From Siphonodentalium dalli (lineage: Eukaryota; Mollusca; Scaphopoda; Gadilida; Siphonodentaliidae): a stretch of 64,000 nucleotides of DNA. The translations under genes were made by a program, and so were the position numbers. The DNA lies in NCBI GenBank assembly GCA_032622095.1, contig CP136061.1, positions 255,203,582 through 255,267,581 of the forward strand, given 5' to 3'. The notes below the pieces were generated by a model. That model was not told the origin of the DNA and did not search any database. It saw only the letters and a program-made list of their open reading frames with translations. The stretch's first letter is position 1. Every line of letters starts with the position of its first letter. This document shows positions 1 to 64,000 of this stretch, in pieces.

Positions 1-20
1 CCCTTCTGTTGGGTAAAGGG
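1..20 (+). mobile_element. Right end of a piggyBac-like MITE (family A)
   Basis: The window opens inside a family A element. The terminal inverted repeat TGTTGGGTAAAGGG is followed by TTAA at 21-24. The rest lies to the left. Confidence 0.85.
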
Positions 21-24
21 TTAA

Positions 25-464
25 CCATCTTGAGTAGAATCGATGTGCAACAACTTATACAACCAGTATTAAAATATATCGCAGTAACATGTTTTTGAAT
101 GTTTGATACATATAATGGGTTTTCCTGCATATGTTCAGATTATCCGATGGACATCGAAAATGACAACCTTAGAACAATTTACGGTATTTTTTCTTTACAG
201 CATCAGTTTGCACTAGCAATTCAGCAGGACCCACCAGCATATCATAGCACATTAGCAGGACCACTTGACCAGGGGTGAACAAACTCAGAGTTTATAATAG
301 ACTTTATAACACACTTCCATACAAAGAGCAATAACTCTACTTTTATCACAAATACCTCTCATGATGGATGATACTTATAAACGAAGCAAATTTAGGCGAT
401 AACTATGATATACTACTGGTGGAATGCTCAATAAAAATCACATACTGTATTAACATACTAGTAT
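25..464. other. No recognised feature
   Basis: AT-rich DNA without a convincing exon, RNA gene or repeat that I can relate to another place in the window. Confidence 0.5.
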
Positions 465-477
465 GAGTAGGAATTAG

Positions 478-788
478 TGATTGATTGATCAATTGGGGTT
501 TATTGTCGTTTTAGCAACTAAGGCCATATCACGACATTGCCAGTTTTAGTGGTGGAGGAAATCCGCACACTTGCGACTAATCTAACAGTGATTTCAATGG
601 TTGATAAACTCGTCAACCATGTGCGGCAAACCACCGGCCATCGGCGAGTAACTGGTAACTCCACCAGATAACGATTTCGAGTTACAAAGTCCACGATGGA
701 AACATGTGGATTTGAACCCTTATCGCCAGCGCTGGAGGGCGAAACGGCTTGGAGTTGTACCCCTAACCGATTGAGCCACCGAGGCCCC
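478..788 (-). mobile_element. tRNA-derived SINE, full length, 13-bp target duplication
   Basis: Read on the minus strand, the element starts with a tRNA-like head (GGGGCCTCGGTGGCTCAATC). It has a Pol III A box at 764-778 (TGGCTCAATCGGTTA) and a B box at 708-719 (GGGTTCAAATCC). A conserved non-tRNA body follows, and a short ATCA-type repeat forms the tail at 478-495. The direct repeat GAGTAGGAATTAG flanks it at 465-477 and 789-801, a perfect 13-bp target-site duplication, so insertion was probably recent. It would be moved in trans by a non-LTR retrotransposon. Confidence 0.9.
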
Positions 789-801
789 GAGTAGGAATTA
801 G

Positions 802-1549
802 GAAAATAGAATATTTAATTGGAATGGAGAATAAAATATCTGATAAATTAAAGGGACACAAGGCGTTCAAAGTGGGTTCATGTGAAATAACATAAATTTG
901 ATAAAAGTCTGTAAAATAATCAACATGATTCAACAAGTACATGTAAAAGTAGATTGACTGTGTTCCTATTATCATTATTAGTAACTCTCCAATATTGAGA
1001 TTTCACATATCGAAACCATTGTTGTGTAAACAGTACTGTTACAGTGGCATTACCGATAAAATTCCAATTAGTCCAAAATGTAAACAAAGTTTAATAAAAA
1101 CTTCATGTTAGACATTGGAAAAGGTCAAAGCACTGAAAAAATATGAAAAATATTCTGAAATGATATTTAAACTAAAATATTTGAACTTACTACATGATCA
1201 GTAACAGTTTTGTGCACAAAACAATGGTTTCAACCAGTTTCAACATGCAAAATTTATGTTATTGGAGAACTTTCAACAGAAATTGTAAGAACAAATTTTA
1301 TCTATTTCTTGATGGTCTTCTTAGTGGTGATGTTTTTACAGACTTTTATAATTTTTGCTCATTTACCCATTGGGAGCCTCACACAGATGGAAGCATGCAA
1401 AACCGAGGTTACAATTACCCACTGAGTGCCTGTGGTCCCTTTAATTTATTAGCATCATGGAACTAAATATGGTGTTTGATCAGTCTCAGTCAATGTACTC
1501 TAGGGATGAGACTGGAGTATTTTTTAATTCATTGGAATGGGGTCTCATA
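802..1549. other. No recognised feature
   Basis: AT-rich, with no exon or repeat recognised. Short open frames here have no recognisable family. Confidence 0.45.
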
Positions 1550-1551
1550 TA

Positions 1552-1712
1552 AAGTAATGCTCTAAGTAATCGACTTCTTAACCACAGCAGAATTATGGGT
1601 AACTTTTCAGAGCTTTCCGATGAATGGCAACAAGCCATATTTCCGCCTAAATCCTGAAAAGTTACCCATAATTCTGCTGTGGTTAAGAAGTCGATTATTT
1701 AGAGCAGTACTG
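1552..1712. mobile_element. Palindromic MITE, mariner-type ends (TA flanks)
   Basis: Two long arms are inverted around about 1620: AACCACAGCAGAATTATGGG on the left and its complement on the right. The ends resemble CAGTAATGCTC and TA flanks both sides (1550-1551 and 1713-1714). Relatives lie at 47367-47548, 50288-50506 and, as a half, 49213-49324. The TA target and ends suggest mobilisation by a Tc1/mariner transposase. Confidence 0.8.
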
Positions 1713-1939
1713 TAGGGAATAACACTATAGAGGATCTCTAATGAGTCGCAATTCTATACATAATTTATTAACCCAGTGCACTAAATTTGATTCGAGCCGA
1801 GCTTTAGTGGACATGGTTAATAAAGTTTTTATAGAATTGCAACAAATTTGATATCCATTTTATCACATAATCACATATTATCAGGAAAAAACAAAAACGA
1901 AATAGCTGGGGTTAAACAAAATTAATTTTGATTTCCTTA

Positions 1940-2195
1940 TCACAACCAAATAGGAAGTAAAGACACTTTCAAGAAAAAATATAGTTACCTTTTAAATGTG
2001 TCTTTTCATGTTGATAAAAATTTTCAACTATCCTTATCACCCATATTTATCTCAAAGTCAACACTAAATAGCCAATATAAATCGAATATCATCATTATAT
2101 TCTAATTAACATAATAATAAAGTTCCGGCATTAACATGAACATCATTGCACTGAGCTCTTACGTCACTCTTGAGTGCTGATAATACACGTGTGTC
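1940..2195 (+). repeat. Left part of a direct repeat, split by a MITE
   Basis: 1940-2195 plus 2680-2720 repeat with the same order and orientation at about 5010-5280 (for example AAATGTGTCTTTTCATGTTG and GATAATACACGTGTGTCTT). In this copy the sequence is interrupted by the MITE at 2200-2675. The other copy is uninterrupted. Confidence 0.8.
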
Positions 2196-2199
2196 TTAA

Positions 2200-2675
2200 C
2201 CCTTTGAGTGCCAGGTCCGATTTTTGTATCAACCCATATACCCTGTGCCAATGCATTCTCTTATATATGCGAGTCGACCATAGGTCGCCTCGCATATATA
2301 AGAGAATGCATTGGCCTAAAAAAAATTCATCATTTGTTATTATTTTTTACAATTTTTTTTACAATTTTAATAATTTTTTTCTTATATTCTTTAAACAGAC
2401 TTATTTTGTAGGTTTAGTGCCAGTGAATCTCACGTTTTTCATTGGCATCAAAATTATTACTATGAATACTTGGTGATAGTTTTGAGTTATAACATGCCCC
2501 TAAGGTTTTATACAGTTTGTTTTTAAATTCGCTATAGCATGCTTAAGCATACCCAAAAAAAATTCAACTAAAATAAAAAAATAAAAACATTTTTTTAATT
2601 TTTTAATTTTTTTTAGGGCCAATTTTACAGATCGTAAATTAGGGCCGATGAGATCGGCCCCTGGCACTGAAAGGG
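2200..2675. mobile_element. piggyBac-like MITE, family B (CCCTTTGAGTGCCAGG ends)
   Basis: TTAA at 2196-2199 and 2676-2679. The inverted ends are CCCTTTGAGTGCCAGGTCCG and the complement of GGCCCCTGGCACTGAAAGGG. Inside, at about 2249-2314, lies the shared hairpin module (GCCAATGCATTCTCTTATAT to ATATAAGAGAATGCATTGGC), then A/T runs. TTAA targets and CCCTTT-like ends are typical of piggyBac-type elements. There is no coding capacity. Confidence 0.85.
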
Positions 2676-2998
2676 TTAATAAAAATATGAGGCCAGGTTT
2701 AGGGGCTAATTATGTCATAAATAGGGAATAACAAGAGCTAAAAGATCATTAGGGCCCTGAAAATTAGGACTTTTTTTTTATTGATTTGAATGTGATATCA
2801 AATAAAAACTCAAATATAATTGGCCAGCAAACAGCGAGAGTCATTTAATAATTTCCACAAAGACAATCGTGATTTTTCAATCTGGCATTGTTGAATCTTC
2901 GATTTTCGAAAAATAAAATCTCATTTAATTTATCACAGTTTCACAGAGCCTTACTTTGAAGCAGTGGCTGTTTATAAAAACAATGCATATGGCATTTA

Positions 2999-3253
2999 CC
3001 CTTTAATGACGGGAGCAATGTTGGTGCAGCATTAAAGATCATGTGCCAGTGCAATCGCTTATATATGCAAGTCTCCCATAGGGAGTCTCGCATATATAAG
3101 AGAATGCACTGGCTTAGAAGGTCAAGGAAATTATTTTTAGGCCAGTGTTTTCTCTTATATATGTGAGACTCCCTATGGGAGACTCGCGTATATAAGAAAA
3201 TACATTGGCACAGGGTTTTCGCCAAATTTCAGAAAACTCCAGTCATGGAAGGA
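2999..3253. mobile_element. piggyBac-like MITE, family C
   Basis: The left end is CCCTTTAATGACGGGAGC; the right end carries the complementary CTCCAGTCATGGAAGG. TTAA is intact at 3254-3257 and the left flank is TTAC. It contains two copies of the shared hairpin module (about 3046-3115 and 3143-3210) with TATATATG and CATATATA arms. Confidence 0.8.
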
Positions 3254-3584
3254 TTAATGAAGCGAACAGACGAATGAAATGTATAATGTACAATATATAT
3301 TAAAATAGAGATATAAAATATATATATCTTCAAATCTGGAAATATCATTCGAAAATAACATCATACTGCAGAAAAACAGTCATTTTGCACATAAGAAATA
3401 CCCCACAATTATCCAAGCTTTTAAATATCTATGAAAACTGACCAAACTAACACTCTGGCAAGATACATCATACTAGTATAGTGAGATCAAATATAAATAG
3501 TACTAAGCCTTCAATACCATAGGCCTTTAACCCTTTCTATACTAAATGGATTCTCCCAGTCAGTTAAAAAGTGTGCATCAGAAT

Positions 3585-4127
3585 GGTCTATCCTCTCCAA
3601 ACCGGACCCTCTATAAACCAAATCCCTCGCCATACCGGACAATTTGTCTAGTCCCGAATTCACCCAAGTGCATTCTCATGAAAAAATTACCTCTATAATC
3701 TGGTAACTCTATATCCCAAACATCGGATGGCTTTTCTAGTCCATAAGTGAACAAATACATGAATTTTTACCTCCGAAATACAAACACGCTTATTCAACAG
3801 TATGAAACTACAATACATGCGCTACATTAATATTTTCAGCAACATTTTCGAATCACCGTAAAATATATCATTTACAGTCTTATCTATATACCGGTACATG
3901 TGTTATGTACCACATTTTATTTCTTATTATTTATCTATGTTATTTATATTTTATTCGGTAATTTATTCAAGTTAAATTCAATAATGACTTGGTTGTGCTT
4001 TGACCACTCTTAGTAACGACGTCAATACATTCCGGTCGTAGTGCCATTTTCTATAAAGCGAACACCTCTCTAAACCGAACAGAAGGGCCGGTCCAAAGTG
4101 TTTTCGGTTTGGAGAGGTTTTACTGTA
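3585..4127. mobile_element. Tigger/pogo-like MITE
   Basis: The right end at about 4093-4127 read inward is CAGTAAAACCTCTCCAAACC, followed by TA. The left end at about 3590-3612 has the matching CCTCTCCAAACCGGACC. Such ends are typical of Tigger/pogo-derived elements. The body is non-coding. Confidence 0.65.
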
Positions 4128-4199
4128 TTATTCTTTTGGTGGGATGTTTAATAAGGTGGTAAAAGCAGACGACAGATAAATAAAAGGTCAGCAGACCAC

Positions 4200-4728
4200 A
4201 GTGTCCCCCGAAAACGTGGCAAGTCGATGCCGCTTTGTTGAAGAAATTTTAAAAACTGTTGAAATTATCTAAGTTGAAAAGGGTTAATAACTCCGTAAAA
4301 AAAAAACATTTCCGTCATCTATATACATGTTGCACATCTCCAATATGTGGGTAACAATACTCTGAAGTTTCAAATATCTACGATCAAAACTGTAGGAGGA
4401 GTTGATTACACCACGAAGTTACCCTCATACAGAAAATTATAAAAAAAGGTGAAATTTTCTAAGTCGAAAAAGTCGAAAAGGGTTAATAACTCCATCAAAA
4501 AATAATTTTTCCATCATCTATATGCATGTTGCACATCTTCAATATATGGGCAACAATATTCTGAAGTTTCAAATCTCTGGGATGAAATCTGTAGGAGGAG
4601 ATGATTACACCATGAAGGTACTCAAAAGTGTGACGGACGGACGGCGCGTACAACGGACCGATTGAACGGACGGACGGAGCCCGTTTCTATAGTCCCCCAA
4701 AAATAAATTTTTCGGGGGACAATAAAAG
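4200..4728 (+). mobile_element. Helentron-like non-autonomous element, CCCCCGAAAA type
   Basis: The 5' end has TGTCCCCCGAAAA. The 3' end is a hairpin with AGTCCCCCAAAAATAAATTT and TTTCGGGGGACA, then AATAAAA. Between them are two diverged core repeats starting near AAAAGGGTTAATAACTCC, then a GGACGG-rich stretch. The 5' arm is complementary to the 3' hairpin arm, as in Helentron-associated elements. Confidence 0.65.
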
Positions 4729-4776
4729 TGCAGTAAGATCTCAAAATTTATTGAGGGAAAAGTTTACGGTCGTATG

Positions 4777-4976
4777 TTGAACTTATTATCTGAACATCTC
4801 CTACATCAATGATGTATAGAAAGGGTTAAATTATGCTTACTTGAACTTATTATCTGAACATATCCTATGCCAATGCTGTATAGAAAGGGTTAAATTACAC
4901 TTACTTGAACTTATTATCTGAACATCTCCTACATCCATGATGTATAGAAAGGGTTAAATTATGCTTACTTGAGCAC
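4777..4976 (+). repeat. Tandem repeat, three 64-bp units
   Basis: Units start at 4777, 4841 and 4905, with a partial fourth at 4969. Each contains ACTTATTATCTGAACAT and GTATAGAAAGGGTTAAATTA. A single diverged unit occurs near 33080-33190. Confidence 0.85.
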
Positions 4977-5009
4977 ATTAACATAGAAATCTTACACAAT
5001 TGATAATAC

Positions 5010-5280
5010 AACCAAAGAGGAAGTAAAGACACCTTCCAGAAAAAATATAGCTCCATTTTAAATGTGTCTTTTCATGTTGACAGAATTGTTCAACCACTCT
5101 TATCACACAGTCAACACTAAATATCCCAACACACAAATTGAATATCATAATTATATTCTAATTAACAAAATAATAACATTGATCAATATCATTGCACTAT
5201 GGTCTTACGTCACTGCGCGTGCCGATAATACACGTGTGTCTTTCTAAAAAATAAGAGGCCGGGTTTAGGGGCTAATTTTG
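5010..5280 (+). repeat. Uninterrupted copy of the 1940-2720 repeat
   Basis: Collinear with 1940-2195 plus 2680-2720, but lacks the family B MITE. It therefore shows the approximate pre-insertion site. Confidence 0.8.
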
Positions 5281-5593
5281 TGATATATTTCCATATCTAA
5301 TACATGTGATATACTATGTCCATAACTTCGTTGGAACAGTAATGGGGTTCATATTTTCATTTTTAAGAAACCTAAGAGGGAACAGCACCAGATGTCCTTT
5401 GACGTTTTTGAGCATTGATTTTGCTTTTGGAATATCTGTGTCGACGAGTGGAATCTCTTGTTTATAATGTGTGAGATCAGTGAACGATGCGACGACATCA
5501 TTAGGAATACAATGGAAGACCTAAAAAAGAAAAAATAGAAAATATAATGTATGCTGTGACTGTCCCAGTGGGACTATTGATACCACCGAAGGG

Positions 5594-6126
5594 CAAGCCT
5601 TGAAATAGTGTGTCTGTCATTTGCAGAATGAGGTCCCCAGAGGGTGAATTTAGTGATGCTACCCCGCATAGTGGGCTAGCATCACCAAATTCACCCTCTG
5701 GGGACCTCATTCTGCTTACACCTCAGCAGAATGAGGTCCCCAGAGAGTGAATTTAGTGATGCTATCCTGCAAGGGCTAGTGTCACCAAATTCACCATCTG
5801 GGGACCTCATTCTGCTTAGGCCTCATCTTCTCTGGAAAGTTTCTTTATTATCAAATTTCTAATGAAACTTCTTCACATGGATTCTATTTCTTTTTTAGTT
5901 TAGTTTCTCTATATCCCCAAATTGGCAGACGACACATTGCATAATCAAAGTTCCCAATGGGTGTACATTACAATATTCACCATTTGGGAACTTCAATTTG
6001 AGTCTTTGTCTCCCATAGCAGATGAGGACATGCAGAATGAGGTCCCAAGAGGGTGAATTTGGTGATGGTAGCCTGCCTTCTGGGGACCTCATTCTGCAAA
6101 TGACAGGCACACTAAACTAAGGCTTG
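5594..6126. mobile_element. Composite fold-back element, GAATGAGGTCCCC family
   Basis: It starts CAAGCCTTGAAATAG and ends with AAACTAAGGCTTG. It contains two complete palindromes (5625-5713 and 5727-5815) with arms GCAGAATGAGGTCCCCAGAG. Then come a linker with a different palindrome around GTTCCCAATGGGTG (5950-5995) and a third, shorter palindrome (6032-6098). No clear target duplication was found here, unlike related copies. A similar large form in the other orientation lies at 33330-33770. Confidence 0.75.
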
Positions 6127-6160
6127 CAGCCATATTAAAAGGAGATGCCTCTTTCAAACC

Positions 6161-6788
6161 TCAAATAATGTATATGTATTTCAGGTAGCAACTTGAAATC
6201 GCAGTTCGAATTTGACCTGTATTGTGAGGTATTAAACTAACATACAAAAGGCCCACAACTCTGGAAAGAATTATCGAACCAAACCTAAATTCGAAATTGA
6301 CCTGTACTTTGGTATGACTGAGCAACATACCAAGTTTAGACGTGATCAAATAATCCAAACTCAAGTTATCATCTGGAAACCAAAATGTTGATGCAAAAAT
6401 TGAATTTTCCAAGTCGAAAAAGGCCCATAACTCTGGCAAAGATCATCGGGCCGCACCCAAATTAAAACGTCAAACTATATTTTGGTATGACTGAGCCACA
6501 CACCATGTTTAGTGTGATCAAATAATCGAAACTCAAGTTATCATGTGGAAACCAAAATGTTGACGCAAAAAATTTAATTTGACAAGTCGAAAAAGGCCCA
6601 TAACTCTGGCAAAAATCATCGGGGTGAACCCAAATTCGAACTTAAACTGTATTTTGGTATGACTGAGCCACATAACCAAGTTTAGTTGTGATATAAAAAT
6701 CCAAACTAAAGTTATCATCCAGAAACCAAATGACAGACAGACGGACTGCTAGACATAATACGGACTGTTTTTCAAACAGCCGTATAAA
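6161..6788 (+). mobile_element. Helentron-like element, 3' part with core repeats
   Basis: Several roughly 150-bp cores (CCATAACTCTGGCAAA, TGTATTTTGGTATGACTGAG, AAAGTTATCATC). They are followed by ACAGACAGACGGAC and the terminal hairpin ATACGGACTGTTTTTC / AACAGCCGTATAAAA. The 5' end is not clear. Confidence 0.6.
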
Positions 6789-6909
6789 AATGAAGAATAT
6801 AATTTTTAACCCCCACAAACTGGTGTAAAATACACAAAAATAATATGTCAGACAAAAGCCTCATATAGTTAGAAAGATAATAATAACCTTCAATTTGATG
6901 TACATCGTG

Positions 6910-9573
6910 TAACAAGAGCAAGCCGTCGGGGCGTGGCATAATACGCCCGTTTCTGGAGTAGAGTGGGGCAAGGTTTAATTCATTTGTTTGAAACCTTTGA
7001 CTTAAGACGAAATAATATTCTAACTTGATCTGTATACAAAATTTGGTTCAGTTCACTCGATTCAATCAAAAGTTATCATCTGGAAACTGCATATCAGGTT
7101 AAATCTAAGTCGAAAAAGGGGCATAACTCAGTCAAAATCATGCAGACGAAACCCATATTCAAACTTGATCTGTATTTGGGGGTGGTAAACTAATATACCA
7201 AATTTGGTTCAGTTCACTTGATTCAATCTAAAATTATCATCCGGAAACCGCAATCAGGTAAAATCTAAGTAAAACGAGAGGCCGATCACAATCGGCAGAT
7301 GTTTAACCCATACCTTGGCGATAGCGATCAGCTATTTTAATAAATTTTATAAATCCTTACATCAACCTTTTCATGAGTGCTAAAGTTTCAACAATTCACA
7401 CTTAATATAGTGATCGTGTGAAAAATATTTAGTTATCACATTGTGTCAACAGGACTGGTGGAGGATGTTAATGTTTTTAAGCAAATAAACCAAATGACCC
7501 TCACTATGCAGGTTAGGGGTGTGTTCTCGTCAACTATGCCAAGAACTACATGTATAAACATAATCAATGGAAATATTTTAGTTATCAAATCGAATAGAAT
7601 GGGGTTAATCTTACCCAAACTAATGAACTGATAAACACAAAATAGTCTATACAAAGCATGCCATTGGATTTAGAAACCCATACAATAAGTCAGTCTCAAG
7701 AATACCAGCACCATTAATATTACCCTGGAGCCCAAATGCAATTGAGGGAATTTCAAAATAAGACATTTCCTCTAATGATGAATATTCATTTGGTGATTTA
7801 TTGAAACCCTTACTGAACCTGGATCAAAGTGAAAGGGATAATATTATATCTGTCTATCAGTGTCTATCGCATAATATGTGTCTATGGAATCCCAAATCCA
7901 TGCAAATCAAAAGTGGATCACCATCAACCTGGACATAATATAGGAGAATGATCAAATGAAAAGCATCAAAACCATATGATGTGTGGAGAGGGTTAATCAT
8001 TTTCAATGACATCATATCATGAAACTAAGGAATGTGTGGATTAATTTTTGTCTAAGATAAGACAACAGTGTCTGTAAACAAAATGTCTGTAAAACATCCC
8101 TACAAAGTAACAATGGACTATTCCAATTTAATATTTTAGAATAGGTGTCCTATAGTGTGTACATTAACTAGTGTAATGAACCTGTTTCAGCAAAGGGGTT
8201 AACTTAATATTGCACAGAAAACAGAACTCCTCCAGATAGTCATCAATCAATTTGACATTATGATAAACAAATCCTGCCAGCCAGTGGTACCACTATCAGG
8301 TTTTATAGCATGTCATATCTAACGTCCATAGTGATAATTAACTCATTTCAATAACACACATGGTCTGCGAGATATGTTCTGTTCAAATTCCCAACAGTAA
8401 TTACTTGAATTATAAAGGGTCATAACTCTGTTAAAATATATCGGATCAAACCCATATTCGAACTCGATCTGTATTTAGGGGTGATAAATTCATATACCAA
8501 ATTTGGTGTTGATCAGATGAAAAATGTTTTGAGTCATAGCAGCTTGGGTGAATTCTAAGTAAACATAAGAGTGAAAAGGGTTAATTAAACAATACCAAAA
8601 ACCATACAGACGAAGAACGTGCTAAGAAAAACCTAGGTAAGAAATATGAGGCAGATCAAAAGAAATATGTTCAACTTATTGCATTGGATAGCATGTGTGT
8701 ATTATTTTCTAATACCAAAAACTATACAGATGAGGGGCGTATCATCATAAACCTACATATCAAATATGAACATAATCGGACAAAAAATACTTCGGTTATA
8801 GCATCAGATTTTATTTTTTTTAAATTTTATTTTCGAAAAAAGGGTCATAACTCCTTTAAAATAAATCGGATCAAACCCATATTCGAACTCGATCTGTATT
8901 TTGGGCTCCGAAACTCACATAACAAATTTGGTTCCGATCAGATAAAAATTGTTTGAGTTATGACAGAATGCGTGAATTTGAAGTCGAAAAAGGGCCATAA
9001 CTCCGTAAAAAAAACCTCGGATCAAACCCATATTTGAACTCGATATGTATTTTGGTCTGAGAAACTCATATACAAAATTTGGTTCCGATCGGATAGAAAA
9101 TATTTGAGTTATCGCACCATGCGTAAAGTGTCTACGGACAGACAGACGGACGGACGCACGACGAGCGGTCAATCCGGACGTCGACATTATGTTTACCATA
9201 CTATGGTATGGGTAAACATAAAAAGGGACATCACTCAGTAAAAATCATGCGGCCAAAACCCATATTCGAGCTTAATCTGTATTTGGGGTGGTAAACTAAT
9301 ATACCAAATTTGGGTCAGTTCACTTGATACAATCTAAAGTTATCATCCGGAAACCGCAAATCAGGTAAAATCTAAGCCGAAAAAGGGGCATAACTCAGTC
9401 AAAATAATGCGGACGAAACCCATATTCGAACTTGATCTGTATTTTGGTGTGGGCTCAGTTCACTTGATTCAATCTAAAGTTATCATCCGGAAACCAAAAG
9501 CGGATGGACGATGGACAACGGACGGACAACCCATTTAAATATTAATACAACCATTTTTTCAAACGAGCGTATA
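6910..9573 (+). mobile_element. Helentron-like element, TACGCCCG type, split by another
   Basis: The 5' end at 6910 (ACAAGAGC, then AATACGCCCG) and cores extend to 7274. They resume after 9222 with AAAAAGGGACATCACTCAGT and further cores, ending in GGACGGACAAC, then TTTTTTCAAACGAGCGTATA at about 9551-9573. The element at 7275-9222 sits inside it, exactly at a core repeat (CTAAGT / AAAAAGGG). Confidence 0.65.
7275..9222 (+). mobile_element. Helentron-like element, GTTTACCCATACC type, nested
   Basis: The 5' end is ACGAGAGGCCGATCAC, then GATGTTTAACCCATACC. The 3' end is the hairpin GTTTACCATACTATGGTATG / GGTAAACATAAAA after a GACAGACGGACGGACG tract. Positions 7330-8390 are unique AT-rich filler. 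8400-9120 holds diverged cores (CATAACTCC, AACCCATATTCGAACTCGAT). The same 5' and 3' ends bound 44229-45583. Confidence 0.7.
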
Positions 9574-9714
9574 AAAAGTGGTTCAGAAGAACTCCAGTTA
9601 TGAGCACAGTTCTGATTGTTGACTGGCTGTTTTTTCTACTCCGCACATACTGGCTCAATGAATCTGATTTTATACAGACTCGCACAGCAGACACTCTCAA
9701 CGGTAAGTAGCATA

Positions 9715-11039
9715 CCGTACTGACCCGGTTCAAAGCCCATGCCCGTGTTTAAGCCCACCCATATCTTTTGGCCAAATTCCATGCACAGGGGTATATTCGT
9801 GTTAAAGCCCACCCCAAATTTTGGTCAATTTCAGCAGTGGTAAGTAAGTATTTGCTAATGATACTCCCCAAATAAATAATTCCAATATAACGGGAAGTAT
9901 ATTCGCAAACGATCGGTGATGGCGAGAATGCCACGAAAAATGGAAAGTTATACTTCGTAGGTAAGTGATAATATTAAATGAAATAAAATAAAGTGAATCT
10001 TAAATTCTCATTTGTTTATTCAATTATACTTCCCGGGGGAAACCAAAGGTTAACAAACAAACAAGCTTTAAAAACCATGTGTGGCTATGCGCGTGCAACA
10101 CTTTAATCAAATCGCACCTGTTCAACTACAGTACTGTAAAAACATATTTTTCGTGTTCAGTGACAACGTACCGTAGGTATGTTCCTGCATGTGACCAAAC
10201 ACAAAGAACTGGCTTCTTGGTTATGTAAACACACAGTGGGTAAAATAATGGAACAGAAGGGGGAACTTGTCATTCAACAACAATGTCTTCCAAACGTTAT
10301 TCACTCGAAACCAAAATAAAGGTTATCGACATCAAACTGCATTTTGTTCACGTTTTACAGTATAAACAATTCAGGAGCAATAACATTAATATTCAAACAC
10401 GTGCTTTTTTCATTCGGCAAACCTCGTCAGATTCCGTCACACCCAGAGGTCACAGGTCGAGGAGTTCAGAATGGTGCTTTTTTTATACGTTTTAGCAGAA
10501 ATACAAGCCTTTTGTCAGTACTGTTAAATAATTACACTCACTGGCTTTTGTTAAACATGCAATTAGTCGCTATTGTAACATCCTCTATGTGGACAATGGA
10601 TCACGAATAAAGCGCCGGGTTTATTGTTTTCCTAATCGGATTAAGTCTGAACATTGATATAAACTATAGACGTCTTATAGACTATAAGATAAGGGATATA
10701 CCCATAACCCACACTGCGCTTACATAATAGTGTCATTTTAACATGTGAATTTTGGGCAATAAAACTACAAGACTTAAAGTGTTATTATAATATTTTAATA
10801 TTCACATTTAATTGAAAAATTACTTTCTCAAAGTAACTTATAAATACTTACCTTTACTTAATCTGGAAGCCGGGTATATTTCCCAAATAATCGGCGTTAG
10901 ATCGGCTTTCATAAGCTTTAATGTCCCGATTTCTTAGGATTTTTGGTCTGCAAAGGGCCATATCCGAGTTTAAGCCCACTTGGATTTTTGAGCTCAAATA
11001 AAACAAAGGCCCCCTGGGCCTAAACGCGGGTCAGTACGG
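9715..11039 (+). mobile_element. Decayed pogo-like DNA transposon, TA duplication
   Basis: The inverted ends CCGTACTGACCCG are flanked by TA at 9713-9714 and 11040-11041. The open frame at 10283 starts MSSKRYSLETKIKVID, like the N-terminal helix-turn-helix start of pogo/Tigger transposases (M-K-R-x-Y-S-x-E-x-K-x-K-V-I). It then loses similarity, and no DDE domain remains. It is a 1.3-kb remnant that cannot move itself. Confidence 0.65.
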
Positions 11040-11352
11040 TATATATATTATATATCATTCGAAGCAGAATATTTAACGACCCACCCAAATAAGTCATACC
11101 ATATAATGACCCCTTACCTCTCGTATTTATTGAAAATATCACTTTCAGAACACAGAAGTTTTGTACAATTTCATTTTGACGGCCATTCTGTATGTAAGCT
11201 AAAATGATGTACTGCTTTGTCAATTTAAGCTCTAAAAATCATTGAAGTTACAGTTTTGTCCAAATGTATATTTACAAATCATCATGAGTGTTACTTCAAT
11301 CTATGTGTATTTGTTTCCAGTTTCTAAATATTTATTTGGATACCTATCTTAG

Positions 11353-11690
11353 ATATGTCTAATTTTGGTATGCAGCAAAATATCAGAACTTTTGTAATCT
11401 GTTGTTACGTCGGGTACATTGTTTACATTACAGAAGTACAAATTTAGAAAATTAGAAAACATATTCACTGAAACTAATTTACAACCCATGGGTACACAAG
11501 GTATACATGTTTACTTCTGGTTACTATACCTATCAGTTTATGTTACATTGGGTCCTTTATTTTGAAAGTAGTTCAGCGAATATGTTTTATAATTTGTACC
11601 CAATGTACCCTACGTAACAACAGGGTACAAAAGGTATGATTTTTTTTCGACATACCAAAATTGCCATATTTGACATTTCTACAGGATTAA
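11353..11690. repeat. Imperfect inverted-repeat element
   Basis: Left arm: AATTTTGGTATG ... TGTTGTTACGTCGGGTACAT. Right arm: CAATGTACCCTACGTAACAA ... CATACCAAAATT. The arms flank a central part with more complementary stretches. It is probably a MITE remnant. It lies just 3' of the exon at 11751 in gene order. Confidence 0.5.
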
Positions 11691-11750
11691 GTATTATTGG
11701 AGGGGGGTAAATGTTTGCTCTACAGGGAACTGTGATTAAAATATACTCAC

Positions 11751-11871
11751 AGTTTCAAATATCCCTGAGTTAATACTGGCTTGTGTGATCCAGACTTTCT
11801 TATAGAAGTCGGATGACGTTGGATCTTCAAGGATGACACTTTCATCAGTCTCTGACAATCCCAAGTGCTCC
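11751..11871 (-). CDS. Pld: Pld exon after HKD2 (EHLG...FYKKVWITQA)
   Basis: One base plus 40 codons, with acceptor CAG at 11872-11874 and donor GTGAGT at 11750-11745. The product reads REHLGLSETDES, then LEDPTSSDFYKKVWITQA and NSGIFET. It matches the PLD1 region after HKD2 (a LGYLDD...DPVSDKFFKEVW-like block). It ends in phase 0, so at least one more coding exon is needed for the C-terminal region. I did not recognise that exon between 1 and 11750, and it probably lies to the left of the window. Confidence 0.95.
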
Positions 11872-11879
11872 CTGTAAAG

Positions 11880-12747
11880 AAATGAGATGATCATGACATC
11901 GTCGAACTAAACCTGCCTCTTCTCGATTGAAAATGAATTAAAATGAAAGGTCTCTGACAAAAATGTCAATAACACTAAAATGTCGAAAAATGTCACGTTA
12001 TGACTTGTGTCAGAGCAATTTGATCACTGACACCAAGCTATTTTTGGCAAACAACCTCAGTGTGTATTGTAAGCAAAACCACACAAAGTGAGTTAACTCA
12101 TAGATAAACGAATTGGCCCCAAACATGATCCCTAATTTTGCAGGGAGCAAATTACTTTTGATTAGCAAATAACCGCACAATGACATGATTAGATATCATT
12201 GTTCTAAAATCATAGCAAAGTCATGCCAAAATGCATAGCTGTTATCCATACAAATGTGGGTAGCGAGTTAATTTGCTCCCTACGCATTTCGCTACATTTG
12301 TCAACATGATTCATGAAACATTGTGACTGTGAGTGACAATTTCAACGTAAACAAATCCACTGTTGTCTTGTGAAAATTTGAACGTAAACAAATTTACAAA
12401 TCCAATGTTGTCTCACTGATCGAAGATTCAAAAATAATACTTACATTCTAAAACCACGTGAACAGAGATAACATAGCAATTGGACTGTGTAAAAAGTGTT
12501 CGAAAGAGAGTTCTACACGCAAACCGGAAAAGATGAGTTGGAAACCACGTGCGCCGTTACCGGAAGTTGGGAAACTTTCCCACAATTCTCAACAGAACAA
12601 ATATATTTTTTGTTTGTGTAATTTGCAAGACAAATAAATTCAAGTGAAATTGAATGAAATTGTCACTCTGGTATTAATTTAATAATTATGTGTTGTTTCC
12701 CAAATTGAAACGAAGTCACAAAAAGTTAAAAATTGAAACGGGTTAGG
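11880..12747. other. Pld intron DNA without a recognised element
   Basis: AT-rich intron sequence. AGGGAGCAAATTA near 12143 and its complement near 12275 form a loose inverted pair of unknown origin. Confidence 0.4.
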
Positions 12748-12751
12748 TTAA

Positions 12752-13133
12752 CCCTTTACCCAACAGAAGGGCCCTGTGCCAATGCATTCTCTTATATATG
12801 CGAGTCGACCATAGGTCGCCTCGCATATATAAGAGAATGCATTGGCTTAACACATTAAAAATTATAAAATTGTTAAAGAATGTAAGAAAAAATGGTAAAA
12901 AAAGATTTTTTTTTAGGCCAATGCATTCTCTTATATATGCGAGGCGACCTATGGTCGACTCGCATATATAAGAGAATGCATTGGCACAGGGCTAACTGTA
13001 ACTATCACAATGTGGTCAAGGAGCCGGTTCCAATGATATCCATATTTGTATGGTTCTATTGAGACAGACCGAAGATATTTTAGGCTGTTGCAGCTTTATT
13101 TGGCCGATTTTGGCCGTTTTGTTGGGTAAAGGG
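12752..13133. mobile_element. piggyBac-like MITE, family A, complete
   Basis: TTAA at 12748-12751 and 13134-13137. The ends are CCCTTTACCCAACA and TGTTGGGTAAAGGG. Two hairpin modules lie at 12779-12846 and 12917-12985 around an A/T-rich spacer. The right part carries AATGATATCCATATTTGTAT and CAGACCGAAGATATTTTAGG, which are constant in the family. Confidence 0.9.
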
Positions 13134-13344
13134 TTAAAAGGTTACTTCCCTGAATCTTGTCACAAAGATGAAAGAGGCCGTAAACAGTGCCAGCTTGCTA
13201 ATATACAGCTAGGCGGCATGTGACCTGCTACATCATAATAATGATTCAAAGAGGTACTTATGCTATTTCGTACCAAAATAATAAATTTTAAACGGGTCTC
13301 ATAGATCCCTTCTTTGTGAATAATGAAAGTGTCAATGACACTGT

Positions 13345-15427
13345 AGCTCAACTATAAAGGGAATAATTTCATGTGTTGAAGTCAATGGAGTGAGTAGGAA
13401 TGTGGAAAGTTGAAAGGCCTAGTTATGCAAAGAGTAAAATCTAAGATGGCCGCTGGCAGCCATGTTTTTTTGCCAAATGACCCCAAAAAGACTCGTTCCC
13501 ATTTACATGGCATTATTAACATCCAGTACAAATTTCATGATGATATGACAAATGATACGACCTGTAGCCTGTGTCAAAGGATTTAGTCATGCAAAGAGTA
13601 AAATCCAAGATGGCTGGTGGCAACCATGTTTTTTGGCCAAATGACTCCAAAATGAATAATTCCCATCTACATGTCATTGTTAACATCCGTAACAAATTTC
13701 ATGAAGATCTGACCAAAGCTACGACCTGTAGGCTGCGCCAAAGGATTTAGTCATGCAAAGAGTTAAATCCAAGATGGCTTCTGGTGGCCATTTTTTTGGC
13801 CGAATGACCCCAAAATGACTCGTTCCCATCTACATGTCAATATTAACATCCATGACAAATTTCATGATGATCAGACGAGCAGTATGACCTGTAGCCCGCA
13901 CCAATGGATTGAATTTTGAAATCCAAAATGGCGGCTGGTGGCCATGTTTTTTGTCGAATGACCCCAAAATAACTCGTTCCCATCTACATGACAATGTCAA
14001 CATCTATGACAAATTTCATAAAGATCGGACCAAAGGTACGACCTGTAGCCCGTGCTAATGGATTGAATTTTGAAATCCAAGATGGCCGCTGGCGGCCATG
14101 TTGTTTGTCCGAATGACCCGAAAATGACTCGTTACCATCTACATTCCAATTTCAAAAGCCATGACAAATTTCATGATGATCAGACTAAAGGTACGACCTG
14201 TAGGCCGTGCCAAAGAATTTAGTCATGCAAAGAGTAAAATCTAAGATGGCTGCCGGTGGCCATGTTTTTTGGCCGAACAAACCCAAAATTACTCGTTCCC
14301 ATCTACATGTCAATATTAATATCCATGACAAATTTCATGATGATCAGACAAACAGTACGACCTGTAGCCCGTGCTAATGGATTGAATATTGAAATCCAAG
14401 ATGGCCACAGGCGGCCATGTTTTTTTCCCGAATGAACCCAAAATGACTCGTTCCCATCTACATTTCAATGTCAACAGCTATGACACATTTTATGATGATC
14501 CGACCAAGGGTACGACCTGTAGGCCGTACCAAAGAATTTAGTCGTGCAAAGAGTAAATCTAAGATGGCTGCCGGCAGCCATGTTTTTTGGCCGAATGACC
14601 CCAAAATTAGTCGTTCCCATCTGCATGTCAATGTTAACATTCATGACAAATTTCATGACGATCAAACAAAAGGTATGACCTGTAGCCCGTGCTAATGGAT
14701 TGAATTTTGAAATCCAATATGGCCGCTGGCAGCCATGTTGCTTGTCCGAATGACCCGAAAATGACTCGTTACCATCTACATTCCAATTTCAACAGCCATG
14801 ACAAATTTCATGATGATCAGACTGAAGGTACGACCTGTAGCCCATGCTAAAGGATTTAGTCATACAAAGAGTAAAATCCAAAATGGCTGCTGGCGGCCAT
14901 GTTTTTTTGCCGAATGACCCCAAAATGATTCGTTCCCATCTACATGTCATTGTTAACATCCATGAAAAAATTTATGATGATCAGACCAAAGGTACGACCT
15001 GTAGGCCGTGCCTAAGAATTTAGTCATGCAAAGAGTAAAATCTAAGATGGCTGCCGGTGGCCATTTTTTTTGGCCGAACAACCCCAAAATTACTCGTTCC
15101 CATCTACATGTCAATATTAACATCCATGAAAAATTTCATGATGATCAGACGAACAGTACGACCTGTAGCCTGTGCTAATGGATTGAATATTGAAATCCAA
15201 GATGGCCACTGGTGGCCATGTTTTTTTCCCAAATGAACCCAAAGTGACTCGTTCCCATCTACATGTCAATGTCAACAGCTATGACAAATTTCATAATGAT
15301 CCAACCAAAGGTACGACCTGTAGCCCGTGCTAAAGGAAATTTTTGACGCATCACGCACACACACACGGACGACGGACGACAAAGCCATGGCAATAGCTCA
15401 AACTTTACAAAGTAAAGTTGAGCTAAA
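13345..15427 (+). mobile_element. Helentron/pearl-like element with a 12-unit core array
   Basis: Twelve diverged units of 152-170 bp, each with CATGACAAATTTCATGATGA-like and TACGACCTGTAG motifs, run from about 13440 to 15345. Two unit types are mixed: one has GGATTTAGTCATGCAAAGAG, the other GGATTGAATTTTGAAATCC. The array ends in GACGGACGAC, then the hairpin TAGCTCAAACTTTACAAAGT / AAAGTTGAGCTAAAAA. The 5' end (13345) has TAGCTCAACTATAAA, one arm of the same hairpin. A second copy of the 5' end only (AAAGTGTCAATGACACTG) lies at 15808. Confidence 0.75.
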
Positions 15428-15805
15428 AATGAATATACAATGCAGTTCAGTGTGTAATGTATCTTTGATGCGAATATGTGAAATTTATAATAACAATTAG
15501 GCTAATTTCTTCAGATAAAGTTAAACAAATTTATTTTTATTTTTTATTTTATCTTTTTATTAATGTTATAAATAAAGCTATATTTGAAAATTAATAAGTG
15601 GTTCTTATGTTTTTCTTAAGTCTTAACTCTCCCCCACTTCTCCCTATTTTGACCTGAAGTCTCCCTAAAATCTCCAGATCTATGGAGAAGTCACTTCTCC
15701 CTGTTTTCAACCCCTAACTTGGGCCCTGGATGCGGCACAGACACACTTAGAGTCACCCACCATCATTCATTAACCCGTAGATAGAGTTTCTTACACAACT
15801 CAACA

Positions 15806-15905
15806 AATGAAAGTGTCAATGACACTGAAGTTCAAATTGGAGAGGGGCTATTGTCAAATGTTACAGTTAATGGAGCGATAGGGAATAAAGAAAGTTGATA
15901 TGTCT
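15806..15905 (+). mobile_element. 5'-end fragment of the same Helentron-like family
   Basis: AATGAAAGTGTCAATGACAC followed by diverged sequence resembles 13320-13420. No core array follows. The adjacent exon begins at 15983. Confidence 0.5.
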
Positions 15906-15982
15906 ATGAAATACTAAATGTCAACATGCCGGCTGCCATGATTTTCATCTGATGGATTCAAATGTGAAATCAAATGCCATAC

Positions 15983-16200
15983 CTGAACAGCGTTCTCCTG
16001 AGCGAGGAGGCAAACTTTCCGGCTTGATGAGGCGTGCCACTGAATAAAACCGGAAATTTATCGTTGTCCTCGATAACGACAGCCATCTCACTGTCCCTCG
16101 TACCCAGCATGCTGCGATCATTGACGTTAGCCGATCCGATAATCACCGTGTCATCATCAACAATCATCAGTTTACTGTGTACATACAACAATTCTGTGAC
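15983..16200 (-). CDS. Pld: Pld exon with the second HKD catalytic motif
   Basis: 72 codons plus two bases, with acceptor TAG at 16201-16203 and donor GTATGG at 15982-15977. It begins [18 protein letters not shown]. The HxKxxxxD motif is complete: His and Lys in HSK, followed by Asp in IVDD. It is followed by [15 protein letters not shown] and [11 protein letters not shown], the canonical HKD2 block of PLD1/PLD2. In this family the His acts as nucleophile or acid/base together with HKD1. The end of the exon, [15 protein letters not shown], matches the AGRFARGLR segment. Key residues are intact, so the gene looks functional. Confidence 0.98.
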
Positions 16201-16285
16201 CTACAAACATAAGGATAGGAATAGAGTTACCTACAATCATAATGCGGAGGAATAGCAATAGCAATGTTTAACATATGCAGGCCTT

Positions 16286-16533
16286 TAACCTTTTGTTGAC
16301 GAAGCTGCGCTGGTTGTAGCAATTGAAGACCCTGTGCCAGTGAATTTCCTTATAGATGCGAGTCTACCATAGGGAGCATCGCATAAGTAAGAGAATTTAA
16401 TAATGCACTGGGTTACAAGGTCAAGGTAAATATTGTTAGGCTAATGTATTCTATATATGTGAGGCTCCCTATGGGAGACTCACATATATAAGAGAATGCA
16501 TTAGCACAGGGTTTTTGCAAAATTTCAGTAAAC
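16286..16533. mobile_element. piggyBac-like MITE, family C, decayed
   Basis: TTAACCTTTTGTTGACG at the left, AGCTGCGCTGGTTGTAG, and two hairpin modules (16331-16400 and 16438-16506). The right end is lost after TTTCAGTAAACTC. Confidence 0.65.
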
Positions 16534-16539
16534 TCACGA

Positions 16540-17090
16540 AATTCCCTGAATTTATACCGGTAAACAGTGTGACAAAAATCAGAAATTGAGCCCCAATTAG
16601 GGGGAGATGTGGGGAATGAATAAAATACAATCATTATTCATGCATGTACTCAAAAGCGCAAAAGATATGCACAGAATGACACAAGTGTATTAAATGGTTT
16701 GTTGATACAGTATGCCTGTCAGTGCAGAAGTTATATCGTTCTGCGATGGTACAAGTGCCATAGAAAAACCCAATAACATACATGTTGTTCTGTGTTTATT
16801 ATATGCCACCCATACTAGAATCTTTGAATTAAAACAAAATGACTGACAAGGTTTATCCAACTCTCAGCAGGCATATGCTGTGCTTAATACTGAGGCCTAA
16901 TTGAGCAAACTGGTTATTTTGATGTAACTAGAGGTGTGACTGTCCCCCCCCCCCCCCACCGTGTTTTAAAACACTAAGATGTTTCACAAGTAACCATTAA
17001 GTCAAAATAAATAAATAACAGATTACCATTGCCGGGGCACAACCAGAACCCTAATCCTAAACCTATTGACCGATAAATGCAGGAATTAAA
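16540..17090. other. Pld intron DNA, poly-C run
   Basis: Nothing recognised apart from a C run at about 16945-16958. Confidence 0.4.
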
Positions 17091-17231
17091 GCTCGGATGA
17101 ATTATGCATGTTGCGAAAATGTTCCAAGTCAATAAAGGGGAATAACTCCACAAAAAAAGGTCAGATATATGTCATAATTGCAGGTTCCCATGGTCGTTGA
17201 TATCTGTGCCAAAAATATTAAGTTTCACAGA

Positions 17232-18233
17232 AAAAGATTTTAAACAAGAGCTATGCTGGGCGTGCAAAATACGCCCTCTCTGGGGAAAATTGGCGGATGG
17301 AACCCAAATTCGAACTTGACCTGTGTTTTGGTGGGAGAAAGTAATATACCAAATTATCATTGAATCCGATAAGCTCTAGTAAAGTTATCATCCGGACAAC
17401 AAATTTCAGGGATTTTCGAAGTCAAATTACGTCAAATAAGGGGCATAACTCCGGTGAAAATTGGCGGACAGAACCCAAATTCGAACTTGAGATGTCTTTT
17501 CTCCTAATAAACCCACATACCAAATTTGATTGAAATCGGTTCACTCTAACTAAAGTTATCATCCGGACAACAAATTTCAGGGATTTTCTAAGTCAAATTA
17601 CGTCAAAAAAGGGGCCATAACTCTCGCAAAAATTATCGGATTAAAACGAAATTCGGACTTGAGCTGTATTTCGATATATGGCGTATAAACATTCCAAAAT
17701 CGAGTTATCATCCGGAAACCAAAAAAAATAAGAAAAAACTGAATCGAAAAAGGGGCATAACTGAGTCGAAAAAGGGGCATAACTCTGCCAAAAATGGTCG
17801 GACAGAACCCAAGTTCGAACTTGACCTGTGTTTTGGTGGGAGAAAGTAATATACCAAATTTGGATTCATTCCGATAAACTATACTAAAGTTATCATCCGG
17901 ACAACAAATTTCAAGGATTTTCTAAGTAAAAAAACGTCAAATAAGGGGCATAACTCCGGTGAAAACTGGCGGGCGGAACCCAAATTCGAACTTGAACTTA
18001 CTTTTCGGCTAATAAACCCACATACCAAATTTTATTAAATTTGGTTCTCTCTAACTAAAGTTATCATCCGGAAACCAGGTTAACGGACGCTCGGACAGAC
18101 GGACGGTACGACCAATACTATAACACAGCCGTTTTTTCAAACGGGCGTATAATTAACGGACGCCCGGACGGTGCGACAGACGGACGGACAGACCAATACT
18201 ATAATACGGCCGTTTTTTCAAACGGGCATATAA
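17232..18233 (+). mobile_element. Helentron-like element, TACGCCC type, nested in another
   Basis: The 5' end is AACAAGAGCTATGC, then AAATACGCCC. It contains several cores (AAGTTATCATCCGGACAAC repeated), a GGACAGACGGACGG tract, and a doubled 3' hairpin ACGGCCGTTTTTTCAAACGG. It interrupts an older element whose halves are about 17090-17231 and 18234-18310 (GTATACCCCACCCCC end). Confidence 0.65.
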
Positions 18234-18536
18234 AAATGACTGAGAAAAACTCCAGCCGATTCCAGTATACCCCACCCCCCACCTTGTTGCGAGGGTATAC
18301 AAATTCTTCATTTCTTATATGCTTTGCTAATATACATATTTTGAACTAACTTTTGGGTGGAACATATGTAACATGTTGTTAGTGAATAGACTGTGTGAAA
18401 ATACAATGGGCAGTAGCTCTATGGACAATCTGGATACTGGAGCAAGAGGGATAACTCTTCTACAAAGGAAGTGATGTAGCAGTGGGTGAAACACAAGACA
18501 AATGGCTAATGGTGGATGGTGACAGCTAAGTCAGTT

Positions 18537-18975
18537 AATGGAATCACTGAACTAAATGGTTTACAATAGGCGACAGTGTTAACGTTTCGGCCAAATTCAC
18601 TGAATTGAAGCCTGCAGGCCATACCAGTGATATTTACCCAGCTAGATTAACGCCAGTTGATCACGAAAATGCAAGAAAAATCATAGGTCATGTGTTTACT
18701 TTTTAAAATAAATCCCCAAGTGTACGACAGGGCTATCCCACAACCAAATTTGATCTGAAAAAACCCAGAACTACAGCAGCTAGTTAAATAAATTTCCCGC
18801 TCACAAAAATCCATTCCCCCATTCATTCACCAGTTTAAATTATTTAGATATTATGTACAAATCAAATCAATGCGATGTCATCCTTTAATAACGTGTCGGA
18901 TGTATCAGGTGAAGGTCATTCTTCAGTTACCTTCACCTTTAGCATTCCATGGTGTACTCGCTCCCCGACTCTAGA
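18537..18975 (-). repeat. Unclassified repeat, inverted partner at 55155-55572
   Basis: About 420 bp match the complement of 55155-55572 along the whole length, including GGTGAAGGTCATTCTTCAGT and AAATCCCCAAGTGTACGAC at this end. No clear terminal repeats or coding were seen. The two copies have diverged by substitutions and small gaps. Confidence 0.75.
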
Positions 18976-19469
18976 ACACATTTAGCTCCCTGATTCCTAA
19001 TATGAGTAAACAGCAAGTTATCACATGTATTAGAAAAACACTTAACTTATATTTTCTAGTCTGAAATCTTCAACTGTTGCAGTTTCAAGACATGAAAATG
19101 TTGTTAAAAATGGGGGGAAGGGGTGCCTTGGTCTAAGTGAACAAAAGCCTTCGATAAAATCGTAGCTAAGTCACCTCGCTATGGTGAGATGATGCTCAGT
19201 TCGGATAATAAAGCATGGAATATAACATGCTGGATTAAAAGTCACGTGTAGCTATATTCAACAATTTTGGGAGCTTTTTTGTCAATAATGTAACATTTTA
19301 TATGTTTCATCATCTACATGTATTACAACTTTACAAGTAACATTATCGATGTCTAGCTAGAGTATCTACATATTTCACAGTTGCCATGGACACACAAACA
19401 CAAGCACAACACTCTGTAGAAATGCTAGAAGCGGAATCTCTTCAATATAACAGATAACCGTTTCATAAT
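18976..19469. other. Pld intron DNA without a recognised element
   Basis: AT-rich. No exon or repeat recognised. Confidence 0.4.
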
Positions 19470-19525
19470 GGCAGCATTAAATATCCTGTTCCAGTGCATT
19501 CTCCAATAGGGAGCCTCGCATATAT
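19470..19525. mobile_element. Left fragment of a family C MITE split by the composite insertion
   Basis: GCAGCATTAAATATCCTGTT, then CCAGTGCATTCTCCAATAGG, stops inside a hairpin at CGCATATAT. The missing half resumes at 32121 (ATAAGAGAATGCACTGGC). Confidence 0.75.
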
Positions 19526-19558
19526 GATATTTTTAAAATATAATATATATTTCCTTAA

Positions 19559-19922
19559 CCCTTTACCCAACAAAACGGCCAAAAACGCCCAAATAAAGCT
19601 TCAACAGCCTAAAATATCTTCGGTCTGTCTCAATAACACCATACAAATATGGATATCATTGGAACCGGTTCATTGACCACATTGTGATGGTTACAGTTAT
19701 GCCCTGTGCCAATGCATTCTCTTATATATGCGAGTCGACCATAGGTCGCCTCGCATATATAAGAGAATGCATTGGCCTAAAAAAATCTTTTTTTAACACT
19801 TTTTACCATTTTTTCTTACATTCTTTAACAATTTTATAATTTTTAATGTGTTAAGCCAATGCATTCTCTTATATATGCGAGGCGACCAATGGTCGACTCG
19901 CATATATAAGAGAATGCATTGG
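19559..19922. mobile_element. piggyBac-like MITE, family A, right end missing
   Basis: TTAA at 19555-19558, CCCTTTACCCAACAAAACGG and both hairpin modules are present. The element stops after the second hairpin at CATTGGC and runs directly into the 92-bp inverted repeat at 19927. Confidence 0.85.
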
Positions 19923-19926
19923 CATT

Positions 19927-20018
19927 GGTCGCCTACCATTGGCTTGCTCGGAATCAAGTCATGCATGCGCAGTCCCAATATAACTCACTTTACAGATTGA
20001 ATTCGTCAGTTTATTTTC
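19927..20018 (+). repeat. Left copy of a 92-bp inverted repeat
   Basis: GGTCGCCTACCATTGGCTTG through CGTCAGTTTATTTTC, nearly identical to the complement of 31943-32033. Confidence 0.85.
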
Positions 20019-21439
20019 AACTCAAATCAGAAGATTGGCGAGTTGAGGGGTTGGGAATGGCACCGCCATGGGAGGGCCCTATGATAGTTCAGTGTTCAGG
20101 CTTTCTTTAAGGAAATATATATTATATTTTTAAAAATATCAAATTTCCGCTAAAGGAAGCCTTTCACACTGAACTATATGGATTAGAATGCAAGCCCAGG
20201 AGGAGACACGAGCAATAAAGTTAATAGCCAAATTTTTGAGGGAATGCACTCTTCTAGAACAGATTGTACCTAAATATGAACTCTTTAATGAATCTGTTAT
20301 GATTAGTTACGTGAAATAACTCATATAATTAGAGTGCTATATTGCTCAAACATGTACCCCCCCCCCCCCTTGTTTTTGGAAGCAACATCCCAGGTGGTGC
20401 CATTCAACTCAGAATTTGCGAACGAACCGAGCAATTCTCTTTTCTTCATCCGTCAGTTCTAAGAGTCCAGCCGATTTGAGATGCGAGGAGACTATAACTC
20501 CCTCTCCGCCTTAGCGACATAACGACCTGCACTGGAGGAGGCCCACTCCGAAGATGGCAAGACAACCAACATTAAGAGTTAACTAACTGCTGTTCGCCAA
20601 TGCAAATGGCAGATAACCTGATGTCCAATCTGTGGCACAGGGATCAAATGGAGAGCCCATTAGCCCAAATGGGTTAGACAACTATAAGCGAGTCAAGCCA
20701 TCGGATCAGAGGGAGCCCCCACCATCGCATGCTGCAGGTGGTCATGCCCAAGCTAATATCCTGGCCAAGCTGGAGGGTGGGAAGAGGTCATTTTTCTCCG
20801 ATCCCTTCACGGAGGAGTGGCAGGCAAGGCCGCTTTTTGTCGTTAAGACGAGCGTGGCCAGGGGGACGCGGCGCTTTACCTCATGGGTACGGCCCCTGCC
20901 CTACACTTAAGCTGCCGGAGGCCCATCTGCCGGTGTCGATTTGTAGGCATGCGATTTGGCAGCTTTAGCGCCCAGAAACGCTGGCGTTTGGTGGGGGACA
21001 AATGTCCTGGAGGTCCCAAGTACCCCGTCTTCTCCACCAGACGTTTCCCCCCAGACTGATTGTACCGCCGAGGCGTAATTGGAGGAGCGTGAACTGGTCC
21101 TGCCCTTAGAACAGTTATCACACGTTCACATGTCTCTGAGGTACCTATGTATCACAATATACACATTGCGTATATATATATATAAAATGATATAATATAT
21201 ATATCCGGGGGATATATATATTAAGTTTTCCTCATGAGACCATGTCAGAAGGCCCTACCAAAGCTGCGCCCATCAATCCAATGGTCGGAGCCAGATCACA
21301 GCTCCCTGTCATGATCCAACGTATCACTAAATATAGATATATAACACCACAGAGAACATGTCGCATGTCTCTGAGGTACCTATGTATCACAAGATATCAT
21401 TGCAGAAACCCGGTGATACAAATCTTTCGCATATATAGA

Positions 21440-21755
21440 TATATAAATAGAGAGTAATCAATTAATTCCGAGAATTACGTTAAATAATTCACGAGAGGCG
21501 AGAGACGTCGGTAAGAAATATAATTTTTATATTAAAATTAGTTTTTCCTCAAGGGAAGCCCGAAACTGAACTATATGGATTATTATCCTCGGCCTTGTGT
21601 TATCAGGAGGGTTAAAATTTATTGTCCGTTTATTAGCCTACTCCGGTCAATCAGCGACTCCGGTCAATCAGTGCTCGGATTAGCTCACGCATGGATGCGT
21701 CCCGTGCAAATCTCGCTCTCTTAACAATTCATCTAGCCAGTTTTATTTCCGACTT
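21440..21755 (+). repeat. Left copy of a ~310-bp inverted repeat
   Basis: GAGTAATCAATTAATTCCGA through CATCTAGCCAGTTTTATTTC; the complement is at 28192-28510. The copies differ just before GAAGCCC: here ATTTTTATATTAAAATTAG, in the other TCGTGCGCTGAGGCGCAC. Part of it (21541-21850) is also bounded by inverted CCTCAAGGGAAGCCCGAAAC. Confidence 0.8.
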
Positions 21756-22289
21756 TTAATAGTAAGATTTGCGAGTCGCGGGGTTGGGAATGGCACCGCC
21801 ATGGGAGGGATCTATGATAGTTCAGTTTCGGGCTTCCCTTGAGGAAAAACTAATTTTAATATAAAAATTATATTTTTCCGCCAAGGAGAAGCCCTTCAAC
21901 TGAACTATATGGAATAGAATGCAAGCCCAGGAGGAGGCAACGAGCAATAAATTTAATATTCCAGTTTGACGGGAATGTACTCTTCCAAACAGATTTCATG
22001 TAAATGTGATTTAGTCATGAATCGGCTTTGATATGTTATGTGAAAGAGCTCATAAATTCATATTCCAGCATTGCTCAAGCTTGTACCTCCCCCCTTGTCT
22101 TTTGGAATAAACATCCCAGGCAGTGCCATACCATACGTGCCAGCTATTAGTAGAAACCGAGCAGTAGAGACTTCTTCTTCTGCTGCTGCTTTTCTCTCGT
22201 GTCCTGCGATGAGAGTGATGGCAATATTTACTATTTATATCTTCCCAAATAGAAAGCGCTATAGACGGTACGCGACAGCGAGTCTTCCT

Positions 22290-23230
22290 CACACAGAACA
22301 GCCTCCAAAGGCTCGGGTGCTATTGTCCCAGAGGATTGGTTGCCCGAATCTCCGAGAACGGCACTCTGCCTGCCACGGTCTGCTGATGCAGGACCAGGGG
22401 GCGCGAACTGGTACAGCCCAAGGACTGGTACAGTTGTGCAAAGTTTGTGTAATACATTGTAACAAGATTTGACACATATCCTGTGATGAAGTTTTTTCCA
22501 AGAGATCGACCCGTGTCGTGTCCGTACGCAAAGCGAGTTCCCTAGGAACGACAGAATCCTTGACTGACAGTGGGAACCACCGTCGGCCCGAGATCCTTGC
22601 TCATCGTCGTCAAAGCCATCAGACGCCAGGAGAATTATAGAAACTAGAAAGCATGTCAGGATCGACGCCAGCAACAGAACAGCCTGCATCAGGTTGAGGT
22701 AAGGTACTAGAGGGAAGCCCACACTGGGAATGGCTCGAACGAGGAACAATTGCGCTCGCAGTTAGATTTTAAGGTGTTATTTCCCACCCCAAGGCCAAAA
22801 TGGCGGAAAAAAGGGAAATTGAAAGGATCCATTTGACCAGGGAAAGCCCCCCACCGAATCTCCCAAATGCAGGTGGTCCCGACACGCTGACATAAACGTC
22901 GATGACATACCACTAGGATCCCCTGACGGCAGAGGAGCAGGCCTGGACGTATCACTTGGGATGACGTTTCCAGGGGGACAAGACCGACCCTCGTAATGGA
23001 GTGGGCCACGGCGCCGTGGGGAAGCGTCAGAAGGCCAGTTGGCTAGTGCGCTTCCCCACCCAGAACAGTCGCCAAAGGCGCGGGTGCTTGTGTCCTGGAG
23101 GATTGGTTGCCCGAATCTCCGGAGGACGGTACCCTGCCTCCCACGGTCTGCAGAAGACGGGGCTTGCAGCATGACCAGGGGGGACCGAATGGTTCCTGCC
23201 CGAGTTAAGACTGGTACGTTTGCTCAAAAT
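22290..23230 (+). repeat. Pair of direct GC-richer repeats
   Basis: 22312-22440 and 23063-23220 share AGGATTGGTTGCCCGAATCT, CTGCCTCCCACGGTCTGC-like and GACTGGTAC blocks. The open frames in this stretch overlap in several frames and have no recognised family, so I do not call genes. Confidence 0.6.
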
Positions 23231-24189
23231 GTAAAACCATGGACCAATGGGCCCTCAACCAACTAAGACAATATCGCGTAAATTCATGAGCAACCCGTAC
23301 GGCCATCAAAGTCGAATCTCGTTCGACAATAAGCAAGACAAGACATTCTGTTAGTTATTAGCAAGCATAATATACAAAACATTTGTTAGTTATTGCAAAA
23401 CAAGGTTAATAAGGTAAATTCCGTTATTTACGATGGCCACGTGATCTTACCTGCTTGAAATTAAACCGCAGGTAAGATACTGTCTTTTCTCGGCGAAGAG
23501 GACGATGAGATCCGATTTCTCCTGTGCAAGAACATAGCGGAGTCCTTGCTTACGGTGAGGAGAACGTTTTATACACTTACAGAAAGTCCGCAGATGGTGG
23601 AGCAGGCCTGGAATATCCCGAGGGAGTATGATTCCAGGGGGACAAGACCCACTCACGTAATGGAGTGGGCCACGGACCGTGGGGAAGAGTCAGAAGTCTC
23701 AGTCCTTCCCAGGAGACAGGAGCAATTGTTCACGCAGCCTTAAGCAATTGTAATTTTCTAATTCACGAATATTAAACTGTGCACTGTTCCCTCTTGACAG
23801 AAGGTGCATGGTCATAGTAATCATTTATTCAATATTAAACTATTGGAAGGTATATATAAAATCGTTCCCATCGCAGTTAAATTATGGGAATGTGAAAGTG
23901 CCATGGAACATGCATGTTATGAGGTCTATCCCACAATGACATTGAATTTGAGAAAAACACAACTGATGATTATACAGGCGCAAGTACATCCGTCTTCTGA
24001 ATTGCAAGAGCAAATGAGAGCTCGAGCTGCGGTTACATCTGGGAAGAACTGAAGTCTGGTTGGCTGGTGCGCTATTAGTGGCACATGATGAGTCTTCCCC
24101 ACCCTAAGGCTCAGGAGCTGTGGCATTCGCCCTTGAAGATTTGTTTTCCAAATCAACGATGGTAGCACCCCGCCAGTCACTGGTACTGG

Positions 24190-24905
24190 GCAGTGGTCAT
24201 GCACAATATAAAGGCTTCTTTGGGAACGGCGCTTTATATGTGTGATGATACAAATGCTTTCATTTGTGTTATTCATATAGGTTTTCTATTTACCAGATAA
24301 TCATGGATACGTAGTAATAGAAAGAGAAGAGCCATGTTTTGGACTCTTTTGAAATTGGCACTGGCAGGCCTGCCGAATGCAAAATAAATCTGAAGCCGTA
24401 ACGTATTTGTCGGTTGTCTGGTTGTGCTTAGGTACCCATAGGTACACAAACTGTTAAATTCAGTATCACGAGAGCCACATACAACTTTGACGCGACCTAG
24501 ATTTCACAACCTCCAGGTGAACCGAACCGTCGTTCGCCTCCAATACGCAGGCCTGCAGTGGTTGTGCGCAATATAAATAGAAACACTGTTCATGTAACTG
24601 CACTTTATATGTGTGACAATACAAATGCTGTCCTTTCTGTTATTTGCCCGATAATCAATTGGATATGAGGCAATAGAAGGAAAAGAGCCATGTGTTGGTC
24701 TCTGATGGAAATTATAGTGGCAGCGGCGCTGCGCAATATAAATGCATTTCCTGTAACTGTGCTTAATACATGAATGAAGGCTATTTGACATTTGATCTGT
24801 CTATGTGGAAATAGAAGGTAGAGAGCCAAGTGATGGACTCTGTTGGAAAGGCTATTGACAGTGCATCGGGGGCACATGACAATATAAATGCATAGTAGTT
24901 CACCT
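24190..24905 (+). repeat. Dispersed ~170-bp repeats, CAATATAAATGC type
   Basis: Three or four diverged copies (24195-24350, 24545-24700, 24720-24860, 24870-24905) and another at 29750-29905. Each carries CAATATAAA, a run like CTTTATATGTGTGA, CCAGATAATCA and AGAGCCATGT. The role is unknown. Confidence 0.6.
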
Positions 24906-26301
24906 TGACTATTCACGGATTGAAAGCGCAGAAGTATGTCGGTATCAGTGAAAATTTACGCCATATTGATATAGTCAGTTCGTATGTCATTGAGCCTTTG
25001 AGGCACTGATACCCTTGTACTAGTATGGAACAATTATGGCTGGCCATACATGTTTTTAAGCTCACCATTTTGTATCATTTAAATTCGTAATTTGAATGTA
25101 TCTACAAACACTAATATCTGAGGATAACAGTTCAGATGTTGTCTATTTGTTACAGTGAACACGTGGAAATGTCAAACATCAAAATCATCAAAAGTATAAA
25201 CATTGTTGACTGAAAATTTATTGAGACACTGGCTAGCCAATGAATCATTTCAACACTGCGACCATGCTAGGTCACACGGATATGGTGACATGCCACAAGT
25301 ACTGTCAAGTAGGCCAGCCAAAGGCTCGCATCCCAAATTTCTCCAAAGAGATCTGACCACGGACGGAAGTATCCTTGGATATTTAAGCAAACTATAGCTG
25401 AAGGTTCAGGCTACTGCATTTGCATATCTGTGCAGTCATCGAACAGGGAAGTCCATTCTGCAAAATACTATGTTATAACAAACATAATCTCATTGTTTCT
25501 AACGATTGTTCCGATAATACAATGAGGGAAAGGAAATGGAATCGCAAGAACAGAGTCAGAGTTTCAAATAAATATCTTGAAGTCGATGTAACGTTTGCGA
25601 CGTTCCAAGTATCCAAATAAGAGCCATCATGTTAATAGTAATACATTCGGGCTAGCTAAGATATGCAAAAATTAATCGGTAAGCACAATTAATTATAACG
25701 ACATGTTGTATATGTACAATGATGTTCTGTGATAATCATTTACCAAATGTCGGTTAAGTTCCAGTCGCTCAACTTCAACTTACAATTGAAGTAGTTGAGG
25801 CAAAAGAAATTTCATTGGATTACAAGTTCTATCTTGTTTATTAATACATGTAAATTATCGCCAAAGGAGACATTTCTGTCCTGGCCAACTTTCTGCGCAA
25901 TAACAGAGCTGTTGCAGATACGATTATGTAGTGTACATGAAATGAACGTAGCAAGAAGTCGGCATCATGAAATATAGTTAGCACGAAATTAGGAGACTTC
26001 GCATACCGTACCACGTGGACTCAGAAATCGGACGATTCATGCCACCGTATATGTTGCACAATAATGCAAAATAGGTTCGCTACAAGTAAACGATGTGCGT
26101 CTGTAGTCATTGTCAAAATGGCCATCAATGGCGAAGTTCACAACGTGATTTGTTGTTGTTGTTGGCATCATAATCATCTGTAGCTGATTAATGTCACTGG
26201 TGCATTAACTGCTGGTGCTGTATTCACTAGGTGCTATACTCTGTATGTGTGACGTCTTCTATCTGGTAAGGGAGAGTTATATACATATATAAAATCATTG
26301 T

Positions 26302-28119
26302 TTAGACACTGATGCCTGAAGATCTGACAAAGTTGTGGACAAGTTTATGTCGAAGAAGTTCTGTATCTGCTGACAGTCCTTCGCATTGCCCGAGGAGAAG
26401 TTTTATTGTTTTGCCGCTGTCATTTATAGAATCCTGGAGTTGCGGACTTTCGGTGAGATCAGAAAACAGTATGTCCCTGTACCCTTGGTTTAAGCTGCAG
26501 TTGAGAATGTAGTGTAGTATAGTTCCTTGTTCACCACAAGAGCATTTCGGTGTGGCTACAAGATTCATTTTGAACATATGCTCATTTAGGAGAGTGTGAC
26601 CTAACTTGAGTCGGTTAACTTTCACCTCCGTGGCTCTGTCAGAGAATGAGAATTTGGTAGGCTTCATACCAGTTATTGGAAACAATTCTTGAGTGTGCTG
26701 TGAAGTTTTACAAAGGTCCCACGAGGTTTGCCACTTACATTTAACAGAGTCCTTTATTGCATTTTTATGTTCTTTGAAAGAGTTCAGATTAGAGTGATCT
26801 GTGAAAGAAGCTTGCGGGACAGTAGAAGCTGCTTCTTTTGCTGCAATGTCTGCCAAATCATTACCCGTAATGTTAGTATGACCTCTCATCCATTTCAGAA
26901 TAACCCTGGATCCCGTTTCATTAAAAATATCATTTATTAGAGAGTTACATGCACGAGTGTGATCTATGTGACCTTTATAATAGTCTCGATTGTATATTGT
27001 CTGTAACGCACTTTTTGAGTCACTGATAACAATGGTTGCTACAGATAGCTTTTTTGTTTTGACAAACGATTTGGCATATATTAGACCCAGTCTTAGTCCA
27101 TAAAGTTCAGCATTGAGACTGTCATCAGAAGATTGAACAGGTTCACTTATGATAACCGGATCGCTGAGTAGGCCACTAGTGTATATAACGGCAGCAGAAC
27201 CACTGTGTCCATTATTTAGCACTGATCCGTCCGTAAAAATAATCAGGTCTTTTCCACCTGTGCTCTGTAGGAATTTACAGTTATCATTACTTTCGATGTC
27301 TAGAGATGCTGCTTGAGATGTATTACTAGAGTTTGGTACAGTTTCAGGAGTTGAGTAGATGGCGTAAGTGCAGAAATCGTCACTTTCAGGGAGATATATT
27401 GGTTCTTTTTCTATAGAGCCGAGTTTGTTACCCAACAGATATTTTCCAAAGGAATAGAGTTTTGCCATGGGAGTGTTTTTGTTGGGAAATAGCATGGCAT
27501 TGTTTAACATTAGTTTTAATTGAGAGTTGTCGGCTTTCCGAAGGATGCGGAGATATTCGGTGGCGGCTATTTCTTTTAGTATAAGAGTTAGAGGTGTAGT
27601 GTTTGTTATCACTTCCATAGAAACAGTACTTGTAGAAGACAGAGCACCAGTCGCTCTGATCAAAGCCGATCTTTGTGCACTTTCAAGTTTGTTTAACTGA
27701 GAATCATTTATTGTGCACCATACTGGGAATCCATAACTTAGGATCGGAATAACAACTGCCTTATATAGTTTTATGGCTTTCTCCGTACTCACTCCGGTAG
27801 GATTTACGAGTTGGCCTATCCTGTTCATAGCACTTGCAGCTTTGCTTATGGTTATACCAACGTGTTCCTTATATGATAAATCTCTGTCTATGGTGATACC
27901 GAGAAGTTTTTTTGAAGGTACTTGTTTCAGATAACCCTTGTCAAGCTGAATTTTGTCGATTCCAATTCCAAATTTTTTTGAGATAAAATGGGTCGATAAA
28001 AACACGGAATATTTATAAATAGCGTTGCGCATACTATGAAACGAAGAGTTTCTGCGCGAACTTATAAATATGAAACGACCGGGTAAGCAACGGATAAATT
28101 GCAAGTTTGTGATCAACAA
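26302..28119 (-). CDS. Non-LTR retrotransposon ORF2 fragment: end of reverse transcriptase plus RNase H
   Basis: The 605-codon open frame is the longest in the window. From about residue 62 it reads like the thumb end of a non-LTR reverse transcriptase (LLGITIDRDLSYKEHV at 72-87, VIPILSYGFPVW at 123-134). A complete RNase H domain follows: TDGS with Asp 297, ELYG with Glu 338, SDSKSAL with Asp 367, and GHTNITGNDLAD with His 414 and Asp 421/424. A Cys/His cluster (CSCGEQGTILHYILNC, about 529-544) lies near the end, as in elements of the I/R1/Jockey-like groups that carry RNase H. The palm with YADD, the endonuclease and ORF1 are missing, so the copy is 5'-truncated. The first ~60 residues probably come from adjoining DNA. 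The frame is intact, which suggests recent insertion. Confidence 0.9.
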   Translation of the reverse strand: MLITNLQFIRCLPGRFIFISSRRNSSFHSMRNAIYKYSVFLSTHFISKKFGIGIDKIQLDKGYLKQVPSKKLLGITIDRDLSYKEHVGITISKAASAMNRIGQLVNPTGVSTEKAIKLYKAVVIPILSYGFPVWCTINDSQLNKLESAQRSALIRATGALSSTSTVSMEVITNTTPLTLILKEIAATEYLRILRKADNSQLKLMLNNAMLFPNKNTPMAKLYSFGKYLLGNKLGSIEKEPIYLPESDDFCTYAIYSTPETVPNSSNTSQAASLDIESNDNCKFLQSTGGKDLIIFTDGSVLNNGHSGSAAVIYTSGLLSDPVIISEPVQSSDDSLNAELYGLRLGLIYAKSFVKTKKLSVATIVISDSKSALQTIYNRDYYKGHIDHTRACNSLINDIFNETGSRVILKWMRGHTNITGNDLADIAAKEAASTVPQASFTDHSNLNSFKEHKNAIKDSVKCKWQTSWDLCKTSQHTQELFPITGMKPTKFSFSDRATEVKVNRLKLGHTLLNEHMFKMNLVATPKCSCGEQGTILHYILNCSLNQGYRDILFSDLTESPQLQDSINDSGKTIKLLLGQCEGLSADTELLRHKLVHNFVRSSGISV

Positions 28120-28191
28120 TAAATATTGAGTTGATAAACTCGCAATAGAGAAATACTTCCTTTAGTTAAAACCACGTCTGATAGGTCCAAG

Positions 28192-28510
28192 GAGAGAAAT
28201 AAAACTGGCTAGATGAATTGTTAAGAGAGCGAGATTTGCACGGGACGCATCCATGCGTGAGCTAATCCGAGCACTGATTGACCGGAGTCGCTGATTGACC
28301 GGAGTAGGCTAATAAACGGACAATAAATTTTAACCCTCCTGATAACACAAGGCCGAGGATAATAATCCATATAGTTCAGTTGAAGGGCTTCTCCTTGGCG
28401 GAAAAACGAGTGCGCCTCAGCGCACGAGTTTCTTACCTATACGTCTCTCGCCTCGAGTGAATTATTTAACGTAATTCTCGGAATTAATTGATTACTCTAT
28501 TTATTACACT
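28192..28510 (-). repeat. Right copy of the ~310-bp inverted repeat
   Basis: Complement of 21440-21755, starting 73 bp upstream of the retrotransposon open frame. Confidence 0.8.
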
Positions 28511-28724
28511 CATGCATCAATTTGGTTTGCCAGATATGATTAAAGCACACATAATTAATGCATGGAAATTCCGATGTGGAGAAAGATCAACCATCGAATA
28601 TTCAGTCTAGATCAGTAAGCGACGTAACGTCAATGACGTCACGATAAATGACATAATTCACTAGTGACATTAACATTTTTAATTAACAGGATGTTCAATG
28701 GAAATCGCGCATAGGAGTGTATTA

Positions 28725-28910
28725 AAATGATATAATAGATATATCATGGTGATATATAAGTCATCATGAGATCATGTCATAAGACCCTACCAAAGCTGCG
28801 CCCAACAATCCAATGGTCGGAGCCAGAGCAGAGATCCCTGGCACAATCCAATGTATCATTAAAGATATATATATAGCCCCTCAGAGAACATGACTAACAG
28901 CCATGAGTAT
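28725..28910 (+). repeat. Direct copy of 21185-21370
   Basis: Both contain CCCTACCAAAGCTGCGCCCA and CAATCCAATGGTCGGAGCCA in the same orientation, with a TATATATC-rich lead. Confidence 0.8.
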
Positions 28911-28999
28911 CGGGAGCGCATGGCCGAACACCGCAGGTGACCAGAGCATCCAATGAGAAAGCAAACCGCTACTCTCAGGTGCCAAATAATAATGTCGGT

Positions 29000-31940
29000 A
29001 CAATTATTAATTTTGTAGAAATTTCCCAACGATCACCATCCTTTGGAATGGAAATAGACAGCAAAATGTGCAATCACAAGTATTATGTTCAGCCTAAATC
29101 CACACACATTACTATTATTAGGCCATCACGACCACTAGGCACCTGAGAGCAGTCCACGTTCCCAGCGGAATACCCACCGCGATCCGATTCAAAGAAATGA
29201 AGGTGCGCCTTCTACAACTGAAATCAGTTCAAATGATGTACAATGTAGTCAGATGATAAACACAGGTAAATTTTCACGGTCACCATACGGAATATTCAGG
29301 TCTGAGCCTCTGCCCCCCCAAACATGCAGCAGAACGACCTAGATGTGTGATAGATCGGTTAGTGTGAAGCATGCAGCAAACTAGGGGAAGACCCGCTCTA
29401 AAAATGGCTCCCCTAGGAAGGAAACGAATGAAATTATCATTCTCCTAGTAAAGGATACACATCCCTTTTATAATGTTGTTTTATTTTTAATTTGAAGAGC
29501 CAAGATAGAGAGGAACTCCCCCTACCTAAGTGGTCCTGCTTAAGGCATGCTTAAGGAAGAGAGGACAAATCCAGCATAGACCAAAATGCGCAGAGTTGGC
29601 AGCATGGTTTCAGGCCCTTACGATCGGGCATCTGGTGCCATGGGGATGGGATCCACTCGTACGGGGTGGTCCCCTGCCTGCATCTTAGGAAAGGTCGGTA
29701 ATGCTGGTTAATGAGCTTCCTCGAAAGCTTAGAAGGACAGCGCAAACGTCTTTGCCTGTTTTATTGTCTATGTGCCAGATAATCAAATTGATATGGGCAA
29801 TAGAAGTATGAAGAGCCATGCTGATGGACTCTTGTCGGAAAGGCTATTGGCAGTGGTCGTGGGACACGTGACAATATAAATGCTTTCCATGTAAATATGC
29901 TTCATTCGTGTGTGAAGACTATTCGCCATATCAACTGTATGAAAGGTCGGGACACGTATATATTTGAAAATTCATTGAGACTCCAGCTAGTCCATGAATA
30001 CCTTCAAAACGCCTACCATGCCCTTTATGGACAATGCATGCTGTATTGGATGTACAGCCTGTTCTTGTACCAAGCTCACATTTGATATGGTTACTTGCCA
30101 TAAATAATGTCTCCCCCCACCTTCCTCATCTTGGAATACCACTGGTATTATATCGTTATTCATTGGGGAACGTCATCCAGGCCACGGTCGCCAGTTATTG
30201 ACAGTGGGCCAGTTAACTGGAGGGGTCAAGTCACCACGATTCTAAATACCTGTCAGGCTGGAATCATTCTCATAATTGAATCAAGAAGGGGAAAGTTTTT
30301 TTAATCCAAAGTATCTTCAAATATATTTGTAGATATTGAAACCATGATTAAACACCGTCAGAGTGATGATAAGCTTCTTCCCTTACTCTAGAGAATGCAA
30401 ACCGGAGCACCCCTGATTTGTAATTTTGTGTCCCAATTAGAGCCATATCCCGAATCGTAGTAACCCAACCCCCACCGCTTCTTTTCGGTAAACCTGAACA
30501 GGAAGTATAGCAATTATGTTTGTATTCCGGAAGGAGACACCATTTAGTCGAGAAACAACCCAGCAATTTTGAAAGGATGGGTTAATTTTGGATACAATTC
30601 AGAACAATAACTAAAATCTGGAATTGAGACAATAGTGAAACTGTCATCATGATTAATTTTAGTGTCATGCTTGCAATCATTAAATGCTAGCAGTTCAAAA
30701 TTTGACAGTGAAGTTGAAGCACTGTACGAGAATCAAATCATGTACTCAACAGAATTCTGACTCTTGTCAGATGTCAATCCCTGTCTGAAATTAATGACAC
30801 TAACGAATATTAGTACGACAGTCATTATTTTTCTGATATTGATAAACTGTAGTCAACTTCAAGCGTCGACAAACACATCTAGATCATAGGAGACATGTGT
30901 GACAGTATTGAAACAGAAAACACAAAGTATTTTGTGAAAGCATGTTGTTTTGATGAGTTCTAATGACTCCAGTAGTGTTCTTTAACATGCACATGGTGTG
31001 TACATGGGTCAGCCATTAAGTTTTAATTGTCCACACCCGATCGCACAGCGTAGTGCACCCACGACAACATACCTGAACAAGTGTTGTAATGGGGAAAGTC
31101 GGCATTTGCATTCGGATTTTATTCAGTAATCTCGAATGGTACTTTTTAGCCTGACAAACTTGGTATCGGACCGAGTTCTGATTTCTGTCAGAATACCCTG
31201 ACCAGGGTGCGATCCCCGGTCCGCTAGCACATGGCTGAGATTGTTACATTGAAGTTGATGCTCCGTTACGAGAATCAAACCATGAACAGAATTATAACAC
31301 TTGTCAAATATCAATCTCTGTCAATTTATTAAAGTAATAATGACACTACTGTTATTCTTAGGTACCTGTTTTTACATTGATTAACCAAGATGTAATCAAG
31401 TTTAAGTTCAAATGTGACCAACACATCTGGATCAGTTGTATTGAACCATAAAACAACAAAGTATTATGTGAAAGAATGTTGTTCATAACATTATGATAGA
31501 TAGCGTCAGTAGCGATGGTAATTATTGCTAAATAAATGTCCACGCGTAAATAAATTCCCACGAAATTAGGCGACTTCCGGTAGCGAATCACGTGGCATTT
31601 TTTATATCTGACAAATTATATCATACCTTATAGGTGCTATAATAATTACATAGATGTATTGCTCACAATAATCTATGCGCCTCGTAAGGCCTTGAAATGA
31701 CGGCAGATTATGGCGAAATGTCGATTTTCATATTCGATAAATTTTAAGTCCGCCGCCTGTTCGAAAACACGGACAATTGTATGTTTGAAGCGAAACGGTC
31801 CGTGAATTCGAAACAATAATTCTAAAAACGAACGCGTAGGCGACCAGTAATTATTGTATCGATAAATTGAATTTGTTGTCTAGTTGTTAAACGACAAATT
31901 CGGAACAATACTCCCTTTAGACTTCCGTTCGGTTTCGTAG
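29000..31940. other. Inside of the composite insertion, mostly unrecognised
   Basis: Apart from one CAATATAAATGC-type repeat (29750-29905), I see no gene or element. The paralogous stretches 30770-30975 and 31300-31480 (ATCTGGATCA-like, AAAACACAAAGTATTTTGTG) look like a diverged direct repeat. Confidence 0.4.
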
Positions 31941-31942
31941 CA

Positions 31943-32033
31943 GAAAATAAACTGACGAATTCAATCTGTAAAGTGAGTTATATTGGGACTGCGCATGCGT
32001 GACTGATTCCGAGCAAGCCAATGGTAGGTGACC
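31943..32033 (-). repeat. Right copy of the 92-bp inverted repeat
   Basis: Complement of 19927-20018. Beyond it, 32082-32120 is the complement of 20142-20181 (CACTGAACTATATGG). Confidence 0.85.
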
Positions 32034-32120
32034 AAAAAAGTTAACCCCTTTCTATTATGGTTTACAAACGCAGGACATATATCCATATAGTTCAGTGTGA
32101 AAGGCTCCCTTTAGCGGAAA

Positions 32121-32255
32121 TATAAGAGAATGCACTGGCTTGCAAGGTCAAATTAAATATTGTTAGGCCAATGTACTCTCTTATATATGCGAGGCTCCCT
32201 ATTGGAGACTTATATATGTGAGACCCTATTGGAGGAAGCTCCTGTCATGGAATGG
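32121..32255. mobile_element. Right fragment of the split family C MITE
   Basis: It resumes the hairpin at ATAAGAGAATGCACTGGC. It has the second module (AGGCCAATGTACTCTCTTAT) and ends AAGCTCCTGTCATGGAATGG followed by TTAA. Confidence 0.75.
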
Positions 32256-32261
32256 TTAACT

Positions 32262-32312
32262 TACCGGTTTTCCTTGCAGCTCTGAATGCTTTCTCATTCC
32301 ACACACTATCAC
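32262..32312 (-). pseudogene. Partial duplicate of a Pld exon with an intact donor
   Basis: The 3' part of the exon at 32359-32426 is repeated here with few changes: it reads IVCGMRKHSELQGKP and is followed by the same GTAAGTTAAC donor. The upstream part differs. There is no good acceptor in place, and a TGA falls in frame a few codons before the homologous part. It is a recent local tandem duplication of an exon end plus intron. It may act as a decoy donor or may be inert. Confidence 0.85.
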
Positions 32313-32358
32313 ATAAAATCATAGAGTTACCTGTCCATGATAATATAAGTTAACTTAC

Positions 32359-32426
32359 CGGTTTCCCTTGCAGCTCTGAATGCTTTCTCAGTCCACATAC
32401 TATCACATATTCACTCGGATTCTCAA
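32359..32426 (-). CDS. Pld: Pld exon, GLRKHSELQGKP block
   Basis: 68 bp (two bases plus 22 codons), with acceptor CAG at 32427-32429 and donor GTAAGT at 32358-32353. It reads ENPSEYVIVCGLRKHSEL and ends QGKP, matching the PLD1 segment GLRTHAELEG just before TELIYVHSK. A damaged partial copy of this exon and its donor lies about 95 bp downstream (32262-32312). The next exon is about 16 kb away, past the 12.6-kb composite insertion. Confidence 0.95.
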
Positions 32427-32455
32427 CTGAAATCAAACAAACAACTTCAATATGT

Positions 32456-32592
32456 TATTAATTGGTTGTTTCCATATTGGCCGAGTTATGAGGCCGAGGT
32501 CTGTCGTATTGGCCTGAGGCCACAGGCCGAAGGCAAATACGACAGACCGAGGCCTCATAACTCGGTCAATGTGGAAACAACCAATTAATAAG
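32456..32592. repeat. Long palindrome with ~60-bp arms
   Basis: ATTGGTTGTTTCCATATTGG and GAGGCCGAGGTCTGTCGTAT on the left; complements on the right. Followed at 32935-33030 by tandem TTATTGGCCGCGTTTT and TTATTGGCCGACTTTTTG units. The whole 32450-33085 may be one element. Confidence 0.7.
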
Positions 32593-33329
32593 TATTTTAT
32601 TAATTAGCAACATGGGCAATAATTGTTTCACAGGATGAATATATTAACATAGATATACCATTGTCAGTGTGTGCTTTATTACATTAACAATTATTCCAGC
32701 AATTTTTATTCTTGTGAACTTTGTGAAGAACTTGCAGCGATTTCACAATACTGTCAGTTTCCACTGGGAATGATATTGATAAGGATACATGTAGTTCATC
32801 CACGTACATGTATATTTACTCCCAAAAACAGTGACTGTCCGTAATTCATCCGAAATTCAACTGCAATCAATCTTCCGTCGACCCAATATTCTTTGCCGAC
32901 CGAGCTAATTACGTATGACGTCATTTATGTTACCTTGACTTATTGGCCGCGTTTTCTACTTATTGGCCGACTTTTTGTAACTTATTGGCCGCGTTTTATA
33001 CTTATTGGCTGACTTTTTGTTACTTATGACGCGGGCAGCGTTCTACTTATTGCAGCCGATAACCTGTAGCTAATTAATAAAATGTTCTATTAACCTTTTT
33101 ATACTAAATATCATTAATGCATAGTTTCTTTGGAAATTTTCAGATAATATGTTTGTTGAACTTATTATGTGAACATTTCCCTCTAATAAATAGGAATCTA
33201 TCTGTACTTGTATTATCTGTCGTCTGCTTATATCTGAAAAATACAGTAATTTAGTCTCAATGCATTTTTATTGATTATTATCTCGGTCATGTGACAGTTA
33301 TCACTTCTATCCTCCTTTGAGGAAACAAC

Positions 33330-33770
33330 CCTGAGTCTGAGTTTAGTGTGCCTGTCATTTGCAGAATGAGGTCCACAGCGGGCGCGCATCATCAAATTAC
33401 CCTCTGGGGGCCTCATTCTACATACCCTCATCTGTTATGGGAGCCAAAGACTCATATTGAAGTTCATATTGTGTTCCCAATTGGTGAATATTGTGATGTA
33501 CACCCATTGGGAACCTTGATTATGCAATGTGTCGTCTGCCAATTTGGGGATATAGAGAAACTAAACTTAAAAAGAAATAGAATCTATGTGAAGAAGTTTC
33601 TATGGAAAATTTATTATAAAGAAACTTTACAGAAAAGATAAGTCCTAAGCAGAATGAGGTCCCCAGAGGGTGAATTTAGTGATGTTAGCCCGCTATGCGG
33701 GATAGCGTCACTAAATTCACCTTCTGGGGGACCTCATTCTGCAAATGACAGGCACACTAAACTCAGGCTT
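33330..33770. mobile_element. Composite fold-back element, GAATGAGGTCCCC family
   Basis: The ends GAGTTTAGTGTGCCTGTCAT and its complement enclose one degenerate palindrome (33361-33422), the GTTCCCAATTGGTGAATA palindrome, a linker and one good palindrome (33651-33745). It is the same structure as 5594-6126 in opposite orientation, and lies 210 bp from a Pld exon. Confidence 0.75.
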
Positions 33771-33983
33771 GAATAGATATAATTTTGTTTATCTCATACA
33801 TTGTATACCCTCCATAAAAAAAATTCTTCGCAAAGTTACCAAAAACATACACACTTTTTAAAATGTCAGACAGCCTCCCGTTAGTACCTCACATGTGTCA
33901 GACAGTCCATTAAAAATTTAATCCATGCTTGTAACCACAAATTCGCCTCTTTATTGATCAGATAGATGAAATAATGTACTGAC

Positions 33984-34147
33984 CTACTTCTTCAAGCTTT
34001 TCTAATAATGAGTGACCACCTCGACTGAGAGAGGTTAGTCCCCAGTGTGTTACTGCCTGTAACGCCATGCCTCCGGAAGTACCGAATTCTCCCTCAAATG
34101 AAGGCAGAAGTGGTAAAACCATGTACACTTTAAACGATTCCTTGTTT
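33984..34147 (-). CDS. Pld: Pld exon, VYMVLPLLPSFEG block
   Basis: One base, 54 codons and one base, with acceptor CAG at 34148-34150 and donor GTCAGT at 33983-33978. It reads NKESFKVYMVLPLLPSFEGE, then GTSGGMALQAVTHWGL and LSRGGHSLLEKL. This matches the YRVYVVIPLLPGFEGD...GGNALQAIMHF...RGENSILGQL block of PLD1. It joins the exon at 37323-37414 directly. A repeat copy at about 35091-35155, which also has exon-like edges, is not needed. Confidence 0.96.
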
Positions 34148-34431
34148 CTGAAAGTAAAATTAGTCGATATATGAAATTATATTACTCAAAGATAGATTAT
34201 CTCTTCCGCAACATGATTTATATAGTTTCCTGTGCATGAAATAATAAATATGAATCGAAGATCCCTGTCCAGAAATGCTTCTATCTATTAATATTAATAT
34301 AATAATAGATACAATCAATTGGAGTCTTTGGTTTGAGTAATTAAACAAAGTTTAAGGGATTCACATACTTTGTTTAATTACTCCGCCAGTCAAATCCAAT
34401 GAACCCAATCGATCTGCAAGTCATTTCTTAA

Positions 34432-34879
34432 CCCTTTACCCAACAAAACGCCCAAAAAAAGCTTCAAACAGCCTAAAATATCTTCGGTCTGTCTCAATAA
34501 CATCATACAAATATGGATATCATTGGAACCGGTTCATTGACCACATTGTGATGGTTACAGTTATGCCCTGTGCCAATGCATTCTCTTATATATGCGAGTC
34601 GACCATAGGTCGCCTCGCATATATAAGAGAATCCATTGGCCTAAAAAAATCTTTTTTTAACACTTTTTACCATTTTTTTCTTACATTCTTTAACAATTTT
34701 ATAATTTTTTCTTACATTTTTTAACAATTTTTATAATATTTTTCTACATTCTTTGACAATTTTATCATTTTTAATATGTGTTAAGCCAATGCATTCTCTT
34801 ATATATGCGAGGCGACCTATGGTCGACTCGCATATATAAGAGAATGCATTGGCACAGGGCCGTTCTGTTGGGTAAAGGG
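34432..34879. mobile_element. piggyBac-like MITE, family A, complete, long spacer
   Basis: TTAA at 34428-34431 and 34880-34883; ends CCCTTTACCCAACA / TGTTGGGTAAAGGG; two hairpin modules. The spacer carries a partial duplication of TTCTTACATTCTTTAACAAT. Confidence 0.9.
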
Positions 34880-35090
34880 TTAAATAAAATAGCATGGAAT
34901 AGGTGGAACTTTACACGATGTATGACATAGCATACCAATATATAATTTTTGAGAGTATTTTGCAGTATTGGGTATTCCAGGTGAAATTTCTAGGAATATA
35001 CGAAAGAACACATGTATGTCATCAATGTAGTATTCAGATGTTTTTAATACTCTGAGGTATTATCTGGCTGTACTTACTTCAGACCGAGTC

Positions 35091-35155
35091 TTCTCGGTCC
35101 AAAACAGCTTGGGATATCAGTTGGGTTGATGTTGTATTGGACTGAGTCCCGCCCT
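35091..35155 (-). repeat. Exon-like repeat unit related to the 33-bp minisatellite
   Basis: On the minus strand it contains ACATCAACCCAACTGATATC and CCCAAGCTGTTTTGGACCGA, like the minisatellite units but inverted relative to them. A third copy (48896-49215) is split by a fold-back MITE. It mimics an exon (AG before, GTAAGT after), but Pld joins correctly without it. Confidence 0.65.
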
Positions 35156-35232
35156 GTTACTCTATAACAGATCAGTCTTTAACGTCATAGAAAAAGGTAA
35201 AGTGCTGATACAATCATTTTAAATATGTTTAA

Positions 35233-35467
35233 CCCTTTGAGTGCCAGGTCGATTTTTGTATCAACCCATATACCCTGTGCCAATGCATTCTCTTATATAT
35301 GTGAGTCGACCATAGGTCGCCTCGCATATATAAGAGAATGCATTGGCCTAACATTTTTTTTTTTTTTTTCTTATTTTTTACAATTTTAATAATTTATTCT
35401 TATATTCATTAACAGACTTATTTTGTAGGTTTAGGGCCGATGAGATCGGCCCCTGGCACTCAAAGGG
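35233..35467. mobile_element. piggyBac-like MITE, family B, short form
   Basis: TTAA at 35229-35232 and 35468-35471, ends CCCTTTGAGTGCCAGG / CCTGGCACTCAAAGGG, one hairpin module at 35277-35347. Confidence 0.9.
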
Positions 35468-35639
35468 TTAAATACATTTTGTGATAGCGAGACAAATCAG
35501 AATTCTATGGAAAACAAGCCTTTGTTTACTTATAAATCTTGTTGCTTTGACTTTCAACGGACATCTGATATACACATGTTTGATATCATCATGATTTGGA
35601 AAGGCTGCCCTCTATGTTTATTGTCCATTTGACCTAATC

Positions 35640-35760
35640 CCAAGCTGTTACAGCATCAGCCCAACCGATATCCCAAGCTGTTACAGCATCAGCCCAACCG
35701 ATATCCCAAGCTGTTACAGCATCAGCCCAACCGATATCCCAAGCTGTTACAGCATTAGCC
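35640..35760 (+). repeat. 33-bp minisatellite, first part
   Basis: Units of CAGCATCAGCCCAACCGATA plus TCCCAAGCTGTTA. The array is cut at 35760 by the hAT-like element and resumes at 36864. Confidence 0.9.
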
Positions 35761-36863
35761 TAGGGCTGGGCGGTATTTCAATATATTGACTATAGTCGGT
35801 TTGGAAAAGAAAAACCATATTGAAACCGTGTGTAAAATAAAAATTCAATATATCGTAACCGCAATTTTATCACCTCAAAAGATGGTTTCAAATTAAAATC
35901 CAATACTGAGTTGAATACTTTGGCGGGCCGCTGATTGAAAGCAGCCTTTATCAGTCGCTCGCATGTTATGTCTCTGTTGTATTCAATTGTAACCAATGAC
36001 GCAATGGTTGTATTTTGGGCTGAAGTAGAGCGATGGAGTATCTTCTTCCGAATTCAACCTGATAGCGGTGTAACGTCACAAGCGATACTTCGTCCAAACT
36101 TTTCGACTCACGACTCGGCGGTATTTGTCGTTCAATTATATCTTAAATTTGACTCAAGTTGACTGACAAATCCGTGACATTCATTCAACTAGCCCGCCAT
36201 TGAGTATTTGCAGACGCAGAATATGACCCGCAGGTGTTGGTCGAAGTATATCACTTGGGACGTTACCTCGCTACCATCAACCCCAATTTTAAATATAGTT
36301 GAGCTGCATTGTCTCCCTTCCGTTCCACCTTGCTATTATTATTTCATTATTATGATAATACATGAATAAAGTTCTCCCCCTTAACTAAATCCCGTGTTCA
36401 AAAGTTAATTAAAAATGTTCCGTAATTCATTGTGTGTGATAGACTGCAGACAGCCCAGAATGAACCATCTTGGCCCAATTCTACTAGGTCCTCTATCAAC
36501 CTATGAGCACGTGCTTAGCTATGACGTCACGGGAATGTGAATCGCGTGCTGAAATGTAAACAATGGAGTGATCAGGATAACTTGAGCCTGTAATTCACTC
36601 AATGTTGTTGCGTATTCCAGAATACAGGAACTTTAAATAATGGGCACATGCCATTCTGAGAATAGTTTATCATTTACTGCCTGGCGATAGTGTGTAGAAT
36701 TTTAATCCCTAATAACGAAAACCCGGAGTGTTATATCTCTCGTTTAAAATTTGATTTTACGTGATATTTTTCAATAGTAAAATAATATTCAATAAAACCG
36801 TATATTGCGGTGTTATTTTGGAAAAATCGCGGTTTATAAAAACGTCAATACCGCCCAACCCTA
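35761..36863. mobile_element. Non-autonomous hAT-like element inside a minisatellite
   Basis: Ends TAGGGCTGGGCGGTATT and its complement AATACCGCCCAACCCTA. The flanks CATTAGCC (35753-35760) and CATCAGCC (36864-36871) are an 8-bp target duplication with one mismatch, the hAT signature. It is 1.1 kb with no transposase open frame recognised. Confidence 0.85.
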
Positions 36864-37290
36864 CATCAGCCCAACTGATATCCCAAGCTGTTACAGCATC
36901 AACCCAACCGATATCCCAAGCTGTTACAGCATCAACCCAACCGATATCACAAGCTGTTACAGCATCAACCCAACCGATTTCCCAAGCTGTTACAGCATCA
37001 ACCCAACCGATATCCCAAGCTAGCTGTTACAGCATCAACCCAACTGATATCCCAAGCTGTTACAGCATCAACCCAACCGATATCCCAAGTTGTTACAGCA
37101 TCAGCCCAACCGATATCCCAAGCTGTTACAGCATCAGCCCAACCGATATCCCAAGCTGTTACAGCATCAACCCAACCGATATCCCAAGCTGTTACAGCAT
37201 CAACCCAACCGATATCCCAAGCTGTTACAGCATCAACCCAACCAATATCCGAAGCTGTTACAGCATCAACCCAACCGATATCAGAAGCTG
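36864..37290 (+). repeat. 33-bp minisatellite, main part
   Basis: About thirteen units of CAGCATCAACCCAACCGATA plus TCCCAAGCTGTTA (one with a small TAGC duplication at 37021). The 33-bp period keeps long frames open on the plus strand, opposite to Pld. It ends about 30 bp from the donor of the exon at 37323. Confidence 0.9.
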
Positions 37291-37322
37291 TTGAGGACAG
37301 AGAAGATTTGGTCTATACTTAC

Positions 37323-37414
37323 TTATGCGCTTTAACTATTCTGTTGAATAAAGCATCACCAATTTCATTAAAAACCGTCTGTTTATCAGCAACCTGCGTT
37401 ATAAAAAACTGATT
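37323..37414 (-). CDS. Pld: Pld exon completing the YIENQFF motif
   Basis: 30 codons plus two bases, with acceptor CAG at 37415-37417 preceded by a long T tract and donor GTAAGT at 37322-37317. It begins NQFFITQVADKQTVFNEIGD and ends RIVKAH plus AA, matching PLD1 NQFFIS...VFNKIGDAI...ILKAH. The 33-bp minisatellite ends only about 30 bp downstream of the donor (to 37290), so the array directly borders a splice site. The final two bases join A of the next exon to form Lys. Confidence 0.96.
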
Positions 37415-37852
37415 CTGAAAAAAAAACATGAAAGTTAAAATAGTGGTGGGCACATTTTGTCAATTTCTTTTATCTTTTGTTATTATAAAACAGTTTAACG
37501 ATGCTAAATACAAACAAAATCAATAAAACAAGAGATTGTATATTAGATTCTTGACATGATATTTATGGGATTCAGTAAATGCATTCATCAACTCGTTAGA
37601 TATGTATAAGATGCCGATTAATTCTATATATCAACCCATATCAACCCTTTGTTCGGTTAAACTCGTAAATCTTTGCTTTCCTTACAGAGATTGACAATCT
37701 CTGACACATTGGCCTTAGACCCCTTCAAGGTTTCCACTTCTATTCAAAAATCATTTTCCATACTATTTCCAGACCCAGACAACATAATTTCCATATCCGA
37801 GTCATATCTTGGGCTGATTTGATACAGGCAAAAATTTTATTTGGAGATTTAA

Positions 37853-38132
37853 CCCTTTACCCAACAAACCGGCCAAATATAGCTTCAACAGCCTAAAATA
37901 TCTTCGGTCTGTCTCAATAGAACCATACAAATATGGATATCATTTGGCTCCTTGACCACATTGTGATAGTTACAGTTATGCCCTGTGCCAATGCATTCTC
38001 TTTTTTTAAACACTTTTTACCATTTTTTCTTACATTCTTTAACAATTTTATAATTTTTAATGTGTTAAGCCAATGCATACTCGCATATATAAGAGAATGC
38101 ATTGGCACAGGGCCCTTCTGTTGGGTAAAGGG
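37853..38132. mobile_element. piggyBac-like MITE, family A, internal deletion
   Basis: TTAA on both sides (37849-37852 and 38133-38136). The first hairpin has lost its second arm, leaving CAATGCATTCTC joined to the T run; the second keeps only one arm. Confidence 0.85.
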
Positions 38133-38796
38133 TTAAACACTCCCTAAGAATGAATTTCCATCATTCCGGAAGAAAATTTAATAGCTCTTTGAGGGCATAT
38201 ATTATAAGGGGAAATTTTAAGAGTAACATGATTACCTGAATGGTCTACTTTATATTTATGAGTAGGCCTAATTTCATTTATCAACATTTCCCCTGAAAAA
38301 ATTTCATTTGATTTTATTAATGTAATGTAAAATCAATTTGTATGAATGAGATTCAATAAACCCTTCCCTGAGGTTTTGTTGATAACACATGTATACCAAA
38401 TAAAGTTATAAGACTGAACAGTTTCCTGGAATTCCAATAATTAAATTTTAAGAGTTCAATGGTTACAATTTTGAATGTCTATTTTCTGTGATAAAATACG
38501 ACAGAAAATCACCATTTTCGTCCTTTTCTTGCAACTAAACACAACTAAATCTATTCTTAACAACTTGTTCAAGTGTTGTTAGGTCAAAAGACCCATCAAT
38601 TATTTTAAACATTGTTTAGACATTTGATTTCTCCAAAACAGGAACAGGAAATTAGGAAAGGGGTTTGTTAATAACCAGGAATAGTGCTATCTATCTCTGT
38701 ATACTGGTTGACCCCCATTTGGTTATTACTACCATGCGTGTCAGTGCAAGTGAGTAGGAAGTTGAGTGAATAGGAGTGACAAGTTTTTCAAGTTAA

Positions 38797-39131
38797 CCCT
38801 TTACCCAACAGAAGGGCCCTGTGCCAATGCATTCTCTTATATATGCGAGTCGACCATAGGTCGCCTCGCATATATAAGAGAATGCATTGGCTTAACACAT
38901 TAAAAATTATAAGGCCAATGCATTCTCTTATATATGCGAGGCAACCTATGGTCGACTCGCATATATAAGAGAATGCATTGGCACAGGGCATAACTGTAAC
39001 TATCACAATGTGGTCAAGGAGCCGGTTCCAATGATATCCATATTTGTATGGTTCTATTGAGACAGACCGAAGATATTTTAGGCTGTTGAAGCTTTATTTG
39101 GCCGGTTTTGGCCGTTTTGTTGGGTAAAGGG
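38797..39131. mobile_element. piggyBac-like MITE, family A
   Basis: TTAA at 38793-38796 and 39132-39135, two complete hairpin modules separated by a shortened spacer. Confidence 0.9.
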
Positions 39132-39184
39132 TTAAAAGAATATGTACACAGATAAAAGCATGTTAAAAACTGTTGCTGTTGGGT

Positions 39185-40108
39185 TTATAGTTGAAGCTGA
39201 TAAGCACTCCTCCTGAACTGGTCAGGGTCAGAGAGCTTAATCAGATCAGACGGGAGTTGATTCCAGAGTATAGCTGTGCTTGGGAAGAATGAATGTCTAA
39301 AGTAATTTGGCCCAGTGTGAATTGGACGATAAGTGTCAGCATTGCTATATCTGCTATGTCTGAGTGGTTTCTGGAGGTAATCTTGAATAGTGATATCTAC
39401 TTGGTTATGGACTATTTTACTGAACAGGGATAATTTTGAGATGGTTCTTCTGTCCTCAAGGGGTTTCAGTTTTAATTCTTCCCTCATTTTTTAGACTTGA
39501 GAATCTTGAATAGTCATTAAAAATTCAAGATACTATGGGTGGCGGGATGGGGTGGTGGCTGGGTACTACCTATATACGAGCGCCTGCGGCGCATAAGATA
39601 CTATGGGTGGCGGGATGGGGTGGTGGCTGGGTACTACCTATATACCATAAGATACTATGGGTGGCGGGATGGGGTGGTGGGTGGGTACTACCTATATACG
39701 AGCGCCTATATACGAGCGCCTGCGGCGCATAAGATACTATGGGTGGCGGGATGGGGTGGTGGGTGGGTACTACTACGTATATAGGTAGTACCCAGCCACC
39801 ACCCCATCCCGCCACCCATAGTATCTTATGCGCCGCAGGCGCTCGTATATAGGTAGTACCCAGCCACCACCCCATCCCGCCACCCATAGTATCTTATGCG
39901 CCGCAGGCGCTCGTATATAGGTAGTACCCAGCCACCACCCCATCCCGCCACCCATAGATACTCGTTCAATTTTAGTTATGTTTTCTAAAGTATGAGGGGA
40001 CCAAATTGCAGCAGCATACTCTAATTTTTGTCGACCATGACCTGATAAGGCCAAAATAAAAGGGTTTTTATTCTCAGGCATCGGTGCATTGAAAAACATG
40101 GCCCGCAT
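39185..40108 (-). pseudogene. Non-LTR retrotransposon relic, C-terminal end, split by a fold-back element
   Basis: Two minus-strand pieces of one open frame are recognisable. 39962-40060 reads GRQKLEYAAAIWSPHTLENI, the usual end of the reverse transcriptase thumb (RPxLEYASxVWxP). 39185-39487 reads KPLEDRRTISKL and FFPSTAILWNQLPSDLI, the C-terminal tail seen in CR1/L2/RTE-type elements (SFFPRTIxxWNxLP). The fold-back element at 39534-39956 lies between them, and part of the frame is also missing or shifted. No active domain remains. It is a different lineage from the RNase H element at 26302. Confidence 0.8.
39534..39956. mobile_element. Fold-back element made of inverted tandem repeats
   Basis: The left half holds tandem units with TATGGGTGGCGGGATGGGGT, CTACCTATATACGAGC and CCTGCGGCGCATAAG. 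The right half is their complement, meeting near 39778. GATAC is directly repeated at 39529-39533 and 39957-39961, a 5-bp target duplication. Internal copies of AAGATAC at unit joints suggest that the units were duplicated together with the target. Confidence 0.8.
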
Positions 40109-40119
40109 TGGACCATTTT

Positions 40120-41241
40120 ATTTCAATTTTGGATTTCACCGTAGTTGTAAACCGGTAACACGAAAATAATAAACTGTCACACAGAAATTAGTTATGTTTC
40201 AAATATCGAATAGGAGCTAAATACAATGGTGTATGTGTGGGTATTCAATAAAAAAACATAGGCAATGTTAACTATCAGGTATATTGTCACCACAGGCTGT
40301 CCAAACATCCAAGTTTATTGGTCAAATGCGTTGAAATATTTATATAAAACAACGATCAGCAGGAACTTGATTATTGAACCGCCAAACTGACCTTTGCACT
40401 GTAAGTAACCCTGCAAAATAGAGTTTTCCCTCTTGTTACGCTATTGCGATTGAAGGTGCACAAACCGGAACGCAATAAAGTTTGACAAGCGCTGAATATT
40501 GGCCATGTTTATGATGATTATTTGAAGTTTTATTATCTACCATCCATTGCGGTACATATAGTCTCTAATTAGTCAGCGGAATAAGTGGCTTTCTATGATA
40601 GTTTGGAAGATAACTTTATCTTTTCGTTTCGACTGCATTTACGTTCCGTATTTTTATATGAATGTGATATGTCGTTCTGCATGTTGTTAAAAATAATTAT
40701 ACCAAAATTAAAATAATATCAATATTTATATCATTCTAGGTATCCCTATATGATGTACGGGTAGTATAATGTCATAATTTGTCATTCTTTAGATCAGATT
40801 AATTTAGTTTATATCCATTACAAAGTTGTCCCGACATTTTCTACACCTGGAAAGGTATAATAATCCATGCTTACTATGCCAGTCTATGGACAGTACAAAA
40901 TATAAAATAACAATAAAACCCTCGCTCCCACATTGATTTAAAAAAAAAATTGCCCCAGATGTGAGTGAAACCTCCTCCAAGCAACAACTTGGGTTCTGTT
41001 GTTGAGAATGGCTCTGATCCAGTTTAATGTGGTTCCACCAATGCCACAATTTTCAAGTTTATAAAGTCAGGAACAGAACAAAAATCCACAATTCCTTCTT
41101 TTATCTATGCCCATACAACAAAATAACGATCACGCAAACCAGATCACTTGGTCAATTTAAAAATGTTTTGGAAATGGGAGTCTATTGAACCAGTGTGGAG
41201 TATTTCCTCACTTATCTGGAGATCTGCCGACCACAGCTTAC
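40120..41241. other. Pld intron DNA without a recognised element
   Basis: AT-rich. I see no exon, inverted repeat or repeat shared with the rest of the window. Confidence 0.45.
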
Positions 41242-41352
41242 CTCTATATAGATGAAATGCTTGGCATTGTTTATGTATTCTACGTATGCTGTATGGATAC
41301 TGGATTCTACCTTGCCGATACCTGCTGACCAACCACAGGCGCTTCTAGTGAT
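41242..41352 (-). CDS. Pld: Pld exon, WSAG and IYIE motifs
   Basis: 37 codons, phase 0 at both ends, with acceptor CAG at 41353-41355 and donor GTAAGC at 41241-41236. The product reads ITRSACGWSAGIG, then ESSIHTAYVEYI and KHFIYIE. This corresponds to the PLD1 region RSAADWSAG...SIHAAYVHVI...YIYIE and ends in the middle of the conserved YIENQFF motif, which the next exon completes with NQFF. Confidence 0.96.
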
Positions 41353-42539
41353 CTGAATACAAAATAATTAGAAATGTTAGATGATGCAGTTGAACTTAAC
41401 ACAGAATAACTGAGTTGCATACAAATAACTAAATCTGAAAAAAAACTTGAATTATAACCTCGAATTGGCATAAAATCAACAAAATTCTAAGTTAAAAAAT
41501 TATAACTCGACAAGGACCATAACTGCGGCAGATCGAATCTAAATTTGAACTTGACCTGTATTTTCATAAAACCACATAAAACCAGCAATGTCGCGATATA
41601 GCCAGGCCCCAACTGCCGAAACGAATTTATTTCTTGTGGGACATATTTTTATGTCGGTATCTGACATTCTTACCAGAAAAAGCCTACACTGCGTTAATCA
41701 ACTCAATAAAATAATATAACTTTCTTAAATCTAAAATTTAAAGGATATAAATATATTAAATAAACATTTTGGGCTCCATCATGTCGTCTCCAAATCTGAC
41801 CAACAGCTTTAAACAGCATATATGTTATCCGGGAAATGGAATATTGTTGACCATTCAGCTTTCCGACAGACAGGCCCAAGTTGGGATACTACAGTTCCTG
41901 TAATACCGTTTGTGTATGCTCCATTCCCCCAAGTCTTGATGCGCAATTTTGATATCGCGCGTGCCTGCTGTGCTACACGGGTTGAAACGTCCGTTTGCAA
42001 TGACTGGAATCAGACTCAATTGGCTCCAAAGTTCCTAACTGCTGAAGTTTCATAAACTTCAAGCATACTGGCAGTGGCACAAAATATGAAATGATGTCAT
42101 CCCATTCTCATATATTAAACTGATTTAAACTGCGAAATATTGTTCATATCATGTCATAGAAATTAAGTTTAATGAACCTCCTTCATAATCTGAGTTATCT
42201 CACTGACATTATAAAGTCATCAGACATTTGCCCCCATTTTGGCTGGTACCTCCCACTGATCGGTACCGCGAATCTACTTGTTTGAAAAAGATTCAATTCG
42301 AGATTCGATTCAATTTCGAAGCATTATCATAATTCGATTCGATTCAATGTTGAAATTGCTGATTCATCGGGCCCCGAGTCCCATGCCACATTTAACACAG
42401 GCTGCATGGTATGTCCCCCAGATACTAATTCTCTATTTTCAGCACTCCTACAATCCTTCGAAATATGTACAGCTACCTTAGAAACACTGAGAAATTAAGC
42501 ATTGTTATAGACAGAATTTCACATTCTACAAATTCTCAC

Positions 42540-42650
42540 CTGGCTCTTTACATTGAAGGTGACATCTTTGATATACTGTGGCACCTTACAAAACCTGTAA
42601 GCCTTTGGAACAAGAATCGGGTAGTTGTGGTTATTTTTAGCTTTTGATAA
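42540..42650 (-). CDS. Pld: Pld exon, YPILVPK block
   Basis: 37 codons, phase 0 at both ends, with acceptor CAG at 42651-42653 and donor GTGAGA at 42539-42534. It starts LSKAKNNHNYPILVPKAY and ends VTFNVKSQ, matching the PLD1 block around the YPFLLPK segment that leads to the LLRSAADWSAG motif. It is more diverged than its neighbours but its splice phases join them exactly. It lies 56 bp upstream of a piggyBac-like MITE at 42707. Confidence 0.88.
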
Positions 42651-42706
42651 CTGAAATGGAACATAAAATGATGATATTAAAGACATAGTATGCACTTGTT
42701 TGTTAA

Positions 42707-42994
42707 CCCTTTACCCAACAAACCGGCCAAATAAAGCTTCAACAGCCTAAAATATCTTCGGTCTGTCTCAATAAAACCATACAAATATGGATATCATTGG
42801 AACCGGCTCATTGACCACATTGTGATGGTTACAGTTATGCCCTTTTTTTAGCATTTTTTCTTACATTCTTTAACAATTTTATAATTTTTAATGTGTTAAG
42901 CCAATGCATTCTCTTATATATGCGAGGCGACCTATGGTCGACTCGCATATATAAGAGAATGCATTGGCACAGGGCCCTTCTGTTGGTTAAAGGG
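42707..42994. mobile_element. piggyBac-like MITE, family A, first hairpin lost
   Basis: TTAA at 42703-42706 and 42995-42998. The left part is normal to ACAGTTATGCCC and then jumps to the T-rich spacer. Only the second hairpin remains. Confidence 0.88.
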
Positions 42995-43428
42995 TTAAGT
43001 CAGTATTCAGGCACCATGCCAACTGGGGGAATGTAGCATTCTACTAACATAGCCGAAAATCTGAAGCAATCGACTGTACCACTCCAAAGAAAACATTGTC
43101 TGAAATACGCTCAAATGTAAATATTTACTTCTAGATTCAGGATGCAATATTGGCGATAAACTTACAAAAATGATGTAACCCTCGATAGTCACTGCATTTC
43201 ATTAATATATAAGAATGACGATGTGTGTTGTCAATTTGGATATAATATTTGTAAAATATAACTACTTTGAGGAGATTATTCACTATATCTATTTGATCAC
43301 CATAATGGAGTATTTAGCATCACTTTAAGAACCAAGGATAATCAAAGTAAATAAGAAAACATCAGGGATTCTAATATAGTCCAGCTGCCAAGTACATGAT
43401 TTTACCCAAACCCATAATTATCTGTTAA

Positions 43429-43665
43429 CCCTTTCATGCAGGGAGCTGTGCTGGTGCAGCTTTAGAGATAATGTGCCAGTGCATTATCTTATAAATGCAA
43501 GTCTCCCACAGGGAGCCTCGCATATCTAAGAGAATACACTGGATTAGACGGTAAAGGTAAATATTGTTAGGCAAATGTATTTTCTTATGGGAGACTCGCA
43601 TATATTAGAGAATGCATTGGCACAGGGTTTATGTAAAATTTCAGGAAGCTCCAGTCATGGTAGGG
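43429..43665. mobile_element. piggyBac-like MITE, family C
   Basis: TTAA at 43425-43428 and 43666-43669; left end CCCTTTCATGCAGGGAGC, right end GCTCCAGTCATGGTAGGG; two decayed hairpin modules. Confidence 0.85.
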
Positions 43666-44029
43666 TTAAAATTTCATTCTGTGCTGATAATTCAAAAGTC
43701 GGTTCCCCAAACTATTTTCTGGTTGATGTGGACCTGTAACCCTTGGGGAAATATTTAAGATGGCCACCACCTACCTAAAAGCGACATTAAGGCCATACTT
43801 GTGTGATCATATTTTATTTAGTTGCATGTCTTAACAATAAAATTTAAGCAACTTTTTAGGTATGTAAGTAGGGCTGCAACAATTCATTGCGTTTTAAAGT
43901 TCAAGATGCAATGCAAAAATTCATATATGCAGAGTTATCAATAGTCAGAGATAAACACTTTTGCACTCAAAACTTCATATCTGGGGATTGTATTACTAGT
44001 AGCTATTATAGTCCAAAATTGTAGGAATA

Positions 44030-45780
44030 AAAGCTCGGAAAAAAATTATGCATATTGCAAAAAAAGGGGTGTAACTCCATAAACAAAATTCGGTCAGGCG
44101 TCATAATGGCAGGTGCACAGGTTCCCATGGTACTTAATATCTATGCCCAGTCTAAACAAAATTTACATAAAATTGTAGGAATAAAAGCTCAGACAAAATT
44201 ATACATGTTGCGAACATTTTCTAAATCAAACGAGAGGCCGATCACGATCGGCAGATGTTTAACCCATACCTTGGCGATAGTGATCAGCTATTTTCAGTTC
44301 TGACACGAAAATCCATAAGTCATAACTCTGTTTAAAATATAAAAAAAATGGATCAAACCCAAATTCGAAATCTATCTGTATTTTGGGCTGAGAAATTCAC
44401 ATTCAAAATTTACATACATCTCAATAAAATGAGATATATCAGATGAAAGGTATTTCTGCTAAGTACAAGGAATGTTGAGAATTAAGGGTTCATTTTAACC
44501 ACAAAAATCCATACAAGTGAAAGGGATATAATAGAATGATTACATGAAAAATATTCAAAAGCATAAAATTGATGACAAGGGTTAACAATTTTAACTCAAT
44601 AAAATTAGGTACAGGTATGTCACTGGAACACTGCATTGATATCCTAAACCAGAGAGCTGTATGGAAATACAATAAACATTAAACAACAGATGGTTCTCTG
44701 TCCAATTACACCTTCCACTGTGCCCAGGACAATATGATAGCTAAAAATAACTCTAATGTCCAATAATACAAGTTAATCTATTCTCTCTCTCAGTGCTAAC
44801 TGATATCACAGGGGTTAGCTGCTATGGTTCTACATGATAAGCATAAAAATATCGAATCTGTTCAATCCTTAGTTAAAAAGGGCCATAACTCTGGTATAAA
44901 AAACAGGATCTAACCCATATTCAAACTTGATCTGTATTTTGAGTTGAGAAACTCACATACCAAATTTGGTTCCTATCAGACGATAACTGGTTGAGCTATC
45001 GAAGCATGGATGAATTCTATATCAAAGGGCCATAACTCCATTAAAAATAATCTGATCAAACCCATATTCGAACTCGAATTGTATTTTAGATAGAGAAACT
45101 CACATACCAAATTTGGTTCTCATGAGATAATATTTTTTTTAGTTATCGTAGCATCCATGAATTCTAAGTCGAAAAAGGGCCATAACTCCGTAAAAAAAAC
45201 TCGGATCAAACCCATATTCGAACTCGATCTGTATTTTGGGCTCTGAAACTCGCATACCAAATTTGGTTCCGATCAGATAAAAATTGTTTGAGTTATGACA
45301 GCATGCGTGAATTCGAAGACGAAAAAGGGCCATAACTCCGTAAAAAAAACTCGGATCAAACCCATATTCGAACTCGATCTGTATTTTGGTCTGAGAAACT
45401 CATATACAAAATTTAGTTCCGATCGGATAGAAAATATTTGAGTTATCGCACCATGCGTAAAGTGTCTATGGACAGACAGACAGACAGACATACGGACGGA
45501 CGGACGGACGGACGGACACACGACGAGTGGTCAATCCGGACGTCGACATTATGTTTACCATACTATGGTATGGGTAAACATAAAAAGGGGGATAACTCCA
45601 CCAAAAAAAGTCTGACAGACATCATAATCACAAGTGGACAGGTTCCCATGGTGGTTGATGTCTGTGCCAAGTTTCACATAAAATGATAAAAAAAATGATG
45701 AGAACATACTCCGGACAAATTTGTGTCCACAGACGGATGACGGATGGACGGACAAGCTGATTTCAGTATACCCACCCACA
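44030..45780 (+). mobile_element. Helentron-like element (GTATACCC type) interrupted by another
   Basis: Core repeats GGTGTAACTCC and CAGGTTCCCATGGT lie on both sides (44045-44228 and 45584-45700). The tail ACGGATGGACGGAC leads into TTCAGTATACCCACCCAC. The element at 44229-45583 sits in the middle. Confidence 0.55.
44229..45583 (+). mobile_element. Helentron-like element, GTTTACCCATACC type
   Basis: The same ends as 7275-9222: 5' ACGAGAGGCCGATCACGAT and GATGTTTAACCCATACC; 3' hairpin GTTTACCATACTATGGTATG / GGTAAACATAAAA after a run of GACA and GGAC units (45470-45525). Four core repeats with AAACTCGGATCAAACCCATA. Confidence 0.75.
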
Positions 45781-45837
45781 ACTTTTATATAGTTTCATTA
45801 ATTGTGTTTCAAGATACACCTCAAAAACTAATGTTAA

Positions 45838-46058
45838 CCCTTTCATGACGGGAGCTGCGCTGGTGCAGCATTAAAGATCCTGTGCCAATGCATTCTCATA
45901 GGGAGCCTCACATATATAAGAGAATGCATTGGCTTAAAAGGACAAGGTAAATATTGTTAGGCCAATGTATTCTCGTATATATGCGAGGCTCCCTATGGGA
46001 GACTCGCATATATAAGAGAATTTTCTCAAAATTTCAGGAAGCTCCAGTCATGGAAGGG
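45838..46058. mobile_element. piggyBac-like MITE, family C
   Basis: TTAA at 45834-45837 and 46059-46062; CCCTTTCATGACGGGAGCTG left end and GCTCCAGTCATGGAAGGG right end; two hairpin modules, the first shortened. It lies 128 bp from a Pld exon. Confidence 0.9.
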
Positions 46059-46185
46059 TTAAACTATTAAAACACAACAATTCGCCTGCTATTACAAAAT
46101 GTTGAATATCATCACACAGGCTCCAACTACTGCATTTACTGAGAAAAATACACCGGCTTTATAATTAAACCATTAGCAGGACAAC

Positions 46186-46304
46186 CTTAGTGAAGTTCCA
46201 TCTTTGGATGAAATGACGTGCAATATCTCTTGCTGGTTCGCCATACACAACGCAGCCGATGTCATGCCAAGGCATCCTGGGTGTGACCGTCCTATCGATA
46301 AAGT
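46186..46304 (-). CDS. Pld: Pld exon with RMPWHDI and [10 protein letters not shown] motifs
   Basis: Two bases plus 39 codons. Acceptor CAG is at 46305-46307 and the donor is GTTGTC at 46185-46180, a weaker site than the others. The residues [31 protein letters not shown] match one of the most conserved blocks in animal PLD1/PLD2, between the loop and HKD2. An open frame continues past the donor, but the next matching exon at 42540-42650 starts in phase exactly here. The assignment is firm. The donor position rests on homology and phase. Confidence 0.95.
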
Positions 46305-46309
46305 CTGAA

Positions 46310-47360
46310 ATGAGGTTAGAGGTTAAACGTGAACAGATCTGCAATGAACAATAACTCTGAAAAACAAACAGCATAGGTCACGTTCAGTTGGGGTACACTG
46401 CATATTTCCTTATCACATTAATTGCAACAGCAGTGGCAACACTTAAAGATACGAGCAGCGTTCGTGGTGGGTATGCTGTTAAAATAGTCACATCAACTAA
46501 AACCGCCATAAACAGAAAGATTATTATATAATAGACAGATGTTGTTCTTATAGCAATCATAAGTATTGTGTACATTGCATGTCATTGTCACGTTTGTAAG
46601 CTTTGTTATGTAAACAAATATCAAAAACGTTACAGAACCATTTGTTTATAGACAAACACTTGGAACTACCAGACCATCCAATGGAAATGTTCCGTTGCGC
46701 TGTGGAAGGCTAAAATTAAATTATTGGTGCCATTAACAATCGCATTCAAATTACACCAAATTTGATTTTAATCGACCCATCCTACCCGCTGTCAGTTCAA
46801 AATCCAGCTAATCCACATTACTTCATGATTGGGAAATGTTCAGACAGAAAATACATAATATAATTGTTCTTGCAAAGAGATGAATATTTATCAATCCAGT
46901 TAGTATCTTCTCCTAACATATATATGGTAGTACATACCAAATAAGGAATTTACTATCTGTTAGTGTTGTTAGTCGTAAGTTGTTGAAGCACCAAATTAGG
47001 CGTTTTACAACCGACGTACAATGCCAGAAAAAAATCTAAATAAGGAAATGATGCAATATCATGATTCTGCAAATGAACAATTCACTGCGCTTTTTTTTGT
47101 GAGAAACTAAACAACACTCGACCAGAATAATATTGCATTGATATCATCCTTATGCCATACTATATAGTATATTCTTGAGGAAATTATCATAATTTGATAA
47201 ATGTTATTTCTAAATTATAACCTACAAGGAAGGCTGCCTGTCCCTTTAAGTTGTCCTATATTAATTTCTAGATATTAAAACACAAGAAAACATTAGTTGT
47301 AGCCATTTGCATAAATATTCTGATAGATACCGTAATGAGTAAAGTAAAATTTGGACACCT
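46310..47360. other. Pld intron DNA without a recognised element
   Basis: AT-rich. The 63-codon frame at 46384-46575 is hydrophobic, but there is no exon evidence for it. Confidence 0.4.
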
Positions 47361-47366
47361 CAAGTA

Positions 47367-47548
47367 CAGTAATGCCCTAATTAATCGACTGCTTAACCAC
47401 AGCAGAATTATGGGTAACTTTTCAGGATTTAGTCGGAAATATGGCTTGTTGCCATTCATCGGAAAGCTCTCGGGGAGAGCTTTCCGATGAATGGCAACAA
47501 GCCATAATTCTGCTGTGGTTAAGCAGTCGATTAATTAGGGCATTACTG
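47367..47548. mobile_element. Palindromic MITE, mariner-type ends
   Basis: TA at 47365-47366 and 47549-47550; ends CAGTAATGCCC / GGGCATTACTG; arms AACCACAGCAGAATTATGGG and complement, with a deletion in the right arm. Confidence 0.88.
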
Positions 47549-47672
47549 TAATAGGTATAAGTTTAGGTGATAGGCTGATACGGTATCATCAGTAGAAGGT
47601 GTTATTTGTTAGCTGAGCGGCGAAATTCCAATAACTTGATATTGATATTGCAAACGCCTTGAGGACCATTAA

Positions 47673-48109
47673 CCCTTTACCCAACAGAACGGCCCTGTGC
47701 CAATGCATTCTCTTATATATGCGAGTCGACCGTAGGTCGCCTCGCATATATAAGAGAATGCATTGGCTTAACATATATTAAAAATGATAAAATTGTCAAA
47801 GAATGTAGAAAAATATTATAAAAAATGTAAGAAAAAATTATAAAATTGTTAAAGAATGTACGAAAAAGTGTTAAAAAAATATTTTTTTTAGGCCAATGCA
47901 TTCTCTTATATATGCGAGGCGACCTATGGTCGACTCGCATATATAAGAGAATGCATTGGCACAGGGCATAACTGTAACCATCACAATGAGGTCAATGAAC
48001 CGGTTCCAATGATATCCATATTTGTATGGTGTTATTGAGACAGACCGAAGATATTTCAGGCTGTTGAAGCTTTATTTGGGCGTTTTTGGCCGTTTTGTTG
48101 GGTAAAGGG
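47673..48109. mobile_element. piggyBac-like MITE, family A, complete
   Basis: TTAA at 47669-47672 and 48110-48113, both hairpin modules, and the longer spacer seen in 34432-34879 (but in the opposite orientation). Confidence 0.9.
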
Positions 48110-48436
48110 TTAAAGGTGGATTATCTCTTTGTAAACATGTATTATATAGTTACCGGGGTATAAAATATTAGACCTGAATCGAAGACTCCTGTCCGGAAAT
48201 GCTTCTATCAATTAATATTCATTTTATTTCCAATATTTTCTGGTCTAAAAAGGTGTGGTTGTTTAATTTGCAAACCCTGATCACATGGCAACCAAATGTA
48301 TATTATTTAACATTCTAAAAAAAAAAATACTTTGAAAACATTCTTCAAATTAATGATGTGCTTATATTTTGTGAATCAAACTAATTCGAGAGTGCAAATA
48401 CCAAACATCATGCAGCAATACCGACGGTACTTTGCT

Positions 48437-48846
48437 TACCCTGTAACCTGAGAATAAGGTGCCCGTCATTTGCAGAATGAGGTCCCCAGAGAGTGAATTT
48501 AGTGATACTATCCCGCTTAGTGGGATAGCATCACTAAATTCACCCTCTGGGGACCTCATTCTGCTTAGGCCTCATCATCTCTGGAAAGTTTCTTTATTTT
48601 AAAATTTCTATAGAAATTTCTTCACATAGATTCATTTCTTTTTTAGTTTAGTTTCTATATATACCCAAATTGGCAGACAACACATTGCATAATCGACGTT
48701 CCAATGGGTGAACATCACAATATTCACCATTTGGGAACTTCAATCTGAGTCTATGTCTCCCATAGCAGATGAGGCCATGCAGAATGAGGTCCCAAGAGGG
48801 TGAATTTGGTGATGCTAGCTTGCAAATGACAGGCGCACTAAACTCA
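48437..48846. mobile_element. Composite fold-back element, GAATGAGGTCCCC family
   Basis: One full palindrome (48473-48568), the GTTCCAATGGGTGAACA palindrome and a truncated third (48779-48825). The flanking octamer TTACCCTG occurs at both sides and is a likely 8-bp target duplication. Confidence 0.7.
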
Positions 48847-48927
48847 GGCTTGCTTTACCCTGGTCACGTGAGAACCAAATGTATCCTCTTACTATAGAAG
48901 TCTTCTCGGTCCACAACAGCTTGGGAT

Positions 48928-49178
48928 CAAGCCTTGAAATAGTGTGTCTGTCATTTGCAGAATGAGGTCCCCAGAGGGTGAATTTAGTGATGCTACCCCG
49001 CATAGCGGGCTAGCATCACCAAATTCACCCTCTGGGGACCTCATTCTGCTGAGGTGTAATCAGAATGAGGTCCCCAGAGGGTGAATTTGGTGATGCTAGC
49101 CCGCTATGCGGGGGTAGCATCACTAAATTCACCCTCTGGGGACCTCATTCTGCAAATGACACACTATTTCAAGGCTTG
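48928..49178. mobile_element. Fold-back MITE, two palindromes, 8-bp target duplication
   Basis: Ends CAAGCCTTGAAATAGTGTGT and complement; two complete GAATGAGGTCCCC palindromes. CTTGGGAT is repeated exactly at 48920-48927 and 49179-49186. It interrupts a copy of the exon-like repeat seen at 35091-35155. Confidence 0.9.
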
Positions 49179-49212
49179 CTTGGGATATTGATTGGGTTGA
49201 TGCTTTTTTGGT

Positions 49213-49324
49213 CCGAGTCCCAATGCCCTAATTAATCGACTCCTTTAACCACAGCAGAATTATGGGTAACTTTTCAAGATTTAGTCGGAAATATGGCTTG
49301 TTGCCATTCATCGGAAAGATCTCC
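49213..49324. mobile_element. Half of a mariner-type palindromic MITE
   Basis: CAATGCCCTAATTAATCGAC through GCCATTCATCGGAAAG is one arm only. It continues into a different element carrying GTTCATCTATTGGGAC. Confidence 0.75.
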
Positions 49325-49539
49325 CCAAGTAAATATTGTGATGTTCATCTATTGGGACCTTGATTATGAAATGTGTTGTCTGCCAATTTGGGGATATAAA
49401 AAATTGATAATGGGAAGTTTCTATATCCCCTAATTTGCAGAAGGTAAAATCCATAATCGAGGTGCCTAATGGGTGATCATCAACAACTTCAACTGGGGAA
49501 CTTCAATCTGATCCTAGATCTACCATAGCAGTTGAGGGC

Positions 49540-49655
49540 CTAAGCAGAATGAGGTCCCCAGAGGGTGAATTTAGTGATGCTAGCCCACTATGCGGGATAG
49601 CGTCACTAAATTCACCCTCTGGGGACCTCATTCTGCAAATGACAAACACGCTTGG
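49540..49655. mobile_element. GAATGAGGTCCCC palindrome next to a Pld exon
   Basis: Arms at 49548-49590 and 49596-49637. It ends about 20 bp from the donor of the exon at 49667. Confidence 0.8.
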
Positions 49656-49666
49656 TCCACTCTTAC

Positions 49667-49790
49667 CTGAGAATGGGTCATGTAGATTCTGTAGATCTCT
49701 GTAAATAAAGTTGCAGTAATCCTTTCCTATCCAGAGCTTAGATGTCCCAGATAATCCGATGTCGTCAAAGTTTTGTTCGCTCGGAGCCTT
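49667..49790 (-). CDS. Pld: Pld exon, start of second catalytic half (WIGKDYCNF)
   Basis: 41 codons plus one base, with acceptor CAG at 49791-49793 and donor GTAAGA at 49666-49661. The end of the exon reads KLWIGKDYCNFIYRDL and then HDPFS, matching the conserved block that opens the C-terminal catalytic half of PLD1 (a WHGKDYCNF-like motif). The first 18 residues are variable and belong to the end of the loop. Phase 0 at the start matches the loop exon directly. The single G at the end completes the Asp codon of DFIDR in the next exon. Confidence 0.92.
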
Positions 49791-50287
49791 CTGTAGAAAA
49801 CCCTTTGGCAGGAGACTTAGAACGAAAATGAAGAGAAAAAGAGAAGTTTAAAAAAAGTCAAATTTCAGATCTTGAAAAATGCAGACGCTCTCTAATGAGC
49901 TTATTATTATTTCATACATACATAATTCATACAGAAATTACTAATCATAGACAATGTTATATTATGACCCTATTTATAAATTAATTTGTCGCCATGCCAC
50001 TCAAATGTGTTTTTACTCTATGTATGCCGGAAATTTTCCACGTATGATTATTTTGGTCTAAAACTTTGTGAAAAATGCAGAGGAAACTAGGCTTTAGGAA
50101 AGTTGAAAGTTCTGTAGTAGTGCAATTTTATGCAGTGCTATGTACACTATGGTTTTGGGATTTAATAGATAGTCTTTTAAATATGATTGGGACAAATATC
50201 AACAATATAATGATTGGGATTCATAGATAATGTTGGGCTTTTAAATCTTTTGGGGAAACTTATCAATGATCGAGTGAAGAGAACATA

Positions 50288-50506
50288 CAGTAATGCTCTA
50301 AGTAATCAACTTCTTAACCACAGCAGAATTATGGGTAACTTTTCAGGATTTAGTCGGAAATACATGTATGGCTTGTTGCCATTCATCGGAAAGCTCTCGG
50401 TGAGAGCTTTCCGATGAATGGCAACAAGCCATATTTCAGACTAAATCCTGAAAAGTTACCCATAATTCAGCTGTGGTTAAGAAGTTGATTACTTAGAGCA
50501 TTACTG
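50288..50506. mobile_element. Palindromic MITE, mariner-type ends, longest copy
   Basis: TA at 50286-50287 and 50507-50508. CAGTAATGCTCTAAGTAATC and complement bound two arms of about 108 bp that meet at GCTCTCGGTGAGAGC. Confidence 0.9.
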
Positions 50507-51258
50507 TATCATTGGCATCTTTACTCCAACAGTGCCATTGAATGAAATTGTAAGTAGAAATTTTACAATAAAAACATCAAGTTTATAAACCTCTGGGTAA
50601 AGCTAGTGTATTGAGAATTTTTCATACCACACAAAAGAGGCAGATTAAATTGTGAGATATAAATTTAATTTGTGTGTCTGATTTAAACATTTTAGACTGA
50701 TCTGAAATATAATTGCCAGATAAACAATTTATTTACTTTGGATTGCCTTTATACATAACTTTTATGTACTTTTTGGGGCTCTTTTTTTCTTCCTGATAAT
50801 GATTTATAATATGATTTAAGTGTGAACTAGGCTCCTGCAAATCACAATTTTTGTCGAATCAAACAAATAATCTATCTATTCCTCACGGCCCTACACTGTC
50901 ATATTTCGGCTGATTGTACTGTTTAATTGATAAATGAAATCAGAGTTGACGGAGGTACACTTGTACTGTGAATCAGGTGGTGACACAATTGTGGGAAATC
51001 TAAATCCACTCAAGTCACAACTTATTCAGTACACTTACCTAGAGGTCAAGGGTCGAGGATTCCAGAATGGTGTGTACCATAATGATTGCTACATAATTAT
51101 GTGGTTATCGTGATCTCCCTTCTGTTAAACGAGATATAGTCAATATTTTGAGAACTTTTTCGATAATATATTAGTCGCAGATGTCTCCCGGTGTTGGAGG
51201 GTTTGATAATTTAATGAATCTTTGCTATCATTTTAAATCGAATTGAACCCTTTATATG

Positions 51259-51432
51259 ATTTCACATCAAATGGAATCTTGAACGTTCACAGGAGCCTTG
51301 TGTGAACATTATAAGTCACATCAAATCGAATCTCAAACGTTCACAGGAGCCTAGTGTGAACATTATAAGTCACATCAAATGGAATCTCAAACGTTCACAG
51401 GAGCCTAGTGTAAACATTATAAGTCACATTAA
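51259..51432 (+). repeat. Tandem repeat, three ~56-bp units
   Basis: Each unit has TCACATCAAATGGAATCTC-like and CGTTCACAGGAGCCTAGTGT. The open frame across it has no recognised product. Confidence 0.8.
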
Positions 51433-51962
51433 TTATATGAAGAGAAGATATAATGTCAAAACACAATTTAAGAGAAATGATATTAGTATAGAGACTGTTA
51501 GTAACGCTATCAGGGTGTCTTTATATCATATATTTAAATCAGATCAAGTATATACATGGAGAGATTTTAAATCTACATCTCTACTAAATAGTTTCAGGTA
51601 TTTCTTTAAATGCATATAATCTGCTTCTACCAATGTTTCAAAGAGATAGTTCAGAATTTAGGCAGTATTAAACAACCCTCGAAATTAGTTATGGTATAGA
51701 AGCCAAAATATTTAGAATTTCTTGCAATTCTAAAGCAATACTGTGAAATGTGAACCACATCTTCTCAAATGTGAACCAGGCACCAAATATCAAGAAATTC
51801 TGTTTAATATTGCTCAAGATCCTGACACCCCAAAACAGTGATTTCTAAGTCGAAAAAGGAGTATAACTCCGTCAAAATTGATCGGACGATGAACAAATTT
51901 GAATTTGGCCTGCATCTGCTCATAAGTGAACCACATACCAAATATCAAGAAATTCTATTTAA

Positions 51963-52353
51963 CCCTTTACCCAACAGAACGGCCCTGTGCCAATGCATTC
52001 TCTTATATATGCGAGTCGACCATAGGTCGCCTCGCATATATAAGAGAATGCATTGGCTTAACACATTAAAAATTATAAAATTGTTAAAGAATGTAAGAAA
52101 AAATGGTAAAAAGTGTTAAAAAAAGATTTTTTTTAGGCCAATGCATTCTCTTATATATGCGAGGCGACCTATGGTCGACTCGCATATATAAGAGAATGCA
52201 TTGGCACAGGGCTAACTGTAACTATCACAATGTGGTCAAGGAGCCGGTTCCAATGATATCCATATGTGTATGGTTTTATTGAGACAGACCAAAGATATTT
52301 TAGGCTGTTGAAGCTTTATTTGGCCGGTTTTGGCCGGTTTGTTGGGTAAAGGG
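51963..52353. mobile_element. piggyBac-like MITE, family A, with empty site nearby
   Basis: TTAA at 51959-51962 and 52354-52357, two hairpin modules. It sits in a diverged Helentron-like core. The neighbouring core copy at 51781-51815 reads straight through the same site. Confidence 0.92.
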
Positions 52354-52665
52354 TTAATATTGCTCGAGTTAACATCTGGACAAGAAATAGGACAGACACA
52401 CGGATGGACGTGCAGACTCCGCACAAACATGGCTGATTACAGTAGTACTCCAAAATTTATTGGCTGTAATTCTGGTAAAAATGGACAGCAAAATCGAGCT
52501 TGATCTTTATTTTATAGTAAGTGAACAAACATACAAAAATTAATTCCATTTAGAGTAGAACTAAAGTTATCATCCAGAACAAATTATGAACAGATGGAAA
52601 GAAGACCAGACAGATGGCTTGAAGGACAGAAAGATAGACAGACAAAAAATATAATAGAAGAGAAG

Positions 52666-52919
52666 CAAGCCTTGAAATAAGGTGTCTGTCGTTTGCAGAA
52701 TGAGGTCCCCAGAGGGTGAATTTAGTGATGCTACCCCGCATAGCCGGCTAGCATCACCAAATTCACCCTCTGGGAACCTCATTCTGCTGAGGTGTAAGCA
52801 GAACGAGGTCCCCAGAGGGTGAATTTGGTGATGCTAGACCGGTATGCGGGGTAGCATCACTAAATTCACCCTCTGGGGACCTCATTCTGCAAATGACAGA
52901 CACCCTATTTCAAGGCTTG
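52666..52919. mobile_element. Fold-back MITE, two palindromes, 8-bp target duplication
   Basis: CAAGCCTTGAAATAAGGTGT and complement bound two GAATGAGGTCCCC palindromes. AAGAGAAG is repeated exactly at 52658-52665 and 52920-52927. Confidence 0.9.
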
Positions 52920-53570
52920 AAGAGAAGTGAATGTCATTATATGAGTGTATTCATGTGGTAGTCGTTAGTATGGGACTTTTTGGAGGTTATTTCTATACAT
53001 ATAATAATACCTACTGATGGTGTGCAACAAAGTGGCAGTCCTGAACATGTCAGGCCTAATGGCATATGATACTTGTATGAGAATATCACAGTTGTGTTGA
53101 GCAAAAATAGGAGAATAATATTCTAGACGGAAGCATATATTTAAACAGTGCAGTGGATTTGAAGGGGTTATTGATGAGGAACCAACGCTATGGATCCGCC
53201 ATCCTACAAACTACTCACTCGACCGTCAAGGTACGAACTGATGGCTCCCTTAACCTTCAGTCAATAATACAAATATGTATGAGGTAAAAGCTCACAGTGC
53301 TCAAAATATGGTAGATATACATGAAGTCGTAAAATCTCTCTTTAAAAGAGTTTTATACCAGTAGATTAATAGGTGGCCATCTTATATTTATTTCGTCAAA
53401 TTGAGCTAAAACAAAATGAAGAATACTCAATAGATACAGGAAAACCATATTTTCATTGATAACTGAACACATTATTGGTGGACAAAACATGCTTTTGTTT
53501 TAGCTATGAAGAGCAATATCATTGCAAATAAAACTACAAAGGAAAGATATTTTGAAAATCAAAACTAGAA

Positions 53571-54002
53571 CAAGAGCATCGCTAGGGCATGGTAAAATAC
53601 GCCTGTGGTAATTCCAACAAAAAGACCATTACTCTGGTGGAAATTCGCTGACAGAACCCAAATTCTAACTCGACCTGTATTTTGTGCTATTAAACCCACA
53701 AACACAAACCAAATTTCATTCCAATCAGGTCAAACTAATTAAAGTTATCATTCGGAAATGAAAATTGAGTGCAAATTCCAAACAAAAGGGCCATTACTCT
53801 GGTGAAAATTCTCAGGTAGAACCCGAATTTGAACTTCACCTGTATTGTGTGCCAGTAAACCCAAATTCAAAATTTCATTACATTCAATTGAGACAATCTA
53901 AAGTTATCATCCGGAAACCAAAAGCGAACATACGGATGGAGATGGATAGATGAATGGACCAATAACACAATACATCCCATTTTTTCAAACGGGCATATAA
54001 AA
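53571..54002 (+). mobile_element. Helentron-like element, TACGCC type, complete short form
   Basis: 5' AACAAGAGCATCGC, then AAAATACGCC; two cores; a GGATGGAGATGGATAG tail; 3' TTTTTTCAAACGGGCATATA. It ends 16 bp from the candidate micro-exon at 54018. Confidence 0.65.
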
Positions 54003-54017
54003 AGTACTGTTACTCAC

Positions 54018-54055
54018 AGGGTGTTCTCGTCACCTTTCTTCTCATACCTCACATC
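54018..54055 (-). CDS. Pld: Candidate 38-bp micro-exon of Pld, optional
   Basis: This short stretch has a strong acceptor (a T-rich tract ending CAG at 54056-54058) and a strong donor (GTGAGT at 54017-54012). Read in phase from the loop exon it gives DVRYEKKGDENT plus two bases. Its length is not a multiple of three, so joining it to the exon at 49667-49790 breaks the frame, while skipping it keeps the frame. Either another unseen micro-exon follows it, or it is a rarely used or poison exon, or the splice signals are chance. Vertebrate PLD1 is alternatively spliced in this loop, which makes an alternative exon plausible but not shown. Confidence 0.35.
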
Positions 54056-54246
54056 CTGAAAAAATAATTTATGAAAGCAGCGAGTAAAACAATTGTTTCC
54101 AAACACATATGAGGGGGTGGGTGGGGGGATATGGTGGGGGATCAAGGGGAGGGGTGGGTGGTGAGTGCCTTATTGATCAAGAGGACCCAAAAGTTATATT
54201 TTCTGCAGCTCAAAAAAATATTTCCTCCAAACAAACTATTTTTGGC

Positions 54247-54430
54247 CATAAAACTTAGGGATACATGTGTAAGATAGTTTTAAAACTTAGGGATACATGT
54301 GTAAGATAGTTTTAAAACTTAGGGATACATGTGTAAGATAGTTTTAAAACTTAGGGATACATGTGTAATATAGTTTTAAAACTTAGGGATACTTTCAATT
54401 TCGTGCTTGTGGGGGGGGGGGGGGGGGGTG
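54247..54430 (+). repeat. 32-bp tandem repeat and poly-G run
   Basis: Four to five units of AAAACTTAGGGATACATGTG plus TAAGATAGTTTT, followed by a G run of about 18 near 54411-54428. Confidence 0.85.
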
Positions 54431-54605
54431 GTCCAAAGGTAAAAAAAAGTATCATACGTCTCTGAAATTGTTTTGATGACTACTTGGAGACATTTTTTCC
54501 GCACATGGCTGCACATGGGCTTTAGTTAGCTATAAATAATGGTGATAAAAATTAATTAAATTTTAGTCTTTAGCATTATTTATAACAGCTGAAGTGGTTG
54601 ATGAA

Positions 54606-54747
54606 CCCTTTAAGTGCCAAGTCCGATTTTTGTATCAACCCTTTCCTTGATCATTTTTCAAATTTATTGATTATAATAATGTGATACATTGATGGAAAGA
54701 GCTCTAAATATGGGTTGATACAAAAATCGGACTTGGCACTGAAAGGG
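54606..54747. mobile_element. piggyBac-like MITE, family B, without hairpin module
   Basis: CCCTTTAAGTGCCAAGTCCG and complement, TTAA at 54748-54751 and TGAA on the left. The interior lacks the shared CAATGCATTCTC module, so the module is not needed for the basic element. Confidence 0.85.
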
Positions 54748-55154
54748 TTAATAATTGCAAAATCAAAGTTCCAAACACTATGTGCATCTTCAATTATTTA
54801 AAATCAGTATTGACCAAAAACAGTGGAAGTTTACCCTATTGTAACTGTACTGTAAATATAGGTTTTACAGCAATCAGGGAATTACACAACGCTCGCTTTA
54901 TTGGCATTTTGGACTGTGACTGAACAATTCTGTTATGTGGTTAAACAAACCAGTTACAGACATGTTAACTTAATGATTTTAACCCGAGACTCAGATTTAG
55001 ACCCCATCTCACGCCCATACGATTGCTGATGCAAATATCATGATTTAAGGTGTCCCTTGGGTATATACTCATGCCAATGCACACATACAGGGGGCAATGA
55101 ACCCAATTCTAGTTAAAGACAATGTTCAAACTAGCTGTAGATGGTGTTTATAGG

Positions 55155-55572
55155 AATCGGGGAGCGAGTACACCATGGAATGCTAAAGGTGAAGGTAACT
55201 GAAGAATGACCTTCACCTGATACATGTTATTAAAGGATGACATCGTGTTTATTTGACTTGTACATCATATCTAAATAATTTAAACTGGTGAATTAATGGG
55301 GGAATGGATTTTTGTGAGTGGGAAATTGATTTAACTAGCTGCTGTAATTCTGGGTTTTTTCCAGATCAAATTTGGCTGTGGGATAGCCCTGTCATACACT
55401 TGGGGATTTATTTAAGAAAGTAAACACATGACCTATGATTTTTCTTGCATTTCGTGATCAACTGGTGTCAATCTAGCTGGGTAAAACACCACTGGAATAG
55501 CCTGTAGGTTTCAATTCAGTCGAAACGTTAAAACTGTCGCCTATGGGAAACCATTTAGTTCAGTTATTCCTA
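55155..55572 (+). repeat. Unclassified repeat, inverted partner of 18537-18975
   Basis: GGGGAGCGAGTACACCATGG at the start and AACTGTCGCCTATGGGAAAC at the end; complement of the other copy. No coding recognised. Confidence 0.75.
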
Positions 55573-56221
55573 TAGTGCAAAGCAAACTGGGCATCTGAGC
55601 ATATGGGCACCCGGTAGGCCACAGCGTTTTGTAAATTTATTTTGGAAAATGGTCAAAGAAAATTTCATTTCCTCATCTCTCTTTATCAAATGTTTTTGTT
55701 TTAGTTTCGGATTTCTTGATAATAATTAGATAATTTGATTTTTCAAATCAGCCACAGTTTCTGAAAAATTGTCAAAAAAGTTTAGAAATAGTCAAAATAA
55801 TTTTCCTGCCAGTGAGACCTAGGCCCCTGCAAATAGTTTGTTTTTGATCGAATCGAGGTTTGAAAAATTTGACAATGAAACAAATATTTCATGATCTAGG
55901 TTGCTGAATGATGAGATAAAGGTATGTTTCCCATTTTTGTCTGTATGTCATAATTATCTATTAAACAAAACACGTTGTCACCTTTTTTTGTGACAATTAA
56001 AGACATCATTTCTTCAAAAGATAACAAACAATTTGGAATTTTTTTGAACACAAAATAGAAACCATTGAAGAATTACCCTATCATGACTTTCTCAAAAATA
56101 AAACGGGCATTTTATTAAAGGGCTTTGACATATTCACTGTCGCGAACGACATTACAACTGTCACTTTAAGTCAAAACTGAGAAAATATAATCAAATAATG
56201 AACAGATAATACATCTAATAG

Positions 56222-56300
56222 TGTGTATGCGCAGTCATGTGACGTATTGTATGCGCAGTCACGTGACGTATTGTATGCGCAGTCACGTGACATATTGTTT
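56222..56300 (+). promoter_or_regulatory. Three tandem GTCACGTGAC sites in a Pld intron
   Basis: A 24-bp unit TATGCGCAGTCACGTGACGT is repeated three times. GTCATGTGAC is at 56234-56243 and GTCACGTGAC at 56258-56267 and 56282-56291. The palindrome GTCACGTGAC is the extended E-box (CLEAR-type) bound by TFEB/MITF-family bHLH-Zip factors. TGCGCA resembles an NRF1 half site. Function here is inferred only. Confidence 0.4.
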
Positions 56301-57163
56301 CACAGAAATATGAAGTATCTTTCCGTCTCCAATTGAATGTCTTTGGAATAAATTACAAATTGATATATTCGCGGTCATGAAACAAGAGACTTAGAACAGC
56401 TACAGTTAACTTAAAGCAACAGATTTTTAGGAAATACTTGCGAGTGTATAAACTTTTTATACTTCGCAGTATTTGTGAACGTTGATATATTATCGATAAA
56501 TGAATTATGTTCGTGTTGGCTGTTTTGAAGTATTCAAAATAACTATTCATTGTTTCAAAGTCGAATCGAATATTGAGGTCGATTTGAATAACAAAACGAC
56601 TGTCGAATATTCACAGGGGCCTAAGCAGGGTCCGCGCTGGACCAAAATTTACTTTTGCCAAATAATTTACTAAATGAAAATATTTTTTGCCAAATTCTTT
56701 TAGAATTTACAAAATGCTATCACTGATAGGATAGTATAATTTTCTGCAACATTGAGTCTTATTTTGTGGGTTATCATACAATAAACCAATCACCGAACAA
56801 TACAATTGTAGAAGGGTTGATTCATCAGAAGGGCACATTACAAGAGGATTAGCTATGTAAACACCACCACACCAAAGATGGGTAATCCCTCACCCATCAA
56901 TACTAATGCTCTCTTATTTACTGCATCTTAAAACTTTTCCTAGACCATATAAAACACCACGAATATAATATTGTAAGAGTTTCCTGAAATTAATGGTATT
57001 GATTGACCAATATCTTTCAACTTTCTTGAGGAATTAAAAAGTGACTTGCCAAAACTTTTGCCAAATGAAAATATTTTTTGCCAAATGTGAATTATTTTTG
57101 CCATTGGCAAATTTGGCAAGTGACAGTGCGAACCCTGGGGCCTAAGAGAATCGTGTTACTTAC

Positions 57164-58270
57164 AATTAAGCTGTCCCTGAGTTTTCTTGAGCGCTGAAGC
57201 CATGATGTACCCGTATTATGTTCCTCTAAAGGCGTCACCGGCTTTAACACCCCCTGCATCTCACTCAGGGGAACTAAGTCCTGTTCGGCTGACAAACCAG
57301 TCTGTAATCGCTGAACGTTCATCACTAACTTCCACTTATTCATGAGATTTTGCCGATGACGAGAATCTGATTCGTTTCCCAAATCCTCGTCACTAGGTCT
57401 TCTCCATCTTCGAAGCACTGATCTAATTTTATCTGTAACGCCGTCAGTAGCGTCTTGGGGTTCTTCTTCTTCAACAAGACTCACGCTAGCAGATCTGAGG
57501 CGCCTCACTGCGGTTCTGAATCGCGACCTGACATTTGTAGCATGCTGCGTATCCTCCAACGATTGCACATTATTTTGCATATTTTTATCAACAAAACCAC
57601 CGGGAGATTTTTCTGATTTATCAGCATTTCTTCTGAATAATTTATTAAATCGTCTTGGTTTTTCGTTTTCAGTTTTTGAGCTAACTAACGGTGTGATATC
57701 CCCAATAATGTTTTTATTAGAATCAATTTCCCTAACTTTGGAATTGTTTTCAGGTAAACTACAACTATTTGATGAACTTTTAGCTTTCGATTCATCACCA
57801 TGAACATTTTCACGCGATCCGGAATCAACTTCCAAAGTATCGTGAAAGAAATGAGTGGAATCTTGGAATGACGACCTGCGATGCTTCAATCGTTCAGTCC
57901 CTAATGAATCATCACAGTTGACATTGCATTCAATGGATTTCTCCATTAGAGCATCAGATGCTTTAATAAGGCTTTGATTCGCAGCCGACGAGGAGTCACA
58001 ACTAGCGGTGTCCGATCCGGAATGATCAGCGAATGGAATGGAGTCTTCCATCACGATCTCTTCCTGTCTTTTTAACGGGGATGAAGAAGATGAGGTGCGC
58101 ACTTTCGATGTGTCTCCTGAATGTATCTGCACTGTGTGAACTGCCGTTGGCGGTTTGTTTTGAGCTGGACGGTCATCATCAATTGATATTTTTATTTGAG
58201 GATTGTTGTTGTTGTTAGTGTTGTTGTTATTGTTAACAAATACGTCATCTGATTCAGAGTAATCTTTAGA
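57164..58270 (-). CDS. Pld: Pld central-loop exon, 369 codons
   Basis: A single open exon with acceptor CAG at 58271-58273 and donor GTAAGT at 57163-57158, phase 0 at both ends. It sits between the post-HKD1 segment and the second catalytic half, where mammalian PLD1 has a regulatory loop of a little over 100 residues, so this loop is about three times longer. It starts SKDYSESDD, has an Asn run, then long Ser/Asp/Glu-rich low-complexity stretches broken by basic clusters: KPRRFNKLFRR, RFRTAVRRLRSASVS and KIRSVLRRWRRPSDEDLG. The sequence R-R-L-R-S-A-S-V-S looks like a basophilic kinase target (inference). No folded domain is recognised. The assignment rests on its splice phases and its position between matching PLD exons. 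Loops of this kind diverge fast, so sequence similarity alone would be weak. Confidence 0.85.
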
Positions 58271-58317
58271 CTGAAATTATACAGGAAAAAATTGCTCATT
58301 TTCTAGGATAGTTTAAC

Positions 58318-58855
58318 CTCTTTCCATGGTGGGGAATCACGTGGTTTCGAGGTTGGCGAGTACCACGCATTCAAAATTTACAAACGCACAAAAACATAAT
58401 ATATGAGGAACTGACACAAAACATATCATTTTGACTGATATGAGCATATGCATGTTTATTTTAAAGATAAGTTGATACCTTATTTGTTTGGAAATGCTCA
58501 TTTGTGTCCAAACTCACAGTTGTCTGTTTTAACATTCTGACCAAAGTTGCCAGGCGGAGGTTCTTGGAATACTAAGTCCATACATCTAGGAGAATCCGTC
58601 GACTGACAACTTTGGTTAGAATGTTAGAACAGAAAACTGTGAGTTTGGACACAAATGAGGTATCAGCTTGTTTGAAAAATAGTACTGTACAATACATGCT
58701 CATAGCTGCCAAAATACTATGTAATATATCATTATCCTACATGTAGTTTATTACATATTTCCTCGTTTCTGGTTGTCTTTGCGATCGACTCGGCCATTTT
58801 GAATACATGGTTCTCATCAACTCAAAACCACGTGATTCCCCACCGTGCTTTCTTT
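58318..58855. mobile_element. Fold-back element, nested inverted repeats
   Basis: Outer ends CATGGTGGGGAATCACGTGG and its complement near 58850. Inner arms of about 55 bp, TCATTTGTGTCCAAACTCAC and complement, lie at 58497-58552 and 58603-58660. No coding. Confidence 0.8.
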
Positions 58856-59125
58856 ACAAAAAAGGATTCTCCCATCAGTTATAAAAGTATAAATAGGAAT
58901 GGTCCATTATTCATTTGGAGGGGTGTTTAAGCTAAATTAGCGGATGACAGTATAATGAAAAGATAATAAAATTTCAAGGTCAGAAGGATTCATATTCCTT
59001 GGTGGGGATGTAAGCAAGATAATAAGCACTGAAGATATAAGAGTGCGGTATTTTGATAAACCGCAACGTGAAAACATATACTGTCTTACAAAGCCCAAAA
59101 TAAATTTATCCTTGTTTATTTGGGG

Positions 59126-59290
59126 GAGTCTTCCATAGGGAGCCTTGCATATATGCTTACAAGATCAAGGTAAATATTGTTAGGCCAATGTATTCTCTTA
59201 TATATGCGGGGATCCCTATGGGAGACTCGCATATATAAGAGAATGCATTGACATGGTTTTCGCAAAATTTCAGGAAGCTCCTGTCATGGA
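59126..59290. mobile_element. piggyBac-like MITE fragment, family C
   Basis: It starts in a hairpin (CCATAGGGAGCCTTGCATAT) and ends AGCTCCTGTCATGGATG. Both true ends are degraded. Confidence 0.65.
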
Positions 59291-59517
59291 TGTCCCTGCA
59301 GATGAGGTGGTTAGGACATGGATACCATCATCACAGTCTGGGCCTGATGATGAAGTCATGAATTAGAACCCCCGACATAGGTGAAAAACAGGACTTGGAT
59401 TGTGAAACTTCTCAATGTACCATTCCGATCATATCATGGCCATTTCGATAAGAAATGATAATTTATCCACACACATAAAGCAATGAACACATCATACTTA
59501 GCCAGTGCCTCATTCAT

Positions 59518-59585
59518 TCTGATCAAGCAGGCTAGCATCACAAAATTCACCCTCTAGGGACCTCATTACGCTTAGGCCTCATCTT
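59518..59585. mobile_element. Half palindrome of the GAATGAGGTCCCC family
   Basis: GGCTAGCATCACAAAATTCA and CTAGGGACCTCATT, one arm only. Confidence 0.65.
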
Positions 59586-59915
59586 CCGGTAAGTATCTAT
59601 AGTCTCAAATTAACATTGTTTTTAATAACTTTTTCCTTTCTGTGAAGTTTCTGTATCTCAAATTATTGCGATAGGCGCCTCTGATGATTACTCAACACTC
59701 GACATCTTTGCCTTGTTGTTTTTTCATCCTTCCATATATTGGGTATCGAGTTTACCATATTATGTATCATACCTGAGTTATATATGTCATGTGTCATGTA
59801 TATATGTTATACATTTTCCAATTTTATTGGTGTTGTCCCATCCATGACAGTAGAAATATCCAACTATCAGGTTCCATGCTAGTTATGTATAAACGCTCTT
59901 TATACTGAGTTTGTT

Positions 59916-61842
59916 AAAGCCCTGTCACACTCAGACTGGCGCTCTCACTGCGCTGCAAAAGTACCAACATATGAGTAACACGCAGGAGGAGCGCCGAAAA
60001 TTGTCAAACTTTTAAAACAAAGTATGCTCCTATTGCGTTTCTACTTTGTCAAGTCTCACGCTCTTAGTGCGTTCAAGTCGCTGTCATTGTGATGCTAGTA
60101 CGTTCTCAATAAGTTCGCAAAACGTTCTCTGCGCGGGCGCGGAGAGTATAGATAGCGCCTCCTGCGTTCTCCAGTCATAGTCAGTTTTTAGGTTGTGGGG
60201 AAAACACCCAACACTCTGCAATAGATTAGCTGTCCGATTAAACTACTGTCACACTCTGCTGCGATCAGGCCGGCGCTTGCATTGCGCTGAAAAATAATCA
60301 AAGCGCCAAGCAAAGCACAGTAAGGTATCCAAGAACGTATTGGTGACGCAGTGGACACTGGCTATGACGGGAGAGGGTCCCCATGATCGCCACAGAGCGC
60401 CGCGCTTGTTTTGTGCATGCACAAAACAAGCGCAGATGTTCTGCGTTCTGACCAGGCGTAGTACCGTCGCCATGACAGCGCAAATCGTACTAACAACGCA
60501 ATGACAACGACTTGAACGCATTAAGAGCGTTTACGACGTGGAGGAAACGCAGTGAGAGAGTGTGAGAGCGTGAGACTTGACAAAGCAGGAACGCAATGGG
60601 TCGTAAAAAGAGCGCGATGAAAACGTGATAAGCGGGATAGGGGCATAGCTTGTCACGCGCGCCACATGTACGACTGGTGGGGAGTTTCTCGTTTCGCGTG
60701 CGGGCTGACATTATCAATGGGTGTTTTATTAGTTTTATTTATAGAATGGGAATTTTTGGGAATATTTAAAAGTCAAACTGCGAGCTGGAGGCAGAGTCCC
60801 GTAAAAAGTGCTTGTAGTTGGGGAAATTAAATTTCGTTTATTGTGTTAATCAACGTTCATTAATGTTGATTTTTTGGTTTGTGGTAAACTATATGTGTAT
60901 TACAAATGAAAGAAATTTCTGCAGCCCACTGGGGGTTGTGGTCGGAGACGGTCGAGTCGACCACCGGTTCGTTAATTAGGTGCTGGTTGTTATTGTTATT
61001 TAACGGAATTCTGAGTTGGTCATTCGCAAAACCAATATATTTTATATTCTACAATTACATTCATGGGTTTATTATATATGATCTTGAGCGCGTTACCATT
61101 TCTGACATTGGTTCTCTTGTTTTAACAGATTGAAAATTTCTGACAATTTTCCGCGCTTCCACTGTGCGTTACTCGTATTTTGATACTTTTTCAACTCAAA
61201 GCAAATGCCAGCTTGATCGCAGCGGAGTGTGACAGTGGTATGAGCAGACCTCATTTCAAGTGGGATCGTAGTGTAAACCTGCTGTAAACGCCGGAAGAAC
61301 GCCATGTATAACGCTTGGGCGTAAAGCGAGGCCAGAGTCGCAGTGGCAGCACAATGTGGACGTTCTATGAGCGGGAACCAGTTCATAACACTCCATGGCA
61401 GCGCAGAAAGAGCGCAATAAGTTTTGGACAGAGCCTCATTGAGCGTATTAAGGACGGGAAAGGCGCGTAGGGATAATTTGATTAAGCTTACTGTAGTCGC
61501 AAAAGACAAGATTAATTTCTTGCTGCGACCACGAGAAGCTAATATGCGCTCTTGCTACGTACACATGACGCTCACGTCGCTCGATTGGCGATTTGCTTTG
61601 CGCTGTCACGGCGACAGTACTACGTCCTGGTCAGAACGCCGAGCCTCTGCGCTTGTTTTGTGCATGCATAAAACAAGCGCGGCGCTCTGGCACCTATGGG
61701 CGACCATGAAGATCCTCGGTCGTTGTAGCCAGTGTCCACTGCGTCACCAATCGGTTCTTGGAGACCTTAGTGCGTTTAGGTGGGCGCTTTGATACTTTTG
61801 CAGCGCAATGAGAGCGCCGGCCTGAGTGTGACAGGGGCTTTA
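59916..61842. mobile_element. 1.9-kb DNA transposon remnant with ~55-bp inverted ends
   Basis: The left end is AAAGCCCTGTCACACTCAGA, then GGCGCTCTCACTGCGCTGCA. The right end is the complement with one extra C. TA flanks the ends (59915-59916 and 61841-61842), though a longer duplication is not excluded. The interior is rich in GCGC and internally repeated: AAGCGCAG and GTTTTGTGCATGCACAAAAC palindromes at 60402-60432 and again near 61649-61680 in inverted context. The open frames inside overlap on both strands and have no recognised product. Confidence 0.65.
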
Positions 61843-61863
61843 GTTATATGTCTCTGTTATCAT

Positions 61864-62014
61864 CAAGCCTTGAAATAGGGTGTCTGTCATTTGCAGAATG
61901 AGGTTCCCAGAGGGTGAATTTAGTGATGCTACCCCGCATAATGGGCTAGCATCACTAAATTCACCCTCTGGGGACCTCATTCTGCAAATGACAGACACCC
62001 TATTTCAAGGCTTG
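61864..62014. mobile_element. Fold-back MITE, single perfect palindrome, 8-bp target duplication
   Basis: 151 bp: CAAGCCTTGAAATAGGGTGT through its complement, almost fully self-complementary around CCCCGCATAATGGGC. GTTATCAT is repeated exactly at 61856-61863 and 62015-62022. An 8-bp duplication points to a hAT-type transposase. It lies 57 bp from a Pld exon. Confidence 0.93.
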
Positions 62015-62070
62015 GTTATCATAATGAGAAAGTTCTTTTGTCTAGGCTTCCACTAAAATCTAATACGGAC

Positions 62071-62188
62071 CTCCTCTGAGGAATGATAGAACGTCGAAAG
62101 TCCGACATGTACTGTAGGATCATCGATATTCTCAGGTACAGAAGGATGGCTTTCATTCTGTGTTATGACTGAACCAAGGTCTGTTAGC
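62071..62188 (-). CDS. Pld: Pld exon directly after HKD1 (LTDLGS exon)
   Basis: The 3' splice site is a pyrimidine-rich stretch ending CAG at 62189-62191. The exon reads LTDLGSVITQNESHPS, matching the LTDVGS segment that follows the first HKD motif in animal PLD1. It begins with one base that completes a codon (probably Arg) from the previous exon. The 5' splice site is less certain. GT at 62070-62069 gives 39 codons ending HSSEE. GT at 62112-62111 or at 62139-62138 would also keep phase 0 and give a shorter exon. I prefer the longest form because its donor has the best exon-side and +5/+6 match. The acceptor and first 48 bases of this exon are also the source of the 98-bp tandem array immediately upstream in the gene. 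Confidence 0.8.
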
Positions 62189-63976
62189 CTGAAATACAGA
62201 TGTAGATACTATGATATTAACGCATGTACATGTATAGAAGAATGGCTTTCATTCTGTGTTATGACTGAACCAAGGTCTGTTAGCCTGAAATACAGATGTA
62301 GATACTATGAGCTATTAACACATGTACATGTATAGAAGGATGGCTTTCATTCTGTGTTATGACTGAACCAAGGTCTGTTAGCCTGAAATACAGATGTAGA
62401 TACTATGAGCTATTAACACATGTACATGTATAGAAGAATGGCTTTCATTCTGTGTTATGACTGAACCAAGGTCTGTTAGCCTGAAATACAGATGTAGATA
62501 CTATGAGCTATTAACACATGTACATGTATAGAAGGATGGCTTTCATTCTGTGTTATGACTGAACCAAGGTCTGTTAGCCTGAAATACAGATGTAGATACT
62601 ATGAGCTATTAACACATGTACATGTATAGAAGAATGGCTTTCATTCTGTGTTATGACTGAACCAAGGTCTGTTAGCCTGAAATACAGATGTAGATACTAT
62701 GAGATATTAACACATGTACATGTATAGAAGGATGGCTTTCATTCTGCGTTACGACTGAACCAAGGTCTGTTAGCCTGAAATACAGATGTAGATACTATGA
62801 TATTAACACATGTACATGTATAGAAGGATGGCTTTCATTCTGCGTTACGACTGAACCAAGGTCTGTTAGCCTGAAATACAGATGTAGATACTATGATATT
62901 AACGCATGTACATGTATAGAAGAATGGCTTTCATTCTGCGTTACGACTGAACCAAGGTCTGTTAGCCTGAAATACAGATGTAGATACTATGAGATATTAA
63001 CACATGTACATGTATAGAAGGATGGCTTTCATTCTGCGTTACGACTGAACCAAGGTCTGTTAGCCTGAAATACAGATGTAGATACTATGAGATATTAACA
63101 CATGTACATGTATAGAAGGATGGCTTTCATTCTGCGTTACGACTGAACCAAGGTCTGTTAGCCTGAAATACAGATGTAGATACTATGAGATATTAACACA
63201 TGTACATGTATAGAAGGATGGCTTTCATTCTGCGTTACGACTGAACCAAGGTCTGTTAGCCTGAAATACAGATGTAGATACTATGAGATATTAACACATG
63301 TACATGTATAGAAGGATGGCTTTCATTCTGCGTTACGACTGAACCAAGGTCTGTTAGCCTGAAATACAGATGTAGATACTATGAGCTATTAACACATGTA
63401 CATGTATAGAAGGATGGCTTTCATTCTGTGTTATGACTGAACCAAGGTCTGTTAGCCTGAAATACAGATGTAGATACTATGAGATATTAACACATGTACA
63501 TGTATAGAAGGATGGCTTTCATTCTGCGTTACGACTGAACCAAGGTCTGTTAGCCTGAAATACAGATGTAGATACTATGAGCTATTAACACATGTACATG
63601 TATAGAAGGATGGCTTTCATTCTGCGTTACGACTGAACCAAGGTCTGTTAGCCTGAAATACAGATGTAGATACTATGAGATATTAACACATGTACATGTA
63701 TAGAAGGATGGCTTTCATTCTGTGTTACGACTGAACCAAGGTCTGTTAGCCTGAAATACAGATGTAGATACTATGAGATATTAACACATGTACATGTATA
63801 GAAGGATGGCTTTCATTCTGCGTTACGACTGAACCAAGGTCTGTTAGCCTGAAATACAGATGTAGATACTATGAGATATTAACACATGTACATGTATAGA
63901 AGGATGGCTTTCATTCTGTGTTACGACTGAACCAAGGTCTGTTAGCCTGAAATACAGATGTAGATACTATGAGATA
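62130..63976 (-). repeat. 98-bp tandem array, 19 copies of a Pld intron/exon boundary
   Basis: Each unit (minus strand) holds the branch/pyrimidine region CTACATCTGTATTTCAG, the first 48 bases of the LTDLGS exon, and a spacer ACATGTACATGTGTTAATA. GACTGAACCAAGGTCTGTTA occurs 19 times from about 62167 to 63935. The copy next to 62188 is the genuine exon. Most units are 98 bp; a few lack two or three bases. Variants TGTTATG / CGTTACG and AGAATGG / AGGATGG mark subgroups. Confidence 0.95.
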
Positions 63977-63980
63977 TTAA

Positions 63981-64000
63981 CCCTTTACCCAACAAACCGG
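63981..64000. mobile_element. Left end of a piggyBac-like MITE, family A
   Basis: TTAA at 63977-63980 and CCCTTTACCCAACAAACCGG run off the window. It abuts the 98-bp array. Confidence 0.85.

What the first reader, a model, noticed from the sequence alone, without database searches (positions are those of the whole stretch)
19526..32120. A 12.6-kb insertion of unknown type with inverted ends and an intact RNase H frame
It splits a MITE hairpin, so its limits are roughly known. It holds nested inverted pairs (92 bp, about 310 bp), several direct pairs and joints where two termini appear to meet (20085-20185 and 21812-21900, each with GATAGTTCAG on one side and CTGAACTATATGG on the other). These joints look like end-to-end fusions of copies, as from a circular or dimeric intermediate. 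The only recognisable protein is a truncated non-LTR fragment, which may be a passenger. This is the best candidate for an undescribed large element in the window.
Basis: partly seen in the sequence, partly recalled or inferred. Interest (0 to 1): 0.75.

Follow-up and report, generated by a model that had tools for sequence, protein, structure and literature searches.

The report
Nested non-coding DIRS1-like retrotransposons
The 12.6-kb insertion is two nested copies, one old and one very young, of a jumping-gene family that carries a mirrored copy of its own two ends, as DIRS-type retrotransposons do, but appears to have no genes of its own.

Summary
The insertion is real, but it is not one new 12.6-kb element. 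An old ~5.3-kb element split a MITE at ATAT. It later took in a 370-bp MITE and a young ~5.5-kb relative (21516-28406), which itself holds a 1.8-kb 5'-truncated LINE fragment. The RNase H frame lies in that LINE.

The young family is on all nine contigs of the 2.2-Gb assembly: nine fetched copies match a tenth at 98.4-99.5%. A terminal 17-mer occurs 3074 times (control 0).

With inverted terminal repeats and duplication-free insertion, this is the ITR/ICR architecture of DIRS1-like tyrosine-recombinase retrotransposons. In 11 of 11 copies both genomic junctions fit one crossover between the predicted circle junction and an A-rich target; paralogous uninterrupted repeats match two predicted targets exactly.

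Six-frame Pfam scans and comparison of diverged subfamilies show no coding capacity, so the family looks like a non-autonomous DIRS1-like lineage. DIRS-type recombinase genes exist in the genome, but none with matching termini was found: the partner is unproven.

The parts
19471..19525 (.). Left half of the MITE split by the old element
   Evidence: Matches 45865-45917 at 89%; joined flanks restore the MITE
19526..19554 (-). Outer (old) element: 3' tip with right extension, cut off by the nested MITE
   Evidence: 19522-19558 is inverted to 20144-20107, the left arm of the ICR, at 94.7%
19555..19924 (.). Nested 370-bp double-hairpin MITE inserted in the outer element
   Evidence: 97% to 52357-51988, 94% to 13137-12777
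19925..20018 (-). Outer element: conserved ITR part, 3' copy
   Evidence: 97% inverted to 32035-31943
20084..20183 (-).
   Evidence: Left arm inverted to the 19526 tip; right arm 20143-20183 inverted to 32121-32081 at 97.6%
20184..21442 (-). Outer element body, GC-richer part, no coding capacity found
   Evidence: 19960-20403 is 76% to 21690-22129 of the inner element; no Pfam hit here in six frames
21443..21515 (.). Left arm of a palindromic repeat that was the target of the inner element
   Evidence: Inverted to 28440-28504; predicted target GGTAAGAAACGAGTGCGCC
21516..28406 (-). Inner (young) non-coding DIRS1-like element; 5' end at 28406, 3' end at 21516; contains the LINE fragment and lacks ~400 bp near 25468
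   Evidence: Three aligned pieces at 98.9-99.1% to the 5.5-kb element at G000:C9:45000550
21516..21574 (-). Inner element: 3' tip (divergent ITR plus right extension)
   Evidence: 59/59 identical to the reverse complement of 21817-21875
21564..21749 (-). Inner element: conserved ITR, 3' copy
   Evidence: 186 bp, 100% inverted to 28196-28381
21817..21916 (-).
   Evidence: Each arm matches the corresponding own terminus
26152..27942 (-). 5'-truncated non-LTR (LINE) fragment with RNase H domain and (CAA)n tail, absent from the C9 copy
   Evidence: PF00075; insertion breakpoints against the C9 copy
28196..28381 (-). Inner element: conserved ITR, 5' copy
28363..28406 (-). Inner element: 5' tip
   Evidence: Inverted match to 21873-21916, 97.7%
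28407..28504 (.). Right arm of the palindromic target repeat
28505..31942 (-). Outer element body, 5' part
   Evidence: 29769-30021 matches inner element stretches within 24641-25267 at 72-83%
31943..32035 (-). Outer element: conserved ITR, 5' copy
32081..32121 (-). Outer element: 5' tip (its last bases overlap the target ATAT)
   Evidence: 97.6% inverted to 20143-20183
32120..32259 (.). Right half of the MITE split by the old element
   Evidence: Matches 45914-46062 at 81%

Best explanation
The segment consists of nested insertions of one non-coding, DIRS1-like retrotransposon family. Each unit (~5 kb) is bounded by inverted terminal repeats. About 240-300 bp inside its 3' end it carries internal complementary regions, the reverse complement of its own two ends fused. 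Proposed cycle: the transcript lacks its extreme ends; a reverse transcriptase supplied by another element copies it; the ICR serves as template or splint to rebuild and join the ends into a circle; a tyrosine recombinase supplied in trans crosses the circle junction (GGCGG-AAAAA-TATAAT) with an A-rich genomic site, without target duplication. Shown here: architecture, tip-ICR correspondence in several subfamilies, insertions that fit conservative recombination, many near-identical copies, no detectable coding sequence. Inferred: the RNA intermediate, the circle itself and trans mobilisation. The old unit entered a MITE; it then received another MITE and a young unit, which received a LINE fragment.
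For: Nine fetched copies align to the C9 copy over ~5.5 kb at 98.4-99.5%; mean pairwise substitution of the ten is 0.52%. The 424-bp 3' terminal query scored 40 places at a rounded 100% over 422-424 bases, window included, on all nine contigs (40 of 2006 candidates scored). Terminal 17-mer: 3074 exact sites, control 0. Of the first 100 listed sites, 60 form 20 ITR-ICR-ITR triples, 13 of them 4.8-5.4 kb. In six elements compared, each tip is more like its own ICR than like the opposite tip, wherever both words were available; right tip to right ICR is 1.00, 1.00, 0.92, 1.00 in the four elements where it could be scored, against 0.58-0.72 for opposite tips. Circle-junction crossover solution in 11 of 11 copies, all compatible with one position. 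Two predicted targets matched exactly by uninterrupted paralogous repeats. Besides the LINE RNase H, no Pfam domain in six frames of the segment; one sub-threshold match only in the element nested in L029. Between subfamilies, indels of length divisible by 3 are 26/123, 17/118, 20/115 and 1/27, with no clear codon periodicity. DIRS1-like definition from passages of PMC3266345.
Against: No autonomous partner with matching termini was found. Of two coding loci examined behind Dam hits, one shows direct repeats as in PAT elements (L045, seen by eye; best core-like match at 3 edits), the other has no exact ACTGAACTAT core in the 280 bp fetched after its recombinase frame (two matches at 2 edits). 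Nine recombinase or Dam places on C1:0-89 Mb all lie over 130 kb from the listed motif sites. The left-tip words include 9-11 flank bases and discriminate poorly: own left ICR is tied with another subfamily's for L031 and L029, and in the L029 insert the left ICR is closer to the right tip (0.81) than to the left tip (0.78); in L030 the two are equal (0.72). The ICR junction is identical in the 11 copies, so only the flanks are independent. The old copy shows a 4-bp ATAT overlap while its present ICR reads ATTT (one mismatch). In one search, 4 of 10 flanks had no relative spanning the junction and 4 of the other 6 were not decisive. An RNA intermediate was not tested.
Confidence: 0.82

Rival explanations
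1. A tyrosine-recombinase DNA element (Crypton-like) that moves by excision and re-insertion of a DNA circle, with no reverse transcription; the internal palindrome would be a recombination or regulatory site.
For: Junctions fit crossover without duplication; the genome holds a high-identity family of 646-aa recombinase frames (L033-L044).
Against: It gives no reason for an internal reverse complement of both own ends, nor for that copy to follow the diverging right tips in each subfamily. L033-L044 carry no CTGAACTATATGG within 2 mismatches in the ~3.3 kb held of each (12 of 12).
Confidence: 0.12
2. Two adjacent cut-and-paste elements: a 360-bp foldback MITE (X...X) beside a larger TIR element (Y...Y).
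For: 21516-21875 has 59-bp perfect inverted ends, and 21873-28406 has 44-bp inverted ends. The copies fetched were chosen with a query that spans both parts, so they could not show the parts apart; 40 of the first 100 motif sites are not in triples.
Against: In the ten fetched copies the two parts lie together in the same order inside one pair of genomic junctions, and the 20 triples were found by the 17-mer alone. No consistent target duplication; junctions fit conservative recombination. The conserved ITR lies just inside both outer ends.
Confidence: 0.03
3. One reading: one undescribed 12.6-kb element with copies fused end to end.
For: Outer inverted ends and a single split MITE.
Against: The inner 6.9 kb is a separate young insertion with its own ends and target; the same ~5.5-kb unit lies alone, with different flanks, at ten other fetched places.
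Confidence: 0.02

Closest known systems
DIRS1-like retrotransposons, including the mollusc elements AcaDIRS1/2 and LgDIRS1-3 (PMC3266345, passages only)
   Same: Length ~5 kb, inverted terminal repeats with divergent and conserved parts, right extension, two ICRs near the 3' end overlapping at an A/T junction, a ~10-nt word shared by both ITRs and both ICRs, no target duplication
   Different: No gag, RT/RNase H/methyltransferase or recombinase frame detected; many near-identical non-coding copies; several diverged non-coding subfamilies
PAT-like and Ngaro retrotransposons
   Same: Tyrosine-recombinase retrotransposons of the same order; PAT-like elements seem present in this genome (L045 shows direct repeats behind Dam and recombinase frames)
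   Different: Split direct repeats instead of inverted repeats with ICR
Non-autonomous retrotransposons that borrow enzymes, such as TRE5-A.2 of Dictyostelium (mentioned in PMC5633606, passages) and non-coding LTR derivatives (recalled)
   Same: Non-coding or reduced units that rely on proteins of a partner
   Different: Those belong to non-LTR or LTR families; the present family keeps the DIRS terminal architecture

Membership tests
DIRS1-like retrotransposon | Inverted terminal repeats | tested here: met
   186 bp at 100% in the window; 202-column alignments at 96-98% in ten of ten copies
DIRS1-like retrotransposon | Two internal complementary regions matching the element's own left and right ends | tested here: met
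   clear for the right side, less discriminating for the left side; L032's ICR not found by exact core
DIRS1-like retrotransposon | ICRs overlap on a short circular junction that matches the termini | tested here: met
   Junction GGCGGAAAAATATAATT; termini begin and end in T runs read in element sense
DIRS1-like retrotransposon | Right extension present in one terminus and its ICR only; ~10-nt word common to both ITRs and ICRs | tested here: met
   About 26 extra nt at the 3' tip; ACTGAACTAT in all four places of the young family
DIRS1-like retrotransposon | No target-site duplication; conservative recombination | tested here: met
   11 of 11 crossover solutions; two exact uninterrupted paralogous targets out of 10 flanks tested; the old copy fits with one mismatch
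DIRS1-like retrotransposon | Encodes gag, RT/RNase H/methyltransferase and tyrosine recombinase | tested here: not met
   Six-frame Pfam, tblastn with a recombinase of this genome, no coding signature. Therefore filed as non-coding with DIRS1-like architecture, not as a full DIRS1-like element
DIRS1-like retrotransposon | Moves through an RNA intermediate and circular cDNA | not testable with these tools
   Needs RNA and cDNA data
DIRS1-like retrotransposon | Autonomous partner with the same termini in the same genome | tested here: inconclusive
   Recombinase and Dam domains exist, but matching ends were not seen in the little sequence that could be fetched nor near nine places on part of C1
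Cut-and-paste TIR transposon or MITE | Fixed-length target-site duplication | tested here: not met
Ngaro/PAT retrotransposon | Split direct repeats | tested here: not met
   Terminal repeats are inverted

The most novel reading that the evidence does not exclude
A long-lived, wholly non-coding lineage of DIRS1-like elements exists, a counterpart for tyrosine-recombinase retrotransposons of what SINEs are to LINEs. It has diversified into subfamilies whose aligned pieces are often only ~65-80% alike but which keep ITR, ICR, junction and a repeated, strongly conserved ~100-nt internal motif (possibly a packaging or priming signal), and it has reached several hundred to about a thousand copies (extrapolated from 3074 motif sites) while borrowing enzymes from a DIRS or PAT element with different-looking ends.
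Probability: 0.5. Interest if true: 0.68.

Novelty: new variant of a known kind. Interest (0 to 1): 0.52.

Why it matters
The passages read on DIRS-1 call ICR-templated end repair and integration a proposed mechanism, experimentally not fully proven (circular cDNA has been shown in one Dictyostelium mutant strain), and suggest an element lacking the ICR as a test (PMC5633606). A genome with many young, non-coding, ICR-bearing copies is a natural experiment: tips can be checked against ICRs, and junctions against the predicted circle, at very many sites. It also suggests that ~5 kb of non-coding DNA with DIRS-type ends can spread widely, and that such families would be missed by searches with RT, MT and YR profiles such as the one in PMC3266345 (inference).

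Tried and rejected
Considered and dropped: foldback or composite TIR transposon (no target duplication); Helitron (recalled features do not fit); hairpin-telomere or concatemer junction (flanks of the joint are not the ITRs); a coding element with unknown genes (no coding signal between subfamilies). Rfam and tRNA scans of the window gave nothing. A conserved ~100-nt repeated motif was aligned and folded on one strand: 13 predicted pairs, 0 with compensatory change; the other strand was aligned but not folded; no RNA structure is claimed. Protein search with the RNase H frame gave three relatives at 23-24% identity without names (7991 candidates scored); the host species was not identified. 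Pfam on L033 and L037 covered only the strand opposite to the recombinase. Nearness of the 79 sites to recombinase places was not computed. Literature: searches (listings) and passages of five papers; the phrase 'non-autonomous DIRS' gave 0 papers. The library lacks most subscription papers, and one recalled paper on DIRS cDNA is not held, so absence from print is not claimed.
Full report
Observation. The 12.6-kb segment at 19526-32119 does split a MITE. Its flanks match the two parts of an intact relative at 45834-46062, and joining the flanks restores the MITE. The inverted pairs and both joints are as described. The longest exact inverted repeat is 186 bp against 13-18 bp in 20 resampled sequences.

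Nesting. A search of the window's own assembly (2.2267 Gb, nine contigs) with 424 bp from 21516-21939 returned 40 places at a rounded 100% over 422-424 bases, the window included, on all nine contigs, plus weaker and partial matches (123 matches; 40 of 2006 candidates scored). Ten copies with flanks were fetched. Nine of nine align to the C9 copy over ~5.5 kb at 98.4-99.5%; mean pairwise substitution of the ten is 0.52%. The window's inner unit, 21516-28406, is one of these, with a ~400-bp deletion near 25468 and a 1.79-kb insertion (26152-27942). That insertion is a 5'-truncated non-LTR fragment with a (CAA)n tail and carries the RNase H domain (PF00075); about the first 59 residues of the 605-aa frame are flank. 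Removing this 6.89-kb unit and a 370-bp MITE (19555-19924) leaves ~5.33 kb. That remainder is an old relative of the inner unit: 19960-20403 is 76% identical to 21690-22129, and there are further interior matches. The 12.6 kb is therefore old unit + MITE + young unit + LINE fragment.

The joints. In both units the joint is an imperfect palindrome. Its left arm is the reverse complement of the unit's left tip in the window (59/59 in the young unit, 94.7% over 38 columns in the old); its right arm is the reverse complement of the right tip (43/44 young, 40/41 old). The same holds for other elements examined: L031, L030, the main element of L029, and a second ~4.5-kb family nested in L029 with different tips but the same core. 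In 36-nt comparisons the right tip and right ICR agree at 1.00, 1.00, 0.92 and 1.00 in the four elements where both words were found, while opposite tips of one element agree at 0.58-0.72. The left words include 9-11 flank bases, agree with their own ICR at 0.72-0.92, and discriminate less: for L031 and L029 the ICR of the young family scores equally, and in the L029 insert the left ICR is slightly closer to the right tip (0.81) than to the left tip (0.78). L032's ICR was not found by exact core and was not compared.

Comparison with DIRS1-like elements. The passages of PMC3266345 define ITRs with a conserved and a divergent part, a right extension, two ICRs at the 3' end overlapping on a short circular junction, a shared word of at least 10 nt, and no target duplication. 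These structural features are met. Two criteria, the ICR position and the extension, agree that the element reads on the minus strand. PMC9210276 passages report TTT at both ends of Xenopus DIRS-like families; here the termini also lie in T runs.

Insertion chemistry. With the circle junction predicted from each copy's own ICR, a single crossover explains both genomic junctions in 11 of 11 copies (ten fetched plus the window), and one position is compatible with all 11. The ICR junction is identical in these copies, so only the flanks are independent evidence. Uninterrupted paralogous repeats match the predicted target exactly at two places: GGC-AAAAA-TGTTCC in two of three units shown from L020 for the copy at C4:88.8 Mb, and GGTGAATATTGTG in L019 for the C6 copy (two other relatives shown differ). 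Of 10 flanks tested, 6 had a relative spanning the junction (up to three shown each): 2 exact, 4 not decisive; 4 had none. The inner unit's predicted target is itself a palindromic repeat, which explains the inverted flanks at 21443-21508 and 28440-28504. The old unit fits with one mismatch (target ATAT, present ICR ATTT).

Copy number and organisation. The terminal 17-mer has 3074 exact sites, reversed control 0. Of the first 100 listed sites, 60 fall into 20 ITR-ICR-ITR triples (loose limits: two same-strand sites under 1.5 kb apart, the opposite site under 16 kb away); 18 of the 20 have a joint-to-terminus spacing of 296-334 bp and 13 span 4.8-5.4 kb; the other 40 sites are not in triples. 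The pattern with C or G next gives 79 sites against 28 in the control.

No genes. Six-frame Pfam scans of the segment give only the LINE RNase H; the nested second family in L029 gives one match far below its cut-off. Between subfamilies (aligned pieces 65-89% alike), indels of length divisible by three are 26/123, 17/118, 20/115 and 1/27, and the strongest codon-phase chi-square in 300-base windows is 5.7 among 28 windows, no clear coding signal. A DIRS-type recombinase of this genome finds no remnant in any fetched copy (one hit at E 0.32, in a flank).

Partner. The genome has tyrosine recombinases (150 scored places; 137 matches to one DIRS-type recombinase, 135 of 1468 candidates scored) and Dam-type methylase domains in frames up to 1164 aa (25 matches, 150 of 240 candidates scored), as expected of DIRS/PAT elements. 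The sequence behind one such Dam and recombinase pair shows direct repeats by eye, PAT-like (L045). Behind another Dam hit lies a recombinase domain (PF00589, E 3.8e-9) with a broken end of frame, followed by 280 bp without the exact core (two matches at 2 edits). Nine such places on C1:0-89 Mb lie 0.13-2.9 Mb from any listed motif site. The partner is unproven.

Verdict. Best reading: a large, young, non-coding family with DIRS1-like terminal architecture, mobilised in trans. Shown: architecture, tip-ICR correspondence, junctions that fit conservative insertion, abundance, no detectable coding. Inferred: RNA intermediate, circle, trans enzymes. It is filed as a new variant of a known kind and not as a full DIRS1-like element, because the coding criterion was tested and not met.

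Noticed in passing
window 62136-63981: 98-bp tandem repeat, ~19 copies, 98% matches.
   Followed up: no
window 2237-2394, 12772-12991, 34562-34859, 38817-38992, 42896-42974, 47669-48113, 51959-52357: High-copy double-hairpin MITE with 69-bp palindromes (GCCAATGCATTCTCTTATATATGCGAG); one copy is nested in the outer element and relatives serve as insertion targets.
   Followed up: partly
window 13420-15337: 164-bp tandem array; a unit of the same repeat elsewhere is the target of one young element.
   Followed up: partly
L009 2018-2117 and 2705-2808; L029, L030, L031, L032: A ~100-nt motif repeated 2-5 times inside each non-coding element and better conserved (up to 94% between L009 and L029-L032) than most of the rest; no compensatory pairing found.
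   Followed up: partly
L029 about 1360-5877: A second, ~4.5-kb non-coding family with the same ITR/ICR architecture and ACTGAACTATATGG core but different tips, nested in a copy of the first.
   Followed up: partly
L033-L044: A recombinase family, open frames of 639-646 aa in 11 of 12 fetched loci (414 aa in one), pairwise 97.8-99.8%; in L040 it is the only sense-strand frame over 80 aa in the ~3.3 kb held; possibly Crypton-like.
   Followed up: partly
G000:C4:245917822 and C4:245922759: Two Dam-bearing frames 4.94 kb apart on one strand, each followed by a recombinase match, perhaps a tandem pair of PAT-like elements.
   Followed up: no
window 57092-58132 (minus): 346-aa open frame without a Pfam hit, possibly a host exon.
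   Followed up: no

Follow-up and report, generated by a model that had tools for sequence, protein, structure and literature searches.

The stretch of DNA analyzed here (the window, 64,000 nucleotides of the scaphopod Siphonodentalium dalli) contains exons of a gene whose predicted product is an animal PLD1/2-type phospholipase D (Pld). Exons were located with the human PLD1 sequence as a guide. They lie on the minus strand from position 72632, outside the window in locus L001, down to 5314, and the gene was followed upstream to residues matching approximately position 299 of human PLD1. Compared with solved structures, the joined translation of exons E2 to E7 matches PLD1 (6ohr, E 6.7e-68) and PLD2 (6ohm, E 2.4e-60), the next best match being 7v53 at E 4.2e-10. 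The PLDc motif (PF00614) exceeds the Pfam cut-off at both HKD sites. Three matches to this motif were found in the genome at E <= 0.001, two of them in the Pld gene and the third on C7; the C7 match apart, no second PLD1/2-type gene was seen at this threshold. In every recognised exon the PLD-like part reads open in the conserved frame. Beyond E7 the assembled coding sequence is incomplete: E8 is out of frame in a join that predates the correction of exon ends, the small exon E8b was set aside, and the 5' part of the gene lies outside the reading. The Pld exons and the exon copy that the argument needs are as follows.

62071..62188, minus strand: exon E6, 118 nt, (K)LTDLGSVITQNESHPSVPENIDDPTVHVGLSTFYHSSEE, placed by homology and phase; presumed donor GAG/GTCCGT
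49667..49790, minus strand: next recognised exon, E7 (KAPSEQNFDD...WIGKDYCNF), in phase 0 with E6; an intervening exon is possible
32359..32426, minus strand: coding exon E12, (V)ENPSEYVIVCGLRKHSELQGKP
32259..32315, minus strand: second copy of the 3' part of E12 with donor CCG/GTAAGT, 94 bp downstream; read-through meets a stop
15983..16200, minus strand: exon with the second HKD motif (PF00614)
5314..5520, minus strand: last Pld coding exon, ending ...VPTKLWT and a stop, placed by guide alignment

Two further features were noted in Pld introns. An open frame of 619 aa with an RNase H domain (26302-28161, minus strand) is probably derived from a retroelement, and a 33-bp repeat array near E10 lies in two blocks, 35637-35760 (3.8 copies) and 36864-37292 (12.9 copies).

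The junction into E6 is predicted from both homology and phase. The exon carrying the first HKD motif ends ...CACAA/GTAAGT at 65489 and E6 starts G/CTAACA, so that the joined codon is AAG (K), the phase is kept and the product reads K-LTDLGS. Across this junction the translation is collinear with PLD1 (ELHK-LTDLGS against NEHR-LTDVGS), and E6 codes the conserved LTD(L/V)GS stretch of the enzyme. The first-pass annotation had allowed for an LTDLGS exon elsewhere in the gene, this one being unused. When both strands of the 73.8 kb around Pld were searched, the pattern L[TSA]D[LVIMA][GA]S was found only in the 19 copies of the array described below, whose features are listed here.

62136..63981, minus strand: 98-bp array of about 19 units, each made of the 3' end of the intron, the acceptor, the first 49 nt of the exon and a short junction
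62189..62205, minus strand: exon-proximal acceptor, copy T19, CTACATCTGTATTTCAG; the sole copy leading into the full exon
62285..63963, minus strand: 18 decoy acceptors, T18 to T1, which share the 17-mer and the acceptor score of T19
63981-64372, largely outside the window, no strand assigned: 392-bp element flanked by TTAA at either end, with CCCTTTACCCAACA inverted ends, inside a former array unit
64378-64409: partial remnant unit T0, 32 nt, separated from T1 by the 392-bp element

In the one assembly available, TRF reports the tandem array at 62136..63981 on the minus strand with a period of 98, 18.9 copies and 98% matches. The 17-mer CTACATCTGTATTTCAG has 19 matches in the whole 2.2-Gb genome, all within this array and all on the minus strand, and the reversed pattern has no match genome-wide. 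A search with the 98-nt unit, of a kind that can miss copies, gave 20 genome matches, namely the 19 in the array and the 32-nt remnant alongside. The unit is a local repeat, not a dispersed element, and the array qualifies as a tandem, minisatellite-like repeat; its unit crosses the intron-exon boundary of the host gene as placed by homology and phase. The TRF result and the 17-mer count thus bear out the earlier statement that the unit carries the Pld 3' splice site and the first 16 codons of the exon in 19 copies. The spacing had been given as 98 bp throughout, which holds for 15 of the 18 intervals, the other three being 96 bp.

The copies are numbered from T1 (63946, transcribed first) to T19 (62188). 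Position 62188 alone continues the exon, as first claimed, and each of the 18 other copies ends the frame. The proposed stop, TAA in the context TCA GGC TAA, applies to 15 of the 18 decoys, which reach it after 34 residues when translated from each acceptor; the three that precede the 96-bp intervals reach TAG after 25 residues instead. The acceptor score is the same in all 19 copies and ranks at the 48th percentile among 156 sampled acceptors. Strength therefore cannot choose among them, and position must. The decoys, being transcribed first, could capture the HKD1 donor. The presumed donor of E6 is also weak, at the 15th percentile of those sampled, and to some extent this speaks against strong exon definition.

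Traces of the history of the array are visible in its sequence. The 392-bp insertion split an older unit, and so the array predates it. Ends of the TTAA plus CCCTTTACCCAACA type number 35, with 23 lying in the 73.8 kb around Pld and 12 in loci of the survey described below, indicating that the inserted sequence belongs to a repeated, mobile-type element; its TTAA targets are reminiscent of piggyBac. Variants among the units lie in blocks. The variant GTCATAACACAG (the ATAACA form) is found in T14 to T19 and also in T6, while GTCGTAACG is present in 10 of the 13 copies T1 to T13 and GTCGTAACACAG in T1 and T3. This arrangement hints at exchange between units, the coding copy T19 included, and a swap between block variants would exchange Val and Ile at one codon.

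The first-pass annotation had implied that the array is unique. It is not, since a second acceptor array lies in the same gene and a third in a gene of the SNF2 family. The second array (L001:5750-6279, or 69650-70179 on the window scale) consists of 41-bp units with 100% identity and offers 13 acceptors, each unit copying the acceptor and the start of the exon that matches PLD1 355-382. Of its 12 decoys, four are open and in frame and eight meet stops. The unit reads ...CACAG/GTTTGT, an acceptor followed by GTTTGT, and so resembles a recursive splice point. Donors are duplicated at three Pld exons: by 36 bp at E2, where the second copy is without GT; by 99 bp at E4, with three copies that are open in frame; and by 94 bp at E12, within the window at 32259-32426, where the duplication leads to a stop. 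With a test at 85%, 4 of 29 Pld edges have a local copy, the E12 donor falling just under (22/26, by hand count); this count left out E8b and any exon upstream of E1. Copies within 500 bp were found for 151 of 1407 Pld intron windows, so that the edges (4/29) show no clear excess.

For comparison with other genes, 160 exons were taken from family searches, namely 40 of 89 dynein, 30 of 53 CCT, 10 of 85 myosin, 60 of 123 kinesin and 20 of 73 SNF2 matches. They were picked without a fixed rule, mostly from the upper part of the lists, and many near-identical paralogues were dropped. Among the myosin-head matches, many fall on C4, especially at about 274-275 Mb; they share query ranges (about 285-379 and 376-435), differ little in score, and look as if a myosin gene cluster had expanded not long ago. 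A script using splice-site weights placed the exon edges; the acceptors of L056 and L057 were reset by hand, and some others are probably off. Locus L161 was excluded from the counts as it had been chosen for its repeated matches, and of the remaining 159 exons 3 acceptors and 8 donors, including the duplicated donor of L091, received no edge. The counts below should be read with the further provision that exons within one gene are not independent and that a few survey loci overlap.

TRF rows of period 20 or more number 78 in the 160 real loci and none in dinucleotide-shuffled copies; such arrays are therefore not due to chance. Within the 159 exons, TRF arrays of this kind include 10 of 151 donors, 0 of 156 acceptors and 162 of 2756 intron points (donor side 100/1354, acceptor side 62/1402). 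Donors are thus neither spared nor targeted by arrays. By eye, duplicated edges were recognised in a first batch at L003, L045, L056, L057, L059, L062, L066, L069 and L071, and in a second at L091, L108, L111, L126, L128, L134, L137 and L141. Thirteen loci had been flagged in the first batch, of which L008, L010, L030 and L032 were discarded by eye as scattered-repeat matches, and 11 in the second, of which L099 and L102 were discarded as single weak matches. The copied splice site is lost or only partly kept at some loci, for example L071 and L057. Arrays that start at a donor include L128 (34 bp, 15.6 copies) and L126 (30 bp, 14.5 copies), both by TRF, which together with L059 (39-bp units) sit in kinesin and CCT genes. 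About half of the donor-array periods are multiples of three, by hand reading of few arrays. The third acceptor array, that of L161 (C6:220293635-220295008), has 127-bp units and five acceptors at an SNF2-family exon, and its unit copies the acceptor and the exon start up to the motif DEMGLGKT.

A general attraction of tandem duplication to exon edges was considered and rejected. Of 154 edges in the first 80 exons, 6 had a copy nearby; when windows were sorted by distance, those at the edge (3/138 and 5/148) were no higher than those deep in introns (169/3899); and in the TRF data donors (10/151) match the intron control (162/2756).

Whether acceptors are spared depends on the test. With TRF they look so, at 0/156 acceptors compared with 10/151 donors (Fisher p 0.0007) and with their own control (p 0.0009). 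Arrays of three or more copies, from a hand list, are found at 7 donors and 0 acceptors (p 0.006), and a hand count of all duplicated edges gives 13 donors and 4 acceptors (p 0.049). A looser 24-mer test at three thresholds, in contrast, finds 8, 8 and 9 of 151 donors and 2, 3 and 4 of 156 acceptors (p 0.06, 0.13 and 0.16). Its intron controls are 30, 39 and 50 of 1560 on the acceptor side and 84, 93 and 117 of 1504 on the donor side, where arrays that begin at donors raise the control points. Both kinds of edge lie near their own control, and the 24-mer test therefore shows no acceptor deficit against it. Moreover, a perfect 55-bp duplication at the acceptor of L045 escaped TRF, and the acceptor of L126 lies where a TRF row (331-507) ends and was excluded by the 8-base margin. 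The evidence that acceptor arrays are fewer than donor arrays is thus weak.

Minisatellites that span exon boundaries are already known as a kind, in the accounts drawn on here. In amphioxus they are called 'mirages' and occur in Adh3, the globins BflGb6 and BflGb9, TnC and PGBD5, with units of 10-160 bp; haplotype length differences and homogenisation of units are reported, splice signals are kept in many units, and RT-PCR suggested that regular splicing is undisturbed (PMC3087553; PMC3902484). The Pld array has 19 copies compared with the 6 and 3 repeat units given for two BflGb6 haplotypes, and differs further in being known here from the sequence of a single assembly. The genome of S. dalli, 2.2 Gb in 9 contigs, is also unlike that of amphioxus, which is about 0.5 Gb.

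Human genes provide other parallels. In CBS, the 844ins68 variant duplicates the junction of intron 7 and exon 8, with strong splicing at the more distal copy; the source speaks of a 'donor' where the work it cites is titled 3' splice site selection (PMC2630376). The human variant adds a single 68-bp copy and is polymorphic, as against 18 extra copies in Pld. The same gene carries a 31-bp VNTR, c.1444_1467+7(16_21), with 16-21 copies, whose coordinates run across the end of an exon into the first 7 bases of the intron (PMC2630376); it copies a donor, whereas the Pld array copies an acceptor, and it is thus closer to L128, L126 and L059. Repeats of minisatellite size at exon-intron boundaries of recent human paralogues are described as able to alter splicing and to form novel introns (PMC2812944). 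There gene structure changes in recent duplicates, while in Pld a boundary already present is multiplied within its own intron. For novel intron positions in Drosophila, intron gain by tandem duplication in exons is described, duplicated splice signals changing the sites on offer (PMC2891723); local duplications with splice signals are common to both cases, but Pld has no new intron position. Within the open-licence literature on boundary repeats, such minisatellites recur as a feature of a lineage mainly in amphioxus; recent human paralogues have a different form of them.

We consider it likely that the Pld array is a locally grown minisatellite of the mirage type, tolerated because the exon-proximal acceptor is mostly used. 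A short stretch across the intron-exon boundary would have been duplicated in tandem and then expanded and homogenised, presumably by slippage or unequal exchange, with the extra copies accumulating on the intron side. T19, adjoining the exon, is the sole copy with the whole exon and its donor directly behind it. Under exon definition the acceptor that gives the shortest exon up to the donor is preferred, and for this reason the exon-proximal site at 62188 would be the one used; from what is known of splicing, the HKD1 exon (end 65489) is probably joined to it in most transcripts. Use of any decoy yields an mRNA with an early stop, which would presumably be degraded, and some leaky decoy use is a likely cost. 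The array may mainly be a tolerated by-product of a genome rich in local tandem duplications. Two options had been put forward at the outset, tuning of Pld by copy number and silence through preference for the last acceptor. The second appears to fit best, because the exon is conserved, edges are duplicated in unrelated conserved genes, and the amphioxus arrays are reported to leave regular splicing undisturbed.

The same early stops could be turned to use. Were the decoys to divert transcripts to decay, copy number or a factor binding the repeat would set the amount of full-length Pld mRNA, and such a device would account for the early stop at 18 of 18 decoys, for the intact 17-mer in all 18 and for two separate acceptor arrays in one gene when none of 156 sampled acceptors lies in a TRF array. 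We regard this as unlikely, however, given that stops are no rule in the 41-bp array, where 4 of 12 decoys are open and in frame, and that donor arrays occur in unrelated genes at about the intron background rate, so that no special purpose is needed. A broader version ties Pld output to selection on acceptors. The TRF count of 0/156 hints that acceptor arrays are harmful, in which case two in one gene would be unexpected if purely neutral. Several per cent of donors would then sit in donor arrays and acceptors would be kept nearly array-free, as decoys there precede the true site; Pld would be exceptional, its decoys diverting a share that depends on copy number, and array length would set its output. 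We hold this to be rather improbable, since the 24-mer test disagrees and puts acceptors not below their own control. Recursive splicing offers a way of clearing at least the 41-bp array: the upstream exon, ending ...GATG, when joined to a decoy rebuilds the donor ATG/GTTTGT, which could be respliced to the next copy. Among sampled donors the rebuilt one ranks at the 32nd percentile, and GTTTGT is itself predicted as donor for 5 of the 151 sites sampled and for Pld exon E4. The mechanism is inapplicable to the 98-bp array, however, where the rebuilt junction scores -5.4, far below real donors, and we judge it very unlikely.

There are also readings in which the array means less than it seems. 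Assemblies are known to go wrong at tandem arrays, and the length of this one, or even its existence, could be in error. Yet the units carry block variants and come in two lengths, an inserted element splits off a further partial unit, and similar arrays of many periods occur in unrelated genes; the true copy number could still differ, but an artefact is highly improbable. Nor do we see much chance that Pld is a decaying pseudogene in which arrays are allowed since nothing depends on the gene. Decay would agree with the pair of acceptor arrays and the three duplicated donors found in this one gene, with the very weak presumed donors of some exons such as E8 and E3, and with the incomplete coding sequence (the E8 join out of frame, E8b set aside and the 5' part unread). 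Against it, the PLD-like stretch is open in the conserved frame in each recognised exon, both HKD motifs pass the Pfam cut-off, and no second PLD1/2-type gene was seen at PF00614 E <= 0.001.

Seen in this context, the Pld array extends mirage-like boundary arrays to another large animal genome. As far as the open-licence literature shows, what is new is an acceptor array of such high copy number whose decoys are all intact, the presence of two acceptor arrays in a single gene, and figures for how often exon edges of this genome fall within arrays. These loci amount to a natural test of splice-site choice, with 19 equal acceptors at one Pld exon, 13 at another, and donor arrays of up to about 15 units elsewhere (L128). 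At stake is whether the spliceosome takes the first copy made, the copy nearest the exon or a mixture of the two. Should a full count show multi-copy arrays to be less frequent at acceptors than at donors, selection would thereby offer evidence on how splice sites are committed.
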